Positions 1 through 64,000 of a stretch of 64,000 nucleotides of DNA are shown here, in pieces. The notes below the pieces were generated by a model that worked only from the letters and a program-made list of their open reading frames with translations, had not been told where the DNA came from and ran no database searches. The number at the start of each line of letters is the position of its first letter. The stretch's first letter is position 1. The stretch is from Mucispirillum schaedleri (GTDB taxonomy: Bacteria > Chrysiogenota > Deferribacteres > Deferribacterales > Mucispirillaceae). The position numbers were made by a program, and so were the translations under genes. The DNA lies in contig CASEIN010000001.1 in the NCBI GenBank assembly GCA_949287985.1, positions 65,051 through 129,050 on the forward strand, written 5' to 3'.

Positions 1-2
1 AG

Positions 3-53
3 GATAAACTTCAAGGTATTACAGGTGGGTTAAATATCCCTGGAATGTTTTAA
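3..53 (+). CDS. YbaB/EbfC nucleoid-associated protein, C-terminal end (partial)
   Basis: Only the last 16 residues (DKLQGITGGLNIPGMF) and a TAA stop are inside the window; the gene continues to the left. The ending with a TGG(L/M)N(I/L)PG-type tail is typical of the YbaB/EbfC family of small DNA-binding proteins, and ybaB commonly sits directly upstream of recR, as it does here with an 18-nt gap. The identification rests on this short tail plus synteny. Confidence 0.7.
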   Translation, partial: DKLQGITGGLNIPGMF

Positions 54-71
54 TTAAGGGTTTATACTCTA

Positions 72-674
72 ATGCAAAATATTAAAGTGTTTGATGACTG
101 TGTCCATGAGCTTTCAAGGCTTCCTGGTGTGGGGCGAAAAACAGCCGTTCGCCTTGCTTTACATATACTAAAAATAAAGCAGGAACAAGCTTATAAACTT
201 TCAGATGCCATAAAAAAATTAAAAGACAATATCAAATTTTGCAAAGAATGTGGTTCTATATCTGAAACTGAAATTTGCCCAGTTTGCAGTGATGAAAACA
301 GGCAGAAAGATGTAATATGTATAGTGGAAGAAGCTAAAGATGTATTTTTTATTGAAAATACAGGCAGGTTTTTTGGACTTTATCACGTTCTAGGTGGTAA
401 AATATCGCCACTTGATGGTATAGGACCAAGTGATTTAAGTTTTGAAAAGTTAAAAGAAAGAGTAGAAAAATTACAGGTAAAGGAAGTTATTATTGCCACA
501 AACCCTGATGCAGATGGTGAAACTACAGCATCTTACATTGGCAGAATACTGCAAAATGTTCCTAATTTAAAAATAACAAAGCTGGCAAGTGGTATCCCTA
601 TTGGTTCTCATTTAGAATATGCAGATGAAATAACTGTGCTGCGAGCTTTAGAAAACAGGGTTGGTTTAATATAG
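72..674 (+). CDS. recR: Recombination protein RecR
   Basis: RecR works with RecO (and RecF) to load RecA on gapped DNA. The 200-residue length is normal. Residues 11-31 carry a helix-hairpin-helix (LSRLPGVGRKTA), C57/C60/C69/C72 form the zinc finger, and a Toprim domain follows, with VICIVEEAKD at 81-90 and NPDADGE at 144-150. The preceding ybaB tail gives the classical ybaB-recR order. The ATG at 72 is the only sensible start before the helix-hairpin-helix. After the stop there is no obvious T-run terminator, and the next 400 bases are a repeat block before rng. Confidence 0.96.
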   Translation: MQNIKVFDDCVHELSRLPGVGRKTAVRLALHILKIKQEQAYKLSDAIKKLKDNIKFCKECGSISETEICPVCSDENRQKDVICIVEEAKDVFFIENTGRFFGLYHVLGGKISPLDGIGPSDLSFEKLKERVEKLQVKEVIIATNPDADGETTASYIGRILQNVPNLKITKLASGIPIGSHLEYADEITVLRALENRVGLI

Positions 675-720
675 CTGGCTTTTTTTAGCTGTATGTAATC
701 TTAGTTTACTAGAGTATAAT

Positions 721-1078
721 TTAAAAAATTCAAGGGGAGCGTATTTTGTTGATGCAGGCATTTCCCAAACTGGAATATAAGGGAATAGAAATGCGTTTAT
801 GGATAAGAATTTTTTTGCTAGGAGATAAAAACCACAGGAAGTGGTTTCGCGATAGCGTAAGCGATAGCCGAATTTATTTCGGCAGAGCGTGGTTTAAAAA
901 ATTCAAGGGGAATGTTTTTTATGACGCAAGCATTTCCCAAGCGAGTAGCGCGGAAATAGAAATGCGCAGCTGGGCTGAATTTTTTTGCTAGGAGATAAAA
1001 ACCACAGGAAGTGGTTTCGCAATAGCGTAAGCGATAGCCGAATTTATTTCGGCAGAGCGTGGTTTAAAAAATTCAAGG
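721..1078 (+). repeat. Tandem ~170-bp hairpin-rich intergenic repeat (two full copies plus a partial third)
   Basis: Motif TTAAAAAATTCAAGG recurs at 721, 894 and 1064, and the segment starting GGAGATAAAAACCACAGG recurs at 821 and 991, giving a unit of 170-173 bp. Each unit contains AAACCAC/GTGGTTT (829-835 with 841-847; 999-1005 with 1011-1017) and GCCGAA/TTCGGC (867-872 with 878-883; 1037-1042 with 1048-1053), plus a longer imperfect pairing of GCATTTCCC with GGAAATAGAAATGC. The repeat is GC-richer than its surroundings. Its unit ends resemble the real rng leader (GAATTTTTT..AGGAGATAA), as if the leader had been duplicated with the element. This fills the 429-bp recR-rng gap. An 81-codon ORF inside it is not credible as a gene. 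Confidence 0.85.
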
Positions 1079-1102
1079 ACGAATTTTTTAATAGGAGATA
1101 AT

Positions 1103-2647
1103 ATGTCTAAAGAAATACTAATAAATTCTGGTATAAGGGAAGTGCGTGCTGCTGTTATATCTGGTGGTAATGTATCAGAATTATTTATAGAGCGATTAAA
1201 TAAAAAAAGTGTAGCAGGAAATATATATAAAGGTAAAGTGGTAAAAGTTTTACCTGGTATGCAGTCTGCATTTGTGGAAATTGGCTTACAAAAGGCTGCC
1301 TTTTTGCACGTTGCAGATATTTATACAGGCAGTAATGACGAAATAAACTACGATGAAGAAATATCAGATGATGAAAATATGGAACATAAATCATCAGAAA
1401 ATGTGGAAACTGTAATTCATCATTACACACCTATTCAAGAGATTTTAACTGAAGGGCAGGAAATAATTGTTCAAGTAGCAAAAGATGCAATAGCCACAAA
1501 GGGTGCAAGGCTTACTACTCATTTGACTATACCCGGAAGATATCTTGTTTTAATGCCCGGTTATGAACATATTGGTATATCAAGAAAAATAGAAAATGAA
1601 GAAGAAAGAGAGCGTTTAAAAAATATATTAATGTCATTAAGACCAGCAGGTATGGGGCTTATTGCAAGAACTGTCAGCGATGGTTTAAGTAGTGAAGAAT
1701 TAGTGGCAGATTTAGAGTATATAAAAGGTGTTTGGGCAGGGGTGGAAACTGTAATTGAAAAATCTAATGCCCCATCATTAGTATATGAAGACCATAACTT
1801 GATTTATAAAATTTTGCGAGATGTGGTTACATCTGATACAAGCCGTATTTTAATAGATAATAAGGAAGATTATGAAAAAATGCAGGAATTTTTTAATAAT
1901 CATCTTTCAAACCTTGATTTAAAAATAGAATATTATAAGGGTGAAGAACCACTTTTTGACCTTTATAATGTGGAAATAGAAGTGAACAGGCTGCTTGATA
2001 AAAAAGTATGGCTTCGTTCTGGTGGTTCAATAATTATTGACCAGGCAGAAGCATTAACAGTCATAGATGTTAATACTGGCAAATACGTGGGCAGGCAGAA
2101 TTTTGATGATACTATTTTAAAAACAAATTTAGAAGCCTGCAAAGAAATTGCCCATCAACTTAAAATGAGAAATATTGGTGGTATTATAATAGTTGATTTT
2201 ATAGATATGGAAAGACTAGAAGACAGGGAAAAAATGCTTTCCACATTAGAGCAGTATTTAAAAGAAGACAGGGCAAAAACATCAGTTGTAAATATTTCAC
2301 CACTTGGGCTTGTAGAAATTACAAGAAAAAGGGTGAGAGACAGCGTTATTAGAATGATGAGCGAGCCATGCCCATATTGCGAAGGCAGGGGGGTTATAAA
2401 ATCAAAAATAACAGTGTGTTATGAAATAATGCGGGAACTTGGACGCCTTGCCTCTCAAAATAAAGGAACTGCCATATTAATAGAAGCAAAAGAAGAAGTG
2501 GCAGATTTATTACTAGAACATGAAAATGAAACTATTGAAGAGCTTGAAAAAAAATATATGTGTGATATAGAAATACAGCAAAATAACAGCTCCACATATG
2601 ATAGATATAAGCTTAAAATAATGGGAAAAGCTAATGGCAGTATATAA
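1103..2647 (+). CDS. rng: Ribonuclease G/E family endoribonuclease
   Basis: Single-strand specific endoribonuclease for rRNA maturation and mRNA decay. At 514 residues it is RNase G sized, without the long RNase E scaffold tail. An S1-like RNA-binding domain lies near residues 35-130 and is interrupted by an acidic insert (about 75-105). The catalytic core has Asp322 in VIDVNTGKYVG and Asp365/Asp368 in VDFID for magnesium binding, and the Zn-link cysteines are C423 and C426 in CPYCEGRG. The start follows a good AGGAGA ribosome site. The 3' end overlaps rlmE by 14 nt, so the two are probably co-transcribed. Confidence 0.94.
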   Translation: MSKEILINSGIREVRAAVISGGNVSELFIERLNKKSVAGNIYKGKVVKVLPGMQSAFVEIGLQKAAFLHVADIYTGSNDEINYDEEISDDENMEHKSSENVETVIHHYTPIQEILTEGQEIIVQVAKDAIATKGARLTTHLTIPGRYLVLMPGYEHIGISRKIENEEERERLKNILMSLRPAGMGLIARTVSDGLSSEELVADLEYIKGVWAGVETVIEKSNAPSLVYEDHNLIYKILRDVVTSDTSRILIDNKEDYEKMQEFFNNHLSNLDLKIEYYKGEEPLFDLYNVEIEVNRLLDKKVWLRSGGSIIIDQAEALTVIDVNTGKYVGRQNFDDTILKTNLEACKEIAHQLKMRNIGGIIIVDFIDMERLEDREKMLSTLEQYLKEDRAKTSVVNISPLGLVEITRKRVRDSVIRMMSEPCPYCEGRGVIKSKITVCYEIMRELGRLASQNKGTAILIEAKEEVADLLLEHENETIEELEKKYMCDIEIQQNNSSTYDRYKLKIMGKANGSI

Positions 2648-3227
2648 TAGAAAGGACAGCTATTACAAAAAAGCTAAAAAAGAAGGGTATAAATCCCGTG
2701 CTGCTTATAAACTAAAAGAATTAAATACAAAATATAAAATAATGAAAAAAGGCAGTAAAGTTTTAGACTGTGGAGCAGCTCCCGGTGGCTGGAGCCAGGT
2801 TGCTTTAGAAATAGTTGGGGAACATGGCTTAGTAGTAGGGGTAGATTTAAATGAAGTAAAAGGCATTAATAACAAAAATTTTATATGTATTACAGGAGAT
2901 TTTACTACAGAAGAAATAATCAGCAGTGTTTTAGAAAAATGTGATAAATATGACTGTATTATTTCAGATATTGCACCACATACCATAGGAATAAGAGATG
3001 CAGACCATACTAATTCTTTAGAACTGGTTGAAAAAGTATACACTTTTGCAATGCAGACATTGAAAAAAGATGGTTCATTTTTATTTAAACTTTTTGAAGG
3101 GCAGGGACGAAAAGGTTTAGTAGAAAGACTTAAAAAAGATTTTAAAGATGTGCGTATTTTAAAACCTGATGCTACAAGGCAGGGTTCTATGGAAATATAT
3201 ATTGCTGCCCTTTATAAATTAAATTAA
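2634..3227 (+). CDS. rlmE: 23S rRNA (uridine-2'-O)-methyltransferase RlmE/FtsJ family
   Basis: SAM-dependent methyltransferase expected to methylate the 2'-OH of U2552 in the A-loop of 23S rRNA, a late step of large-subunit assembly. The 197 residues include the SAM motif VLDCGAAPGGWSQVA near residue 43, CIISDIAPH in motif IV near 112, and FLFKLFEGQG containing the expected catalytic Lys. Tyr/Lys-rich N-terminal residues match the family. It overlaps the end of rng by 14 nt (translational coupling likely). Confidence 0.92.
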   Translation: MAVYNRKDSYYKKAKKEGYKSRAAYKLKELNTKYKIMKKGSKVLDCGAAPGGWSQVALEIVGEHGLVVGVDLNEVKGINNKNFICITGDFTTEEIISSVLEKCDKYDCIISDIAPHTIGIRDADHTNSLELVEKVYTFAMQTLKKDGSFLFKLFEGQGRKGLVERLKKDFKDVRILKPDATRQGSMEIYIAALYKLN

Positions 3228-3243
3228 GTAGTTGGAGATGTAT

Positions 3244-3954
3244 ATGCTTGATAAAAATGAGTTGGAAGATTTACTTGTTAAATTAAGGCTTGGAACTATT
3301 ACAATAGAAAGTGCTATTACAGAAATTGAGCAAAATTTTTATTCTGTAGATGAAAATGAAAATATATCTATATGGCAAAAACTAGAATGTCCTTTTGATG
3401 AAGTTTTAGAGTGTGATAATCTAAGTGTTACTCAAATAGAAAACCATGTTGCAAAAATGATAAAAAGTAATACGAGCTTTATACTTGTTGGATTATCTGA
3501 AGAAGCATTATCAGAAATTAGTGCAAAATATAATAAATGTAAGGCTTATTTTGAAGCAGGTATTATAAAATATACTGCAAAAGATAAAAAATTAGTTACT
3601 GATAAAAAAATCGTAATTGTTTCATCACTTAATAAAGATGAAAAAATTGTAGCTCAAACAGAAGTTATATTAAATATAATAGGCATACCTGTTGAATTTT
3701 ACAATGTTTCACCATATAAAACAGTATCTATGCAGATTTTAAAAAACTATATTCATACAGCTAATGCTGTTATTGTGATTTATGATAAAGATATAAGGCT
3801 GCCTTCTATTGTATCAAATATTTCACCAAAACCTGTTGTTATATTAAGTAAAAATAACCATGCAGAAGAATATATGCTTTCAAATGGAGCAGTTTTAGCA
3901 AAATCTGGCAGCAGTATTTCAGCCTGCATGGCAGTTGCAAGGCTTTTAAGGTAA
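3244..3954 (+). CDS. Divergent LarB-like (AIR-carboxylase/PurE-fold) protein
   Basis: LarB carboxylates and adenylates nicotinic acid adenine dinucleotide in making the nickel-pincer cofactor. This protein shows the LarB layout: an N-terminal helical segment, a CPFDEVLECDNLSVTQI stretch that mirrors the family's GFPEVVYGEGKT-type motif, and a C-terminal PurE-like fold (KIVIVSSL, AVIVIYDKDIRLPSIVS, KPVVIL). Several residues usual in LarB (the DxxRxxRxGxPE core and the glycine-rich NIDNGFGA tail) are absent, so activity is doubtful. No larC or larE is in the window. The ATG at 3244 is chosen because GGAG lies 6 nt upstream; a TTG at 3232 is less likely. Confidence 0.5.
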   Translation: MLDKNELEDLLVKLRLGTITIESAITEIEQNFYSVDENENISIWQKLECPFDEVLECDNLSVTQIENHVAKMIKSNTSFILVGLSEEALSEISAKYNKCKAYFEAGIIKYTAKDKKLVTDKKIVIVSSLNKDEKIVAQTEVILNIIGIPVEFYNVSPYKTVSMQILKNYIHTANAVIVIYDKDIRLPSIVSNISPKPVVILSKNNHAEEYMLSNGAVLAKSGSSISACMAVARLLR

Positions 3955-3958
3955 TAAA

Positions 3959-4903
3959 ATGGATAAAAAATTAATCACTGCTTTAATACCTGCTTATAAT
4001 GAAGAAGACTGTATTTATGAGCTTTATAATCGTGTAACTAACGTGTTAAAAGGGCTTAATAATTATGATTATGAAATATTAATAATAAATGATGGTTCAA
4101 AAGATAACACTATTTTTATATTAGAAGAATTGCATAATAAAGATAACCATGTGCAGTATGTAAATTTAGCAAGAAATTATGGCAAAGAAACAGCAATGGC
4201 TGCAGGGTTTGATTATGCTAAAGGCGATGTGGTTGTTATATTAGATGCTGATTTACAGACTCCACCAGAACTAATCCCTGAAATGCTTAAATACTATGAA
4301 GAAGGTTATGATGATGTATATGGCAGGCGTAAATCAAGAGACGATGAAAGCTTTTTAAAAAGATTTGGCACAAAACTTTACTATAAAGCATTACAGTCAT
4401 TAACACGTGTTGATATTTTAAAAAACACAAGTGATTTTAGAATGTTAAGCCGCAAGGCAGTGGAAGCCTTAAAAAAATACAGGGAACATAACAGATATAC
4501 AAAAGGCATATTTGCACTAATTGGGCTAAATAAAAAAGAGTTTTTATATGAACCTGCTGCACGGTTTGCAGGCCGTTCAAAGTGGAATTATTTAAGCCTT
4601 TTAAATCTAGCAGTAGAAGGCATCACATCATTTTCCACATTCCCTTTAAGGCTTAGCTCTATACTTGGTTTTGTTACTGCTTTAGTTGGTTTTATATATA
4701 TTTTATTTTTAGTGATAAAAACATTAATATTTGGGGCTGACATTAAGGGTTATCCAACACTTTTATCTGTAATTATCTTTTTAGGTGGTATCCAGCTTTT
4801 ATCACTTGGTGTCATAGGTGAGTATTTGGGCAGAATATTTAACGAAGTAAAAAATAGACCTTTATATTTAGTAGAAAAATATTCTGGGGATAATAATAAG
4901 TGA
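3959..4903 (+). CDS. Family 2 glycosyltransferase, polyprenyl-phosphate (DPM1/GtrB/ArnC-like)
   Basis: Membrane-anchored GT-A enzyme likely to transfer a sugar from a nucleotide donor to polyprenyl phosphate on the cytoplasmic face. The GT2 domain begins with LIPAYNEED, has IINDGSKD near residue 43 and the metal-binding DADLQTPPE near 92, and ends in two hydrophobic helices (about 233-255 and 268-290), the GtrB/ArnC layout. It overlaps the next gene (GtrA-like) by 4 nt, the usual GtrA/GtrB pair for flipping and modifying surface glycans. First gene of a five-gene glycan operon. Confidence 0.88.
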   Translation: MDKKLITALIPAYNEEDCIYELYNRVTNVLKGLNNYDYEILIINDGSKDNTIFILEELHNKDNHVQYVNLARNYGKETAMAAGFDYAKGDVVVILDADLQTPPELIPEMLKYYEEGYDDVYGRRKSRDDESFLKRFGTKLYYKALQSLTRVDILKNTSDFRMLSRKAVEALKKYREHNRYTKGIFALIGLNKKEFLYEPAARFAGRSKWNYLSLLNLAVEGITSFSTFPLRLSSILGFVTALVGFIYILFLVIKTLIFGADIKGYPTLLSVIIFLGGIQLLSLGVIGEYLGRIFNEVKNRPLYLVEKYSGDNNK

Positions 4904-5319
4904 TAAAAAAAGCAGCTTCCATATTTATGGATAAAACATTTTTTAAATTTATAATAGTAGGCATTATAAATACCATAGTAGGTGCAGGTATAATGTTTGC
5001 ATTATATAACTTATTTCACTGCTCTTACTGGTTTTCTTCTATTATGAATTATGTAATAGGAAGTATTGTAAGTTATTTTTTAAATAAATATTATACATTT
5101 GAAAGTAGTAAAATAACAAGAAAAGAGATTATATATTTTTCATTAAATATTGCAGTGTGTTTTTTTATAGCATACGGTGCAGCAAAACCATTGGCATTAT
5201 ATTTATTAAGTGATTATTCTAAACCTATCCAGGAAAATACAGCTATGTTTATAGGTATGGTAATATTTACTGGGCTAAATTATTTAAGCCAAAGGTTTAT
5301 TGTTTTTAAAAAGGGGTAG
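4900..5319 (+). CDS. GtrA-like membrane protein (putative polyprenyl-linked sugar flippase)
   Basis: A 139-residue protein with four hydrophobic helices and the GtrA family opening (FFKFIIVGIINTIVGAG), followed by NYVIGSIVSYFLNKYYTF and a final NYLSQRFIVFKK. GtrA proteins are thought to flip polyprenyl-phosphate-linked sugars made by the GtrB-like partner. The start is GTG at 4900, overlapping the TGA of the glycosyltransferase (GTGA), so the pair is translationally coupled. Confidence 0.85.
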   Translation: MIKKAASIFMDKTFFKFIIVGIINTIVGAGIMFALYNLFHCSYWFSSIMNYVIGSIVSYFLNKYYTFESSKITRKEIIYFSLNIAVCFFIAYGAAKPLALYLLSDYSKPIQENTAMFIGMVIFTGLNYLSQRFIVFKKG

Positions 5320-5321
5320 TT

Positions 5322-7001
5322 GTGGGAAAGACTATTTCATCAATTCAGCCATATATTATTAATAAAGAAGCAGATTTTAAAAGCTCCATTATTATATCAA
5401 TAATAATAGGTATATTTATATATTTTTATGTTTTTGGCTATAAAATTATAAACCCATATTATACAGACTGGATATTTTACCAATGGTTAGATGTTGCTCA
5501 ACATTATACGGGCTGGCTTGCTTTTTTACATAGTCCGTGGCAGTTTCCATTATTATTAACAGATAAATTAACTTATCCTGAAAATATTTCTATATTTTGG
5601 ACAGATTCAAACCCTTTATTTTCAATTATTTTTAAAATATTAGCACCAGTATATAATTATGCAAATATTCAATTTATAGGGCTTTATTCTTTTATCTCAT
5701 TAATATTAAGCAGTGTATTTGCATCTCAAATTGTCAGGTATTTTAATAAAAATTTATTTATTATAATTTTAGGAACTATTTTTTTAGTTTATAAGCCTAC
5801 AGTTTTACACAGGCTGGTAGTCCATGCAAATCTTTCATCTCAATTTTTTATTTATGCCTGCATTGCTTATATTTTATATAATTATAAATTAGATAATTTT
5901 AAAAAAGACTTTATAATATGTATTTTATTGTTTGCTTTAGCAGTTTCAATTCATTTTTATTACGTTCCAATAGTTTTATCATTTATGTTTTTATATTTGC
6001 TTTATAAAGTAATTTATTTTAAGAAGATAAAATATATATTACCACTAATTGTAAGCAGTTTTATAGTGGTAATGGAAATGTATATATTTGGTGTATTTGT
6101 AAATTTTGAAAGCTCAAAGGGAGCAGGTGTTGGCTTTTTTTCATTTAATCTAAATGGTTTTTGGAACCCATTAATGGGCTGGTCAGCTTTAATAAAAGGG
6201 CTTCCTATTTTTTATGATGGTCAGACCGATGGATTTGCTTATTTAGGGCTTGGGTTTTTCTTTTTACTGCTTGTATGTTTACCTTATATTTATAGACTTA
6301 TAAAAAAAATATATAAAGAAAAATGGGATAAAAATTTTAAATTAACATTTACTATAATTTTAATATATATTTTTGGCATAATATTTATTGCTACTGGTGG
6401 AATTATCTCTTTTAATAATACATTAATTACAAGCTTTGATTTATCATTTTTATTATCTACTTTTAAAGGTCATGGCAGGTTTATATGGATACTGCCAATT
6501 GTTTTTACTGTTTTATTATATATATTAATTTTTAAAAGTTTTAAAACTAAGTCTATAATTATATTATTATTAGCAGCAATTATTATTCAGGCCCTTGATA
6601 TAGGAAAAAAAGTTGTCCAATTAAATGAAGAACATATGCATACTTACAGCTTTCAACCGATTATAGATAAAAATGATGCTGCAAAATTAAAAGAATACGG
6701 AATAAAGCATTTTATATTACCTGTAGATGATCCTTTGTATACTATAAAATATACTTCATTTATTATACCTAATGGTTTTTCTGAAAGCTGTAGTTATACA
6801 GCAAGGGACTTTAGAAAAATTTGCTTAAATAATTATAACAATGCTTTAAATGATGTAAAAAATAATTTATATAAAAAAGATACAATATACATATTCAAAG
6901 AAGCAGATATAGATATACCTGTAAATAATAAATCAGTCTTTTATTATAAATATGGCAGTCACATTATTTTATCACCAGTAGAGCTAAATAGCTTAAAATA
7001 G
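5322..7001 (+). CDS. Polytopic membrane protein, DUF6311-like (GT-C type glycosyltransferase candidate)
   Basis: 559 residues with about eleven predicted membrane helices and a C-terminal extracytoplasmic domain of about 130 residues. The first loop (YTDWIFYQWLDVAQHYTGW, then SPWQFPLL and IFWTDSNPLFSIIFK) resembles the DUF6311 family, whose acidic first loop and fold suggest lipid-linked sugar transfer outside the membrane. GTG start at 5322, two bases after the GtrA-like stop. The gtrA-gtrB neighbours suggest it uses the flipped sugar, the role of GtrC-type enzymes. The acceptor is unknown. Confidence 0.65.
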   Translation: MGKTISSIQPYIINKEADFKSSIIISIIIGIFIYFYVFGYKIINPYYTDWIFYQWLDVAQHYTGWLAFLHSPWQFPLLLTDKLTYPENISIFWTDSNPLFSIIFKILAPVYNYANIQFIGLYSFISLILSSVFASQIVRYFNKNLFIIILGTIFLVYKPTVLHRLVVHANLSSQFFIYACIAYILYNYKLDNFKKDFIICILLFALAVSIHFYYVPIVLSFMFLYLLYKVIYFKKIKYILPLIVSSFIVVMEMYIFGVFVNFESSKGAGVGFFSFNLNGFWNPLMGWSALIKGLPIFYDGQTDGFAYLGLGFFFLLLVCLPYIYRLIKKIYKEKWDKNFKLTFTIILIYIFGIIFIATGGIISFNNTLITSFDLSFLLSTFKGHGRFIWILPIVFTVLLYILIFKSFKTKSIIILLLAAIIIQALDIGKKVVQLNEEHMHTYSFQPIIDKNDAAKLKEYGIKHFILPVDDPLYTIKYTSFIIPNGFSESCSYTARDFRKICLNNYNNALNDVKNNLYKKDTIYIFKEADIDIPVNNKSVFYYKYGSHIILSPVELNSLK

Positions 7002-7011
7002 GGAGTATATT

Positions 7012-8421
7012 ATGTATTTCATTAAAAAAATAGAAAATATATTTAATAGTAAATATGGTTATGCAGCTGCCTATACTATGGTTTTTATTATATGTTTTTT
7101 TATTATGCTGGGGCAAAATTTTAAGCTTGAAGCAGGTAATGATGATTTATACCATACACAAGTAATAAAAGAGTTTGGAAGTATATATAATTTTTTAACT
7201 GCCCAGTATAATTATACTAATGGCAGGTATTTTACATCAATAGTTATGTCTTTTGTAATGGATAAAAATATATGGTTATGGCGTATTCTAAATACCATAA
7301 TGTTATCATTATTATTTATTTATTCGGCTAAAATTATCCAATATTTTTATAAATTAAATAAAGAAAAATTTTATATAATATTATTTGGTTTTATTGCATT
7401 AATATCACTTTTACCAAAGGGGATATGGGATTGGAGCATTACATGGGTAACAGGCTCATTTAATTATCTATTTCCAGCAACATCATTAATTATTTGCTTA
7501 TTTTATTTATACAATACATTATTAAATAAAAATAATATAAATTTATTAGAGTTTTTTTTAATTATTCCTTTTGCAGCATATGCTACAAATTCAGAACAAA
7601 CAGCACTTGTTTTTTTAACTATGTTTTTAATTGTAATGATATACTCATACATAAAATATAAACACTATAATATTTATATTATTCTTATATTTATTTGTGG
7701 CATAATATCATCATATTTTTTATTTACAAGCCCATCTGTCCATATAAGATATGCATCAGAGGTTATGAGATGGTATCCAATGTTTGATAGTATATCATTG
7801 ATAAATAAGGCTGTTTTAGGTTTTTCCTATACTGTTATATTTGGATTTTTACAATATAATTATATTATGACTATTTTTTATACTATCATAATGATTTTAC
7901 TTATAAGAAAGAGTAACAAATCAAAATACCATATGATTTTACTTTTTATTCCATTATTATATTCATTAGTTTATTATGTAGGCAGGCAGGTAAGTTCAAG
8001 TTTTCGTAACTGGGTAGGGCAGTCTTTAGTATATAATTCAGAATTATATGCTCATAAAATCTTAAATAATACACCATCAGAACCATTTATTTCATTAATT
8101 ATTGGTATAATACTGTTAATTATTATGATATATTTTTTATTTAAAATAAACTGGAGCAGTTTTGAAAGTAAATATATTACATTTTTATTTTTAGGTGCAG
8201 CCATATTATCTTCTTTTTTAGTAAGTTTTTCACCAACAGTATTTGCTTCAGGTTTTCGTATATTCTTTATTCCTTATGTGTTATACGGTATATCAGTAGG
8301 TTTAATGTTTGCTGAATTAATAAATAAAATAACTTTTCCATTATCATATAAATTTAAATTTATATTTCTAATCTATGTAATTATTGGTATAATAGATGTA
8401 TATAGTAAGGTGTATAAATAA
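7012..8421 (+). CDS. Polytopic membrane protein, DUF6056-like (putative glycosyltransferase)
   Basis: 469 residues with about eleven membrane helices. The first periplasmic loop has an acidic pair (NDDLYHT) followed by YNYTNGRYFTS, the arrangement seen in GT-C-like DUF6056 proteins of O-antigen modification loci. It starts ten bases after the preceding gene and overlaps the next glycosyltransferase by one base (TAATG), so it belongs to the same operon. Specificity cannot be read from sequence. Confidence 0.6.
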   Translation: MYFIKKIENIFNSKYGYAAAYTMVFIICFFIMLGQNFKLEAGNDDLYHTQVIKEFGSIYNFLTAQYNYTNGRYFTSIVMSFVMDKNIWLWRILNTIMLSLLFIYSAKIIQYFYKLNKEKFYIILFGFIALISLLPKGIWDWSITWVTGSFNYLFPATSLIICLFYLYNTLLNKNNINLLEFFLIIPFAAYATNSEQTALVFLTMFLIVMIYSYIKYKHYNIYIILIFICGIISSYFLFTSPSVHIRYASEVMRWYPMFDSISLINKAVLGFSYTVIFGFLQYNYIMTIFYTIIMILLIRKSNKSKYHMILLFIPLLYSLVYYVGRQVSSSFRNWVGQSLVYNSELYAHKILNNTPSEPFISLIIGIILLIIMIYFLFKINWSSFESKYITFLFLGAAILSSFLVSFSPTVFASGFRIFFIPYVLYGISVGLMFAELINKITFPLSYKFKFIFLIYVIIGIIDVYSKVYK

Positions 8422-9248
8422 TGAGCTACATTATAATTATTCCTACATATAATGGGGAAAAACAGGGGCTTGAAGATTTGCTTATTTCTATTAAAAACCA
8501 AAGCATGTCCCCTGAAAAAATTTGTATAATAGATTCATCTTCTACTGATAGAACAGTGGAAATATGCAAAAAATATGGTTGTGATATTACTATTATAAAT
8601 AAAAAAGACTTTAACCATGGGCTAACAAGGCAGCTAGGCATAGATAATAATAAAAACTATGATTATGCTATGTTTATGACGCAGGATATATTGCTTACTG
8701 ATAAAAATACATGTGAAACATTGCTTTCTTCATTTGAAATAGATGATGTATCAGCAGCTTATGGCAGGCAGCTTGTAAATGATAACTCATCATTTATAGA
8801 AAAAATAAGCAGGCATTTTAATTATGGGGAAACATCCATTTTAAAATCAAAAGAAGATATTGAAAAATACGGCATATCTACTGCCTTTTGTTCTGACAGC
8901 TTTGCAGCATATAAAATAGCCGACATGTTATCTATTGGTGGTTTTCCAAAAACTGATTTTGCTGAAGATATGCTTATTTCTGCTAAATTAATATTACATG
9001 GTAAAAAAGTATACTATAATGCCCAAGCAAAAGTCGTGCACAGCCACCCATATTCTTTAAGGGCAGAATTTGAAAGGGGCAAATCAATAGGTAAAATGCA
9101 TAAAGAAAATAAATGGCTAATAGATGCTTTTGGAAAGGCAGAAAAAAAAGGGCAGGAGCTTTTAAAAACTCTTACACCTTTTAAAAAATTATTATATATT
9201 TTTCAAGCACTTCCAAAATATATAGGTTATAAAATATCTAAACTATAG
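8421..9248 (+). CDS. Family 2 glycosyltransferase
   Basis: 275-residue soluble GT-A enzyme. IIIPTYNGE opens the Rossmann-like domain, IDSSSTDRT contains the first Asp cluster, and MTQDILLT is in the DxD position. DFAEDMLISAKLILHG provides the ED catalytic-base motif, and HSHPYS follows. It resembles rhamnosyl- or mannosyl-transferases of O-antigen synthesis. Last gene of the 3959-9248 operon; the ATG overlaps the previous stop. Confidence 0.8.
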   Translation: MSYIIIIPTYNGEKQGLEDLLISIKNQSMSPEKICIIDSSSTDRTVEICKKYGCDITIINKKDFNHGLTRQLGIDNNKNYDYAMFMTQDILLTDKNTCETLLSSFEIDDVSAAYGRQLVNDNSSFIEKISRHFNYGETSILKSKEDIEKYGISTAFCSDSFAAYKIADMLSIGGFPKTDFAEDMLISAKLILHGKKVYYNAQAKVVHSHPYSLRAEFERGKSIGKMHKENKWLIDAFGKAEKKGQELLKTLTPFKKLLYIFQALPKYIGYKISKL

Positions 9249-9319
9249 TTTATTATTTAAATACGATTAACATATGTAATATATTTGTCAATATGTTTTT
9301 GTGCATATCAATATAACCT

Positions 9320-9348
9320 TTGACAATTTTATATATTAATATTATAAT
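9320..9348 (+). promoter_or_regulatory. Consensus sigma-70 promoter for the Ig-like lipoprotein genes
   Basis: TTGACA at 9320-9325, a 17-bp spacer and TATAAT at 9343-9348 form a perfect consensus. The expected start near 9355 leaves a leader of about 180 nt before the ATG at 9537. The 288-base gap 9249-9536 is otherwise AT-rich and shows no convincing terminator or small gene. Confidence 0.75.
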
Positions 9349-9536
9349 CAATTATATTATTTTTATTCGTTTTTTTATTTTTATGCAGTCTAAAATATAT
9401 CTATTTTAACTGCACTTTTAGTGAAATATATGCTAATAAGTATATATTTATTATATAGATTAAAGTTTTTGGTTACAATGTATTTAGATGTGTATTGTAC
9501 CATTTTTTGATGTTTTATAATTTAAAAGGAGCATTT

Positions 9537-12500
9537 ATGTTTAAAAGAGGCTATGTCTTTATTTATTATTTTATTTTATTTTTATTTCCTCTTTTATTTT
9601 TTGCATGTTCTTCTAGCAACAGCACAAGTTCAGTAGGCACAATCTATGAAGATTCTGACCCTAATGTTGTAGTTACAGGCATAAACCTTGCTAGTAATTA
9701 CATAGAACTTTCAAAAACAAAAGATACTGTTTTATATTATGATATAAGTGCAGTTGCTGAGCCATCTAATGCATTAAATAAAAAATTATTGTATTCCTCT
9801 AGTGACCACAATATTGCTACAGTGGATGAGAGTGGTGTATTAACTATTACAGACTTTGGCGAGTTTACTGTAGAGGTTAAATCCGCTGCCAATAATGGTA
9901 TATGGCAGAAAATAGACTTTTATGTAGCAGAAAAAATATTGACAAGTGTTGATGTTAATAGTATCCCTTTATCTATTTTTGGGGATTATAATGTAAACCA
10001 GTACGGTATTAATAATACACCTGATACAAATATTTTTGGAAGTCTAACTATTAATGCAAATAAGAATAATTCTGAAGTAGTTACTTTAGGGTTAGTGTTT
10101 AATGGTGCAGTTATTAATATGACTGTAGCTAGTGAAGGTATGTCTGAACTTAGCTATGAAGCAATAGCACAGTCGCTAATAGAGCAGCTAGATATACAAG
10201 AACATGCTGATAGTAGTGCAGATATTATTATTTCTCTTAAAGGGCAGGATTATCCTGAGCTTGTAAATAATGGTATTATAAAAAATAATGAAGTTCTTAA
10301 GTTAGCCTTAAAAAAGGAAAGCGATATTAATGCAGGGCAAGATTTAGTATCAAAACCTGTAGTTAATGCTACAACTATTGATGTGGGTGAATCAAGAGAG
10401 TATGATATTGCTGATGTATCTACTTTTAGGGTATCTCCAACAGTATCTCCAAGTAATACAAGTAATTTAGGTATAATATATCATTCTTCAAATGAGGAGA
10501 TTGCTACTGTTAATGCATTAGGTGATGTATTAATGTTAAAAGAAGGTCAGGTAGAAATTACTGCCACATCTTTATCTGGCAGTGGTGTATCTGATACATT
10601 ATTATTGAATGTGCTTGATTCTTCAATTAAAGTAACAAGTATTAATAGAAATACAAATGATACAAATGTATTAATAGATGAAACTATTGATGTATCTGGC
10701 AGAGTTGTTCCTGAAACAGCAAGTTTTCCAACTATTATATATTCTTCTTCAAACCCAAATATTGCATCTGTAGACAGCACCACAGGTATTGTTACAGGTA
10801 AGAACGTAGGGCAGGCAGTTATTACAGCTACAACAGATGGTGGCAGGTTTAAACAAGATTATGTAATTAATGTAAGTGCTTTTTCATTTCCTGTTACTGG
10901 TATTATGAACTTACCAGCGGAGTTGTATATTAATAAAGAAACTCCTGTATCCATAAAACCAGCTGCATTTCCAAATTATGCTTTCAATAAAGAATTATCA
11001 TATTCTATTACCGGTGATGATATTATATCATTTGATGAGGCTACAGGTAGTATTCAAGGTCTAAAGGCAGGGGAAGCCTCCATAAAAGTTACTTCAGTAG
11101 ATAATGCAGATATTTCAAAAACATTAAAAATATATGTTAGAGACCAGGTGCAGGAAATTGATGTATCTAGCATTAATATAACATCAACTCCACCTGCTAA
11201 TTTATATATTGGCCATACGACAGGTCAGTTAACAGCAGAACCAAATAATGATGCAAATATTAATACAAATCTTTTTGCAGAATCATATGATAGTAATATT
11301 GTATCAATTTATGCAAAAGATGGTGCAGTAAATACATGGGAATTAAGCCCAATAAATGAGGGTAGAACCACTATTAGAGTGTTTGCAAAAAATGGTGTTG
11401 AGCAAACTTTTGAAGTAAATGTTCATAAAGTAATGAATGTGCAGGGTGGTTATAAAGTAAATAGTGTTGAATATACATATAATGGTATAAAAAGAACATT
11501 TTACCCAGCAGCTGATGCTGTTGTAAAAGATAACCTGCAGGGTGAATTTGGCATAAATGTAAATAATAGTGCTATAGTATTAAAGGGCAGGCTGCAATTT
11601 ACTCCAGAAAACCCATTACAGAAAACTTCATATACTTTTAATAACTGGCGTTTTCTATTCATTAATAAAGAAATTACTTTAGATAATAATGATGTGTATG
11701 CAAAACAGACAAAAGAAGGTTATAAAAGGGAAAATATAAATATTACTGGTGAAAAAACAATAGAATATTTATATACAAATAATGGGCTTCAAGCACGTAT
11801 ATTTTTAGAAAAAGTAACAGATACAATATTAGATGTTCCAGATAAGACAATATTTGTTACACCGTTAAACATGGTATCAGACCCACACAGTGCAGAAGGT
11901 TACTATGAAATGACATGGTTTTACGGAAACCCAAGCACAGTGGACAGGCCATCATCTAACCCTGTAAGATACCAGCCATTATTTTCTGATAAACCAGAGG
12001 ATAGACCAACAACTAGTGATTTGGGAATAAGTTATTTAACTAATAACCAAAAATGCTGGTTTACAAGCTGTTTAGGTGGAAATGGGACAAATGGTTCTGT
12101 TACAAATTACACAGGTTCATTTGTTATAAAAGTTGATGGAGTAGATAGCTCTGCCAGCTTAACTTCAATATTCAAAGTTCAAAAACAAGGGCATAATGAC
12201 TTTGACTTAAATTCATGGAGAAAATATATTCATGCAACATATTCTCCAATAAGCATTAGGCAGGATACTGGGCGTAGTGGAAATATTGTAAGTAAGTCTG
12301 TTACTGCTGGTATTGTATCCAATAGTAGAAATGAAGGTTCTAAAGGTGCATATATTGCATACACTCCACGAGAGGGTAATGTTATGCAATTTGAAACTCA
12401 ATTTATGGAAACTTACCAGTTTATGTATCGTGCTAGAAAAGTAAGCGATAGATATATAGACTTACCAACCACGAAATATGTTGATGGTGATGTATCAGGC

Positions 12501-12584
12501 AGGACGGCTCCAACAGTCCCTGCACAAGCAGAAGTATTAGATATACAACTGCAGCCATCAAGTAATGTAACCAATATATTGTAA
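9537..12584 (+). CDS. Large surface lipoprotein with bacterial Ig-like (Big2) domains
   Basis: Signal peptide with lipobox LFFAC, so acylation at Cys24. The body contains repeated Big2-type modules with the signature SSS(N/D)xxIATVDxxGxV..G..x(I/V)TA (for example near residues 75-100, 310-345, 385-430 and 470-510). Beyond about residue 620 comes a unique C-terminal region of about 390 residues, with GGYKVNSVEYTYNG and a Trp/Tyr-rich segment. Such proteins are usually surface-exposed and adhesive. The start is ATG 9537 with AAAAGGAG just upstream; an in-frame ATG at 9495 would add a non-signal extension. It is probably co-transcribed with the next, similar gene. Confidence 0.8.
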   Translation: MFKRGYVFIYYFILFLFPLLFFACSSSNSTSSVGTIYEDSDPNVVVTGINLASNYIELSKTKDTVLYYDISAVAEPSNALNKKLLYSSSDHNIATVDESGVLTITDFGEFTVEVKSAANNGIWQKIDFYVAEKILTSVDVNSIPLSIFGDYNVNQYGINNTPDTNIFGSLTINANKNNSEVVTLGLVFNGAVINMTVASEGMSELSYEAIAQSLIEQLDIQEHADSSADIIISLKGQDYPELVNNGIIKNNEVLKLALKKESDINAGQDLVSKPVVNATTIDVGESREYDIADVSTFRVSPTVSPSNTSNLGIIYHSSNEEIATVNALGDVLMLKEGQVEITATSLSGSGVSDTLLLNVLDSSIKVTSINRNTNDTNVLIDETIDVSGRVVPETASFPTIIYSSSNPNIASVDSTTGIVTGKNVGQAVITATTDGGRFKQDYVINVSAFSFPVTGIMNLPAELYINKETPVSIKPAAFPNYAFNKELSYSITGDDIISFDEATGSIQGLKAGEASIKVTSVDNADISKTLKIYVRDQVQEIDVSSINITSTPPANLYIGHTTGQLTAEPNNDANINTNLFAESYDSNIVSIYAKDGAVNTWELSPINEGRTTIRVFAKNGVEQTFEVNVHKVMNVQGGYKVNSVEYTYNGIKRTFYPAADAVVKDNLQGEFGINVNNSAIVLKGRLQFTPENPLQKTSYTFNNWRFLFINKEITLDNNDVYAKQTKEGYKRENINITGEKTIEYLYTNNGLQARIFLEKVTDTILDVPDKTIFVTPLNMVSDPHSAEGYYEMTWFYGNPSTVDRPSSNPVRYQPLFSDKPEDRPTTSDLGISYLTNNQKCWFTSCLGGNGTNGSVTNYTGSFVIKVDGVDSSASLTSIFKVQKQGHNDFDLNSWRKYIHATYSPISIRQDTGRSGNIVSKSVTAGIVSNSRNEGSKGAYIAYTPREGNVMQFETQFMETYQFMYRARKVSDRYIDLPTTKYVDGDVSGRTAPTVPAQAEVLDIQLQPSSNVTNIL

Positions 12585-12611
12585 TAATATGCTGTAATAT
12601 TGGAGAAATTT

Positions 12612-15416
12612 ATGAAAAAAATTAATAATACAATTAAACTGGCAGTTTTATTTAGCTTTATTTTATTTGCATTAGCTTGTTCTAAAGATACTTCATCAGG
12701 CGGTGTAAATGTAATTAAAAATCCACCTAAGGACCCTACTCAAATTGTTACTCAATCTAATTACATTTCGGTTGATAACAGTAAAAATAGTTTCAAATTA
12801 TATGCATCTGTTATTCCAAGCGAGCAGGCACATGAACCACTTATATATACAAGTTCTAATCAGAGTATAGCACAAGTGGATAATGATGGTAATGTAACTG
12901 TAAAAGGTGAAGGTATAGCAAATATTACTGTGGCATTAAAAAACAATCAGGCTGTTTATAAAAATATAATTATTAATTCATATATACCTGTGCAGGCAAA
13001 TCCAGATGATACAAAGGTGAGAGCTGTTTATGTGGATAAAACACATGTATCTTTATCTATTTCTGGTAATAATACATATAAACTTGATGCAGGTGTTAGA
13101 CCAATAGATGCTTCTAATAAAGCATTATCTTTTATTTCAACAGATACTCGTGTAGCTACGGTAGATGATTTAGGAACCATAAAAGCAGTTAATGGTGGAA
13201 CGGCTGTTATAATAGCATTTGCAAAGGCAGACCCATCTAAATTTGTTCAGATAACAGTAGATGTTAAAGGGCAGGAAAGTAGTAGCGGTATAGAATTTAG
13301 CCCACCTGCAGGTGTATCTCCAATTGATTTAGCCGGCAATCCACTATCACTAATTGCAAAGTATAAAATATTAGAATATCAAATAAATAATGAAGGCTTT
13401 AAAAAAGCAAGTGATGATAGCAACTTAAGAGTAAATGTTATACTTGATAACCTTCCAGTTGTAGATATTTTAATGTATACAAAATTAAATGGAAATGAAG
13501 TAAGGTTAATTCAAAGGAAAGATATTACAGATTATAATATGGATATTGGTGCTATATTTACTTCACTTGGTGCAAATATTACAGGTGAGTATACAATGGA
13601 ATTTACCTTAAAACCTGAAAATTATTCTCAATTTTATAAACAAGGCGTTGTATCAAAAGGTGATACTCTTGTTTTAAAAATAGGTAAAGTAGAAGATTAT
13701 GTAGCAACAGCAGGATTAGGCAATGATATTACATTTGACCCAGCACAAGTTCCTATTGAAGAAGGTTCATCAGATGGTGGAGCATTAGAAACTCCAGAGC
13801 AGGGTTCTGGTGGTAATTCTCAAGCTGTTACAGATGTAGATTTTAATATTACAACTTACACTCCGTATAAAGTAAATGAAACATTTTCCATATCAGCTAC
13901 CGTATTACCAGTAAATGCAGAAGACAAAACATTAACATGGGAATCAAGTAATGATTTAGTTGCAACAGTTGATGATAGTGGTAATGTAACAATTCATTCC
14001 AATGGCAGTGCTAAAATAACTGCTACAGCAAGAAATGGGGTATCTGGCGAACTTGTTATATCCCCAAATACAAATATTGAAGATTTTGCACTAGATATTG
14101 ATACTTATGATTTAATATTAGGGCTTGTAGATGAGTATAAAATTACATATTCACTATATCCATACATTATAGACCCTCAAACAGTAACACCAAAATTTAG
14201 TTCTGATAATGAGCAGGTAGCTACTGTTGGAGAAGATGGTGTAATTCGTGCAGTTGGTGAAGGTGAAACAATAATTAGAGTTATGCTTGCAGGAAAAGAA
14301 AGAGAATTTTTTGTAACAGTGCTACCAAAGTATGCTGCAAATACACCGGTTGAAAGTATAACTTTAACAAGTGATAGTGGTATATATAATCTAAACGATG
14401 CAACATTTAGGTTGCAGGCATCAGTTGAGCCACCAACAGCAGCAGATAAAAGGCTGCGTTTTAAATCATTAAATACTAAGGTTGCAGAAGTTAATGAAAC
14501 TTCAGGTCTTGTAACTCTTAGGGCAACAGGTAATGCTGTTATACGAGTGAGTGCATATAATAACGATACAATATATAAAGATTTTAATCTTATAGTAGAA
14601 ACAACACCTACAAAAGTTATTTTTGAGCGACTAGATTATGGTTTAGTGTTAAATGAAGAAAGAGATATTTCTGTTATTTTAGAAGGTAACCCATCAAATA
14701 GAAGTGTTGTTTATACATCATCTGAGCCAACTATAGCTACAGTAGATGAAACAACTGGTAGGGTAAGAGCATTAAATTTAGGCACTACAACAATTACTGC
14801 TGTAGCTGCTAATGGTATGAAAGATAGTTATGATTTACATGTATATACCCCTGCAGATATTAATAACCTTAGCTCTTTAGAAGGAACTTATGATATTGTA
14901 GACTTTACCCAGACAAACGGCACACTTGATATTGGAACTAAAAATTATGGTGGTGTAGAACGTATGCTTGGTGAAGTTACTATTAAGGTGGAAAATAATA
15001 AAGTTAAAATGATTAGTAAAATACAAATGAATAGTTCAACACTTGATAATTATAATAGTATAGGTTCTGCAGAAGCTAAAACAGGCTTATTTCAAACAGT
15101 TGTTTTTGATGCTGCTGATTTTAAAGCTGGAGGTTTTGGTTCTACAGGAAGTCTTACAAAGGGGCAGGTATCTGCTGAAAATGGTGTATTAAAAATTTAC
15201 CAGCAGTTTAATATGACGGTAGTTATTTCTGTTACTGTTAAAGTAAATACATGGATAAAAAAGAAATCTAATACTGTAAAAACATTAGACCCTAAAACTT
15301 TTATTTGGACAAAAGATGGTGCTGCCTATAACCAAAAAGCACATGCTGTAAAATATTTTAGTGCAGCATCTCCGAGCAAAGAACCATATTATGCTTATGG
15401 ACGTATAACAAAATAA
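12612..15416 (+). CDS. Large surface lipoprotein with Big2 Ig-like domains (second copy type)
   Basis: 934-residue protein with lipobox ALAC, acylation at Cys23. Big2-like modules recur (YTSSNQSIAQVDNDGNV, FISTDTRVATVDDLGTI, WESSNDLVATVDDSGNV, YTSSEPTIATVDETTGRV). A spacer rich in Gly/Ser/Glu lies near residues 380-400, and the last 180 residues are a separate domain starting SSLEGTYDIVDF. It starts 27 nt after the previous lipoprotein, with GGAG before ATG 12612, so the two form an operon that ends at the hairpin at 15422. The C-terminal domains of the two proteins differ, suggesting different surface ligands. Confidence 0.8.
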   Translation: MKKINNTIKLAVLFSFILFALACSKDTSSGGVNVIKNPPKDPTQIVTQSNYISVDNSKNSFKLYASVIPSEQAHEPLIYTSSNQSIAQVDNDGNVTVKGEGIANITVALKNNQAVYKNIIINSYIPVQANPDDTKVRAVYVDKTHVSLSISGNNTYKLDAGVRPIDASNKALSFISTDTRVATVDDLGTIKAVNGGTAVIIAFAKADPSKFVQITVDVKGQESSSGIEFSPPAGVSPIDLAGNPLSLIAKYKILEYQINNEGFKKASDDSNLRVNVILDNLPVVDILMYTKLNGNEVRLIQRKDITDYNMDIGAIFTSLGANITGEYTMEFTLKPENYSQFYKQGVVSKGDTLVLKIGKVEDYVATAGLGNDITFDPAQVPIEEGSSDGGALETPEQGSGGNSQAVTDVDFNITTYTPYKVNETFSISATVLPVNAEDKTLTWESSNDLVATVDDSGNVTIHSNGSAKITATARNGVSGELVISPNTNIEDFALDIDTYDLILGLVDEYKITYSLYPYIIDPQTVTPKFSSDNEQVATVGEDGVIRAVGEGETIIRVMLAGKEREFFVTVLPKYAANTPVESITLTSDSGIYNLNDATFRLQASVEPPTAADKRLRFKSLNTKVAEVNETSGLVTLRATGNAVIRVSAYNNDTIYKDFNLIVETTPTKVIFERLDYGLVLNEERDISVILEGNPSNRSVVYTSSEPTIATVDETTGRVRALNLGTTTITAVAANGMKDSYDLHVYTPADINNLSSLEGTYDIVDFTQTNGTLDIGTKNYGGVERMLGEVTIKVENNKVKMISKIQMNSSTLDNYNSIGSAEAKTGLFQTVVFDAADFKAGGFGSTGSLTKGQVSAENGVLKIYQQFNMTVVISVTVKVNTWIKKKSNTVKTLDPKTFIWTKDGAAYNQKAHAVKYFSAASPSKEPYYAYGRITK

Positions 15417-15421
15417 CAATC

Positions 15422-15445
15422 TTTGGGGGCTTTTATGCCCCCAAA
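15422..15445 (+). terminator. Bidirectional rho-independent terminator
   Basis: TTTGGGGGC (15422-15430) pairs with GCCCCCAAA (15437-15445) around a 6-nt loop and is followed by a T-rich stretch. It lies between the converging lipoprotein operon and the minus-strand tail-fibre cassette and can serve both. Confidence 0.8.
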
Positions 15446-15446
15446 T

Positions 15447-16010
15447 TTATATTTTCTCTGGATAATCAACAAAATCAGGAAAATATTCTTGAAGTGTAAT
15501 ATCTCTTAAATCTTGAATGTATTTTAAAAGTTTTAAAAATTCATCATCACTTAATGTGGTATTTAAGCCCAATAATTTTTCCTGTTCATGTCTTTGGATT
15601 TTCCACATTTGGCTGCTTATTAATCTATCTCGTTTTTGTCTGTGGTATTCTTCTTTTTCTGCTTTTGTCATTAATTCAAGTTTTTCATGTTCAGCCATTT
15701 CTACTAAAGCATTATTTTCTATTTTATAATATGGTGGTAAATCTTTTATACCTGCAGTTACTTGCTCCTCATATGTCATTTCTATAAGCTGGTTATTTTC
15801 TAATTTATAACCTAAAGGCACATCTTTTAAATTTGATAAAATAAGCTCTATATCACTTTTACGAGTATAATCATCATTATAAAATGCTATATTTTCACCA
15901 ACTCTAACTTCATGATTTTCTGGTAATATTATAATATTTTCACCATTTTTTATTTCTCCACAATAAATTGCTTCTACTACATTATTTTTTAAAACCATAT
16001 ATTCTGCCAT
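15447..16010 (-). CDS. Phage tail-fibre assembly chaperone-like protein
   Basis: The C-terminal third (KRDRLISSQMWKIQRHEQEK...LLKYIQDLRDITLQEYFPDF.DYPEK) follows the pattern of tail-fibre assembly proteins: RD.L.....W, then a YRQALRDI-like helix, then a P-x-F-P-x-x-x-x-(W/Y)P ending. The N-terminal part has two similar short units (GYKLENNQLIEMT and YYKIENNALVEMA). Such proteins help fold or trimerise fibre tips and lie just downstream of the fibre gene, as here. ATG 16010 is chosen because AAAGGGGA precedes it at correct spacing; an upstream in-frame ATG at 16040 lies within the fibre gene. Last gene of a three-gene minus-strand cassette. Confidence 0.65.
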   Translation of the reverse strand: MAEYMVLKNNVVEAIYCGEIKNGENIIILPENHEVRVGENIAFYNDDYTRKSDIELILSNLKDVPLGYKLENNQLIEMTYEEQVTAGIKDLPPYYKIENNALVEMAEHEKLELMTKAEKEEYHRQKRDRLISSQMWKIQRHEQEKLLGLNTTLSDDEFLKLLKYIQDLRDITLQEYFPDFVDYPEKI

Positions 16011-16021
16011 AATATTCCCCT

Positions 16022-18475
16022 TTACGATATTTTTTTCCATATTCTAATGGCGCTATTATAAGGTGTAACATGTGCTGATGCACCATAAAGACCATTTGAA
16101 CTACTTGCATAGAAATTAAGATTTCTATAACCTTGAATTCCACCACCATTTAAAGCATATGCTCTTACAAAACTTGACGAAGCATTAAAACTACCGCTAA
16201 CATTACTTGTATCCATACAAATAGCACCACTTATACTACCTGTAATATTTGGCAATCCTTCATTTTGAACACTTCCAAAACTGGCACTATTACCACCAGA
16301 TACTCTAAAAAATTCTCCGGCAAATTGGTTTGAAATATCCTGCCATTTTCCTGTTGTATTAAAAAGAACATCTGGTGTGGACTGCCCCCGTAACTGCATA
16401 TAAATAAATCCCACTGGAAGCGATGCTTTTAGTATATTATTAAGTGATGAAAGAGATATTTTTTTCACATTTTCATTAGAATAAATATATAAATATTCGC
16501 TGTCTGCCATAGTGGTGGTTTCTGCTGTATCTTTTAAGATATTGTTTGCTGCTGTTTGAAAATTATCTGCACCTGTGCCACCTTTATTTATGGATAATAT
16601 ATCTTTTAATTTATCATCATTTAATGATAATTCATTTAAAAGAGCAAAACTTCCTAATATAACAGAGAGATTATTTGCATTGACTTTGCCATGGCTATCT
16701 ATAATTTTTATCCAGTAACCTTCAGAACTAACAGGGTTATATATTTTAGATAATTCTGCTCCATTATCCTGCAGGCAGTAGTAAAGTGCATTATCACTTC
16801 CAATGGTAAAAGCACCTTGTGTATAGTTTTGGGTTTCCACCCATTTATAATTTTTGCCATGTTCTAAAAGAGAAGTTATAATATTTGCAAATAAATCATT
16901 TTTATCTACCTTGCTAATAAGTCTTTCATTATTCATGAGAATATGGCTGTTTTCTAAAAATGTGCTTTCTTTTTTAATTACTATATCGTTTTCAGAAAAA
17001 ACAGCTTCTTCCCACTGCTGCCATGAAGAACTAAACTCTCTTTTATAACCAACTGCAAAATTATAATCCATACTTGCAAACTGGTATATTTTTTCTCCAT
17101 TTGTTTGCACAAGCAAATATATTATATTATGTTCAAATGGAGCATTTGTAAGTGGTTTTTCTATAATATATATACCAGAAATATTTATATCATCATAATT
17201 TTCAATGCTGCTGTCTTGAGAAATATTTGTAATTTTAATCTGCCTTGTATCCATACTTGTACATTCTATTAATAAATCATCAGAATATACAGGGTATTTG
17301 CCATTTTCTTTTCCTGTTCTATATTTGAGATAATCTTTTAAAGTATAAGGGTTAATAGATTTATCAACATTTTCATCACTTATTACTTCTTCAAGTGTTG
17401 CAAACATAATACCTGCCAAACCACCATTTGATGATTTTGCAGCATATAAACTGTCCTTATTTTCTGATATTGAAAATGCAATAAAAAAATATTCTGTTCT
17501 TAAAAGATTAGCCCAAGAACCTTCTGGGCATTTTGTTTCTATCCATTTTATACCGTCATAACTTGCCATAGTAGTGCCGTTTAATGATACCATACAAAAT
17601 ACATTAGCACCGTAAGATATATCAGAAAATGGTTCATCTTTATATAAAGCAACATTTTGCCATACAGGAATATTTTCATAAATATCTTTTTCACTGCATA
17701 TACATATTTGGTTTGTATCTAACGAGCAGGCTATAAATTTTCCTTTTCCATATGTAATAGAAGAGCCTTGAGAAAATGGCATATTAAAAGTATTCCACGA
17801 CGAACCAAAATCTGTTGAATAAATACAATTTTGGCTTTCATTACTGCTTAATGCTATAATAATCTTATTTACATATATTAGTTTTGTAAAAGATACATTT
17901 TCATATTCTGCAATACATGTAAAATTTTGAAATTTATCCATTGATGCAAATATTTTACCACATGCAGTTCCCAGCAAAAAAGTGCCGTTATAAAATGCAA
18001 TACATGTAAAATCATAGTTTTCATACAATATTTCCTGCCAAGATATACCATTATCTTCACTTATATATACTTTTCCATTAAATGATGAAATGGCAAAAAT
18101 ATTTTCTCCATATGTAATATCTGTAATTTTATCACATATTATTTTTTCTTGAAATGTTTTGCAAAAATCTTGTGTTAAGGCAATATTACCATCACTTGCT
18201 GCTGCAATAATAGTGCTATCTCCATAAGCAGAAGCACACCACAAACCATATGGCATATATAAGGCGTCCCACGGGGCATATTTTACTTCCATAGCTTTTT
18301 TATTAAGTGCATCACTTATCCATGATATATCTATCTGCTTATTAAAATCATCTGGTTTTTTTTCTAATATATCCTGCAGGGAAAGTTTACCCAGTTCTGC
18401 CACATAAACAGGGCTTGTTCTATTTTCTGCCTTTTCTTGAGAAATAGTTATATTTAAAAAGGAAGTGTTATCCAT
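16022..18475 (-). CDS. Phage/pyocin-type tail fibre protein with propeller-like and knob domains
   Basis: 817 residues. The N-terminal half has BNR/sialidase-like beta-propeller repeats (ISEDNGISWQEI, YSTDFGSSWNTF, ASYDGIKWIET). It is followed by a pyocin-knob-type segment (SGIYIIEKPLTNAP ... SSWQQWEEAV), the fibre hallmark NKGGTGADNFQTAANNIL, and a receptor-binding tip ending TPYNSAIRIWKKIS. These modules are typical of phage tail fibres and R-pyocin fibres. GAGGTG lies 4 nt before the ATG, inside the end of the upstream gene. There are no baseplate, sheath or integrase genes nearby, so this is an orphan fibre module. Confidence 0.8.
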   Translation of the reverse strand: MDNTSFLNITISQEKAENRTSPVYVAELGKLSLQDILEKKPDDFNKQIDISWISDALNKKAMEVKYAPWDALYMPYGLWCASAYGDSTIIAAASDGNIALTQDFCKTFQEKIICDKITDITYGENIFAISSFNGKVYISEDNGISWQEILYENYDFTCIAFYNGTFLLGTACGKIFASMDKFQNFTCIAEYENVSFTKLIYVNKIIIALSSNESQNCIYSTDFGSSWNTFNMPFSQGSSITYGKGKFIACSLDTNQICICSEKDIYENIPVWQNVALYKDEPFSDISYGANVFCMVSLNGTTMASYDGIKWIETKCPEGSWANLLRTEYFFIAFSISENKDSLYAAKSSNGGLAGIMFATLEEVISDENVDKSINPYTLKDYLKYRTGKENGKYPVYSDDLLIECTSMDTRQIKITNISQDSSIENYDDINISGIYIIEKPLTNAPFEHNIIYLLVQTNGEKIYQFASMDYNFAVGYKREFSSSWQQWEEAVFSENDIVIKKESTFLENSHILMNNERLISKVDKNDLFANIITSLLEHGKNYKWVETQNYTQGAFTIGSDNALYYCLQDNGAELSKIYNPVSSEGYWIKIIDSHGKVNANNLSVILGSFALLNELSLNDDKLKDILSINKGGTGADNFQTAANNILKDTAETTTMADSEYLYIYSNENVKKISLSSLNNILKASLPVGFIYMQLRGQSTPDVLFNTTGKWQDISNQFAGEFFRVSGGNSASFGSVQNEGLPNITGSISGAICMDTSNVSGSFNASSSFVRAYALNGGGIQGYRNLNFYASSSNGLYGASAHVTPYNSAIRIWKKIS

Positions 18476-19178
18476 TTTTCACCTCTTTTTTACTGCGTAA
18501 TAATGCATAATGCCTTGCTGAATATAAGTTTTTTTCAACAGGTATATTTAATGGGTTAGATGCCCATTTTTTGCAAATATCTGCATATTTTTGTGAGCTT
18601 TGTGCATTTTGTTTTATTTCTTCTATATATTTTTCATATATTTTTTCTAAACTTAAACGCATATTTAAATATTTAGAAGCCATTTTATTTTCTGCTTGCT
18701 CTAAAATATCAGCAGTTTTGACAGATAAATTATCTGCATTTTTTGCTGCATTATTTAATTTATCTACGGTATTTTTCATATTTTCATCTAATTTATTTTC
18801 ATAGCTTTTTATATTTTCAAAAGAATTTTCAATATTTTTTAAAATACTTTCATACTTTTCTCTAATTTGGCTTATTTCATTTATTTGTGTATTAATTTGG
18901 CTAATTTTTGTAAGAGTATCTTCTAGTTTTTCCTGCATTGAAAATAATTCTTGAGTTTTATTAATTACTTCATCTTTTAAATCACCCATAATCATTTGCA
19001 TATTTGATGAAATATTTTGCATTTCTTCAATATTAAAAATATTTCCTACTTCTGTAAAATTATTGCTGTTAAATAAATGCATATATTCATCACTGACAAG
19101 AAAAAAAGGCGATAATGTCTTTATTTTACCATTATCATTAATTGATATTTTTTGTGTATTCCAGCTAACTATCTTCAT
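18468..19178 (-). CDS. Phage tail-fibre-associated coiled-coil protein
   Basis: 236 residues. A short beta-rich N-terminus is followed by a long coiled coil (about residues 55-190). The C-terminal motif YADICKKWASNPLNIPVEKN.YSARHYA matches the phage structural signature A..WA..P...PV..G.YSAKH.A found in tail-fibre or tail-needle proteins. It overlaps the fibre gene by 8 nt. ATG 19178 has GGAGG 5 nt upstream; the ATG at 19190 overlaps that site and is rejected. It probably forms the proximal shaft or adaptor for the fibre encoded next. Confidence 0.65.
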   Translation of the reverse strand: MKIVSWNTQKISINDNGKIKTLSPFFLVSDEYMHLFNSNNFTEVGNIFNIEEMQNISSNMQMIMGDLKDEVINKTQELFSMQEKLEDTLTKISQINTQINEISQIREKYESILKNIENSFENIKSYENKLDENMKNTVDKLNNAAKNADNLSVKTADILEQAENKMASKYLNMRLSLEKIYEKYIEEIKQNAQSSQKYADICKKWASNPLNIPVEKNLYSARHYALLRSKKEVKNG

Positions 19179-19369
19179 AGTATCCTCCATGTTTTAATAT
19201 GGTATGAGATTAACATATGAAAATATACGCCTTGTCCAAAATAGTATTAATAGTCCATAAAAGTATCTTATGTCCGTTATGACCATAAGGAAATATTGGT
19301 AAAAAAATATTGCAAAATAAAAATATTTATATTATATTTTCAAGACAATTCTAGTATAGGAGATATTAT

Positions 19370-21451
19370 ATGAAAAAATTATTTTTACTTTTTATTTCTA
19401 TTATTTACATTACAGGTTGTTCGAGTTCAGGTTCTAGTTCTAACAGCCAGCCAGCTGAATTTTCTGGTAAAACTACTGTGCTTTTGTATATTGATGGCAC
19501 ATCTTTTGAACAGCCTTATACAGCAAACATATTTTTTGCAAATTATCTTACTGGTAATGCATCTGATGCACTAGGTTTTACGCCAGCCAACTATATGATA
19601 CATAAAATGATGCAAAATGTTGATTCTAGTCACACTAATATAATAGTGCAGACAGCATCTTCTGATAGTGATATGAAATGGACAGATGAACAAATTGCAG
19701 CACAAGGTGCTGATGTTAACAAATATTATGTAAAAGACTGGGATAAAGTTCAAAGATGGAAAATTACAAATGGCAAATTTGAATTATTAGATGATAAACT
19801 TGGTCCAATTTGTAAAGGTAGTGTAAGTTCTAATTGTCTTCAGATGAATAGTCAAGATATGGTAGCAGATTTTCTTGAGTATGGAGTAAAAAATAACCCT
19901 GCTGATAGATATATTGTAATATTTTTTAGCCATGGTGGTGGCTCTGTTTTTGGTTTTGGTTCACCAAAATCTATTACTGCTGTTAATATGAAACAAGCTT
20001 TTGAAACAGCAACAAGTAATCTTAAAGCAGATAGTAGTTTAAACTTTAATAAATTTGATATTATTGGTTTTGCAGCATGTTTAATGGGTAATATAGAGTG
20101 GATGTATAATTTATCAGACTATGGCAAATATTATGTTGCTTCAGAAGAACAGGAGTATGCATTTCCATGGCTTCTTGGAGATATTATTACATCAATATCA
20201 CAAAGAAAAAGCACTTTAGATGTTACTAATACAATAGTAGATTCATACTGGCAATATTCAGCTCAGAATGGTGAAACATCTACAAATATTTCTGTAATTG
20301 ATTTAGATAAAGTTAAAGCTGTAAATGATGGTATTAACAGCTTAGCTAAATCTATATTAAATACTTATAACCAAAACCAACTGCAAACATTAAATAATTT
20401 TTATGTATCTTTAAATAGATCACAACGTTATGGTGATGATGGTGATATAAAATACATGACAAGCTTGTATGATATTTATGATTTTCTTACAAATTTAGAT
20501 GAGAAATTATGGTATAGTCAAGATTATTCTGCAGAAATTAAAAATCTTAAAAATTTAATTAAAGATGATTTAAATGCTGCTGCTGTTATAAATAATAAAA
20601 CAAGTTATATGCTTGCAGATTCACATGGAATATCATTTTTTGCTGTAACTCCAGATGCAAATTATGTTACTACATACAAAAATAACGTTGGAACTTTTGG
20701 TACTGATTATATATACCTGCTTGAACAAATGTATACTAAATTAAGCTCAACAACTGCAAATGGCACTCCAAGTAACCTTACAACATCAGGCTCTATTATG
20801 TCTGGAACAATAGATACAAATATTGCATTAACTCATTTTGCTACATTAGATGCCAGCAAACAAATTGATGGTAAAACAAGGGTTGGAACAGTAGCAGGAA
20901 AATATAAAGTAGACGCAACACCATCTTCTACTCCAGATCATTTAGTATACAAAGTTTCTGTTGATACAGGTTCTACAATAAAAGATGATGCAAAATTATT
21001 CGCAATTAATAAAACAGGAATGCAGGATTATAACCCAGTAAAAGTATCATTTACATCAGGAATGGATAAAAGTGATGCACCTCTTTTTGGTTATACACCA
21101 TTAAAAGTAATACGTGGTGGTCAAACATATAATGTAATGGCTATATTTAGATTTGATCCACAATCATCGGGGGTACAGATTGTATCCTTTAATGAATCAT
21201 TGACACCTACTTTACCAGGGCAAGATTTTGAATTTCAAAAAGATGATTTAGTTCAAATACCAGAAGCTACTACACAGGTAACTGGAAAAGCTGAGGCAAA
21301 CCAGCTTCCTGCTTATGAATTTACATGTGATAGTGAGGACTGTGTTAGTATGTCAGTTCAACCATTTACTTCTGGTGACCCTTTAACATTTACATTAAAC
21401 GTTAAAAATATTAAGGGTGAAACTGTAACTTTTACAGAAGCTGCCAATTAA
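19370..21451 (+). CDS. Clostripain-like cysteine peptidase (family C11) lipoprotein
   Basis: Signal peptide with lipobox ITGC (Cys17), so a surface or periplasmic lipoprotein. The C11 caspase-like core shows the catalytic His188 in FFSHGGG and Cys237 in IIGFAACLMG, preceded by D-I-I on a beta strand, as in clostripain and gingipain relatives. It is followed by EEQEYAFPW, typical of the family. Members cleave after basic residues and often self-process. The C-terminal 230 residues form a separate beta-rich region. The start follows AGGAGA at good spacing, and the gene is monocistronic between divergent fibre genes and a terminator. The 19191-19369 leader holds an imperfect palindrome (CTTATG...CATAAG) of unknown role. 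Confidence 0.85.
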   Translation: MKKLFLLFISIIYITGCSSSGSSSNSQPAEFSGKTTVLLYIDGTSFEQPYTANIFFANYLTGNASDALGFTPANYMIHKMMQNVDSSHTNIIVQTASSDSDMKWTDEQIAAQGADVNKYYVKDWDKVQRWKITNGKFELLDDKLGPICKGSVSSNCLQMNSQDMVADFLEYGVKNNPADRYIVIFFSHGGGSVFGFGSPKSITAVNMKQAFETATSNLKADSSLNFNKFDIIGFAACLMGNIEWMYNLSDYGKYYVASEEQEYAFPWLLGDIITSISQRKSTLDVTNTIVDSYWQYSAQNGETSTNISVIDLDKVKAVNDGINSLAKSILNTYNQNQLQTLNNFYVSLNRSQRYGDDGDIKYMTSLYDIYDFLTNLDEKLWYSQDYSAEIKNLKNLIKDDLNAAAVINNKTSYMLADSHGISFFAVTPDANYVTTYKNNVGTFGTDYIYLLEQMYTKLSSTTANGTPSNLTTSGSIMSGTIDTNIALTHFATLDASKQIDGKTRVGTVAGKYKVDATPSSTPDHLVYKVSVDTGSTIKDDAKLFAINKTGMQDYNPVKVSFTSGMDKSDAPLFGYTPLKVIRGGQTYNVMAIFRFDPQSSGVQIVSFNESLTPTLPGQDFEFQKDDLVQIPEATTQVTGKAEANQLPAYEFTCDSEDCVSMSVQPFTSGDPLTFTLNVKNIKGETVTFTEAAN

Positions 21452-21475
21452 AAAATTATTTTTTATAAAAAAATG

Positions 21476-21500
21476 CCCCATTTGTTTTTTGCAAATGGGG
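21476..21500 (+). terminator. Bidirectional rho-independent terminator
   Basis: CCCCATTTG (21476-21484) pairs with CAAATGGGG (21492-21500), with TTTTT after it and an A-run before it. It therefore serves both the C11 peptidase gene and the converging metH. Confidence 0.9.
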
Positions 21501-21531
21501 TTTTTATTTGTTTAAATTTAGTATGTAAAAT

Positions 21532-24500
21532 TTAATATTTAATATTTGGGTGGTGAATAATAAAAGCAGAAGTAGAATATTCTGGCTGCATTTGGTGGCT
21601 TTGGCTCATTTTAACACCAATTCTTTCACTTTGCAGCATATTTGCAAGCACTGTGTTATTTTCCACATCAGGACATAATGGATAGCCAAAACTAAACCTT
21701 TTTGAACGGTATTTACCACCAATGACATTTTCTATTGTTTCATTTTTATCAGCTATTTTTAGTTCTTTTCTTATTATATGGTGCATATATTCTGCAAAAC
21801 TTTCAGTAAGCTCTGTAAAAAGACCATGTGCCATATAGTAATTTTTATAATCGTTATTTTTAAATAAGTCAGCACAATACTGGGCTGGTTTATCGCCTAA
21901 TGTTACAATCTGCATAGGTAGAACATCATAAAATTCTTCATTATTTGATATAAAATCAGCTAAACTGTATTTTGGAGTAGCTTTACTGTCAGGAAATGCA
22001 AATGTATGCAGCAGTCCATTATCTTGAGTATATACTTCTATGGCATTATTAACAGCACGGCATTTAAAGTAACCATATATAGCTTTTGGCGTAACTGCTT
22101 TTTTATGAACAATATCTTTAAATAAATATTTTAGTTCAGGTATAGCAGTATCATTTATAAGCATCTCATAATCTTCACAGCTTAAATCTTTCTTTTTATA
22201 GCCCCATATATTAGAGAATAAAAATGGTTTATTTAAATATTTAAATATTTCATTAATATCAGCATCTATTACTTTTGTTCCATAAAATGGAGCTTCTGGA
22301 ATATCGCTTTTATTAAGTTTTAATATATTTGCACGTTCAACATTTGTATTTTCTTCCACTTTTTCAATAACAGTGCTACTACTATCAACTTTTGAAGCTG
22401 CTTTTTTACTGCCATCCATTGCAGCAATATTATCAAAAGCATCTTTACAGTAGTATATTTTATCAGGCATAATAGGAGCACAGCTTTCGTTTACAAATTT
22501 ATTAGTAAGGGCAGCACCACCAAGCATAATTTTTATATCTGGCAGTTCTTTAACTATTTCTTCTAAATTATCTTTCATAATTAAAGTAGATTTTACTAAA
22601 AGCCCACTCATACCAATAGCTTTTGCCTGCACTTCTTTTGCTTTTTTAATCATATCACTAACTGGCACTTTTATGCCAAGGTTATGCACATTGTATCCGT
22701 TGTTACTCATAATAATATCAACAAGGTTTTTACCAATATCATGAACATCACCAGCTACTGTTGCAATAACCACATCGCCTTTTGAAGCACCTTCTAATTT
22801 TTCAAGAAATGGTTCTAATATAGATACGGCTGCCTTCATAGTTTCAGCAGATTTTAAAACGAAAGGAAGCAGCATTTTACCTTCTGCAAACATATTACCC
22901 ACTTTCTGCATGGCAGGAAATAGTATATTATTAATAATATCTTCTGCTTTATGAGTTTGCATTACATCTTTAATAATATCTGCAAGTTCTGTTTTATCAC
23001 CTTTTACTATTTTTAAAGGCAGTTTTTCAATGGCAGGGATATTTTCATCTATTTCTGCTTTATCAAATTTTACACCTGCAAAATGCTCAATAAATTTAGA
23101 TAGTGCATCGTCTGATTTATTATATATTAAATCAAGGCAGTATTTAACATCATCTTCTGAAAGGTTTGCAACTGGTGTTAATTTAGATGCATGGACTATG
23201 GCAGTATCAAGCCCAGCTTTTACAGCTTCTGATAAAAATACAGAATTTAATATCTGCCTTGCTTCAGATGATAACCCAAAGGATACATTACTTACTCCAA
23301 GTGTAGTTTTTACACCTTTTAGGTTTTCCTTAATTAATTTAATAGCTTCCAAAGTTTCAACAGCTGCATTTTTTAATGTTTCATCGCCTGAACCTATGGA
23401 AAATGTAAGAGCATCTATAATTAAATCTTCTGGGCTTAGTTTATATTCATTTACCCATGTATCATAAAGCCTTTGTGCTATTTGGTATTTTTTTTCACTA
23501 GTTGCGGCCATACCTTCTTCATCAATCGTTAAAGCTACCATACATGCAGGGTGGTCTTTTACAATACTAAGCATTTTATGAAGTTTTACACCACCATCTT
23601 CAAAGTTAATGGAGTTAATAATAGGTTTGCCTGAATAAAACTCTAAACTTGCTTTAATAGTTTCTGGATCTGTAGAATCAAGCACTAAAGGAGCAGTTAA
23701 ACTGGAATTTAGTATTGGAACCATTTTTTTATAATCATCTATTTCTGTTCTTGAAGCATAAGCTAGTGATAAGTCTATAAAATGGGCAGTATCTTCCTGA
23801 TTTTTACAAATTGCAACCATACCATCAACATCATCAGCTAAAAGCATTTCTCTAAAAGCCTTTGAACCTGTAGCATTAGCGCGTTCGCCAATCATTGCAG
23901 GTTTTGGGTCCTGCTCTAAAGGCACAGCTGTAAAAAGGCTTGCTGCCTCCCCATTATATGCAAGTTTATCTCTTTTTGGCAGATTTCTTGCGTGAGCCAT
24001 ATTGTAAAGCATTTTAATGTGGCTTGCATCTGTTCCACAGCAGCCGCCTGCCATAGATATTGGGTATTTATCCATTAAATCTTTTATAATTGCAGTAAAC
24101 TTTTCATCATTCATTGGGTATACTGTTTTGCCATCAACAGTTTCAGGCATACCAGCATTTGGAGAAATATAAATTTTACCCTGCCATATTTTTGAAAGGG
24201 AAGAGATAGCAGGCTCCATCATATCAGGTCCCATAGCACAGTTTAACCCTAAAGCAAATATAGGCATTCCACGCATTACAGCAGCAACTGCAGAAATATC
24301 AGAACCTGTTAAAAGTGTATAGTTATTTTCCACTGTAAAAGAAACAAGTATTGGTGTATCAGTATTTTTTCTTCTATTAGCCTCTTTACATGCATTAACT
24401 GCTGCTTTTAACTGCAATATATCTTGAGCAGTTTCAATATTATATAAGTCCACATCAACACATTCTGCCTGCATAAGATATTGTTCATAAAGAGATTCAT

Positions 24501-24879
24501 ATGTTGTATGTCCTAAACTTGCAAGCTTTGTGCCAGGCCCCATAGAAAGAGATATAAAAGTATTTTCTTTGCCAGCAGCAGCACGGCGTGCAATATCAAC
24601 AGCAGCTTTATTTATTTCCACCACTTTATCTTCCAAGCCGTATTCAGCTAAAACAGAAGATATTGCACCAAATGTATTTGTAACTGCCACATTTGCTCCA
24701 GCATCAAAATAATTCTTATGAATATTGTATATTATATCAGGAGCAGCAAGGCATAAAAATTCATTACAGCCATTTTTACCCTGCCATATATCATCACTAA
24801 TTTCTACTTTTTGAATTGATGTGCCCATAGCACCATCAAAAATTACCATGTTATTTGCAGCAAATTCTTTTAAAGACAC
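21532..24879 (-). CDS. metH: Cobalamin-dependent methionine synthase
   Basis: Transfers the methyl group of methyl-tetrahydrofolate to homocysteine through cobalamin. All four modules are present. The homocysteine domain has zinc cysteines in GLNCAMGP (near residue 213) and GGCCGTD (near 278). The folate domain begins near IGERANATGSKAF. The cobalamin domain has the cobalt-ligating DVHDIGKNL (near 710). The C-terminal activation domain has YRSKRFSFGYPLCPD (near 1065). The length of about 1115 is close to the usual 1150-1230. The start is uncertain: GAGG lies 7 nt before GTG 24879 but only 1 nt before ATG 24885, so GTG is preferred. No cobalamin riboswitch is seen upstream. Confidence 0.95.
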   Translation of the reverse strand: MSLKEFAANNMVIFDGAMGTSIQKVEISDDIWQGKNGCNEFLCLAAPDIIYNIHKNYFDAGANVAVTNTFGAISSVLAEYGLEDKVVEINKAAVDIARRAAAGKENTFISLSMGPGTKLASLGHTTYESLYEQYLMQAECVDVDLYNIETAQDILQLKAAVNACKEANRRKNTDTPILVSFTVENNYTLLTGSDISAVAAVMRGMPIFALGLNCAMGPDMMEPAISSLSKIWQGKIYISPNAGMPETVDGKTVYPMNDEKFTAIIKDLMDKYPISMAGGCCGTDASHIKMLYNMAHARNLPKRDKLAYNGEAASLFTAVPLEQDPKPAMIGERANATGSKAFREMLLADDVDGMVAICKNQEDTAHFIDLSLAYASRTEIDDYKKMVPILNSSLTAPLVLDSTDPETIKASLEFYSGKPIINSINFEDGGVKLHKMLSIVKDHPACMVALTIDEEGMAATSEKKYQIAQRLYDTWVNEYKLSPEDLIIDALTFSIGSGDETLKNAAVETLEAIKLIKENLKGVKTTLGVSNVSFGLSSEARQILNSVFLSEAVKAGLDTAIVHASKLTPVANLSEDDVKYCLDLIYNKSDDALSKFIEHFAGVKFDKAEIDENIPAIEKLPLKIVKGDKTELADIIKDVMQTHKAEDIINNILFPAMQKVGNMFAEGKMLLPFVLKSAETMKAAVSILEPFLEKLEGASKGDVVIATVAGDVHDIGKNLVDIIMSNNGYNVHNLGIKVPVSDMIKKAKEVQAKAIGMSGLLVKSTLIMKDNLEEIVKELPDIKIMLGGAALTNKFVNESCAPIMPDKIYYCKDAFDNIAAMDGSKKAASKVDSSSTVIEKVEENTNVERANILKLNKSDIPEAPFYGTKVIDADINEIFKYLNKPFLFSNIWGYKKKDLSCEDYEMLINDTAIPELKYLFKDIVHKKAVTPKAIYGYFKCRAVNNAIEVYTQDNGLLHTFAFPDSKATPKYSLADFISNNEEFYDVLPMQIVTLGDKPAQYCADLFKNNDYKNYYMAHGLFTELTESFAEYMHHIIRKELKIADKNETIENVIGGKYRSKRFSFGYPLCPDVENNTVLANMLQSERIGVKMSQSHQMQPEYSTSAFIIHHPNIKY

Positions 24880-24915
24880 AAGCATACCTCGTTTTTCTTT
24901 TAATCTTACCAAATT

Positions 24916-24943
24916 ACTATATATAAAACTTGGTTTTTTGCAA
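24916..24943 (-). promoter_or_regulatory. Candidate metH promoter
   Basis: On the minus strand TTGCAA (24938-24943), a 16-bp spacer and TATAGT (24916-24921) lie 37 nt before the proposed metH start. The divergent region 24880-25006 is only about 127 bp. Confidence 0.45.
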
Positions 24944-25006
24944 GAAAATATTGCAGTATAATATAAATTTATATATAATGCAGTAATATTTTATGTGGGG
25001 TTTTTC

Positions 25007-26878
25007 TTGAATAAAGATACAGATATATTACTTTCAGATGAGTATACTCAAAGGCAGTTTTTTAAAGACAGTATATTTAATTCTGTAATATTATTTAGAA
25101 ATATTTTAAGTGATTATTTTAATTATTTTCTATTTAAGCTTTCCCCATTATCACGATATGAGTTTTGGTGTTTCAGCCTTTTTTCATTTGTATCAACTAT
25201 TCTTTTATTATCTATTGTTTCCATTATATCATACACTATTGCACCTGTTGGAAAATATGCATATGGCTTATTTTATATTTATGTTTTTTTATTTGCTAAT
25301 TTAGCTATCCGTGTTTTTGCTTCACGGCTTTTAAGTGTGCAGAATTTTGTTAAAGAAATGAGTGGGGACAGCCATAAAGGAAGTAAAATAAACATTAATA
25401 TAATAAATAAAATAGAAAGTGTTATTAAAAAAATTTTTTTAAGTATTAAGTTATATATTACTATTGCTTATATAAAAATGTTTTTAATAATAATTTATAT
25501 TATAAATAAATGGCTGCTTCACTCTGATACACTTTATTTTTATTTTAAACAATTACAAGATAATCCAGTTTTACATCTTTTTATATTTATATTAAAAGTT
25601 GTTACTATTATATACATTATTTTTATGGTTTCACCATCATTAAACAGGCTGGAATATTTAGAGAACAAGCAAATAAAATACTATAAAGTATCCTTTTATC
25701 AAACATGGTATTCAAAAGAATATATTGTTGATTATTTAACGCTGGCAGCAAGTATATTTTCAGTTATATCTGTTGGTCATTTATTGATTATTGGTTATTC
25801 TTTTTCATGCCATATAATTGTAAGTTTATCCCTTCTTTGTCAAGGGGCAGCTTTACTGCTTTCTGGCAGGTTTTTTTGTGTTATGGCTGGGCTTGTAAGT
25901 ATTGTATTCTATATGGTATCAAGTATTTCTGTTATTATAGGTGGTATAGAGATTTTTCATTACCCTGATATTGTTATTGAGTTTGTAAAATATTACCAGA
26001 TTACTATTGCATTTTTATTTTTTGGTATTTTTTATTATTCATCGTATAATAGAGATATTTTGAAAATGGTAGCAGTTTTAGGCTGTTATTTATCTGCACT
26101 ATTTTTATGGGAAGATGAAAATGCCGTAAGGGGTATTATGGTATATGATAACCATACAATACCTGTTTTAATATATGGGCTTGTTTCTCTTTTTACATTT
26201 TTTATATACCTAATGCGTGTTGCAAACAGTAAAGGGCTTTATAGAATGGAATGGCAGTATTTATCTGTTACAAGTGATTTTAAAACATCAGCTAGTTTAA
26301 TTAAAACTAAATATATTTATATGATTTTATTAATATCAAGTATTATAATGATTTTATTTGCATTAATCTTTCTTTTAGACCCTATATTTACTAATGGTAG
26401 TTTAAATGGTGGTTTAGATAATTATATTTTAAAATTTCTTATAAATATAAGAAGGCTTGTAGCATTTTATATGCTTTTAGGGTTATATTTGCTTTTTAAA
26501 AATAATAATGATGCATTTCCAATGCTTGTAATTGCTTTTGTTGTATGCCTTGAAATGTATATTATTTTATACCCATCATTAAAATCACTTTTATCAATGG
26601 ATACTTTATATTCATTAAAATATGTATATATGTATATTTATGGTCTAATGTTTATATTATCGATTAGCTTAAGTAAATATTCTTTACTTTTATCAACTGG
26701 GTTTTCATTATCTTTAATTTCTTTTATTACTGGCATTATAAGTATTTTATTTAACTATACATATGCTAATAATGTATATCTTTATAATATAATATTTATT
26801 TCACTTTTAATTGCTAATATTTTAGTATTCGCAGGTAGTTATAGAAAAATAAAAATAGAAAATAACGGGGAAAAATAA
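25007..26878 (+). CDS. Polytopic inner-membrane protein, function unknown
   Basis: About 623 residues with some fourteen hydrophobic helices and almost no soluble domain. The N-terminal 120 residues (LSRYEFWCFSLF ... LAIRVFASR) look a little like a DUF805 module (SRxEFW then a C-terminal R), but this is weak. It ends 4 bases before an Opp/Dpp-type ATPase gene, which suggests a shared operon, though it lacks the classical permease EAA loop. A TTG start at 25007 is preferred because GGGG lies 6 nt upstream; GTG 24995 overlaps that site. I do not recognise its function. Confidence 0.6.
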   Translation: MNKDTDILLSDEYTQRQFFKDSIFNSVILFRNILSDYFNYFLFKLSPLSRYEFWCFSLFSFVSTILLLSIVSIISYTIAPVGKYAYGLFYIYVFLFANLAIRVFASRLLSVQNFVKEMSGDSHKGSKININIINKIESVIKKIFLSIKLYITIAYIKMFLIIIYIINKWLLHSDTLYFYFKQLQDNPVLHLFIFILKVVTIIYIIFMVSPSLNRLEYLENKQIKYYKVSFYQTWYSKEYIVDYLTLAASIFSVISVGHLLIIGYSFSCHIIVSLSLLCQGAALLLSGRFFCVMAGLVSIVFYMVSSISVIIGGIEIFHYPDIVIEFVKYYQITIAFLFFGIFYYSSYNRDILKMVAVLGCYLSALFLWEDENAVRGIMVYDNHTIPVLIYGLVSLFTFFIYLMRVANSKGLYRMEWQYLSVTSDFKTSASLIKTKYIYMILLISSIIMILFALIFLLDPIFTNGSLNGGLDNYILKFLINIRRLVAFYMLLGLYLLFKNNNDAFPMLVIAFVVCLEMYIILYPSLKSLLSMDTLYSLKYVYMYIYGLMFILSISLSKYSLLLSTGFSLSLISFITGIISILFNYTYANNVYLYNIIFISLLIANILVFAGSYRKIKIENNGEK

Positions 26879-26882
26879 ATAT

Positions 26883-27689
26883 ATGGATAATAATATTATA
26901 CAGCTTGAAAATGTATCAAAATATTTTAATACATCAAAAGGGATATTTTCAAAGGGAGAGCCTTTTACTGCCTTAAATAATATATCTTTTCATATAAAGT
27001 CTGGCTCATCTTTAGGTATTGTTGGAGAATCAGGCAGTGGGAAAACAACTATTGCAAGAATAATTTGTGATATATATAAGGCAGATAGTGGCAGGGTAAT
27101 ATATAGTGGTAAAGAAATAAACAGTATGACAAAAGAAGAATATGCTGATTATAGAAAAAATGTACAAATGGTATTTCAAGACCCTAATAACACACTTAAT
27201 CCAAAATTAAAAATATATTCTGCACTTTCTGACGGTATAAAAAAGCATATTACAAAGGACAAGCAGGAAATAGATAACCATTTAAAAAACTTAATGGAAA
27301 TGGTGGGGCTGCCCTATGATTATTTAGACAGGTATCCCCATGAGTTTTCAGGTGGGCAAAGGCAGAGAATATCCATTGCAAGAGCATTATCTATTAACCC
27401 AAAAGTGATTATTGCTGATGAGCCTGTAAGCTCACTTGATGTTTCAGTGCAGGCACAGATTTTAAATTTAATGAAATCCTTGCAAAAAAATGGTATTACA
27501 TTTATATTAATATCTCACAGTTTGGCTGTTGTTTCTAATATGTGTGAAAATATTGCAGTTATGCATAAAGGTAATATGGTGGAATATGGTAATACTGATA
27601 ATGTGCTGTCAGAGCCACAATCTGAATATACTAAGAGCCTTATAAGTGCATCAAGCTATACTTTAATGAATAGAAAAGAAATGGAGTAA
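26883..27689 (+). CDS. ABC transporter ATP-binding protein, oligopeptide/dipeptide (OppF/DppF) type
   Basis: 268 residues. Walker A GESGSGKT (48-55), Q-loop VFQDPNNTLNP, signature FSGGQRQRISIARAL, Walker B VIIADEPVSSLD and switch His in ISHSL are all intact, so it should hydrolyse ATP. The VFQDP..(S/T)LNP and DEPVS.LDVS motifs place it with the peptide/nickel importer ATPases. No permease or binding protein of that family is adjacent; its only close neighbours are the unknown membrane protein upstream and cysS 4 bases downstream. Its partner is either elsewhere or the upstream membrane protein. Confidence 0.85.
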   Translation: MDNNIIQLENVSKYFNTSKGIFSKGEPFTALNNISFHIKSGSSLGIVGESGSGKTTIARIICDIYKADSGRVIYSGKEINSMTKEEYADYRKNVQMVFQDPNNTLNPKLKIYSALSDGIKKHITKDKQEIDNHLKNLMEMVGLPYDYLDRYPHEFSGGQRQRISIARALSINPKVIIADEPVSSLDVSVQAQILNLMKSLQKNGITFILISHSLAVVSNMCENIAVMHKGNMVEYGNTDNVLSEPQSEYTKSLISASSYTLMNRKEME

Positions 27690-27693
27690 TATT

Positions 27694-29121
27694 ATGAGTA
27701 TATCACTTTATAATACAATGACAAATAAAAAAGAAGAATTCAAACCTATACATGAAGGCAAAGTAGGCATGTATGTTTGTGGTGTAACAGTTTATGATTA
27801 TACCCATATAGGTCATGGCAGAAGTTCTGTAGCTTTTGATGTTATTCGCAGGTATTTTGAATACTGTGGCTATAATGTTACATTTGTTAAAAATTTTACA
27901 GATGTTGATGATAAAATAATCAATAGAGCCAATGAAAATAATGAGTTATGGAGTGAGCTTGCTTTAAGGTTTATTGAAGAACACGATAAAGATATGGACA
28001 GCCTTTATATTAAAAAGCCAACATATACTCCAATGGCAACAAAATATATTGAAAAAATGATAAACTACTGTGAAAGATTAATAGAAAAAGGCAACGCCTA
28101 TGCAGTAGATGGCGATGTTTATTTTAGAGTAAACTCATTTAAAGAATACGGCAAGCTTTCAGGCAGAAATTTAGATGATATGATGGCAGGTGCTAGAGTT
28201 GATGTAAATGATAAAAAGGAAAACCCCCTTGATTTTGCTTTATGGAAAGGAGCAAAAGAGGGCGAGCCTTTTTGGGAAAGCCCATGGGGTAAGGGCAGAC
28301 CGGGCTGGCATATAGAATGCAGTGTTATGAGTGAAGCGATTTTAGGAAGCTCTATAGATATTCACGGTGGTGGGCAGGATTTAATATTTCCTCACCATGA
28401 AAATGAAATAGCTCAGTCTGAAGCAATATCTTGCTCCACTTTTGCAAATTACTGGATACATAACGGATTTGTAAATATTAATAAAGAAAAAATGTCTAAA
28501 TCCTTAAACAACTTTTTTACTATTAGAGATATATTAAAAATATGCCACAGTGAAGCATTAAGGCTTTTATTTTTAATGACTCATTACAGGCAGCCTTTAG
28601 AATATTCTGAAGATAAATTGAAAGAAGCCACAGCAGCACTTCAAAGGATATATACATTTTTAGATGAAGTAGAGCATATTCAGGGCAGTAAAAAAGGCAA
28701 AAATATGGAAAAAGAAATATGCGATATGAAAGAGCATTTTATAAAAGAATTTGAAAGTGCTATGAATGATGATTTTAATACTCCAAAAGCAGTAGCTGCC
28801 ATATTTGAAATAGTGCGTATTGGTAATACTGTAATAGCTTCAAAACCAGATAATGAAACAGCAGAACGCTTAAAAGAAGTAACATCATATATTTTTAATA
28901 TTGTATCAAAAGTATTAGGTATTATGAACCACAGTGCAAAAGACTGGTATATAAGCAACTTAAAAGTGCCTTTAGAGGAAGTGGAATCATTAATTGCAAA
29001 ACGAACAGAAGCTAGAAAAAATAAAGATTTTGCTTTGGCAGATAGTATTCGTGCAGAATTAACTGAAAAAGGGGTAGAAATTATAGATACAATAGATGGC
29101 ACAAGGTTTAGAGTAATGTAG
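27694..29121 (+). CDS. cysS: Cysteine--tRNA ligase
   Basis: Class I aminoacyl-tRNA synthetase of 475 residues. HIGH is at 38-41 inside VYDYTHIGHGRS, KMSKS is near 267-271, and the zinc ligands are C29, the Cys of GWHIECSVMS and the His/Glu of FPHHENEIAQSE. The C-terminal helical anticodon region ends in IDTIDGTRFRVM, typical of CysRS. It begins four bases after the ABC ATPase gene, so it may be expressed with it, and ends before a clear terminator. Confidence 0.97.
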   Translation: MSISLYNTMTNKKEEFKPIHEGKVGMYVCGVTVYDYTHIGHGRSSVAFDVIRRYFEYCGYNVTFVKNFTDVDDKIINRANENNELWSELALRFIEEHDKDMDSLYIKKPTYTPMATKYIEKMINYCERLIEKGNAYAVDGDVYFRVNSFKEYGKLSGRNLDDMMAGARVDVNDKKENPLDFALWKGAKEGEPFWESPWGKGRPGWHIECSVMSEAILGSSIDIHGGGQDLIFPHHENEIAQSEAISCSTFANYWIHNGFVNINKEKMSKSLNNFFTIRDILKICHSEALRLLFLMTHYRQPLEYSEDKLKEATAALQRIYTFLDEVEHIQGSKKGKNMEKEICDMKEHFIKEFESAMNDDFNTPKAVAAIFEIVRIGNTVIASKPDNETAERLKEVTSYIFNIVSKVLGIMNHSAKDWYISNLKVPLEEVESLIAKRTEARKNKDFALADSIRAELTEKGVEIIDTIDGTRFRVM

Positions 29122-29132
29122 TGATAATATGA

Positions 29133-29156
29133 AGGGGGATTATATTCTCCCTTTTT
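29133..29156 (+). terminator. Rho-independent terminator after cysS
   Basis: AGGGGGA (29133-29139) pairs with TCTCCCT (29146-29152, one G-T wobble), followed by a T-run. Confidence 0.75.
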
Positions 29157-29254
29157 ATATTAAAAGCTAAAAATATATAACTATATAGTTTTTGATTTAT
29201 TATAATTTGGTTTACTTTAACATATGAAATATTTATAACTAAAATATAAAAAAA

Positions 29255-29277
29255 GGGGAAAGCATTTAACTTTCCCC
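29255..29277 (-). terminator. Terminator of the ankyrin-type lipoprotein gene (bidirectional)
   Basis: GGGGAAAG (29255-29262) pairs with CTTTCCCC (29270-29277). An A-run on the left supplies the U-tract for minus-strand transcripts and a T-run on the right serves the plus strand. Confidence 0.8.
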
Positions 29278-29306
29278 TTTTTATATTATTTATTTGAATA
29301 TGTTAA

Positions 29307-31091
29307 TTATTCAGCAGTTTCTTCTTCAATAACAAGTTCTACATCAGCATCACTTTCAGAATCTGTATTATCTGCAGGGGTTTCTTCCACTGTAGTATTT
29401 TCATCTATTACAGTTTCAGTGCTTTCTTGTGAAGCAGGAAGTCCGCTTGAAGAGCTTACGTTACTATCTTCACTTCTATTTAAATAGTCATCTATCATTT
29501 GCTGGTTTGGTTTAACACTAGCAGGGTTTTTAAGAGATGCTTTTACTGCAGTGCAGTCGCCTTGAGCCATTCTATCAGCAAAGTCATAAGCATTATATTT
29601 TAAATCGTTTTCGCCTTTTATTCTAATATCAGTATCTGCTTTAGCTAATATTAATGCATCAACAGCTTCACTGTTACATAATAATGCAGCAGCTATTAAT
29701 GGAGTAGCATCTTTTGGAATAGTTACACCATTTACTTCCACAGCAAAAGGAAGTTTATTATTAATGCCACCACCAAGTAATCTTGATAATTTAGAACCAC
29801 CTTCTATACTGTTAAAAATTTGTTTTGCTCCATATATATATGGTACAGCATCATTTTCCTCATAGCTTCCAAATATATCAACACCAGCTTCTCCTAATGC
29901 TTTTACTGTAGAATTATGTCCTCTTGCTTTTGCAATAGCAAGTGGAGTTTCACCGGCATCGTTAGTTGCTGTTAAAACTTCTAAACTATTTGGCATTAAT
30001 GCAAGACCTCTTAAAAGGTAATTATATTCAAATGTAGCAGCAATATGGGCAATATTTGACATATGCCCAATAGTAACATTATCATCTTTAGTTTGGATAG
30101 TGATTTCTTCTATCATTGTAGTTATTGAGCCACCATTTACTATATTTTTAATTGCTTCAATACCTGCACCATCTTGACTGTATTTTCTTAATACAAGGTT
30201 CATAAAAACATCTACTGGTACATTTGCTTCCTGTAATAATGGACCCATATCATTATAGAACATATAGTGTAAAGGGATAGTATTTGTGCCGTCTTCTGCT
30301 TTCATATCAGCATATAAAGAAGCTGTTTTTGTGAAAAAGAAGTTTAATGCTTCAAAGTTTTTGCTTTTTAACGCTGTTATTACAGGCATTTGGTCATTAT
30401 TTTCATCATTTCTATTAGTAAAGTTAATACCACCTGCATATTTTATAATTACAGGTATTGCATCATTTAGATTGTTTTCTACAGCATAGTTTAGGATAGT
30501 TTTTCCTTTGCCGTCTTCATCTGTAATATTGTCTTTTATTATAGCATTAGCTGCATATAATTCTGATTTATCTTTGTATATGCTTGGGTTATCTCTTTCA
30601 AATTTACGAGCAGCTTTTAAATAGTTTTCAAACATACCAGCCTGTTCTGCTTCGCCACACTGGATAATAATAGCAGAAACTTCCATGCCGTTTGTTTTAG
30701 CTTTTAAATCTGCACCTTTTTCAATTAAATCATTAACTAAAGAAGGTGTGCAAAAAAGAGCAGCAATACCAAGTGGTGTTGCACCTTTTTGGATAGTTAT
30801 TTGTGGCTCATTAATAAGAAGTCTTTTTGCATGGCTTGGATAGCCGATAGTAACATCTTCTTCAAGCTGAGCATTAACACCACCTTTTTCAATTAGCTTA
30901 TAAAGTAAATCATACTGTGGGTTTTTTAAAATCGATAATGATTTTTTAAATGGCTCCATATCTGTAAGTGGAGCTTGTGTTTGGTTGTCTGTTTGATTAT
31001 CTTTTGGTGTTGCTGTTTGTTCTGCATCTTTTTTACAGCCAAAGGATAATAAAACAATAGTAAGGGTAAGTAAAGTAAGTAATTTTTTCAT
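29307..31091 (-). CDS. Ankyrin-repeat-like lipoprotein
   Basis: 594 residues. The signal peptide has lipobox LSFGC with acylated Cys19, then a Gln/Thr-rich linker. Several ankyrin-type units follow: GATPLGIAALFCTPSLVNDL, DAGETPLAIAKARGHNSTV and DATPLIAAALLCNSEAVDAL, each with the TPL-x-x-A core. Between them are poorly matching units, so the array is degenerate. The last 60 residues are strongly acidic and Ser/Thr-rich. Ankyrin lipoproteins usually mediate protein-protein contacts in the periplasm or at the surface. ATG 31091 is preferred: GGAGAG lies 2-7 nt upstream, and the earlier ATG at 31121 would mask the signal peptide. Confidence 0.75.
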   Translation of the reverse strand: MKKLLTLLTLTIVLLSFGCKKDAEQTATPKDNQTDNQTQAPLTDMEPFKKSLSILKNPQYDLLYKLIEKGGVNAQLEEDVTIGYPSHAKRLLINEPQITIQKGATPLGIAALFCTPSLVNDLIEKGADLKAKTNGMEVSAIIIQCGEAEQAGMFENYLKAARKFERDNPSIYKDKSELYAANAIIKDNITDEDGKGKTILNYAVENNLNDAIPVIIKYAGGINFTNRNDENNDQMPVITALKSKNFEALNFFFTKTASLYADMKAEDGTNTIPLHYMFYNDMGPLLQEANVPVDVFMNLVLRKYSQDGAGIEAIKNIVNGGSITTMIEEITIQTKDDNVTIGHMSNIAHIAATFEYNYLLRGLALMPNSLEVLTATNDAGETPLAIAKARGHNSTVKALGEAGVDIFGSYEENDAVPYIYGAKQIFNSIEGGSKLSRLLGGGINNKLPFAVEVNGVTIPKDATPLIAAALLCNSEAVDALILAKADTDIRIKGENDLKYNAYDFADRMAQGDCTAVKASLKNPASVKPNQQMIDDYLNRSEDSNVSSSSGLPASQESTETVIDENTTVEETPADNTDSESDADVELVIEEETAE

Positions 31092-31175
31092 CACTCTCTC
31101 CATTGTTAAATTTTTTCGCATAATAACATAAAAATTTTATTTTGTCATCATATTTATATGGTATTTTTAAGATAT

Positions 31176-31229
31176 GGTAAATTCTAAAAACGATTGCTTA
31201 ATGTGTTGTAATCGTTTTTAGAATTTACC
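31176..31229. repeat. 54-bp near-perfect palindrome (MITE-like), also a strong hairpin terminator candidate
   Basis: GGTAAATTCTAAAAACGATT (31176-31195) and its exact inverse (31210-31229) flank a 14-nt centre, followed by eight T. The arm with its next two bases (GC) is repeated once at 41695-41716 beside a degraded IS30-like transposase start, suggesting that this palindrome is built from the two ends of that element. Confidence 0.7.
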
Positions 31230-31255
31230 TTTTTTTTAATAACTTAAAATTACAC

Positions 31256-31285
31256 TTGACATACAACCTATTTATGTGAAAGAAT
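31256..31285 (+). promoter_or_regulatory. Promoter candidate of the first small lipoprotein
   Basis: TTGACA at 31256-31261 and AAGAAT at 31280-31285 (18-bp spacer, weak -10). The segment aligns with the poly-C promoter before the second paralog, and both lead into the same CAGAAGCTTCAAAAATTTAA leader. Confidence 0.45.
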
Positions 31286-31333
31286 AAGCCGTTAATAGTA
31301 ACAGAAGCTTCAAAAATTTAAGGGGTTTATTAT

Positions 31334-31924
31334 ATGAGACAATTATTAAAAACTATTTTATTAATTTCAGTATTAACAATTTTTATTGCAGGTTGTGCAG
31401 AAGAAAAGTCAAAATCAGGTCAGACAAATACAGGGCAGACAGATACAGGGCAGCAAACACCTACAACAGCAGAACAAGTTTTTACCAATTTTATGACTGA
31501 ATTTAATGCAATGCAGGCAGTAGATATTGGTCCATTAAGTCCTGATGGACCATACCTTTACTCTACTACTGCAAATATCACTAATACAAGAACAGATAAT
31601 AAAGATGCTTATTTTATAGATTTGGATGTTACGTTTAAAGAATTTCGAGGAGTAAAACTGAATATATATCTTGGCGTTACTCCAGATCGAGATGCACCAG
31701 GAGTTTTAATAAGTGCAAATGGTAGTAGTAATGCGACTTTTTTTACACGTAATAGTGTACCAAAAGGAACTCATTCATCAATTTGTGCATTATTAACTCA
31801 AGAAGAATATGCAGTAATAGAAGAATTATTACAAGCAGAAACTGCTCTTACTGTTGAACAAATGCAGACAGTTATCGACCTTGTAAAACCTTATGTGGTA
31901 AAAATCAATTATACAATTCCATAG
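31334..31924 (+). CDS. Small lipoprotein, paralog A (function unknown)
   Basis: 196 residues. Lipobox IAGC puts the acylated Cys at 21, followed by a Gln/Thr linker and a compact domain shared with the gene at 32168. Shared motifs are FNAMQ..DIG, TTANITN, DNKDA, GVLISANG.SN, SSICALLTQEE and the ending IDLVKPYVVKINY. AAGGGG lies upstream of the ATG. I recognise no family. The two genes and their flanks (leader and terminator) are a tandem duplication with a unit of about 0.8 kb. Confidence 0.75.
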   Translation: MRQLLKTILLISVLTIFIAGCAEEKSKSGQTNTGQTDTGQQTPTTAEQVFTNFMTEFNAMQAVDIGPLSPDGPYLYSTTANITNTRTDNKDAYFIDLDVTFKEFRGVKLNIYLGVTPDRDAPGVLISANGSSNATFFTRNSVPKGTHSSICALLTQEEYAVIEELLQAETALTVEQMQTVIDLVKPYVVKINYTIP

Positions 31925-31936
31925 TAATATATCATG

Positions 31937-31967
31937 GCATTTCCATATTTTAATAATATGGAAATGC
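31937..31967 (+). terminator. Rho-independent terminator, copy A
   Basis: GCATTTCCATATT (31937-31949) pairs perfectly with AATATGGAAATGC (31955-31967), followed by a T-rich tail. An identical hairpin follows the second paralog. Confidence 0.85.
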
Positions 31968-32092
31968 TTCTTTTATGTTTTTATATATGTATATAATTTA
32001 ATCTAAAAATATAATTTATAGTTTATTATACTTCTAATTATTATAATATTCTTTTCAACTTAAATATTTTTTTTAATAATTTAAAAAAACAC

Positions 32093-32119
32093 TTGACATT
32101 CCCCCCCCCATGATAAAAT
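32093..32119 (+). promoter_or_regulatory. Promoter with a C9 homopolymer in the -35/-10 spacer (phase-variable candidate)
   Basis: TTGACA at 32093-32098 and TAAAAT at 32114-32119 are separated by 15 bp that include nine consecutive C (32101-32109). Such a tract is exceptional in this AT-rich DNA. Slippage by one or two C would change the spacer to 16 or 17 bp and alter strength. The gene controlled is the lipoprotein at 32168. Confidence 0.6.
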
Positions 32120-32167
32120 GAACTGTCGACGATAACAGAAGCTTCAAAAATTTAAGGGGTTTATTAT

Positions 32168-32728
32168 ATGAAACAATTTTTAAAAACTATTTTATTAGTG
32201 TCTGTACTAGCAATTTTTATTGCAGGTTGTGCAGAAGAAAGTTCAAATTCAGCTCCAACAACATCTAAAACAGCAGAACAAGTTTTAGCCGATTTTATGG
32301 CTGAATTTAATGCAATGCAGGGTGAAGATATTGGTCAATTGACTTCTTCAGGAACTACTTATACTACTACTGCAAATATAACTAATGCAAGAAAAGATAA
32401 TAAAGATGCTTTTTTTGTAAGTATGGATAGTTATTTGGTTGAATTTTCAGCAGTCAAACTAAATGAGGCTCTTTTGGTTGAAACAAATTCACCACAATTA
32501 CCAGGTGTTTTAATAAGTGCAAATGGTAATAGTAATGTAACTTTTAGAACATCTAATAATCCACCATTAGGAACACGCTCATCAGTTTGTGCTTTATTAA
32601 CTCAAGAAGAATTATTAAAATTACAAGAATTAATACCACAAGGAGTTATGCCAACTGGAGAACAAATGCAGGCTATTATCGACCTTGTAAAACCTTATGT
32701 AGTAAAAATAAATTATTCAGTTCAATAA
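32168..32728 (+). CDS. Small lipoprotein, paralog B (function unknown, probably phase-variable expression)
   Basis: 186 residues, Cys21 lipobox IAGC. Same domain as the gene at 31334, with shared motifs FNAMQ..DIGQL, TTANITNARKDNKDAFFV, GVLISANGNSNVTF, RSSVCALLTQEEL and IIDLVKPYVVKINY. The two differ mainly in the linker and in the central 40 residues. The ribosome site and leader are identical to paralog A, but the promoter differs by the C9 tract. No known family is recognised; a surface or outer-membrane lipoprotein is inferred from the lipobox without an inner-membrane Asp at +2. Confidence 0.75.
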   Translation: MKQFLKTILLVSVLAIFIAGCAEESSNSAPTTSKTAEQVLADFMAEFNAMQGEDIGQLTSSGTTYTTTANITNARKDNKDAFFVSMDSYLVEFSAVKLNEALLVETNSPQLPGVLISANGNSNVTFRTSNNPPLGTRSSVCALLTQEELLKLQELIPQGVMPTGEQMQAIIDLVKPYVVKINYSVQ

Positions 32729-32740
32729 TAATATATCATG

Positions 32741-32771
32741 GCATTTCCATATTTTAATAATATGGAAATGC
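32741..32771 (+). terminator. Rho-independent terminator, copy B
   Basis: Same 13-bp stem as at 31937 (GCATTTCCATATT with AATATGGAAATGC), with a T-rich tail. Confidence 0.85.
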
Positions 32772-33043
32772 TTCTTTTATGTTTTTATATATATGTATAT
32801 AATTTTATCTAAATTATAAAATTTTTTCTTGACAAGTATAAAAATATATAATAATAAAGAAGCGAGTATTCATACTACTTTCTCAAGGTTCTGTATATTA
32901 TAAGTCAAACATAGTTAAATTTCAGTTACCTTAAGTTATTTTGCTTGAATTTTATATATTTATTAAGTCGTATTTTTACGGCAATTCTTAATGTTGCTTA
33001 ATTTTAAAGTAATTTATAAAGTCAATATATAAAGAGGTATTTT
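32772..33043 (+). promoter_or_regulatory. rho upstream region and leader
   Basis: About 270 bases without a gene. TTGACA at 32829-32834 followed 17 bp later by TAATAA is a plausible promoter, giving a leader near 180 nt. Many bacterial rho genes have long leaders for autoregulation, but no specific attenuator structure is obvious here apart from a short CGT/ACG hairpin near 32970. Confidence 0.35.
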
Positions 33044-34330
33044 GTGAATCTTACTGAATTAAAAAAGAAATCTATTGAAGATTTAGTAGCTATTGCTACG
33101 CAGCTTGAAATTGAAAATGCTGAAAACTTACTTAAGCAGGAGCTTGTATTTGAAATATTAAAATCTACAAGCATTAAAAATGGTCAAATATATGGTCAGG
33201 GTGTATTAGAGATTTTGCCTGATGGTTTTGGTTTTTTACGCTCTCCTGATTATAACTATCTGCCGGGGCCTGATGATATATATGTTTCGCCTGCTCAAAT
33301 TAGAAGATTAGGCTTAAGAAATGGTGATACTGTGGCAGGTGAAATTAGGCCGCCTAAAGATAATGAAAAATATTTTGCACTTTTAAAAGTGGAAACTGTA
33401 AACTTTGATGCACCTACTAGACAAAGAAACCTTTTTGAAAATTTAACACCTCTTTTTCCTGATGAAAGGCTTGATTTAGAAGCAGACCCTACAAAATATG
33501 ATACGAGATGTATAAACTTAATTGCACCAATAGGTAAAGGGCAGCGTGGCTTAATTGTTGCTCCCCCTAGAACTGGTAAAACTGTTCTTATGAAATCTAT
33601 TGCTGGCTCTATTGCAAAAAATCACCCAGAAGTATATATGATATTACTTTTAATTGATGAACGTCCAGAAGAAGTTACTGACTTTAAGAAAACAGTTGCC
33701 AAAATGACTGAAGATGCCATAAACGAAGGCAGGCAGCCTATGCAGGTAGAAGTTATTTCTTCTACATTTGATGAGCCTGCATACAGGCACGTTCAAGTGG
33801 CTGAAATGGTTTTAAATAAATCTAAAAGGCTTGTAGAAAGCGGCAGAGATGTTGTTATTATTCTTGATAGTATAACTCGCCTTGCTCGTGCATATAATGC
33901 TGTTGAACCGTCCAGCGGTAAAGTGCTTTCTGGTGGTGTAGACGCTAATGCACTCCATAAACCAAAACGCTTTTTTGGTGCTGCAAGAAATATTGAAAAT
34001 GGCGGCTCTCTTTCTATTATTGCTTCAGCATTGGTGGATACTGGCTCTAGAATGGACGAAGTTATTTTTGAAGAATTTAAAGGAACTGGTAATATGGAAC
34101 TTCACCTTGATAGAAGGCTTGTGGAACGCAGGCTCTTTCCTGCTATTGATATTAATAAATCAGGCACAAGACGTGAAGAATTACTTCACACTCAAGAAGA
34201 ACAAAATAAAGTTTGGATATTACGCAGGTTCTTATCAAATATGAATTCGGTAGATGCTATGGAGCTTGTGCTTGATAAAATGCGTGGCACTAAAACAAAT
34301 ACAGAATTTTTAAATAATATGAGTAAATAA
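33044..34330 (+). CDS. rho: Transcription termination factor Rho
   Basis: Hexameric RNA-dependent ATPase that ends transcription. 428 residues, close to E. coli Rho (419). The N-terminal Rho_N helix bundle starts [16 protein letters not shown], then the cold-shock-like RNA domain ([29 protein letters not shown]). Walker A lies near residue 174 (PPRTGKT), Walker B is [16 protein letters not shown], the Q-loop follows in [14 protein letters not shown], and the arginine finger is in [18 protein letters not shown] start at 33044 with AGAGG upstream. A strong terminator follows. Confidence 0.97.
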
Positions 34331-34336
34331 ATTACA

Positions 34337-34360
34337 GGGGCCTTAAAAGCCCCTTTTTTT
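34337..34360 (+). terminator. Rho-independent terminator after rho
   Basis: GGGGC (34337-34341) pairs with GCCCC (34349-34353), then seven T. Confidence 0.85.
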
Positions 34361-34364
34361 ATGC

Positions 34365-34392
34365 TTGCAATAAATAATCATTAATGTATATT
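34365..34392 (+). promoter_or_regulatory. Promoter of the sirtuin / XpaC-like operon
   Basis: TTGCAA (34365-34370), a 16-bp spacer and TATATT (34387-34392) preceded by TG, about 30 nt before the ATG at 34422. It lies right after the rho terminator. Confidence 0.5.
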
Positions 34393-34421
34393 TATATTAA
34401 TATTATCTTTTTAGGTGCATT

Positions 34422-35141
34422 ATGAGCAAAATAGTATTTTTCAGTGGTGCAGGCTTAAGTGCAGATAGTGGATTGGGAGTTTTCCGCGGCGGCAATGGCT
34501 TGTGGGATAAATATGATGTTAACCAAGTATGCAATATTAATACTTGGGAAAAAAATTATAATTTAGTTCACGAGTTTTATTCTTTAAGGCGAGTAGAATA
34601 TGCAAAAGCAAAGCCTAATAGTATGCATAAAGTTATAGCATCCTTGCAGCAAAAATATGGAAAAGAAAAAGTCATAGTCATTACCCAAAATATTGATAAT
34701 TTATTAGAAGATGCAGGCTGCACTGATGTGATGCATGTTCATGGCAGAATAAATTATATTCACTGCACAAAGTGTAACCATGAAGTTTATATTACAGATG
34801 AATTTAAAGGTGCAGTATGCCAAAATTGTGGCGGCACTCATTTTAAGCCATCTATTGTATTTTTTGGAGAGCAGGCACCAAAATATGCTGATATGTATGG
34901 GGCATTTGCAAGCTTATCAGAAAATGATGGTGTAGCAGTTATTGGGACAGAAGGTTCTGTTGTGCCTATTGCTCATATATTAGGGGATAAATCATATGGT
35001 GTAAAAGCATCAAGGCTTTTATGTAACCTTGAAAAATCAATATATATAAATGATAAACTTTTTGATGAAGTAATATATGACAGAGCAGAAAATGCAAGTA
35101 GTAAGGTTCAGGAATTTGCCACTTCTATACTTGAAAAATAA
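34422..35141 (+). CDS. cobB: NAD-dependent protein deacylase, class III sirtuin
   Basis: Removes acyl groups from lysine using NAD. The Rossmann motif FSGAGLSADSG is at 7-17, then GVFRGG, with TQNID at 89-93. The catalytic His107 is in MHVHG, and zinc cysteines are C115/C118/C133/C136. Tyr53 and Arg56 (FYSLRR) are the class III residues that bind negatively charged acyl groups, so desuccinylation as well as deacetylation is expected. It lies 8 bases upstream of the first XpaC-like gene, making it the lead gene of that operon; a functional link is possible but unproved. Confidence 0.9.
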   Translation: MSKIVFFSGAGLSADSGLGVFRGGNGLWDKYDVNQVCNINTWEKNYNLVHEFYSLRRVEYAKAKPNSMHKVIASLQQKYGKEKVIVITQNIDNLLEDAGCTDVMHVHGRINYIHCTKCNHEVYITDEFKGAVCQNCGGTHFKPSIVFFGEQAPKYADMYGAFASLSENDGVAVIGTEGSVVPIAHILGDKSYGVKASRLLCNLEKSIYINDKLFDEVIYDRAENASSKVQEFATSILEK

Positions 35142-35149
35142 GGTGATGT

Positions 35150-36337
35150 ATGAATGACTATGTTAATATAGATAGAGTCAGTGCTTTATTAATTGCATTT
35201 ATATATATTAGTATAACAACTACTATTTTTAGCTTAACTAATCCAGTTGCTGCCATATTACTTTTGATAGTCTATAATACTGTATTTCTTTATATTCCAT
35301 ATAAATTTAAACTATCTAAAAACATGAGTATTTTACAAGTAAGTTTAATAGTTATTACTACAGTTCTTTTTATAATAACTAAAGCAGAATATTCAAAATA
35401 TAATGAACTGTTTATAATATTTGCATATTTATGTAATATATTTTTTATTTTTTCTTTATTCAAACTACACTTCCATGTAAGAAATATTTATAAATATAGT
35501 TACATATATGTAAATAAAAATAAATTTAAACCACGTCCATTTTTATTGTTATTTATTTATATCTTATTGTTATGGACATATTTATTTTCTTTAGCATTCC
35601 TGTATACTGAATATATCATGACTGATTATATCATGAATTATTATTTAGCAATAATAAAATATTTTATTTATGTTGTATTCTCGTTTATATATATATACTT
35701 ATATTATAGGTTACTGCATAAATATAAAAGTGCATATGTTGTTTTATATTTAAGTCGTAATAGAAAAATTCATGTTTCATCATTAATTAATAAAAATTCT
35801 ACTGATATATATGAATTGTTTAAAAACCAAGTAGAACCATATGTTTACTATGTTCATTATAATGAAGAAAATAACGTTATAACATTTGATGATGAAGATG
35901 ATATTCTTAAATCAAATGAAAATAATGAAGTGCTTAAATGTAGCCTTGATAAATCAATTGCTTTTATTAAGTCATTACTTGAAAATGAAAACAGCCATGA
36001 AATAGCAGGTATTCTTAAAAGTATTATTGATAAATTAAATAAAATAAATAATATGGATAAAGAAAAACATCAGTTTAATAAATATATCCACCATATTAAT
36101 GAAAGATATATTCCTTATATTAAAAGTTTAGTGCAGGCTTATTATAATAATATGCAGTTAGATTTGGATTTAACTAAAACTATGCAGGAAAAGATTATAT
36201 TATCACTTGAAAAAATTAATGATACATTTGAAAAAAGTGTGCAGGAAATGTATAATAAAAATATGCTTGAACTGGAAAGCTATATACAAGCAATGGATAT
36301 TATGTTAAACTATAAAAATTCAGACAGTAAGGCATAA
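35150..36337 (+). CDS. XpaC-like membrane protein, paralog 1
   Basis: 395 residues. About six membrane helices occupy residues 10-205, followed by a conserved cytosolic part: a KYKSAYVVLYLS..RKIHVSSL strand region, an acidic FDDEDDI patch, then a helical bundle (SLDKSIAFIKSLL ... INERYIPYIKSLVQAYYNN ... MQEKIILSLEKINDTFEKSVQEMY ... ESYIQAMDIML). The last helices resemble the C-terminus of the XpaC/PF10112 family found with TelA in tellurite and stress operons. The match is from pattern only. The C-terminal half is almost identical in DNA to paralog 2, while the membrane half differs. Function unknown. Confidence 0.6.
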   Translation: MNDYVNIDRVSALLIAFIYISITTTIFSLTNPVAAILLLIVYNTVFLYIPYKFKLSKNMSILQVSLIVITTVLFIITKAEYSKYNELFIIFAYLCNIFFIFSLFKLHFHVRNIYKYSYIYVNKNKFKPRPFLLLFIYILLLWTYLFSLAFLYTEYIMTDYIMNYYLAIIKYFIYVVFSFIYIYLYYRLLHKYKSAYVVLYLSRNRKIHVSSLINKNSTDIYELFKNQVEPYVYYVHYNEENNVITFDDEDDILKSNENNEVLKCSLDKSIAFIKSLLENENSHEIAGILKSIIDKLNKINNMDKEKHQFNKYIHHINERYIPYIKSLVQAYYNNMQLDLDLTKTMQEKIILSLEKINDTFEKSVQEMYNKNMLELESYIQAMDIMLNYKNSDSKA

Positions 36338-36369
36338 ATTATATTAAATATAAAAAGCAGGGAGAAAAT

Positions 36370-37557
36370 ATGAATAATTATATTAGTATTGATGAAATTA
36401 GTGCTTCATTAATAGCATCTACATATCTTATTATATTAGCTTCAATTGCTACTATAATTAATATCTCAAACTCTATTGTATCTATGATATTTTATAATAT
36501 TATATTTCTTTTTATATTTTATAACGCTATATTTATATATATACTTAAAAAATTTCAATTATCTAAAGTCATAGGTGCAGTTCAGATAGTTGTAATGGTG
36601 TCTTCTACTTTACTATTTCTAACAACTTCATACTCAGTGTCTAACATATGGTTCTTAGTGCTTTCAATATTAAGCTGCTTATATTTTATATCTTCTATAA
36701 TAAGATTTTACGTTAGCTTAATAAATATTTATAAATACAGCTATATTTATATAAATAAAAATAAATTTAAACCACGACCTGTTTTATTATTAGCGGTATT
36801 ATTTTTATATTTTTTCATTGCTGGACAAATATTATTTAATTCAGGTATAAATAGTTTTATTTACCATTATAAGTTAATGCCAATATTATACTTTTTAAAT
36901 ACTTTAGTTTATATAGCTTATATATACTTATTTTATAACATAATATATAAATATAAAAGTGCATATGTTGTTTTATCTTTAAGCAGTAATAGAAAAATTT
37001 ATATTTCATCATTAGCTAAGCAATACACCACTGATGGATATGAATGGTTTAAAAATCAGGTAGAACCATATGTTTATTATGCCCATTATAATGAAGAAAA
37101 TAACATTATAACATTTGATGATGAAGATGATATTATTAAGTCAAATGAAAATAATGAAGCGCTTGAATGTAGTCTTGATAAATCAATTGCTGTTATTAAG
37201 TCATTACTTGAAAATGAAAACAGCCATGAAATAGCAGGAATTCTCAAAAGTATTATTGATAAATTAAATAAAATTAATAATATGCATCAAGAAAAACATC
37301 AGTTTAATAAATATATCCAACATATTAATGAAAGATATATTCCTTATGTTAAAAGTTTAGTGCAGGCTTATTATAATAATATGCAGTTAGATTTAGATTT
37401 AACTAAAACTATGCAGGAAAAGATTATATTATCACTTGAAAAAATTAATGATACATTTGAAAAAAGTGTGCAGGAAATGTATAATAAAAATATGCTTGAA
37501 CTGGAAAGCTATATGCAGGCAATGGATATTATGTTAAATTATAAAAGCATAAGCTAA
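36370..37557 (+). CDS. XpaC-like membrane protein, paralog 2
   Basis: 395 residues with the same plan as the gene before it: hydrophobic N-terminal half with about six helices, KYKSAYVVLSLSSNRKIYIS, acidic FDDEDDI, and the helical tail ending ESYMQAMDIMLNY. From roughly residue 200 onward the two genes differ at only a few percent of positions, whereas the membrane halves are clearly diverged; this looks like gene conversion or selection on one interaction surface. AGGGAG precedes the ATG, with a 32-nt gap to the previous gene. Confidence 0.6.
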   Translation: MNNYISIDEISASLIASTYLIILASIATIINISNSIVSMIFYNIIFLFIFYNAIFIYILKKFQLSKVIGAVQIVVMVSSTLLFLTTSYSVSNIWFLVLSILSCLYFISSIIRFYVSLINIYKYSYIYINKNKFKPRPVLLLAVLFLYFFIAGQILFNSGINSFIYHYKLMPILYFLNTLVYIAYIYLFYNIIYKYKSAYVVLSLSSNRKIYISSLAKQYTTDGYEWFKNQVEPYVYYAHYNEENNIITFDDEDDIIKSNENNEALECSLDKSIAVIKSLLENENSHEIAGILKSIIDKLNKINNMHQEKHQFNKYIQHINERYIPYVKSLVQAYYNNMQLDLDLTKTMQEKIILSLEKINDTFEKSVQEMYNKNMLELESYMQAMDIMLNYKSIS

Positions 37558-37591
37558 CTCAAGTGTTTATTATTTTAGAGAGGGCAAGTTT

Positions 37592-38773
37592 ATGAATGTA
37601 TGGGTAGATTTAAATAAAATAGTTATACCATTTATTTATTCAATATATACCTTATCAATGGGAATGTTATTAAATGAAAATGATGGTAAATCATATGATT
37701 TGATTGCTTTTTCAAGTATATTGTTTTTTATAGTTGGAAAATTAATACATATAGTAAATGGCAAGGTAGATAAAGTAATATATGGATATATTGTTTTTGG
37801 GCTTATACTTGTATTTTTATCTATTTTTACCCCCGATGGTTCTTTTAGAGCATTTTTATCTATATCATGTTATGTTATATCTATTGTATTTATGCTGACT
37901 GCTTTATATAAAATATTTTCAATACAAAATATGGTAAAAGTAGTAGATAAATATTACAGCCCATATATTAATACTAAAACTTTTAAGCCAAATTTTATAA
38001 TAAGTTTTTTTATTATGGTAAGTTATATTCTTGTAATTTATCCATTAATTTTATCGAAAGTGATTAGTGATAATGCTTATTTATTAATAACTCTATTATA
38101 TGCTGTTTCATTTATTGCCTGTATAATAATTTATTTTACTTTATATAAATATAAATATGCTTATTATGTAGTATGCAGTAAAGAAAAAAAATATGTATTT
38201 ATAGAAAATTTATGTAATGAAGAAGAAGTATTAAAATATAAATGGTATTTAACTAATATTGAGCCTTATATTAATCATATTGGATATGATAATAAGAAAA
38301 AGGCGTTATGTTTTTACAACAGTGAAGAAATTAGTAAAAGCGATACAGTAAATGAAGATAATCAAACTTTATATATTGCTATAAACTCCATAGATAATTT
38401 AATTGAAAAATTAGATAATGAAGAAATAAAACAAACAGCATGTAGCATTAAAGATGAACTTGTAAAAATAGATAACTACCATAAGGGAGAAGAATATAAA
38501 TTTAATAAGCATATTAAAAATATTAATGAAAAATATATCCCTTATATTGAGAAGTTAATATTATCATACATAAACAATAACGAACTGCCAATTGATATAA
38601 CAAAGGAAATGCAGGAAAAAATAACTGCTACTCTAAATGAAATTGATAGTGTATTAAAAGAAATAATGAAGAAAATGTATAATATGAATATGCTTGCTTT
38701 AGAAAGCCATATGGACGCAATGGATATTATACTTGCTCAAAGTGGTTATAAAGATATAAAAGGTGGTAAGTAG
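37592..38773 (+). CDS. XpaC-like membrane protein, paralog 3
   Basis: 393 residues. About six to seven helices to residue 195, then YKYKYAYYVVCSKEKKYVF and a diverged cytosolic tail that still keeps INEKYIPYIEKLILSYINN, MQEKITATLNEIDSVLKE and ALESHMDAMDIIL. It is therefore the same family as its neighbours but outside the recent conversion tract. It ends directly against the ATPase gene (TAG then TTG), a strong hint that ATPase and membrane protein are made together. Confidence 0.6.
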   Translation: MNVWVDLNKIVIPFIYSIYTLSMGMLLNENDGKSYDLIAFSSILFFIVGKLIHIVNGKVDKVIYGYIVFGLILVFLSIFTPDGSFRAFLSISCYVISIVFMLTALYKIFSIQNMVKVVDKYYSPYINTKTFKPNFIISFFIMVSYILVIYPLILSKVISDNAYLLITLLYAVSFIACIIIYFTLYKYKYAYYVVCSKEKKYVFIENLCNEEEVLKYKWYLTNIEPYINHIGYDNKKKALCFYNSEEISKSDTVNEDNQTLYIAINSIDNLIEKLDNEEIKQTACSIKDELVKIDNYHKGEEYKFNKHIKNINEKYIPYIEKLILSYINNNELPIDITKEMQEKITATLNEIDSVLKEIMKKMYNMNMLALESHMDAMDIILAQSGYKDIKGGK

Positions 38774-39334
38774 TTGGATAATATGCTGTTAGAAATTAGT
38801 GATGTAGTTACAATTACTAATAATAAGCCTGTAAGTATAAATGTGAAAAGTGGTGAGATTATTTGTATTTTTGGGCTTAATGGTAGTGGAAAAAGTGTGC
38901 TGTTAAAAACCATATTAGGTATAATGGAAAAAAAGCAGGGCAGTATTAATTTTCATATTAATAAAAAAGAATATGGGGTTTGCCTGCAGTTTCCAGAGCA
39001 TTTAATATTTAAAGAGACTGCCTTTGCTGAGGCATTGCTTATTACTGATAATAATGAAGTAATGGCAGAAAATTTACTTAATGAAATAAATGCGTTAAAG
39101 GATATGAGCCCCTTTTATTTAAGTGATGGTCAAAAACGGCTGCTTTTTATATATGGTTATCTTGAAACGAAAAAACTTATTTTTTTAGATGAGCCTTTTG
39201 TGTCTTTAGATGAAATATCTAAAGAAAAGGTTGCAGAAAAGATTATACAGGCTAAAAATCAAGGTAAATCTATTATATATACAGCAAATAGAGAAAATGA
39301 TAAAAAAATAGCAGATAAAATTATAAATATTTAA
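38774..39334 (+). CDS. Small ABC ATPase, EcfA/CbiO-like, in the XpaC-like operon
   Basis: 186 residues, much shorter than usual EcfA proteins (about 270-290). Walker A is GLNGSGKS, the Q-loop is CLQFPEHLIFKET (the QxPEHQLFxET pattern of ECF-type ATPases), the signature is altered to LSDGQ, and Walker B is LIFLDEPFVSLDE. The C-terminal ECF dimerisation domain is absent and the switch-His region ends TANREN, with Asn in place of His. TTG start at 38774, with AGGTGG 7 nt before. No EcfT or S-component is nearby, so the adjacent XpaC-like membrane proteins are the natural candidate partners. Confidence 0.75.
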   Translation: MDNMLLEISDVVTITNNKPVSINVKSGEIICIFGLNGSGKSVLLKTILGIMEKKQGSINFHINKKEYGVCLQFPEHLIFKETAFAEALLITDNNEVMAENLLNEINALKDMSPFYLSDGQKRLLFIYGYLETKKLIFLDEPFVSLDEISKEKVAEKIIQAKNQGKSIIYTANRENDKKIADKIINI

Positions 39335-39349
39335 TACAAAAAGGATTTT

Positions 39350-40684
39350 ATGACACAAATTGATTACTCTAAAATAGAAATAAATATACAAAAAATTACT
39401 ATGAGCTTTTTATCATCACTATATTTTTATATGATGAATTATTTAACAGCTTTATTTAATTATGGTTATTTTTCTCATAATTATGCTATGCTTTCTTTAA
39501 TTGTAATGCTTTTAGGCACATTTTTTCTTATTAAATATACTTACAGTGTATGTGTAAAGACTAGTTTAGTTCCATTATATATATTTATTTCACTTGTTTT
39601 AATATCATTTTTTACAAGAGCCACTTCTGCTTTAATATGTATTACTGCAAGTTTCGTGTATAGTTTATATACTTTAAAATTAATATATGATTATGGATTA
39701 AAGCAAAGTGATTTTATAAATAAATATAGAAAATATATTAAATTTGAAAATTTTATTGCAATATTTTCCATTATTTTCATAATATTTTTATTTTATTTTT
39801 TATTTTTATTTTTTTTAAATCTAACTTTTATAGCAAATAATTACATTTTTTTTGATAGTTTTTTTTATTTACCTGTTGAAAGTAGTTTTTTTAATGTATT
39901 ACAATATGTTGGCAATACTTTTCACGATTCTATTTTACTTTTTTACATACTGTTTCCTTCATCTATTTTGCTTATAATTTATACGTTTTATGCACATTTT
40001 CTTACAAGAAGCCAGTATGTTTTTATTTTATGCCCATTAAGCGAATATGGTCAAATTCCGCTTTCTATCATTACCAGCAAATTTAATGGTAATTCAAATA
40101 AAGCCTTAATGCTTGCATGGTTTAAAGAAAATATTGGTAATTATGTAAAAAGTGTTTATTTAGATACAGAAAATAAAATGATAATTTTTGAAAATGCTGA
40201 AATTAAAGAAGAAAATCATAAGGAAAATAATACTCCAAGTTTACAGGAAGAAGCCACTGATTATGAGTATGTTATATATAGTTTAGATGAATCCATAAAA
40301 AAAATAGAAACATTAATGGCAAAAGTTGTTCATAATGGAACACATTTAACAGGTGTGTTATATAATATGAAATCATATCTTGAAAAAATCAATATACTTC
40401 ATAAGGATAAACGAAAATATAATAAAAATATTGATAGAATAAATAACAGGTATATTCCATATGTGGAATACTTGGTGGATACATATTTGCAAAATATATT
40501 ATTAAGAGATGAAAAAATAAACCAAATTCAAGAAAAAATAGTGGAGTCTTTAAATAATATATTAGCAGTGTTTAAATCAATGTATGAAAGCAATATGGAA
40601 TATATAGCATTTAATATAGAAAACGAAATAGATGCAATGGAACTTTTAATTAGACAAAAAGGGTTGATAAAAGAGAGCCTGTGA
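39350..40684 (+). CDS. XpaC-like membrane protein, paralog 4
   Basis: 444 residues. About seven helices to residue 225, then YVFILCPLSEYGQIPLSIIT, an acidic linker and the helical tail (INNRYIPYVEYLVDTYLQN ... IQEKIVESLNNILAVFKSMY ... IENEIDAMELLIRQKGL). The ending with DAMELLIRQKGL is the most XpaC-like of the set. Its nearest relative is the truncated gene at 58216. The final residues and TGA stop overlap an IS terminal motif (GAGCCTGTGA at 40675), so the native last residues were replaced when the element arrived. Confidence 0.6.
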   Translation: MTQIDYSKIEINIQKITMSFLSSLYFYMMNYLTALFNYGYFSHNYAMLSLIVMLLGTFFLIKYTYSVCVKTSLVPLYIFISLVLISFFTRATSALICITASFVYSLYTLKLIYDYGLKQSDFINKYRKYIKFENFIAIFSIIFIIFLFYFLFLFFLNLTFIANNYIFFDSFFYLPVESSFFNVLQYVGNTFHDSILLFYILFPSSILLIIYTFYAHFLTRSQYVFILCPLSEYGQIPLSIITSKFNGNSNKALMLAWFKENIGNYVKSVYLDTENKMIIFENAEIKEENHKENNTPSLQEEATDYEYVIYSLDESIKKIETLMAKVVHNGTHLTGVLYNMKSYLEKINILHKDKRKYNKNIDRINNRYIPYVEYLVDTYLQNILLRDEKINQIQEKIVESLNNILAVFKSMYESNMEYIAFNIENEIDAMELLIRQKGLIKESL

Positions 40685-40885
40685 AAAAAATCTGTAAATT
40701 CAGTTTTCTATGATTATATTTTTTTCGAGCCTGTGAAAAAAAGTCTGTAAATTTAGTTTTCTATGATTATATTTTTACATATCCTGCTCTATGAATACCA
40801 GAATAAAGTTATTCAGTCAAGAGCAGGAATTTATTTTTCACATTTCTATATTCTATTCAGGCAGCGAGCCTGTGAGAGCCTGTGA
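40675..40885 (-). mobile_element. IS1595-family terminal remnants (one ~100-bp right end, a ~50-bp extra copy and two short motifs)
   Basis: GAGCCTGTGA occurs at 40675, 40727, 40866 and 40876. Segment 40727-40826 is the inverse of 58066-58165 with about two differences in 100 bases, and covers the end of a transposase gene plus the element's right terminus. Segment 40675-40726 repeats the outer 50 bases. No transposase is left here. It is the left boundary of the accessory block. From 40886 to 40958 nothing else was recognised. Confidence 0.8.
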
Positions 40886-40958
40886 AAAATATTGTAATTA
40901 AATTATTCCAGTATGCTATAATACAGGCTTTTTGTGTAATTTATATATAATATCTGTT

Positions 40959-41357
40959 TTAACTTTTCCAGTCTTCTATTTTTAAATGATTAATTCGTGC
41001 AAATTCACTTTTATTATTTGTGACTAATATTACATTTTCTGTAAGAGCATGTGCTGCAATTAACATATCCATAGCACCAATTGGTTTTCCAATTTTTTCT
41101 AATTCTGCTCTTATCTTTCCATATTCTACTGCCACTTCCTTGCTGTATGGTATAATAGAAAAATATTTAATAAAGTTATTGAGTATTTTTCTATTGCGTT
41201 CATATTGCTTACTTTTTGATACACCATATTCTAGTTCTGATAAAGAAATTGCAGATATGCATATATCTGAAAAATTAATATCCTTTAACCTATCTAAAAC
41301 AGTAGTATCTTCTTTCATAATAAAAATACAAATATTTGTATCAAGCATGTATTTCAT
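40959..41357 (-). CDS. vapC: VapC-type PIN-domain toxin (tRNA(fMet)-specific endonuclease family)
   Basis: 132 residues. The PIN-domain acidic residues are visible: Asp6 in MLDTN, Glu41 in SLSELEYG, Asp97 in GAMDMLIAAHAL, and the polar pair in LVTNNKSEF near 114-118. This matches the VapC subgroup that cuts the anticodon loop of initiator tRNA. The start overlaps the end of the antitoxin gene by one base, as usual in vapBC. It is at the left edge of the IS-bracketed block, where toxin-antitoxin genes often stabilise accessory DNA. Confidence 0.92.
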   Translation of the reverse strand: MKYMLDTNICIFIMKEDTTVLDRLKDINFSDICISAISLSELEYGVSKSKQYERNRKILNNFIKYFSIIPYSKEVAVEYGKIRAELEKIGKPIGAMDMLIAAHALTENVILVTNNKSEFARINHLKIEDWKS

Positions 41358-41611
41358 TATAATTTTTCCCTGATATCAATATTAGGTTGTTCTCTTTGAG
41401 ACATAAAGTCATTTGATACACCACCTTTTATATCTTTTAAAAAATTATCATATACGGCATTTTGATTACCTTTTTTATTTTGAAAAACAGGTTTTAGTAT
41501 TAAATAACTTCCTTTTTTTTGTACTTCTACCATATCAATACCATTTGGAAAACCAAACTCTGATAAAATATCAGATATTTGAGTGTTATTCTTTGATATT
41601 TCAATATTCAT
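41357..41611 (-). CDS. vapB: VapB-type antitoxin
   Basis: 84 residues. The first half resembles an AbrB/MazE-like swapped-hairpin DNA-binding domain (VQKKGSYLILKP), and the acidic/Asn-rich tail would wrap the toxin. ATG 41611 is preferred since GGGAGG lies 5 nt upstream; the ORF could begin at 41629 but without a site. It is directly upstream of vapC and presumably autorepresses the pair. Confidence 0.85.
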   Translation of the reverse strand: MNIEISKNNTQISDILSEFGFPNGIDMVEVQKKGSYLILKPVFQNKKGNQNAVYDNFLKDIKGGVSNDFMSQREQPNIDIREKL

Positions 41612-41694
41612 AATAACCTCCCATATCACATTTATAAATAAACCCTAACAATAATATTATATAATTAACTACAATTATAAGCAAGAATTTTATA

Positions 41695-41920
41695 GGTAAA
41701 TTCTAAAAACGATTGCAACAAATTAAATTTTAAAAAAGGTTGTTCTCTAATCTTAAAAGTAATAAAAATTACTTAGCAAAAAAATGTAAGAGGAAAACAA
41801 CTATATACATTCTATATCAGAAGAGAGAAAAAACAACGACTAACTTTTTATGAGCGTATACAAATAGAAAATCTGTTAAAAGCACAATATATTTTATCAA
41901 TAATATGTGTTACAACAATT
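41695..41920 (+). mobile_element. IS30-family relic: one terminal repeat and the start of a decayed transposase
   Basis: 41695-41716 equals one arm of the palindrome at 31176 plus two bases. From about 41833 a frame reads KQRLTFYERIQIENLLKAQY, which fits the IS30 transposase opening (LTYEER..IE.LL..G), then degenerates. The remaining 41921-42060 is AT-rich with a G8 run (41996-42003) and no gene I can support. Confidence 0.5.
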
Positions 41921-42072
41921 TTTTTAAAATATTTCTGTATAAAATGGATTTTATTTAATAATATTAAATATTTATTGCTTATACTTATAAAAATAGGGGG
42001 GGGTAAAGTAGAATTTAGATTGACAATTTTAAAAATTAATAGTATCAACATATTATAATATTATTACCTATT

Positions 42073-42357
42073 ATGCTTTGTGGCTGTGTAGGTGAATTAA
42101 TAAAAAAAATAACAGTGGATTTTTATATGAAACTAGAGAAAGGTAAGTCAGCTATTATATTTATTAGAACTTTTGGCTTAGTTTCATGAACTATTGCAGA
42201 GTATAAAAATGGAAATATTTCTTTTGTTGGTAATTTAACTGGTAGAAGTATTTTAATGCATATTACAGATGCAGGTAAACATGAATATATTATTGCTGCC
42301 AGTAAGGGAACAATATTAAAAACTGATTTAAAATCAGATATGTTTTATTATGTATAG
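42073..42357 (+). pseudogene. Broken lipoprotein gene (DUF2846-like) with in-frame TGA
   Basis: A frame starting near ATG 42073 reads MLCGCVGELIKKITVDFYM KLEKGKSAIIFIRTFGLVS, stops at TGA 42187-42189, and continues TIAEYKNGNISFVGNLTG ... HEYIIAASKGTIL ... DMFYYV to a TAG. GKSAIIF.R...YKNG..FVGNL...... and the closing FYYV are reminiscent of DUF2846 lipoproteins. The signal peptide is truncated (an upstream stop at 42040), and a G8 tract at 41996 lies just upstream. Likely inactivated. Readthrough or selenocysteine is not supported by any visible element. Confidence 0.6.
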
Positions 42358-42372
42358 AAGTAAGATATGAAC

Positions 42373-42402
42373 TTAATTCAGATATGTGAATATCTGAATT
42401 AA
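42373..42402. promoter_or_regulatory. 30-bp palindrome just upstream of the aryl polyene cluster
   Basis: TTAATTCAGATAT (42373-42385) and ATATCTGAATTAA (42390-42402) are perfect inverse arms around GTGA, 25 nt before the first ATG of the cluster. It could be a repressor operator or the hairpin closing the pseudogene transcript; no T-run follows, which favours an operator. Confidence 0.45.
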
Positions 42403-42427
42403 TTAAATAATAAAAAGAGTAGATAGA

Positions 42428-43717
42428 ATGGAAAAAAATATTGATGTATTAGTTATAGGTGCTGGTCCAAGTGGTAGTATTTTAAGTTCGCTTTTACACA
42501 AAAACGGACTTGATGTATTAGTTGTTGATAAAGAAATTTTTCCAAGATTTGTAATTGGAGAATCTTTGCTTCCATTTTGTATGCATGCAATGGAACAGGC
42601 TGATTTGCTTGATGCAGTGATGGATAATGAAGAGAAACTAGGTTTTCAGTATAAAAATGGTGCTGCATTTGCTCGTGGAGCAAATGATAATTCTATAGAA
42701 TATACATATATTGATTTTTTAGATAAAAGCAGTAAAGGTTTTGGAACAACTTTTCAAGTAAGGCGTGGAGTATTTGACAAACTTCTTATTGATACAGCAG
42801 CAAAAAATGGTGTAAATGTTTTATTTGGTGTTAAAGCAGAAAAGTTTGATTTTAATGAAGATGAAAATGGGCGTGTTACAATAGGACTTGATAATGGTGA
42901 TATTATTAAAGCTAAATATGTTGTAGATGGCAGCGGTTATGGTCGCGTACTTCCAAAAGCTCTAAATCTTGACACCCCTTCTGATTTAACTCCAAAAATA
43001 GCATACTTTACTCACATTGAAGATAAAATTTCTTATCCAATGTATGACAGAGATAAAATATTAATAACTACCCACCCAGAACATAAAGAAATATGGTTTT
43101 GGCTGATACCTTTTAGTGACGGCAGATGTTCAATAGGTGTTGTGGGAGAAAAACAATTTATATTCTCAAATGATACTGCCAAATTTTTAAATGAACAGGA
43201 CTTAAAAGCTAATGCTATGGAAATTTTAAAAACACATGTTTATAAAACTCCAATGCTTAAAATGCTTTTAAAAGATGCTGTATGGGATACACCTGCAAAC
43301 TTTATTTATGGATATTCTGCAAATGTAACAAAATTTTATGGTAAACATTTTGTACTGCTTGGTAATGCCAGCGAATTTTTAGACCCAGTATTTTCTTCTG
43401 GTGTAACTATCGCTATGCATGCAGCAACATTATTAGCACCACTTATTACAAGAATAATAAAAGGTGAAAGTGTAGATATGACAAAAGAATATGTAGAACC
43501 ATTAAGTGTAGGTATTAGAGCTTTTAAAACTTATGTTAATGGCTGGTATGATGGCATATTTCAAGATGTTATATATACTAAACGCAAAGACCGCAGCGTT
43601 ACAAGGCATATATCATCTGTATTAGCTGGTTATGCATGGGATACTGAAAATCCGTTTGTAACTAAATCTGATAAGGCATTACATGCTTTATATGAAATAT
43701 GCAAAAATCAAGCATAA
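42428..43717 (+). CDS. Flavin-dependent halogenase/oxidoreductase-like protein of the aryl polyene cluster
   Basis: 429 residues. The FAD Rossmann motif GAGPSG is at 11-16, with FPRFVIGESLLP at 38-49. Lys76 in GFQYKNGAAF sits where the catalytic Lys of flavin halogenases is found, and W223-W225 in WFWLIP match the WxWxIP halogenase motif. It may therefore halogenate (or hydroxylate) the aryl head group, as expected for brominated xanthomonadin-type pigments; flavin monooxygenases of unknown activity are the alternative. It overlaps the next gene by 19 nt, so it is the lead gene of the operon. Confidence 0.7.
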   Translation: MEKNIDVLVIGAGPSGSILSSLLHKNGLDVLVVDKEIFPRFVIGESLLPFCMHAMEQADLLDAVMDNEEKLGFQYKNGAAFARGANDNSIEYTYIDFLDKSSKGFGTTFQVRRGVFDKLLIDTAAKNGVNVLFGVKAEKFDFNEDENGRVTIGLDNGDIIKAKYVVDGSGYGRVLPKALNLDTPSDLTPKIAYFTHIEDKISYPMYDRDKILITTHPEHKEIWFWLIPFSDGRCSIGVVGEKQFIFSNDTAKFLNEQDLKANAMEILKTHVYKTPMLKMLLKDAVWDTPANFIYGYSANVTKFYGKHFVLLGNASEFLDPVFSSGVTIAMHAATLLAPLITRIIKGESVDMTKEYVEPLSVGIRAFKTYVNGWYDGIFQDVIYTKRKDRSVTRHISSVLAGYAWDTENPFVTKSDKALHALYEICKNQA

Positions 43718-44088
43718 TAAAGATTGCTACAAATATATTATTATTTTTAATATTGAATGCTGTGCTACTTTCCTGTGCAGCAGGTATTTCTGTTAATGTT
43801 TGCCCTATGGAACAGGTAAATTATACAATAGAGTATCCAAATGGCAGCATATATCAAATGAGTGCTGTATGTAGTGAAACAATGTGCAGGTTTATATTGT
43901 TTGATGCACTTGGTATGCCTGTTGTAGATAAAGAATACAGCAATAAAAAATTTAAGAATATGAAATTTCTACCTCCAAATAATAAATATGATAATCTATT
44001 TGCATATATAATTAACAGCAGAGGTAGTGAAAAGCAGTTTGTATATAAAATTAATAATACAACTGTTACTGTATATAAAAATAACTAA
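43699..44088 (+). CDS. Small lipoprotein of the aryl polyene cluster (ApeN position)
   Basis: 129 residues. Lipobox LLSC puts the acylated Cys at 26. The rest is a small beta-rich domain (VNYTIEYPNGSIYQMSAVC, CRFILFDALGMPVVDKEY). In known APE clusters a DUF3261-type lipoprotein (ApeN) precedes the ketosynthase gene; this protein is shorter and occupies the same place, so a role in outer-membrane delivery of the pigment is inferred from position, not sequence. It overlaps the flavoenzyme gene. Confidence 0.55.
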   Translation: MQKSSIIKIATNILLFLILNAVLLSCAAGISVNVCPMEQVNYTIEYPNGSIYQMSAVCSETMCRFILFDALGMPVVDKEYSNKKFKNMKFLPPNNKYDNLFAYIINSRGSEKQFVYKINNTTVTVYKNN

Positions 44089-44114
44089 ATAATGGTTAAA
44101 TTAAGTGGAAAAAT

Positions 44115-45299
44115 ATGCAAAATATTTATTTTAGTATTCCAGAAGTGATTTCTGCAGCAGGTTCCGGCAGTATGTTTTTAGATAATATTTTGTCTGGTAA
44201 ATCAGGTATTACTTTTTCAGATAAATATATTAATAATACATCTGTGCCCCTTGGTATTGTAAAAGATTTAAATGTTACTATAAATGATTTACCACAAAAA
44301 CTACAGGTTGAAGAGTTTAATACAAGGGCAGTATTTATGCTTATGCCGTTACTTGTTAATCTAAATGATAAAATTGAATATCTTAAAAAGAAATATGGCA
44401 GCCATAGAATAGGTGTAAGTTTTGGTACAACAAATCCAGGTATGGAAGAAAATTTAGATGCAATGCGTTATTATATAAAAACAGGCGATTTCTCAAAATA
44501 TTCAATACGTAGAAACAGTCTATATAACCCTGCCAGATTTTGTTCATTATTTTATAATATTCATGGCCCTGCATTTACCATATCTACTGCCTGCACATCT
44601 GGTGTAAAATCAATTATTCAGGGATACAGATTAATACAATCAAGTTTATGTGATGCTGTTATATGTGGTGGCAGCGACAGCCTTAATTCACTTACAGTAA
44701 ATGGGTTTAATAACCTTCAAATATTAAGTAACAACTATTCAAATCCATTTTCAAAAAACAGAGATGGTGTTAATCTTGGAGAAGCATCAGTATTATTTCT
44801 TTTAACAAAAGAGCCGGAATATTCTAATATTAGGATTAAGTCTTTCGCATCAAATAATGATGCTTTTCATATTACTAAACAAGACCCAGAATCACCTTAT
44901 GCAGTTAATTTACTTGAAGATTTAAAAAATGGAATGGCTGGAGAAAGTATAGATTATATTAATCTTCATGCAACAGGCACTATTCCAAATGACCAGGTAG
45001 AATCCTTTGCAGTAAAAAATGTTTTTGGCAGTAATATATTATGCAGTGGTATAAAACAGCTTACAGGCCATACATTAGGTGTTGCAGGCAGTCTTGAAGC
45101 AGCCTTATGTGTTATGCTTGTAAATAAGCAGAATACTAATTTACCGCCACATATATATGATGGAGAATATGATGAAAGTCTTGCAAAAATACATCTTGTA
45201 GAAAAAGAAGACAGAAATATATATAAAATAAAAAATGCAGCAAGTATTAATTTTGCTTTTGGCGGTGATAATAGTGCTATAGCTGTTGGGTATGATTAA
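44115..45299 (+). CDS. apeO: Beta-ketoacyl-ACP synthase of aryl polyene synthesis (ApeO-like)
   Basis: Thiolase-fold condensing enzyme, 394 residues, with an intact catalytic triad: Cys160 in STACTSG, His285 in LHATGT and His319 in LTGHTLG. It extends the aryl starter with malonyl units while bound to ACP. In characterised APE systems this enzyme pairs with a chain-length-factor-like partner (ApeC; here at 47766). It lies at the head of the ketosynthase-dehydratase-ketoreductase-ketosynthase run, with TAATG overlap to the dehydratase gene. Confidence 0.85.
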   Translation: MQNIYFSIPEVISAAGSGSMFLDNILSGKSGITFSDKYINNTSVPLGIVKDLNVTINDLPQKLQVEEFNTRAVFMLMPLLVNLNDKIEYLKKKYGSHRIGVSFGTTNPGMEENLDAMRYYIKTGDFSKYSIRRNSLYNPARFCSLFYNIHGPAFTISTACTSGVKSIIQGYRLIQSSLCDAVICGGSDSLNSLTVNGFNNLQILSNNYSNPFSKNRDGVNLGEASVLFLLTKEPEYSNIRIKSFASNNDAFHITKQDPESPYAVNLLEDLKNGMAGESIDYINLHATGTIPNDQVESFAVKNVFGSNILCSGIKQLTGHTLGVAGSLEAALCVMLVNKQNTNLPPHIYDGEYDESLAKIHLVEKEDRNIYKIKNAASINFAFGGDNSAIAVGYD

Positions 45300-45784
45300 T
45301 GAATAGCTTTGAAGATTATAAATATAAAAAATGCAAGCATCTGTTATTTCATGGAAACGATATAGTGTTGATTGATAAAGTAATAGAATGTTCAGAAAAC
45401 TATATTATTGTTAATGCTAATTTAGATAAAGATTCGCCTTTTTTAGATACATATAATGGATTAAAAGTTTTTAGAACATATAAAAGCATAGAAATGATGG
45501 CTCAAAGTCTTGGCTGTTTTCAATATATAAATATGTCTATGCATGGAGAAGGGAAAGCTAAAATTGGTTTTTTACTTGGTGCAAGGAAATTTGAAATTTT
45601 TATTCCACATACGGTATACAATCAGGAATTATTTATAGAAACAAGACTTTCAGTGCAAAATGATGATGGATTTGGAGTATATGATTCCACTATTTATGTT
45701 GGAAGTATAGGTGAAAATAATAAGGCAGCATCTGCATCATTAAGTGTATTAAGCCCAAAAGATGACTTTTTTATGCATATATAA
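45299..45784 (+). CDS. apeP: 3-hydroxyacyl-ACP dehydratase (ApeP-like hotdog protein)
   Basis: 161 residues. LLFHGNDIVLIDKV carries the likely catalytic His17, and YKSIEMMAQSLGCF contains the Glu on the central hotdog helix, matching the ApeP/FabZ-like pattern (LPH..PM.LID.V and E..AQ). It removes water from the beta-hydroxyacyl-ACP to form each polyene double bond. In known systems it works as a complex with a second hotdog protein, ApeI, which here is fused to the ligase at 50333. The ATG overlaps the previous stop. Confidence 0.8.
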   Translation: MNSFEDYKYKKCKHLLFHGNDIVLIDKVIECSENYIIVNANLDKDSPFLDTYNGLKVFRTYKSIEMMAQSLGCFQYINMSMHGEGKAKIGFLLGARKFEIFIPHTVYNQELFIETRLSVQNDDGFGVYDSTIYVGSIGENNKAASASLSVLSPKDDFFMHI

Positions 45785-45804
45785 GATAATAAAGAGGAAA
45801 AATA

Positions 45805-46515
45805 ATGAATATAGAAAAAGAGATATTAGTAACAGGTTCATCACGAGGTATAGGGAAAGCTATAGCTGTTGATTTAAAAAATGCTGGTTATAAGGTTATT
45901 CTTCATGGTAGAACTAAAAGCGACACACTTTTAAAACTAGCAGATGAGCTTTCCAGTGAATATATATTTTTTGATGTTGCAGATATTGATGCAGCAAAAA
46001 AAGCACTTCATAAATATACAGAAAAAGCATTATATGGTATTGTGCTTAATGCTGGTATTTCTAAAGACAATACTTTTGTTGGTCTTGATAAAGATGAGTG
46101 GGAAAGTGTTATAAATACAAACCTGAATAGTTTTTTTAATGTGTTAAATCCAATACTTATGCCTATGTTAAGAAAAAAAGAGGGGCGGATAGTGGTAATG
46201 AGTTCTGTATCTGGTATTATGGGCAACAGAGGTCAGACAAATTATTCTGCCTCAAAAGCAGGTCTGATTGGTGCAGCAAAAGCATTAAGTGTAGAAGTTG
46301 CCAGTAGAAATGTTACTGTAAATGTTGTAGCACCGGGTTTAATTGAAACAGATATGATAGATGAGAATCTTCCACTTGATGAAATAAAAAAAGCAATACC
46401 TGCAAGAAAGTTTGGCAAACCAGAAGATGTTGCTCCACTTGTTACTTTTTTAATGAGCCCTTATGCATCATATATAACTCGTCAGGTAATAGGTGTTAAT
46501 GGAGGTTTTGTGTAA
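45805..46515 (+). CDS. apeQ: 3-ketoacyl-ACP reductase (ApeQ-like, FabG family)
   Basis: Short-chain dehydrogenase of 236 residues. The NADPH motif TGSSRGIG is at 10-17, NAGIS near 81, and the catalytic Ser134, Tyr147 and Lys151 are in place (SSVSG and NYSASK). It ends MSPYASYITRQVIGVNGGFV like FabG. It reduces the beta-keto group after each condensation. GAGG upstream of the ATG; the stop overlaps the next ketosynthase start (TAATG). Confidence 0.88.
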   Translation: MNIEKEILVTGSSRGIGKAIAVDLKNAGYKVILHGRTKSDTLLKLADELSSEYIFFDVADIDAAKKALHKYTEKALYGIVLNAGISKDNTFVGLDKDEWESVINTNLNSFFNVLNPILMPMLRKKEGRIVVMSSVSGIMGNRGQTNYSASKAGLIGAAKALSVEVASRNVTVNVVAPGLIETDMIDENLPLDEIKKAIPARKFGKPEDVAPLVTFLMSPYASYITRQVIGVNGGFV

Positions 46516-47762
46516 TGGGCAGTATTAAAACTCATAGAGTTTTTGTTACAGGATATGGTATCGTTAGTGCATTTGGAAACTCATGGCAGGAATGTAGGGC
46601 AGGGTTTCAAAAAAAAGAAAATAAAGTTATATATATGCCGAAATATACAAAGGTTCATGAATTAAAATCATATTTAGCTTCACCTATTCTTGATTATGAA
46701 CCTTTGCAGGAACTTACAAGAAAAGATAAACGCTCTATGGGGCGTGTTTCATTAATGTCTGTCCATGCGGCAAAACTTGCAATGCAGTCTGCAGGGTTAA
46801 TTTCAGATGACGGCAGTATCTCTGATTCAGTTACAAATGGCAGTCTTGGTGTATCAGCAGGTTCAAGTACAGGAAGCACTGATGCAATAGTATCTATGGC
46901 AAAATTATTTATTACAGAAAGCTCCGACTGTAACGCTAATACATATATAAAAATGATGCCCCATACTATTGCTGCCAATATTGCAATATATTTTCATATT
47001 AAAGGCAGAGTTATTCCAACATCATCAGCATGCACAAGTGCAAGCCATGCAATAGGATATTCCTATGAATCTATTAAATTTGGAAGAATACCTATGATGA
47101 TAGCAGGCGGTGGGGAAGAATTATGTATGAGTGAAGTGTATGTTTTTGACTCACTGTATGCAGCAAGCAGAAAAAACAGCACTCCAAAATTAACACCATC
47201 ACCATTTGATAAAGACAGAGATGGGCTTGTACTTGGTGAAGGTGCATGCTTTTTACTGCTTGAAAGTGAAGAGTCTATGATAAAGCGCAATGCTTCACCT
47301 ATTGCAGAAGTAGTTGGCTATGGTTCAACTTGTGACGGTACACATATTACTAGGCCGCAAAGTCAAACCATGAAAGAAGCTATGGAGTTAAGCCTTGCTG
47401 ATGCAGAAATTTCACCAGATAAAATAGGTTATGTAAATGCTCATGCAACAGCTACAAGTTTTGGTGATATTCAAGAAAGTATTGCCACTAACCAGTTATT
47501 TGGAGAAAATATTTATATATCATCACTTAAAAGTTACTTAGGACATACTCTTGGCGCATGCGGGGCAATGGAAAGCCTTTTTTCTATTATGATGATGAAT
47601 GAAAAAACATTTTATCCAACTATAAATCTTAATGAAGTAGATAAGGAATGTGCAAAATTAAATTACTTAACAGATATTACTGATATATATACTGATTATG
47701 TAATGAATAATAATTTTGCATTTGGTGGTATTAATACATCATTAATTTTTAAAAGAGTATAA
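46515..47762 (+). CDS. apeR: Beta-ketoacyl-ACP synthase (ApeR-like, FabF family)
   Basis: 415-residue condensing enzyme with Cys173 in SSACTSA, His310 in NAHATAT and His344 in YLGHTLG, thus active. In APE systems this second ketosynthase is separate from the ApeO/ApeC pair and is thought to carry out an initiating or specific round of elongation. It has the GSSTGSTDA loop and KDRDGLVLGEGA typical of FabF. Part of the tightly overlapped ape operon. Confidence 0.85.
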   Translation: MGSIKTHRVFVTGYGIVSAFGNSWQECRAGFQKKENKVIYMPKYTKVHELKSYLASPILDYEPLQELTRKDKRSMGRVSLMSVHAAKLAMQSAGLISDDGSISDSVTNGSLGVSAGSSTGSTDAIVSMAKLFITESSDCNANTYIKMMPHTIAANIAIYFHIKGRVIPTSSACTSASHAIGYSYESIKFGRIPMMIAGGGEELCMSEVYVFDSLYAASRKNSTPKLTPSPFDKDRDGLVLGEGACFLLLESEESMIKRNASPIAEVVGYGSTCDGTHITRPQSQTMKEAMELSLADAEISPDKIGYVNAHATATSFGDIQESIATNQLFGENIYISSLKSYLGHTLGACGAMESLFSIMMMNEKTFYPTINLNEVDKECAKLNYLTDITDIYTDYVMNNNFAFGGINTSLIFKRV

Positions 47763-47765
47763 ATT

Positions 47766-48440
47766 ATGAAATTTTCATTTAATATAGAAAATGTAAAAGC
47801 ATTTATTCCAGAAGAATTTAAAGAGAATTTTTTAGGAACACCGCTTGAAGAATACTGCCACGATTTTAAACTTAGTCATATACCAGCTATTGAAAGAAGA
47901 AGATTAAGCAAAGGTACAAAATGTGTGCTTTCTATGCTTGAAAATATTGAGCAGCCTGTAGTATATTCTTCTTATAAAGGTGAAATTAACAGAAGTTTAG
48001 ATTTACTTTTTTCTCTTGCTGAAAATGGGGTAGTTTCTCCAACATCTTTTTCTCTTTCAGTTTTAAATGCTGTACCTGCCGTATCTTCTATTATGTATAA
48101 AAATCATAATGATATTACCGCTGTATCTTCCAGCCCGTCTCTTGAAAATGCATTATTACAGGCATATATTAATTTATGTGATAAAAAGAAAAATCAGCTG
48201 GTTATCAGCTATTATGAAGGTGCTTTTAAAGAACATTTTAAACAAGATAATTTATACTGCTGCGTATCTATGGAATTAAGTTTTGGTAATAATATTACTA
48301 TAGAAAAAGAAAGTTCTGATTGTCAGTATGATTTAGTCAGCAAAATAAGTGAAATAGAGTTTTTAAAAAATTATGAAAATAAAATAAATTATATAATAAC
48401 TAGTGATTATTCAAAATGGCTGTGGTATTTTAATGATTAA
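47766..48440 (+). CDS. apeC: Ketosynthase-like chain-length-factor partner (ApeC-like)
   Basis: 224 residues, about half a thiolase fold. The motif VVSPTSFSLSVLNAVPAVSSI aligns with the ketosynthase nucleophile region but has no Cys (the family of N-terminal KS-like proteins, PF13723), so it should be catalytically silent. In the characterised E. coli APE system ApeC forms a heterodimer with ApeO like a KS/CLF pair that sets chain length. It lies three bases after the ApeR gene and overlaps the acyltransferase gene. Confidence 0.75.
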   Translation: MKFSFNIENVKAFIPEEFKENFLGTPLEEYCHDFKLSHIPAIERRRLSKGTKCVLSMLENIEQPVVYSSYKGEINRSLDLLFSLAENGVVSPTSFSLSVLNAVPAVSSIMYKNHNDITAVSSSPSLENALLQAYINLCDKKKNQLVISYYEGAFKEHFKQDNLYCCVSMELSFGNNITIEKESSDCQYDLVSKISEIEFLKNYENKINYIITSDYSKWLWYFND

Positions 48441-49164
48441 GATTATAAGAGCCTTTATCCCATTTTTTTTGTTTGGTGTAATGTGTATAGCTGGCAATAT
48501 AATTTTTATATTTTTTTTAATAACACAATTATATAGGCTTTCAGTGGTAACATATATATCAAGAGATATTGTAATGCTTGCATGGAAATTTTTTCTATGG
48601 CTGGTAAAACATTTTAAATGGATAAATTATCCAAAAATTAATATAGATATTAAAGATAAAGGCTGTTTAATAATAGCTAATCACCCGTCGCTTTTAGATG
48701 CTGTTTTTTTAATTGCTCATCTAAGGCACAGCAACTGTGTTGTTAAAAAAGAGTTAAGAAATAATATTTTTCTATATCCTGCTGTTAAGTGCAGCCGGTA
48801 TATTATAAATGAATTTAATGAAGAATTTTTAAATAAATGCATTAATGTGTTGCAAAAGAAAGAAAATTTAATTATTTTTCCAGAAGGCACAAGAACTGTA
48901 GATAAAATAAATATGCATAAAGGTGCATCATATATCGCTGTGTATGGTGCTGAAAAAATAATACCATTTTATATTACCATTGAACCAAAATGTTTAGGCA
49001 AGTATGATAAATGGTATAATCTGCCTGAAAATATTAATTATAATATTATACCCCTTAAAGAAATATATTTAAATGATTTTGAACCAGATACCGCTGCATC
49101 TTTAAGGGTAAGGCATCTTCATTCATTTATTAAATCAATATATGAAAATTATAATAAATTATAG
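48433..49164 (+). CDS. apeD: 1-acyl-glycerol-3-phosphate acyltransferase-like enzyme (ApeD-like)
   Basis: 243 residues. An N-terminal membrane helix pair is followed by ANHPSLLD (the HxxxxD catalytic motif) and FPEGTRT (substrate phosphate binding), typical of PlsC-like acyltransferases. It probably transfers the polyene or a fatty acyl group to a lipid anchor at the inner face of the membrane. ATG 48433 overlaps the ApeC-like stop; an upstream ATG at 48403 would read into ApeC and has no ribosome site. Confidence 0.78.
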   Translation: MIKIIRAFIPFFLFGVMCIAGNIIFIFFLITQLYRLSVVTYISRDIVMLAWKFFLWLVKHFKWINYPKINIDIKDKGCLIIANHPSLLDAVFLIAHLRHSNCVVKKELRNNIFLYPAVKCSRYIINEFNEEFLNKCINVLQKKENLIIFPEGTRTVDKINMHKGASYIAVYGAEKIIPFYITIEPKCLGKYDKWYNLPENINYNIIPLKEIYLNDFEPDTAASLRVRHLHSFIKSIYENYNKL

Positions 49165-49173
49165 GAGCATAGT

Positions 49174-49446
49174 ATGGCATCTGAAAAGTTAAAAGAAGAA
49201 TTAAAAGATTTAATTATTACTACACTTAATCTTGAAGATATCAAAGTTAGTGATATTAAAGATGATGAGGCACTTTTTGCTGAAGGCTTGGGGCTTGACA
49301 GCGTTGATGCATTAGAATTATCTCTTGCAATATCTCAAAAATATAATGTTGTAATTGATAAAAAAGTGGATAATGTTAGAGAAATATTTGCAAATGTAGA
49401 AAATTTAGCAAACTATATACAGTCTACATCAAATGGAGAATTATAA
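49174..49446 (+). CDS. apeE: Acyl carrier protein 1 (ApeE-like)
   Basis: 90 residues. The phosphopantetheine attachment Ser43 lies in GLGLDSVDALEL, with acidic helix II as in discrete ACPs. AGGAG before the ATG. One of two adjacent carrier proteins that hold the growing aryl polyene chain; the two differ clearly, so they likely serve different steps (starter loading versus elongation). Confidence 0.88.
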   Translation: MASEKLKEELKDLIITTLNLEDIKVSDIKDDEALFAEGLGLDSVDALELSLAISQKYNVVIDKKVDNVREIFANVENLANYIQSTSNGEL

Positions 49447-49703
49447 TGACCGAAAATGAAATATTTGAATTTTTAAAAAAAGTTTTAACAGATTATTTTG
49501 AAATTGATGAAAGTAAAATCACTATGGAAGCTAATTTAAATGAAGATTTAGATATGGACAGCATTGATGCAATAGATATGATATCGTACATTAAAAAAGA
49601 AACTGGAAAAGAAATAGAGCCAGCACAGTATAAAGAAGTGAAAACTATAAAAGATATTATTGATATTATAATGAAGCAAATGAATAATAATGAAAATAAT
49701 TAA
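49446..49703 (+). CDS. apeF: Acyl carrier protein 2 (ApeF-like)
   Basis: 85 residues, Ser39 in DLDMDSIDAIDM is the expected phosphopantetheine site. The start overlaps the stop of the first ACP by one base, and the end overlaps the next gene by 14 nt. Confidence 0.88.
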   Translation: MTENEIFEFLKKVLTDYFEIDESKITMEANLNEDLDMDSIDAIDMISYIKKETGKEIEPAQYKEVKTIKDIIDIIMKQMNNNENN

Positions 49704-50322
49704 CAGCAGTTTATTTATTTCAGGATTATTATATCCATTTGTAATTTATTTTTTTAACAAATATTTATGGATATTTTTTTTACTTTTTTCGTTATTATGG
49801 TTGATTAAATTTATATTTATATACAGCGGCAGAAACAGTGCAGTTAAAGAAAGTAAAAATGAATTTGTGAAAATATTTCAATCTTATTCGCTTTTTTTGG
49901 GCAGTAAACATATGTCTTTTGTATTTTTCCTGCTGTTTTTTTTTATGTTTATTATAAAATATATGAATATGCAATTTGAAGAAGTGATATATATATATCC
50001 AGTTATAATATATGTAATATTTTTTGCAGTATTTATGTATAAAATAAAGGAAAAACCATTAATACAGTCTTTTGCAGAATTAGAGCATAAAGTAAGAAAT
50101 TTAGCACCGCTTACTAATAAGGAAAAAAGATATACATATATACTGACTTATATATGGTCATTTTTCTTTTTAGCCAGTGCATTATTATGTATATTTTTAT
50201 CTTTATTTGAAAATAAAACATACTGGGTTTTCTATACTGGAGTAGCAGGGTATATGTTAACAGGTTTATTATTTATTTCAGAAAGATTATTAAGAAGCAA
50301 GATTATAAAAATTATGAAATAG
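49690..50322 (+). CDS. apeG: Conserved membrane protein of aryl polyene clusters (ApeG-like, COG4648 type)
   Basis: 210 residues with about six helices, including two N-terminal ones, KYMNMQFEEVIYIYPVIIYVIFF, and a pair near the C-terminus. The middle motif FAELEHKVRNLAPLTNKEKRYTYILTYIWSFFF matches the E-x-x-x-x-x-L-x-P-x-x-x-x-Y-x-R..T..W pattern of this family in APE gene clusters. Its exact role is not known. It overlaps the second ACP. Confidence 0.75.
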   Translation: MKIINSSLFISGLLYPFVIYFFNKYLWIFFLLFSLLWLIKFIFIYSGRNSAVKESKNEFVKIFQSYSLFLGSKHMSFVFFLLFFFMFIIKYMNMQFEEVIYIYPVIIYVIFFAVFMYKIKEKPLIQSFAELEHKVRNLAPLTNKEKRYTYILTYIWSFFFLASALLCIFLSLFENKTYWVFYTGVAGYMLTGLLFISERLLRSKIIKIMK

Positions 50323-50332
50323 AGTGATAATT

Positions 50333-51907
50333 ATGGAACAACTGCATATTTTAAACATATCTAAAAATAATATGGATAAAGTTATTAATGCTTTTGATAA
50401 AAGCAGCGGTAATGATATATTAATAAATATCAGCAATAATCTTTTATTTATAGATGTATTTGCAGCTCTTATTTATATGCAGCATAATCAATCACTTGTT
50501 AATAAAATTACAGCAGCACCTGTTATTACTGATGATAAATCATATATAATTTTAGATGATGAATTTTGTAAAAAAGCAGGTCTTCAGTATTCTGAAAGAG
50601 ATATAGATTCCATTGAATTTTTCAAAAAATACAGCAGTACATATTTTTATTTAAAAACATCAGGTAGCACAGGTGAGCCTGTATTAATAAAAAAATATAT
50701 TCACCAGATGATTAATGAAGCAGAATGTTTGAAAGACTTTTTATGTTTTCAGTCTGAAAGCAAAAGCGTATGTTCTATTGTGCCGCACCACCATATGTAT
50801 GGGCTTACATTCGCAGTATTTTTACCTATTGTTAACAGATTTCCTATTATAGAGCAAAGCCCTGTTCTTGAAAATTTAAGCCAGTTTACTGAAAATATTT
50901 TAGTTACATCACCAGAATTTCTAAAAAAATTAATACTGTATAATAAAAATATTACAAAAAATGCAGTGAAAAATATAGAACTTATTATTACAGCAGGCTC
51001 AGCATTAGATGAAAAAACAAGAAATTCATTAAAAGATATTACTAATGCAAAAGTATTAAACATATATGGCAGTACAGAAACAGGTGTTATTGCCTGTGAT
51101 TTAGGGGAAGGGTTCAGGCTCTTTAAATCAGTAAAAATTTTAAATAATAACGGAGTAAATGAGGTTACATCAAACTGGTCTGATAAATATATATTAAATG
51201 ATGAACTTAAAGTTACTAATGATAGACTTGAAATTTATGGCAGAAGCGATAGAGTGGTAAAAATTGCAGATAAAAGATTTAGTCTTGATATGATAGAAAA
51301 ATATGTCAAACAGTCTGGTTTAATATATGATGCTTACGGATATGTTATTGACAACCGAATTGGAGTTCTAATATCACTTACAGAAAACGGCAGGGCTACT
51401 TTTAGAAATACTGGTAAAAAAGGTATTATAGAAGATATAGAAAAATATACTCATAATATGTTTGGTACAAATATAAGGCATTGTAAAATTGTTTCAAATA
51501 TATACAGAAACAGTAACGGCAAACTTATAAAAAAAGAAAACGATATGCTTATCTCAGAAAAACATCAAATAGAGTTTAAACAGGAAAAAGTAGAAAAAAC
51601 ACAAGATGATATATATGCTTTATTTTCTGCTTCAATAAGTGATGATTTATTTTATCTTCCAGCACATTTTTACAGTTTCCCATTAATACCAGGTTTTATG
51701 GAACTAGACCATATAATTAAATTAGCAGAAAAATTTGGATACGATTATACTAAAATTAATAGAATCACAAACTTAAAATTTTCCAGTTTTATAAGACCTT
51801 ATGATAAAATAACTGTTGAGCTTATAATGAGTGAAAATCTTGTAAAATTTACCATAAATATAGACAGTGTAAAGGCAGCATCTGGGAGTATAAAATATGA
51901 GAAATAA
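50333..51907 (+). CDS. Aryl-acid acyl-ACP ligase fused to a hotdog dehydratase (ApeH-ApeI fusion)
   Basis: 524 residues. The N-terminal part is an AMP-forming ligase: P-loop TSGSTGEP at 109-116 and NIYGSTETG near 245, with a shortened C-terminal subdomain containing GRSDR. It would activate an aromatic acid (4-hydroxybenzoate type in E. coli) and load it on ACP. From about residue 430 to the end is a hotdog domain with His445 in AHFYSFPLIPGFMELD, equal to the HF..P.(I/V)PG motif of FabZ/ApeI. In E. coli these are two genes. ATG 50333 is preferred to the in-frame GTG 50324. Confidence 0.82.
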   Translation: MEQLHILNISKNNMDKVINAFDKSSGNDILINISNNLLFIDVFAALIYMQHNQSLVNKITAAPVITDDKSYIILDDEFCKKAGLQYSERDIDSIEFFKKYSSTYFYLKTSGSTGEPVLIKKYIHQMINEAECLKDFLCFQSESKSVCSIVPHHHMYGLTFAVFLPIVNRFPIIEQSPVLENLSQFTENILVTSPEFLKKLILYNKNITKNAVKNIELIITAGSALDEKTRNSLKDITNAKVLNIYGSTETGVIACDLGEGFRLFKSVKILNNNGVNEVTSNWSDKYILNDELKVTNDRLEIYGRSDRVVKIADKRFSLDMIEKYVKQSGLIYDAYGYVIDNRIGVLISLTENGRATFRNTGKKGIIEDIEKYTHNMFGTNIRHCKIVSNIYRNSNGKLIKKENDMLISEKHQIEFKQEKVEKTQDDIYALFSASISDDLFYLPAHFYSFPLIPGFMELDHIIKLAEKFGYDYTKINRITNLKFSSFIRPYDKITVELIMSENLVKFTINIDSVKAASGSIKYEK

Positions 51908-53576
51908 TCTTTGTTTTTTAATTCCATATTACAACCACCCAGAAAATATAAATAAGTTATTAAATAAACTGCTTACTTATAATCTTCCAGTTATAATAGT
52001 TGATGATGGCTCTAATCCACTACTAACAAGCGTTTTAACAGTCAGTAGCCCTTTAATTACTATAATAAGTTACAGCATAAATCAAGGCAAGGGCAGTGCA
52101 GTTATAACAGGTATGAAAAAAGCATTAGAAATGGGTTTTCACAGCTGTTTTCAAATAGATGCAGATGCTCAGCATGATTTACTTAAAATTAACGAATTTT
52201 TAGAAGTCTATAAGCATGCTCCAGAATCTTTAATATGTGCAAAACCAGTTTATAGTGATGATATACCAAAATCAAGGCTTTATGGTAGAAAAATTACAGC
52301 CTTTTGGGTTTATGTTAATACATTAGGTGCTGTAAAAGAAGACACTATGATAGGTATGCGTATTTATCCTTTAACAAAATTAAATAGTATTTTGAAATGT
52401 GTAAAAGGAAAAAGAATGGATTTTGATACAGATATCTTATTATGCTGCTATAAAAATAATATAAATATAAAATGGGTAGATGTAAATATTACATATAGCG
52501 ATAATAATGTCAGCCATTTTAGAATGGTAAAAGATAATGTTCTTATTTCTCTGATGCATACTAGACATTTTCTTTCTTTACCATTATTATTATTTAAAAA
52601 AAATTACAGGCAGGTTATAAAGTCATTGGAAGAAAAGAAATGGTGGAATAAAAAAGAAAAAGCAGGTATTTTTTTGTTGAAGATAACACTTTATCTTGTT
52701 ACTATTCTGCCTGCTTTCATTTTAAAGTTTGTAATTTTTATTGTTACATTATTTTATTATGCTGTAAATAAAGAAGAAAGAAATAATATTGCCATATATA
52801 GAAAAAATTTAAAAAATTATTTTAAGGACGAAGTAAAAGAAATATTATCTCATACATCAGTTTTTAGTAATTTTTATGCTTTTTCTGAAAGTATCTGTGA
52901 CAAGATTGCAGTATGGAAAGGGAAAATAGAATATAATGATTTAGTATTTGCTAATGAAAAGTACCTGCATAATGAATTAAGTTTTGGGTTTGGTAAAATA
53001 CATAAATCAGGTCAAATATTACTAGTCAGCCATTTTGGTAATATTGAAGTGCTTAGGGCAGTAAGCAGACATATAAAAGAAACAAAAATAGCAATATTAG
53101 TTTATCAAAAAAATAGTCAGGCTTTTGCAAGTATTATTAATGAAATATCTCAAACAGATTTAAGAGCTTACGATGTAGAAGATTTATCAATAGATAAAAT
53201 GCTTGAATTAAGTGAACTTTTAAAAAGCGGCTGTCATATAGGAATAATGGCAGATAGAGTTTCAGTTAATGATAAAAAAAATATAAAAGTTAAATTTTTA
53301 GGACAGGATTGCTACCTGCCTACTGGTGCTTTTATTTTAGCAGGATTATTAAAATGTCCTGTTACTACTATATGGTGCGAAAAAATCAATGGTAAATATA
53401 ATATTGAGCTTGAAAAAATAGCTGATAATATAATTCTTTCCAGAAATAAGGAAGAATCAGTAAGAAAATATGTAGAGCAGTATGTATCAATACTAGAAAA
53501 ACATGTTAAAAATAATCCTTCCCAGTGGTTTAATTTTTATAATTTTTGGCAGGTAACAAATGAAAATAATAAGTAA
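51897..53576 (+). CDS. apeJ: Glycosyltransferase-acyltransferase fusion (ApeJ-like)
   Basis: 559 residues in two parts. Residues 1-245 are a GT2 domain (LIPYYNHPENI, IIVDDGSNP, QIDADAQHD, MRIYPL). After a helix pair come residues 300-559, an LpxL/HtrB-type acyltransferase with HX4E in VSHFGNIE near 378 and ADRVS.......V.FLGQDCYLPTGAF. It may glycosylate and acylate the anchor of the polyene. The start overlaps the ligase gene by 11 nt and the end overlaps the thioesterase gene by 17 nt. Confidence 0.8.
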   Translation: MRNNLCFLIPYYNHPENINKLLNKLLTYNLPVIIVDDGSNPLLTSVLTVSSPLITIISYSINQGKGSAVITGMKKALEMGFHSCFQIDADAQHDLLKINEFLEVYKHAPESLICAKPVYSDDIPKSRLYGRKITAFWVYVNTLGAVKEDTMIGMRIYPLTKLNSILKCVKGKRMDFDTDILLCCYKNNINIKWVDVNITYSDNNVSHFRMVKDNVLISLMHTRHFLSLPLLLFKKNYRQVIKSLEEKKWWNKKEKAGIFLLKITLYLVTILPAFILKFVIFIVTLFYYAVNKEERNNIAIYRKNLKNYFKDEVKEILSHTSVFSNFYAFSESICDKIAVWKGKIEYNDLVFANEKYLHNELSFGFGKIHKSGQILLVSHFGNIEVLRAVSRHIKETKIAILVYQKNSQAFASIINEISQTDLRAYDVEDLSIDKMLELSELLKSGCHIGIMADRVSVNDKKNIKVKFLGQDCYLPTGAFILAGLLKCPVTTIWCEKINGKYNIELEKIADNIILSRNKEESVRKYVEQYVSILEKHVKNNPSQWFNFYNFWQVTNENNK

Positions 53577-53982
53577 TATTACAAACCATAAGATTGAATT
53601 CTATGATGTAGATTCTATGAATGTAATGTGGCATGGAAACTATGTTAAACTGATAGAGGCAGCAAGATGCAGGCTGCTTGATAAAATCGGCTATGATTAT
53701 ATGCAGATGAAAGAAGATGGCTATGTTTATCCTATTGTTAAAATGGATTTTAAATATGTTTCCCCTGCTTTTTTTGGTGATGAACTAAGTATTACATCTA
53801 CAATTACAAATTATGACGGATTATTAAAGATAGCATATGAAATATATAATAATACTACTAATAAATTATGTGCAATAGCTTCTACATCACAGGCATCTGT
53901 TATGATAGATGGGTTTCAAACAATGTTTACATTAAATCGTGAATTTTTAGCTAAAATTGAGGTGTATCTTGAAAATAATTAG
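53560..53982 (+). CDS. apeK: 4HBT-family thioesterase (ApeK-like)
   Basis: 140-residue hotdog thioesterase. YDVDSMNVMWHGNYVKLIEAAR contains the catalytic Asp18 in the D-x-x-x-(V/I)-x-(F/W)-x-x-Y family motif. It would release or edit acyl-ACP intermediates. Overlaps neighbours on both sides. Confidence 0.82.
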   Translation: MKIISNITNHKIEFYDVDSMNVMWHGNYVKLIEAARCRLLDKIGYDYMQMKEDGYVYPIVKMDFKYVSPAFFGDELSITSTITNYDGLLKIAYEIYNNTTNKLCAIASTSQASVMIDGFQTMFTLNREFLAKIEVYLENN

Positions 53983-54514
53983 CTGTTTATTTATATTTTT
54001 TATTTCAGTTAGTAATATTTTTGCTTTTTCTATAAATGATTTAGAGCAGATAATGGTTAATGATAATATTAACGGTAATTTTAATCAGGAAAAAATTATA
54101 GCAGGCTTTCCAAAACCTGTTATTACAGGCGGTCAATTTAGCATAAAAAACAAAGAGTTACTGTGGATAACAGAAAAACCGCGTAAAAGCTCTATTAAGA
54201 TTAATGCAGACGGTATATTTAGTCTATCAAGTAATGGCACATGGTCTAAAATCCAGGGGCAGTATGATAAAAGTATGTTTTTAGATATAGTAAATATGAA
54301 TTTTAAAAAGGTTAATTCTATTTTTGATATTGACTTATCAGGCAGTGCAAAAAACTGGATAATGAATTTAAAACCTAAAACAAATATTGCAGGTAAAATA
54401 TTTAAAAATATTATCATTAAAGGTGGAGTTTTTGTTTCAAGTATTGAAATCATCGAAGAAAATGGTGATAAAACTATAATGAAGTTTTTTAATGTTTCCA
54501 GCAGGGAGAAATAA
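53969..54514 (+). CDS. apeL: LolA-like periplasmic carrier (ApeL-like)
   Basis: 181 residues. Signal peptide (MKIISCLFIFFISVSNIFA), then a LolA-type fold with GNFNQEKII (GxFxQ motif) and KKELLWITEKP-like strand order (KNKELLWITEKPRKSS). It presumably shuttles the lipid-linked polyene across the periplasm. TTG start at 53969, with GAGG six nt upstream; it overlaps the thioesterase gene by 14 nt. No Cys for acylation, so it is soluble. Confidence 0.78.
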   Translation: MKIISCLFIFFISVSNIFAFSINDLEQIMVNDNINGNFNQEKIIAGFPKPVITGGQFSIKNKELLWITEKPRKSSIKINADGIFSLSSNGTWSKIQGQYDKSMFLDIVNMNFKKVNSIFDIDLSGSAKNWIMNLKPKTNIAGKIFKNIIIKGGVFVSSIEIIEENGDKTIMKFFNVSSREK

Positions 54515-54516
54515 AG

Positions 54517-56748
54517 ATTAAAAAAATAATAATATTTTTAAGTTTTTTTACAATTTGGACAGTATCGTTATTTTATGTAGTAATTAATACTAAAGTAATA
54601 GATACAAACATATATAGTCTTATTAACATAGAAAATGAAAGTGTATTATTAAGTATGAATAAAAATCTTTCAAACAGTGTGTTATTTTTATTTGATAATA
54701 TAGGTAATATAGATGCAGTTTCACAGCTGAATGATAAATATAAAATATTTAAATCAGTAAATAAAGGTGTAGCTTATAATTATGATTCTTTTATAAATGA
54801 TATTGACTTATTAAAAACTGCTTCATTAAAGGGAAGTTATTTAGAAGATATAAAAGATAATCCTTATAATTTTTTTAATAATCATATAGATGCACTTTTA
54901 AATTCATTTATTATAAAAATTCTTCCTTTAGAGAAAGATTTTTTTATGCTTTCAAGTCATTCTGCACTGCTTGAAAATGGTGGAAATTTTAAATATGATA
55001 TAAATAATGATGTGCTTTATACTGAACATGATAATAAAACATACTATATGGTGCAGGCTGTTTTAAATGATAAATATAATCCGTCACAGCTTTTATATTT
55101 AGTTAAGGATATAAAGCACAGCTTAGGTAGCAGCGTTATAATAAGCGGCGGTGCATTGTTTAATGCTGACGGACACAGGCAGGGAATAAATGAAAGTATT
55201 TATATGACTATACTTTCAATATTATTAAGTGCATTTATACTTCTCACCGCTTTTCGTGAAAAAAGTATTTTATATTTAATGACAACTATTATTTTCAGCC
55301 TGACATTAGGGCTTGCAGGCTGTATTTTTATATTTAATACTATCCACATATTAAGCATTATAGTAAGTGCCAGTTTAATTGGTTTAGTTGTTGATTTTTC
55401 TCTGCACTGGCTTGCAAATAACCAAAACAAAGTAATAAAATCATCATCAATTAAGCTGGTAGTAAAATATCTTGTAATAAATTTTGTAATAACAGCAGTC
55501 GGTTATATGCTATTTATGTTTTCCTTTATGCTGCTTTTGCAGCAGATTGCTGTTATATCAATCATTACTCTTTTTGCATCTCTTTTATATACAATTTTTT
55601 TCCTGCCTTATATGCTAAATGGTGCCTGTTATACTACAAACAGTATTTTTAATAAAATATTTAATAAATATCTTAAAAGTATTGATTTCTTAATGTCTTA
55701 CAGGCCAGCTGTATTATTAATTATATCTGCAGTAATTATTACCAGCAGCATAAAACTTATAACTATTTCAAATTTTTCAGATAATATCAAAAACTATTCT
55801 TCAATAAATCAAGATTTTTTAAATGATACTATTATTGCAGGGGATATTACTGGAATGAAAAATCCATCTAATTATCTTGTTATAGATAATTATACTATTG
55901 ATAAGGAAAATAATTTAATTACATCACTTCTTGATAATCATTTAATCAATAACTATAAAGGATTAGGACAGGTATTTTTAAGCATAAATCAGCAGGAAGT
56001 TTTAAAAGAAATTTTTTATAAAGCAAAAGATAATAGCAGTATAATAAATATGTATACCGAAGCTGGCTTTGATAATAATTTTATTGAAAAGGAATTTAAT
56101 AAGGCTTCATCATTTCAGATTATGGATATTAATGAAATACTTAATATTAATGCAGCACAGCCCTTTAGATATTTTTATCAAAATAATAATGGAATAGTTT
56201 TTTTTGAAAGCAGTAAATCATATAATGATTTAATTGATAATAATACTTTTAAAAATATATTATTTTCGTATGATGCAGAGTATTACAATCTTGTAGAAAT
56301 GATTAACATGTATTTCAGCCAAATCAAAAAACATGCTGTTATTTTAAAAATAATAGGAATTTTAGCAGGATTTTTGATATTATCAGTAGTATTTTCAATA
56401 AAAAAATCATTTATGATAAGTTTTGCAGTATTATTATCACTTCTTTTTGCTATATCTATATTTTCAATTTTTTCAATAGATATAAATATTTTTGCAGTAT
56501 TTGGTTTTATACTTGCAGGTGCTGTTGGTATAGATTATGCTGTTTTAATGCTTAATGAAAACATAAATATTTCAGACAGGTATTTTGGAATATTTACATC
56601 TGCCTTAACAAGTATGGTTTCCTTTATAATATTAACAACAAGCGCTACTTATGCAGTTTTTACATTTGGTTTAAGTGTTGCTTTATCACTATTTATATTT
56701 TTATACATACTGCCATTATTTGCTTTTTACAATAAAAAGCGGGGATAA
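54517..56748 (+). CDS. apeM: MMPL/RND-type exporter of the aryl polyene (ApeM-like), probable ATT start
   Basis: 743 residues if translated from ATT 54517. That start gives an N-terminal (M)KKIIIFLSFFTIWTVSLFYV membrane helix needed by the family, with AGGGAGA seven nt upstream and a 2-nt gap from the previous stop. The first ATG (54655) would delete this helix and has no ribosome site. The protein has the RND layout: one helix, a periplasmic loop of about 170 residues, five helices with LIGLVVDFSLHWL, a second helix and loop, then five helices with GAVGIDYAVLMLNE. It likely moves the pigment out of the inner membrane. Confidence 0.82.
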   Translation: MKKIIIFLSFFTIWTVSLFYVVINTKVIDTNIYSLINIENESVLLSMNKNLSNSVLFLFDNIGNIDAVSQLNDKYKIFKSVNKGVAYNYDSFINDIDLLKTASLKGSYLEDIKDNPYNFFNNHIDALLNSFIIKILPLEKDFFMLSSHSALLENGGNFKYDINNDVLYTEHDNKTYYMVQAVLNDKYNPSQLLYLVKDIKHSLGSSVIISGGALFNADGHRQGINESIYMTILSILLSAFILLTAFREKSILYLMTTIIFSLTLGLAGCIFIFNTIHILSIIVSASLIGLVVDFSLHWLANNQNKVIKSSSIKLVVKYLVINFVITAVGYMLFMFSFMLLLQQIAVISIITLFASLLYTIFFLPYMLNGACYTTNSIFNKIFNKYLKSIDFLMSYRPAVLLIISAVIITSSIKLITISNFSDNIKNYSSINQDFLNDTIIAGDITGMKNPSNYLVIDNYTIDKENNLITSLLDNHLINNYKGLGQVFLSINQQEVLKEIFYKAKDNSSIINMYTEAGFDNNFIEKEFNKASSFQIMDINEILNINAAQPFRYFYQNNNGIVFFESSKSYNDLIDNNTFKNILFSYDAEYYNLVEMINMYFSQIKKHAVILKIIGILAGFLILSVVFSIKKSFMISFAVLLSLLFAISIFSIFSIDINIFAVFGFILAGAVGIDYAVLMLNENINISDRYFGIFTSALTSMVSFIILTTSATYAVFTFGLSVALSLFIFLYILPLFAFYNKKRG

Positions 56749-56758
56749 CTCCGCCTGA

Positions 56759-57550
56759 TTAGAAATAGTTTACTGCTATATTTTTTTCAAGATTTGGTAT
56801 CCATCTGCCAAGATAATTTCTATGGATAACTTTTTTCTCTTTATCAGCTTTTAAATTTTCGCTGTCAACATATACATAGTTATAACCATTTTTACTATAT
56901 ACGATTTTTGTTGTTACCCACCAGTTACTGCGAGCATATCTAATATTAATTTCCCCATTTTTCTTTTCTAAAATCTGCCAGCCTAAATCAGTTGCTGCTT
57001 TTACTACTGCATTTTGGAATTTAGTTGTATCAATTGGTGTAATAACAGATGTTCCTTTAACATTTGTGAAGTCTGTAGCAATTTTAGTTTGAGAAATAAC
57101 TGTAGGTCTTGGTTTTGCATTTGGATTCGTATAAAACGCATAAATATGTTTTTCTAAATTTGGTATCCATCTGTTAGTATAGTTGCGGTGTATTTTATTT
57201 TTTGCGGGATTTGCATCTAAATTATAGCTGTCCACATATTCATACCAGTATTCGTCAGCTGTGTAACATACTTTAACGATAACCCACCATGCTCTAGGTT
57301 TTTCTAATTTTAAAGTTATGATTCCTGGCTCATTTTTTTCTATGATCCAGCCTAAATTTGTAGCTGCTTTAATGATGCTGGCCTGCATTAATTTTGTATC
57401 AATAGGGGATATAACACTTCTACCTTGTATTATTTCAAAATTTCCCTCTTTTGCAGGTGTTTTTTTAACGGGTGCAGCATATAAAAATGATGTGAACATT
57501 GTTAAAATCATAGTAAACAATGCAATTTTAAATAATTTTATTTTTATCAT
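56759..57550 (-). CDS. Secreted protein with two tandem copies of one domain (function unknown)
   Basis: 263 residues. Signal peptide cleaved near FLYA-APVKK, then two homologous units of about 110 residues. Both have SVI(S/T)PIDT, (V/I)KAAT.LGW.I.EK..G.I.(L/I), WWV..K(V/I).Y....Y.Y.YVDS.NL.A...K..IHRNY..RWIPNLEK. Tyr/Trp-rich and basic. No family is recognised. It converges on the exporter gene and lies inside the IS-bracketed block, but sits on the opposite strand, so it is not part of the ape operon. ATG 57550 has GGAGG upstream. Confidence 0.75.
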   Translation of the reverse strand: MIKIKLFKIALFTMILTMFTSFLYAAPVKKTPAKEGNFEIIQGRSVISPIDTKLMQASIIKAATNLGWIIEKNEPGIITLKLEKPRAWWVIVKVCYTADEYWYEYVDSYNLDANPAKNKIHRNYTNRWIPNLEKHIYAFYTNPNAKPRPTVISQTKIATDFTNVKGTSVITPIDTTKFQNAVVKAATDLGWQILEKKNGEINIRYARSNWWVTTKIVYSKNGYNYVYVDSENLKADKEKKVIHRNYLGRWIPNLEKNIAVNYF

Positions 57551-57621
57551 AATGACCTCCACGATTTTTTTATCATATTATATATAATAGCACAAGCAAA
57601 ATATATATAATTTTAATAATA

Positions 57622-58083
57622 GGTAAAGAGTTTGGTTAATTTGAGCTTGATGAAATCTATTTTGGAGCAAAACGGATTAGAGGTAAACGAGGCAGGGGAG
57701 CAGTAGATAAGACCCCAGTATTTGGGTTATTAAAGCGATAAGGTCAAGTATATGTTACAATAGTTCCTAACTGTTCCAAAGAAGAATTAATGCCTATAAT
57801 ACAAGGTAAAATACTAGAAGGTAGCACAATACATACTGATAGCTGGAAGGCATATGATGGATTAATTTTAAATGGTTACACGCATCACAGAGTATATCAT
57901 CATGCAAATGAATTTAGTAGTGGTAAATCTCATGTCAATGGTATAGAAAGTTTTTGGAGTTTTGCAAAGAGAAGAATGTCTAAATTTAATGGTCTAACTG
58001 ATGAAAAATTTATCTTGCATTTAAAAGAAAGTGAGGTTAGATTTAATTATAGAAAAGATAACTTTCTGCTCTTGACTGAATAA
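57622..58083 (+). pseudogene. IS1595-family (ISXO2-like) transposase, 5'-truncated with two in-frame stops
   Basis: One frame reads FELDEIYFGAKR, RGRGAVDKTPVFGLLKR, GQVYVTIVPNCSKEELMPII, HTDSWKAYDGL, HHRVYHHANEF, and HVNGIESFWSFAKRRMSKFNG, the DDE/N core of ISXO2-like transposases (about 154 codons of roughly 300). TAA codons at 57637 and 57739 interrupt it, and the zinc-ribbon N-terminus is missing. It marks the right edge of the accessory block. Confidence 0.85.
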
Positions 58084-58165
58084 CTTTATTCTGGTATGCA
58101 TAGAGCAGGATATGTAAAAATATAATCATAGAAAACTGAATTTACAGACTTTTTTTCACAGGCTC
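58084..58165 (+). mobile_element. Right terminus of the IS1595-family remnant
   Basis: From the transposase stop to CACAGGCTC at 58165. With the preceding 18 bases it is the inverse of 40727-40826 (about 98 of 100 bases). The fifth XpaC-like gene continues immediately after it. Confidence 0.8.
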
Positions 58166-58215
58166 TTACCCATTATTTTGTAGATTATAAAATAGCTGAT
58201 ATCTTTTCTATTGAG

Positions 58216-59298
58216 ATGGCAGCAGCTTTTCTTGTAATATTATTAGCAACAATTTTTATTATTAAAAATATATATAATTTATATCATACTATTAAAAGTG
58301 CATCATTATACATATTTTTAGCTTCAATTTTATTTGTCCTTATTTCTAGTGTTTTTTCTTTATTTTTGAGTATGATTGCAAGCTTATCATATGCTTTATA
58401 TACTTTATCCTTATTAATTATATATGGCAGAAGGCATGAAAGTTTTATTAATAAATACCAAAATATGATTAAGCATGATAAATATGTGGCAAATTTTTAT
58501 ATTAATTTTACTATATTTTTGTTTTATTTTTTATTTTTAGCCATGCTTGTATTTTTTGCTTTTTATTCAGACAGTATTGATAAAACCGATTATTTAACAT
58601 ATGTATTTCTGCCAATTTTACTTTTTATATTTGTTTTAAGCCTTTATTATGTATTTCTTTTTAATGTAAGGTATGTATATATTTTATGCCCGTTAAGTAA
58701 ATATGGAAGCATACCACTAATTAATATTACATCTAAATTTAATAAAGTAAATATAGATAATGATGAACTGCAGCAGTGGTTTCAGCGTAATATTGGTAGT
58801 TATCTTAATAATGTCTTATTAGATATAGATGATAAAATAATAATTTTTGGAAATACTGCATTAAAAAGTAATCAGCATAAAGAACGAAATATAGCATATA
58901 ATCTGGAAAATTCATTAAAACTTATAGATAAACTTATAGAAAGCACCGCTTATTTACAAGCAGATATAACAAACATATTATGTGATATGAAATTATATAT
59001 AGAAAAAATCAATATATTACATGAGGATAAATATAGTAAATATATAACTAAAATAAACCAAAGGTATATACCATATATAGAATATTTAGTGAAAACGTAT
59101 CTTAAAAATATAAAATTAGAGGATGAAAGCATAGCTAATATTCAAGAAAAAATAATATTATCCCTTAATAGTATATCGGAAGTGTTTAAATTAATATATG
59201 CAAGCTATATGGAATATATGAAATTTAATATAGAAAACGATATAGAAGCTATGGAGCTTTTAATTAGGCAAAAAGGGTTGAAAAAAGAAACTATATAA
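58216..59298 (+). CDS. XpaC-like membrane protein, paralog 5, N-terminally truncated by the IS
   Basis: 360 residues. It aligns along its length with the 444-residue paralog at 39350 (ILLATIFIIKNIY versus MLLGTFFLIKYTY; YVYILCPLSKYG; INQRYIPYIEYLVKTYLKN; ENDIEAMELLIRQKGL) but lacks about the first 50 residues. Homology runs upstream of the ATG in the same frame to about 58166, exactly where the IS end stops, so the 5' end was lost by insertion. It has only a weak GAG before the ATG; expression is doubtful. It must once have followed the gene at 39350 in the same operon. Confidence 0.7.
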   Translation: MAAAFLVILLATIFIIKNIYNLYHTIKSASLYIFLASILFVLISSVFSLFLSMIASLSYALYTLSLLIIYGRRHESFINKYQNMIKHDKYVANFYINFTIFLFYFLFLAMLVFFAFYSDSIDKTDYLTYVFLPILLFIFVLSLYYVFLFNVRYVYILCPLSKYGSIPLINITSKFNKVNIDNDELQQWFQRNIGSYLNNVLLDIDDKIIIFGNTALKSNQHKERNIAYNLENSLKLIDKLIESTAYLQADITNILCDMKLYIEKINILHEDKYSKYITKINQRYIPYIEYLVKTYLKNIKLEDESIANIQEKIILSLNSISEVFKLIYASYMEYMKFNIENDIEAMELLIRQKGLKKETI

Positions 59299-59357
59299 TA
59301 ATAAGTTTTAAAAATTGAAAAAGATGCAAAATTTTATAAATCCTTTCTTGAAAAATT

Positions 59358-59366
59358 TGTTATAAT
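59358..59366 (+). promoter_or_regulatory. Extended -10 promoter candidate for hemL
   Basis: TGTTATAAT (TGn then TATAAT at 59361-59366) about 42 nt before the hemL ATG; no good -35 element is seen. Confidence 0.45.
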
Positions 59367-59408
59367 AGTATTTAATGTGTTTATTCTGAAATAATTTTGG
59401 AGATAATT

Positions 59409-60674
59409 ATGAGTTATTTTGATGAAGCTAAAAAATATATCCCTGGTGGAGTAAACAGCCCTGTAAGAGCCTTTGGTTCTGTTGGTGGCGAGCCAATTTT
59501 TATAGAAAAAGGAAAGGGCAGCCATATTTGGGATACTGATAATAACGAATATATAGATTATGTATGCTCATGGGGACCTATGATATTAGGTCATTGTGAT
59601 AAAGATGTGAATGATGCTGTTATAAAAGCAGTTGAAAACGGCACAAGCTTTGGGGCACCTACTGTTTTAGAAACAGAACTGGCTGCAAAAATAGTTGAGC
59701 TTATGCCATCTGTTGAAAAAGTAAGAATGGTATCTTCAGGTACAGAGGCAGTAATGAGTGCGTTACGTCTTGCAAGGGGATATACAAAAAGAGATAAAAT
59801 TATTAAATTTGAAGGCTGCTATCATGGTCATTCAGATTTTATGCTTGTAAAAGCCGGCAGTGGTTTATTGACTTTTGGGGAAACATCATCTCCTGGTGTT
59901 CCACAAGATGCAGCAAAAAATACAATAATAGCACAATATAATGATTTAGAAAATGTGGCAGAAATATTTAGGCAGAATAAAAACGAAATAGCTTGTTTAA
60001 TCGTTGAGCCAGTTGCAGCTAATATGGGTGTTGTGCTTCCTAAACCGGGCTTTTTAGAAGGTTTAAGAAAACTTTGTGATGAAAACGGTGCATTATTAAT
60101 ATTTGATGAAGTAATAACTGGTTTTAGGCTTTCAGCAGGGGGCGCTCAAAAATATTTTGGCATTAACCCAGATATTACTACTATGGGTAAAATCATAGGT
60201 GGTGGTATGCCTGTTGGTGCTTATGGTGGTAGAAGTGATATTATGGATATGGTATCCCCTGCAGGTCCAGTTTATCAGGCAGGCACATTATCAGGCAACC
60301 CACTTGCAATGACAGCAGGTCTTAAAACATTAGAAAAATTATCATCTAATGGTTTTTATGAAAAATTAAAAGAAAAATCAGATAAATTATGGGAAGGTTT
60401 TAGGCAAAACTCTAAATCATTAGGCTTAAACTATGCTTTTAATACAATAGAATCCCTTTCATGCACATTTTTTACAGAAGGAAAAGTAGAAAGCTATGCA
60501 GAAGCTGTAAAAAGTGATACAAAAAAATATGCAAAATTTTTCCATAATATGTTAAAACGTGGTATATCTTTAGCACCTGCTCAGTTTGAAGCAATGTTCG
60601 TATCTAGTGTGCATAGTGATGAAGATATTGAAAAAACAATAAAAGCACATTATGAATCATTAAAAGAGTTATAA
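59409..60674 (+). CDS. hemL: Glutamate-1-semialdehyde 2,1-aminomutase
   Basis: PLP enzyme that converts glutamate-1-semialdehyde to 5-aminolevulinate for haem and cobamide synthesis (C5 pathway). 421 residues. The opening [19 protein letters not shown] is diagnostic; [15 protein letters not shown] binds the PLP phosphate, [10 protein letters not shown] contains the PLP Asp, and Lys261 in [18 protein letters not shown] forms the Schiff base. GGAGA before ATG 59409; an in-frame TTG at 59397 is not used. Two bases later begins the AtpZ-like gene. Confidence 0.96.
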
Positions 60675-60675
60675 A

Positions 60676-60951
60676 ATGGATAATAAAGACAATGAACATG
60701 AAAAAGACAGCCCAAATCCAATATACAGGCAGCTTTTTAATGCATCAAGTGTTGGGGTTGCTTTAGTATCTGGTATGCTTGTTGGTGGTGTCATGGGCTA
60801 TTTTTTAGATAAATGGCTTGGCACTTCCCCTTGGCTGTTATTTGTATTTTTAGTATTTGGCTTTATAGCAGGTGTTAAAAATGCAATTTATTATATGAAA
60901 AAAGCAGGTATAGAAGTTGGCAAAAATAGTAATAATATAAAGGATAAATAA
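60676..60951 (+). CDS. AtpZ/AtpI-like small membrane protein of the ATP synthase locus
   Basis: 91 residues. Charged N-terminus, two helices (SVGVALVSGMLVGGVMGYFLD and WLLFVFLVFGFIAGVKNAIYY), matching the AtpZ-type family (FxxxSxxGxxxxxxxxxGxxxGxxLDxxxxTxPWxxxxGxxxGxxAG). Such proteins accompany F0 genes and may help magnesium supply or c-ring assembly. It begins two bases after hemL. The 60952-61085 gap holds a promoter-like element before the next gene. Confidence 0.8.
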   Translation: MDNKDNEHEKDSPNPIYRQLFNASSVGVALVSGMLVGGVMGYFLDKWLGTSPWLLFVFLVFGFIAGVKNAIYYMKKAGIEVGKNSNNIKDK

Positions 60952-61085
60952 AATTATTATCTTTATAACTTATTTATATTAAAATATATTTTAGCCTATA
61001 TATGACATTTGTAATTTAAAAAATAAGACAAAATAAGTGTAGAAAATACTTGCGAAAAAAAATAATATGATATAGTATAGATTGT

Positions 61086-61457
61086 ATGGTAAAGAATTAT
61101 AAAACTTTGCTGTTTGTTTTTTTAGTGCTGCTTACAGCAGGCTATGCGGCATTTTTTATTTTTAAGGATTTTACATTTGCTAATGCATTTTTAGCAGGCT
61201 TTATTATTATATTTATAGATTTAATTTTTTTATCTCGCCATTTACCTAATGCTGTGAAAAATTCATCAGTAGGTGGTTTTGTAGTTCAGAGTATGGTTCG
61301 GTGGGCGTTTATAGGCTTTTGTATTTATTTTGCACTTGTTGTGCTTAATCTATATAAATGGTCATTTGTTGTGGGTATAATACTTCCATTTATGGGGGTT
61401 TTTATTACTGTAATATATCAAATCTTTCGGGGGAAAGAAGATGGAACATCCTCTTAA
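61086..61457 (+). CDS. atpI: ATP synthase protein I-like (AtpI)
   Basis: 123 residues, four hydrophobic helices, with FLAGFIIIFIDLIFLSRHL in the second-helix position of the ATP-synt_I family. It assists c-ring assembly of the F-type ATP synthase. There is no Shine-Dalgarno site, but TATAGT at 61071-61076 and TTGCGA at 61050 place a transcript start at or just before the ATG, so the mRNA may be leaderless. It overlaps atpB by 17 nt. Confidence 0.75.
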   Translation: MVKNYKTLLFVFLVLLTAGYAAFFIFKDFTFANAFLAGFIIIFIDLIFLSRHLPNAVKNSSVGGFVVQSMVRWAFIGFCIYFALVVLNLYKWSFVVGIILPFMGVFITVIYQIFRGKEDGTSS

Positions 61458-62112
61458 TTTAACATCGTTTTTACCAGCTGAGTTTCAGCACCATTATTTA
61501 CATGTGGTTATGCTTTTTGTAGCTGTTCTTATTATCTTTTTTATGGGGCTATATGTAAGAACATTAAGAAGTGAAGTGCCGGGAAAAGCCCAAAACTTTT
61601 TTGAATTTATAGTTGGTGGCGTTGGTAACCTTGCTGATAGTGTTATGGGTAAAGAGGGAAGACCTTATATTCCAGTTGTTTTAGGTATTGGTTTATATGT
61701 TGGTGTATCAAACCTTATGGCATTAATTCCAGGTCTTATTCCACCTACAAGCAATTTAAATACAACAGCAGCACCTGCATTATTTGTATTTTTATTATAT
61801 AATTTCATTGGTATTAAAAAACATGGTTTTGGTTATATAAAACACTTTTTAGGACCATTTTGGTGGCTTGCTCCATTTATGTTTATAATAGAAGTTATAA
61901 GCCATTTAGCAAGACCACTTTCACTTACAATGCGACTTTTTGGTAACATCGCAGGGGAAGATTTAGTTGTGGTTATATTATTTATGCTTGTGCCACTTTT
62001 CTTACCATTACCAATGTTTTTCTTAATGATATTTACAAGTGTGCTGCAAGCGTTTGTGTTTATGATGTTGACTATGGTGTATATTAATGGTGCTTTAGAA
62101 GAAGCCCACTAA
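61441..62112 (+). CDS. atpB: F0F1 ATP synthase subunit a
   Basis: 223 residues, six helices. The essential Arg165 is in LSLTMRLFGNIAGEDLV, with the preceding HLARP segment typical of subunit a, and SNLMALIPGLIPPT in helix 2-3. It forms the proton half-channels against the c-ring. The rest of the F0F1 genes except atpE are not adjacent, so the operon is split. A large hairpin-repeat array begins at the very stop codon (TAA 62110-62112). Confidence 0.95.
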   Translation: MEHPLNLTSFLPAEFQHHYLHVVMLFVAVLIIFFMGLYVRTLRSEVPGKAQNFFEFIVGGVGNLADSVMGKEGRPYIPVVLGIGLYVGVSNLMALIPGLIPPTSNLNTTAAPALFVFLLYNFIGIKKHGFGYIKHFLGPFWWLAPFMFIIEVISHLARPLSLTMRLFGNIAGEDLVVVILFMLVPLFLPLPMFFLMIFTSVLQAFVFMMLTMVYINGALEEAH

Positions 62113-62840
62113 AATTAGCAGTCTTTTTCCTTTATACTTTGTTGAAAAGTAAAAGAGCTTGGTCATTTACTTATGGTGTAAACTCCCTTCGCTCTCTTAC
62201 TTTTCGCCGTGTCTAAAGAAAAAATCCACGCTAATTTGCGGTGTTTGAATTTATTAAGACTAAACTAAAAATCTTAATTAAATAAATTAGCTATCTTTTT
62301 CCTTTATACTTTGTTGAAAAGTAAAAGAGCTTGGTCATTTACTTATGGTGTAAACTCCCTTCGCTCTCTTACTTTTCGTCTTGTCTAAAGCAAAAATCCA
62401 AGCTAATTTTCGATGTTTGAAATTTTTTAATATTTAGTTTATTCGTTGTTGGATTGATAAAAAGTTCAGTCATTTACTATTATGTAAACTCCTTTCACTT
62501 TTTATCACTCCGCCTAGACTAAACTAAAAATCTTAATTAAATATATTAGCTATCTTTTAATTTTATACTGTGTTGGATAGTTTTTAAACTTGGTCATTTA
62601 CTATCATGTAAACTCCCTGCGTTTAAAAAACTATCCGCCTTGTCTAAAGCAAAAATCCAAGCTAATTTTCGATGTTTGAATTTATTAAGACTAATTTAAA
62701 AATATTAATTAAATAAATTAGCTATCTTTTAATTTTATACTGTGTTGGATAGTTTTTAAACTCAGGTCTACACTATTATGTAAACTCCCTGCGTTTAAAA
62801 AACTATCCGCCTTGTCTAAAGCAAAAATATTAGCTAATTT
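62112..62840 (+). repeat. Array of five stem-loop repeat units between atpB and atpE
   Basis: Units have inner stems at 62144-62158/62191-62205, 62316-62330/62363-62377, 62456-62465/62497-62506, 62575-62589/62621-62636 and 62747-62761/62793-62808. Units 1-2 use GAAAAGTAAAAGAGC, unit 3 GATAAAAAGT, units 4-5 GGATAGTTTTTAAAC, each with a matching partner. The loop is conserved (GTCATTTACTNTNATGTAAACTCC type, itself able to pair TTTAC with GTAAA). Units 1, 2, 4 and 5 have an outer arm pair ATTAGC/GCTAAT (62112-62119 with 62230-62237, and so on). No coding potential is apparent. Confidence 0.88.
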
Positions 62841-62859
62841 GCGATGTTTGATATAGGTT

Positions 62860-62888
62860 TTGAAAAATATATGTTATTTTGGTATAAT
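62860..62888 (+). promoter_or_regulatory. Promoter of atpE
   Basis: TTGAAA (62860-62865), a 17-bp spacer and TATAAT (62883-62888). The start would be near 62895, giving a leader of about 110 nt. It lies just after the repeat array, so atpE can be expressed separately from atpB. Confidence 0.65.
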
Positions 62889-63005
62889 CACTAGCTATAT
62901 TTATCATTTATATATAAAGCCAGTTATATAGGGCTTATTATAAATTTAATAACTAGCGTTTTGTTTTACGCTTAAAATATTTATTATTTTTTGGAGGACT
63001 TTTAC

Positions 63006-63308
63006 ATGAAAAAAGTTATCTTAACTACTTTAATTGCATTAATTGCAGTTCCTGCTTTTGCAGCTACTCAAGGTGACGCTACTGCAGCTTGGGCATTATA
63101 CATTGGTGCTGGTATCGCTATCGGCTTTGCTGGTCTTGGTGCTGGTATTGGTATGGGTAGTGCTATTAGAGGTGGTCTTGAAGGTATTTCTCGTAACCCT
63201 GGCGTTGCAGGTACTATTTTCAACTACTTACTTGTTGGTGTTGCTCTTATCGAGTCTATCGCTATTTATGGTTTAGTTGTATCTCTTATTCTTCTTTTCG
63301 TTAAATAA
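63006..63308 (+). CDS. atpE: F0F1 ATP synthase subunit c
   Basis: 100 residues, with a signal-peptide-like N-terminus (KKVILTTLIALIAVPAFA) before the two-helix hairpin. Helix 1 is AGIAIGFAGLGAGIGMGSAI, the polar loop is SRNPG, and helix 2 has the ion-binding Glu83 in GVALIESIAIY. Met50 occupies the position of the Gln that sodium-dependent c subunits use, which favours protons. GGAGGA precedes ATG 63006. It is expressed more GC-rich and with stronger codon bias than its neighbours (many GGT, GCT, CTT codons), consistent with high expression. Confidence 0.95.
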   Translation: MKKVILTTLIALIAVPAFAATQGDATAAWALYIGAGIAIGFAGLGAGIGMGSAIRGGLEGISRNPGVAGTIFNYLLVGVALIESIAIYGLVVSLILLFVK

Positions 63309-63334
63309 TAAGTTTATCAGATATCAACATATAT

Positions 63335-63359
63335 AAAGCGAAGCCATGTGCTTCGCTTT
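63335..63359 (+). terminator. Hairpin terminator after atpE
   Basis: AAAGCGAAGC (63335-63344) pairs with GCTTCGCTTT (63350-63359); the U-tract after it is short (TAATATT). Confidence 0.65.
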
Positions 63360-63494
63360 AATATTGATAAAGCATATTTTATCAATAACAGCTTTATATT
63401 ACATGTAAAATAAATATAGCTTAAATCAAATAAATTATTCATCATAAATAGATTTAAGCTAAAAAAATATAGTATAATATTAAATGAGGTAATT

Positions 63495-63992
63495 ATGAAA
63501 AAAATATTTGTATTATTATTTACATTTATAGCATTTAACGCTTTTGCTTTTGATGTAGAAAAAGTAAAAAAAATCTCTTGTGATGCACCAGTTAAGAAAA
63601 CAGAAAATGATACTGAAATCACTACTTGGACTTGCACATTTGCAGAAGGCACTCCACTTAGCTTTGCGTATAAAGAAATAATTAATGACCTTGCAAAAGA
63701 TATTGAGAAAAAAATATTAATGCCAAAAAGTAAAACTCAGTTTAAACAAAATGTTCAAAATGCATTAAACAAAAAAAATGCTAAACATAAAATCACTCAG
63801 ATTGGTATAAAAGGTATGATATATCTTGAACCAACATATGATAATAATAAAAAAGCTGATATCACTACTAACCTTGGTGTTGAAAACGAAAACCACACTT
63901 TTGATTTAGTGCAGGAAGATAAAGTTAAACTTACTTACGTTTTTTCTAAAGGGGATTCTCAAATAGAAAAAACTCAAAGTTATGAAGAATAA
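63495..63992 (+). CDS. Secreted protein of unknown function
   Basis: 165 residues. Signal peptide MKKIFVLLFTFIAFNAFA then mature FDVEKVKKISCDAP; two cysteines (Cys31 and Cys48, TWTCTFAEG) may form a disulfide. Lys-rich helical middle (KSKTQFKQNVQNALNKKNAKHK) and a beta-rich end. GAGG lies 7 nt before the ATG. No family recognised. It is separate from atpE, behind the hairpin at 63335. Confidence 0.75.
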   Translation: MKKIFVLLFTFIAFNAFAFDVEKVKKISCDAPVKKTENDTEITTWTCTFAEGTPLSFAYKEIINDLAKDIEKKILMPKSKTQFKQNVQNALNKKNAKHKITQIGIKGMIYLEPTYDNNKKADITTNLGVENENHTFDLVQEDKVKLTYVFSKGDSQIEKTQSYEE

Positions 63993-64000
63993 TTAATAAA

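Follow-up and report, generated by a model that had tools for sequence, protein, structure and literature searches.

Here we describe an aryl polyene (APE) biosynthetic cluster, found in a 64,000-nucleotide stretch of Mucispirillum schaedleri DNA (the window), which is very likely a functional gene set for a yellow, antioxidant pigment of the membrane, acquired by a Mucispirillum lineage from a Campylobacter-like donor, as judged from comparisons of genes and proteins. Clusters of this kind are already known; the points of interest are the horizontal transfer and the unexplained supply of the starter. Mucispirillum dwells in the gut mucus and has been tied to inflammation.

In Escherichia coli, APE pigments protect against oxidative stress and promote biofilm formation (PMC8253772). 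In the pig gut, Mucispirillum was found to be correlated with arylpolyene genes (PMC9964075), and this correlation was all that our literature search retrieved, a description of a Mucispirillum APE cluster not being found.

Gene Content and Organization of the Locus

Sixteen open reading frames lie on the forward strand between 42428 and 56748 (Table 1), one more than the fifteen counted in a previous sequence-only reading, whose gene positions and strand are borne out, with intergenic spacings of -38 to +26 nt, as is its guess of Deferribacterota as the host phylum. That reading had closed the locus at 56748, overlooking a seventeenth gene, apeA, which carries the end to 57562. The order on the forward strand is halogenase-like, N, O, P, Q, R, C, D, E, F, G, H-I (fused), J, K, L, M.

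When compared with the ape cluster of E. coli CFT073 (PMC8253772), the genes correspond one-to-one, B excepted, and 17 of the 18 functions (A, C to R) are common to both. The set previously described as complete is near-complete: each E. coli ape function is matched except the methyltransferase ApeB. The absence from the cluster of a methyltransferase and of an aromatic ammonia lyase had been correctly noted. Two further differences from E. coli are the fusion of H and I and the added halogenase-like gene. As previously claimed, the order departs from the A-R order of E. coli, but the rearrangement is not ad hoc: it is a circular permutation, cut between M and N (N-R, C-M, then A inverted at the end), which is common to Campylobacter.

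Indeed, the clusters of C. portucalensis (L004), C. showae (L005) and C. majalis (L007) present the same gene order and the ApeH-I fusion, their ApeR proteins are 62-65% identical to that of Mucispirillum, and in C. portucalensis a halogenase-like gene (55%) also stands upstream of N. The Campylobacter clusters differ in having one or two extra genes for secreted proteins of about 140 aa between R and C, none of which occurs in Mucispirillum; the permuted order R-(140-aa gene)-C is found in most Campylobacter loci. Moreover, L004 and L007 have a PPTase-domain gene beside the cluster, whereas the Mucispirillum cluster has none and a single such gene was found in the genome. The convergent two-domain ApeA, in turn, is a Mucispirillum feature.

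Table 1. Genes and flanking elements of the APE locus, in window coordinates.
Feature	Position	Strand	Evidence
Left inverted end of block	40727..40838	+	112 nt, 96% complementary to 58054-58165
Flavin-dependent halogenase-like oxidase, 429 aa	42428..43717	+	Pfam Trp_halogenase 70.9 bits
Small lipoprotein in ApeN position, LolB-like (tentative)	43699..44088	+	Position, lipoprotein signal, weak LolA/LolB fold match
Ketosynthase ApeO	44115..45299	+	Best PDB match 6QSP chain A (ApeO), E 1e-62
Dehydratase ApeP	45299..45784	+	Only PDB match 6QSR chain B, E 1e-7
Ketoreductase ApeQ	45805..46515	+	FabG family E 1e-95; YSASK motif
Second ketosynthase ApeR	46515..47762	+	NF006587 (PRK09116) 567.8 bits, curated cut-off 470
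Chain-length factor ApeC, N-terminal KS domain only	47766..48440	+	PF13723 103 bits, cut-off 25
Lysophospholipid acyltransferase ApeD	48403..49164	+	PF01553 E 2e-12; HPSLLD motif; matches E. coli ApeD
Acyl carrier protein ApeE	49174..49446	+	NF006617 83.6 bits, cut-off 70; DSV site Ser43
Acyl carrier protein ApeF	49446..49703	+	NF003757 96.3 bits, cut-off 65; DSI site Ser39
Membrane protein ApeG	49690..50322	+	31% to E. coli ApeG (tblastn)
Fused aryl-ACP ligase (ApeH) and dehydratase (ApeI)	50324..51907	+	
Glycosyltransferase and acyltransferase fusion ApeJ	51897..53576	+	Glycos_transf_2 and Lip_A_acyltrans domains
Thioesterase ApeK	53560..53982	+	4HBT_2 53.9 bits; 39% to E. coli ApeK
LolA-like carrier ApeL	53957..54514	+	NCBIfam flexirubin LolA2 E 7e-10, under its cut-off
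RND/MMPL-type exporter ApeM	54517..56748	+	33% to Campylobacter ApeM from residue 1
Tandem-duplicated, two-domain ApeA homologue	56759..57562	-	Convergent with operon
Remnant IS1595-family (ISXO2-like) transposase	57790..58083	+	PF12762 E 1.5e-14, only positions 69-153 of 153
Right inverted end of block	58054..58165	-	Complementary to left end

The Synthase Core

The HMM search that had been proposed as a check on the earlier reading did not place the ketosynthases or the ligase in ordinary fatty-acid or other PKS families, and APE proteins (ApeO-ApeC, ApeR and ApeP) are the best solved-structure matches of the cluster proteins. ApeO, with its catalytic Cys-His-His motifs at 158-162, 285 and 318, is accompanied by a separate chain-length factor (CLF), ApeC, whose best PDB matches are 6QSP chain B and 7F28 chain A. 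The second, FabB-like ketosynthase matches the solved ApeR 7F27 and the ApeR-like 4EWG, both far better than any FabF, and keeps the aryl-stacking Tyr135 and Phe202 of AbApeR as Tyr144 and Phe211. The ketoreductase ApeQ, whose orthologue in a second Mucispirillum species (L002) is 46% identical to E. coli ApeQ, is joined by two dehydratases: ApeP, which scores 26.6 bits against the Pfam ApeP-like model, narrowly under its cut-off of 27, and ApeI, the C-terminal domain of the ligase (residues 416-507), which matches the small protein 3ESI and E. coli ApeI (28%, E 3e-9). The ApeH part is AMP-binding and 4-coumarate-CoA-ligase-like over residues 105-352, this being the closest type among NCBIfam models. 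Together with this aryl-ACP ligase there are two ACPs, each carrying the phosphopantetheine serine.

On this basis the product, its attachment and an antioxidant function can be proposed. The ligase part of ApeH-I would load an aromatic acid onto one ACP, malonyl extension would be carried out by ApeR and the ApeO-ApeC pair, and each unit would be converted to a double bond by ApeQ and the two dehydratases. The chain, released by ApeK, would be joined to a lipid or sugar-lipid by ApeD and ApeJ, and ApeM, ApeL and the small lipoprotein would carry the product to the outer membrane, where oxidants would be quenched. Ring methylation is not expected, since ApeB is missing.

Attachment, Export and Accessory Genes

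For attachment to the membrane and for export, D, J, K, L and M are present, N being weakly matched. ApeJ corresponds to two separate open reading frames in L002 and several Campylobacter, and ApeG found no match in a Pfam search. ApeL reaches 22.6 bits against the LolA model, just under the cut-off; its best model is the NCBIfam LolA2_flexi of flexirubin systems, and FlxB scores on the ketoreductase, both under curated cut-offs. Unlike in flexirubin clusters, resorcinol genes (DarA/B) are absent among the matches of the cluster genes. The Campylobacter ApeM that resembles the exporter matches E. coli ApeM in turn. Translation of apeM very probably starts at the ATT codon at 54517, 2 nt past lolA, and not at the ATG at 54655, because the added stretch is an open frame, L002 conserves its residues and the Campylobacter homologues have their ATG at the same point.

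The product of the gene in the ApeN position is tentatively taken as a LolB-like ApeN. It has homologues at the same position in Campylobacter; searches against Pfam and NCBIfam gave no match, and its alignment with E. coli ApeN by hhalign is weak (Prob 14%). Its AlphaFold model (pLDDT 84.7) finds LolA/LolB as top Foldseek matches at E~0.01. E. coli ApeA matches both halves of the two-domain ApeA, with 55.5 bits (E 1e-14) and 52.4 bits, the best of 100 shuffles reaching 23 bits, and a two-domain ApeA occupies the same place in L002 and L068. The predicted structure model of ApeA is of low confidence.

The halogenase-like protein is closest, among solved structures, to 3NIX (304 bits), whose annotation goes no further than flavoprotein/dehydrogenase, followed by the halogenases PltA and ChlB4 (about 112-116 bits). 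It carries the FAD-binding GxGxxG, the WxWxIP motif (W223, W225, I227, P228) and Lys76; the last two are invariant across 34 APE-linked homologues. Lys76 would be the catalytic lysine, as it falls in alignment columns common to PltA/ChlB4. Solved relatives of this enzyme act on aromatic substrates, and it probably modifies the aryl ring.

The Starter Supply

Family searches of the genome detected neither UbiC nor a HAL/PAL/TAL-type lyase, and neither a XanB2-type chorismatase nor a chorismate-binding synthase, PF04345, PF00221 and PF21168 being absent from the whole genome; the same searches gave matches in the positive controls (E. coli UbiC, and a chorismatase in a Lysobacterales genome). 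The earlier reading had placed the starter's source outside the cluster, but the problem is deeper than stated there, because the whole genome is without each known starter enzyme searched. Five Campylobacter genomes that share the cluster likewise yielded no UbiC. In E. coli, by contrast, UbiC provides 4-hydroxybenzoate. The xanthomonadin clusters of Xanthomonas and Lysobacter (PMC3691225), which resemble that of Mucispirillum in the halogenase gene lying alongside the Xanthomonas synthase genes, differ in having XanB2, which makes 3-hydroxybenzoate.

The 140-aa Campylobacter gene between R and C was considered as a chorismate lyase and rejected, as its conserved, secreted product has no counterpart in Pfam and no convincing similarity to E. 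coli ApeA.

The lack of these enzymes here and of UbiC in the Campylobacter genomes would suit an APE-derived type II synthase primed by a non-aromatic or other ring acid, its product being a polyene lipid and not a canonical aryl polyene of the 4-hydroxybenzoate type. This is nevertheless improbable, given the stacking residues kept in ApeR, the ligase type, and the halogenase-like gene, second most constrained of the cluster (dN/dS 0.062) and with solved relatives that act on aromatics. The supply of the starter does not itself define the synthase: in E. coli, too, it lies outside the cluster, and a Lysobacter mutant was fed external acid (PMC3691225).

For a synthase primed with an aromatic acid, the probable sources of the starter are uptake from the gut or a route beyond those searched. 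The futalosine genes MqnA and MqnD are present in the genome. It is possible, if tentative, that Mucispirillum and the Campylobacter donors prime with an aromatic acid that owes nothing to UbiC, XanB2 or an ammonia lyase. It would be taken up from host and microbiota or diverted from the futalosine pathway to menaquinone (the 3-substituted benzoate of MqnA), the ring being then modified by the halogenase-like enzyme.

Maintenance, Origin and Mobile-Element Setting

A locus in decay, its pigment production already lost, could explain the missing ApeB and 140-aa genes, the failure to find a starter enzyme or a dedicated PPTase, and the truncated adjoining transposase. Against this very unlikely course, all 16 frames are open, and the comparison with L002, whose cluster sits at a different locus, gives dN/dS of 0.06-0.34 for all 16 genes with no stop codons. 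Such values indicate a gene set that is selectively maintained and would have kept its function.

The CLF family occurs in two of ten Mucispirillum genomes and in 42 of 120 Campylobacteraceae genomes. In the ketosynthase trees, Mucispirillum falls inside the Campylobacter clade (joint clade support 100/100, inner nodes 96/93 and 90/83). Campylobacter monophyly excluding Mucispirillum is only weakly rejected (p-AU 0.037), which leaves some doubt whether Mucispirillum is nested in Campylobacter or sister to it. Vertical inheritance in Deferribacterota followed by loss in most lineages could draw on an APE cluster in L069, a genome of the same order; it is highly improbable, however, as that cluster shows another gene order and includes ApeB, a tree forced to unite it with Mucispirillum is worse by 88 log-likelihood units (p-AU 2e-64), and 46 of the 51 genomes of the phylum are without the CLF. 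The cluster was most likely gained from Campylobacter relatives, and the direction would be from a Campylobacter-like donor to Mucispirillum.

A binning error, suggested by the Campylobacter-related cluster and the repeats on its flanks, can be practically dismissed, since the cluster is embedded in a long contig, flanked by sequence that is 92-97% identical to that of other Mucispirillum genomes, its proteins are just ~30-65% identical to those of Campylobacter, and a second Mucispirillum species carries it elsewhere. The site is empty in the related genomes G043 and G044. The cluster belongs to a 17.4-kb block whose two inverted ends, of 112 bp, are those of a cassette family associated with IS1595, and the left-end sequence also ends a 1155-bp cassette in G043.

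Concluding Remarks

The starter question arises for Mucispirillum and Campylobacter alike, UbiC having been detected in neither among the genomes searched. The limitation of the trait to some Mucispirillum species makes it testable. Extensive gene gain by M. schaedleri from Epsilonproteobacteria, T6SS included, has already been reported (PMC5285517), and an APE cluster from Campylobacter-like neighbours would add another horizontally acquired oxidative-stress trait.

Gene content and enzymes of the cluster

In the window, sixteen ORFs with an intergenic spacing of -38 to +26 nt are read as one operon. Letters assigned by comparison with the ape genes of E. coli CFT073 and with a published gene table (PMC8253772) give the order halogenase-like gene, N (tentative), O, P, Q, R, C, D, E, F, G, fused H-I, J, K, L and M, the exporter (ApeM) frame probably starting at ATT 54517. 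An ApeA duplicate lies beyond (its two matches to E. coli ApeA score 55.5 and 52.4 bits, against 23 bits for the highest of 100 shuffles), and the methyltransferase ApeB is the only function missing relative to the E. coli set.

The sequence-only reading had claimed a complete aryl polyene (APE) pigment cluster, and both its observation and its interpretation stand: curated HMM models and solved structures point to a synthase of APE type rather than to fatty-acid enzymes. With 567.8 bits, ApeR exceeds the NF006587 cut-off of 470; Tyr135 and Phe202, the aryl-stacking residues of AbApeR, correspond to its Tyr144 and Phe211. The sole solved match of ApeP is 6QSR, an ApeP protein, and the ApeI domain matches 3ESI, an ApeI protein. 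Ketosynthase, ketoreductase, acyl carrier protein and acyltransferase motifs were all found. Furthermore, 4EWG and 7F27 are the best solved relatives of ApeR, and 6QSP is the best match for both ApeO and ApeC; these three, as well as 7F28, are APE proteins (PMC8358021).

The nearest solved relative of the halogenase-like protein is the flavoprotein 3NIX, halogenases coming next, and its Lys76 and WxWxIP motif are invariant across 34 APE-linked homologues. Since halogenase genes were already known next to xanthomonadin synthases (PMC3691225), such a gene beside an APE cluster is not new. The nearest named relative is an uncultured Mucispirillum of a second species (L002; 95% on ApeR). In comparison with its locus, the sixteen genes all have dN/dS values between 0.06 and 0.34 (dS about 0.4-0.6), which points to maintained function; ApeR has the smallest value (0.060), closely followed by the halogenase-like gene (0.062).

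Features in the window and in compared loci
Feature	Location	Strand	Remarks
Sixteen-ORF operon	window 42428-56748	+	
ApeA tandem duplicate	window 56759-57562	-	convergent with operon
Block ends	window 40727-40838 and 58054-58165		inverted repeats, 112 nt, 96% complementary
Flanking membrane-protein genes	window 39350-40684 and 58216-59298		paralogous
Membrane-protein family	window 35150-40684 and 58216-59298		locally repeated
PIN-domain (VapC-like) gene and small upstream partner	window 40959-41629	-	inside block, upstream of operon
Two adjacent large Big_2 proteins	window 9495-15416		bacterial Ig-like domains
Cassette in G043	L139 1501-2655		1155 bp
Short version (cassette family) at empty site	L117 13535-13595		61 bp
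~140-aa secreted-protein gene	L003 4951-5373; L004 12171-12587; L005 5349-5768; L006 2639-3058; L007 11659-12081		Campylobacter loci
Unrelated APE cluster	L069 3337-12051		another Deferribacterota family

Starter acid

The starter is 4-hydroxybenzoate, made by UbiC, in E. coli (PMC8253772), and 3-hydroxybenzoate, made by a XanB2 homologue, in Lysobacter (PMC3691225). In the window's genome, 97% complete, searches found no UbiC, aromatic ammonia lyase, XanB2-type chorismatase (a Lysobacterales control was positive) or chorismate-binding synthase (TrpE, PabB, isochorismate synthase family PF00425; 14 of 14 controls positive), so the starter is probably scavenged or supplied by a route outside those searched. 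UbiC was likewise not found in five cluster-carrying Campylobacter genomes. The PF00425 result, given the positive controls, also suggests tryptophan and folate auxotrophy. Two MqnA/MqnD-type proteins and one PPTase-domain gene were found.

A probable mobile block

The 17.4-kb block carrying the cluster lies between two membrane-protein genes that are adjacent in another Mucispirillum genome, G043, with no cluster between them. Both junctions fall at the inverted ends, with ~180 bp of G043 sequence lost, and the same ends bound a G043 cassette whose cargo is two unrelated small genes. From these junctions we infer that, in the lineage of the window, the whole block moved together. G044, also without the cluster, has a left flank 97% identical to the window.

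Cassettes of this family, whose inverted ends measure ~110 bp (GAGCCTGTGAAAAAAA...), are dispersed across Mucispirillum genomes with unrelated cargo, their ends reaching 28 copies per genome, frequently at contig ends. At its right end the block has a truncated transposase of the IS1595 type. In the second species, the cluster lacks such ends and adjoins type I restriction genes. The membrane-protein family has several tandem copies in the window and L118; its one member searched (39350-40684) had no Pfam or NCBIfam match. Elsewhere, the Big_2 proteins are possible surface adhesins.

Origin of the cluster

Of 10 Mucispirillum genomes, 2 carry the chain-length factor family (the single-contig G041 does not); the figures are 5 of 51 for the phylum and 42 of 120 for Campylobacteraceae. 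Campylobacter clusters share the window's order, N-O-P-Q-R-(extra small genes)-C-D-E-F-G-HI-J-K-L-M, which is that of E. coli cut between M and N, then rejoined. Nearly all carry, between apeR and apeC, a gene for a conserved ~140-aa secreted protein with no Pfam match, missing in Mucispirillum. Among loci L003-L007 the halogenase-like gene was seen only in C. portucalensis (L004); L006, starting within O, cannot be judged. The other Deferribacterota cluster (L069), from a genome of a different family within the same taxonomic order, is unrelated, includes ApeB, is divided into divergent transcription units and adjoins an enolase gene.

In the ApeR tree, C. portucalensis is sister to Mucispirillum (support 90/83; joint clade 100/100). 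A tree constrained to unite Mucispirillum with that other Deferribacterota cluster is rejected (p 2e-64), and Campylobacter monophyly excluding Mucispirillum weakly so (p 0.037). The cluster is best explained by transfer from Campylobacterota, its direction being the one that phylogeny and patchiness in Mucispirillum would indicate, and an interphylum origin of the Mucispirillum APE cluster is well supported.
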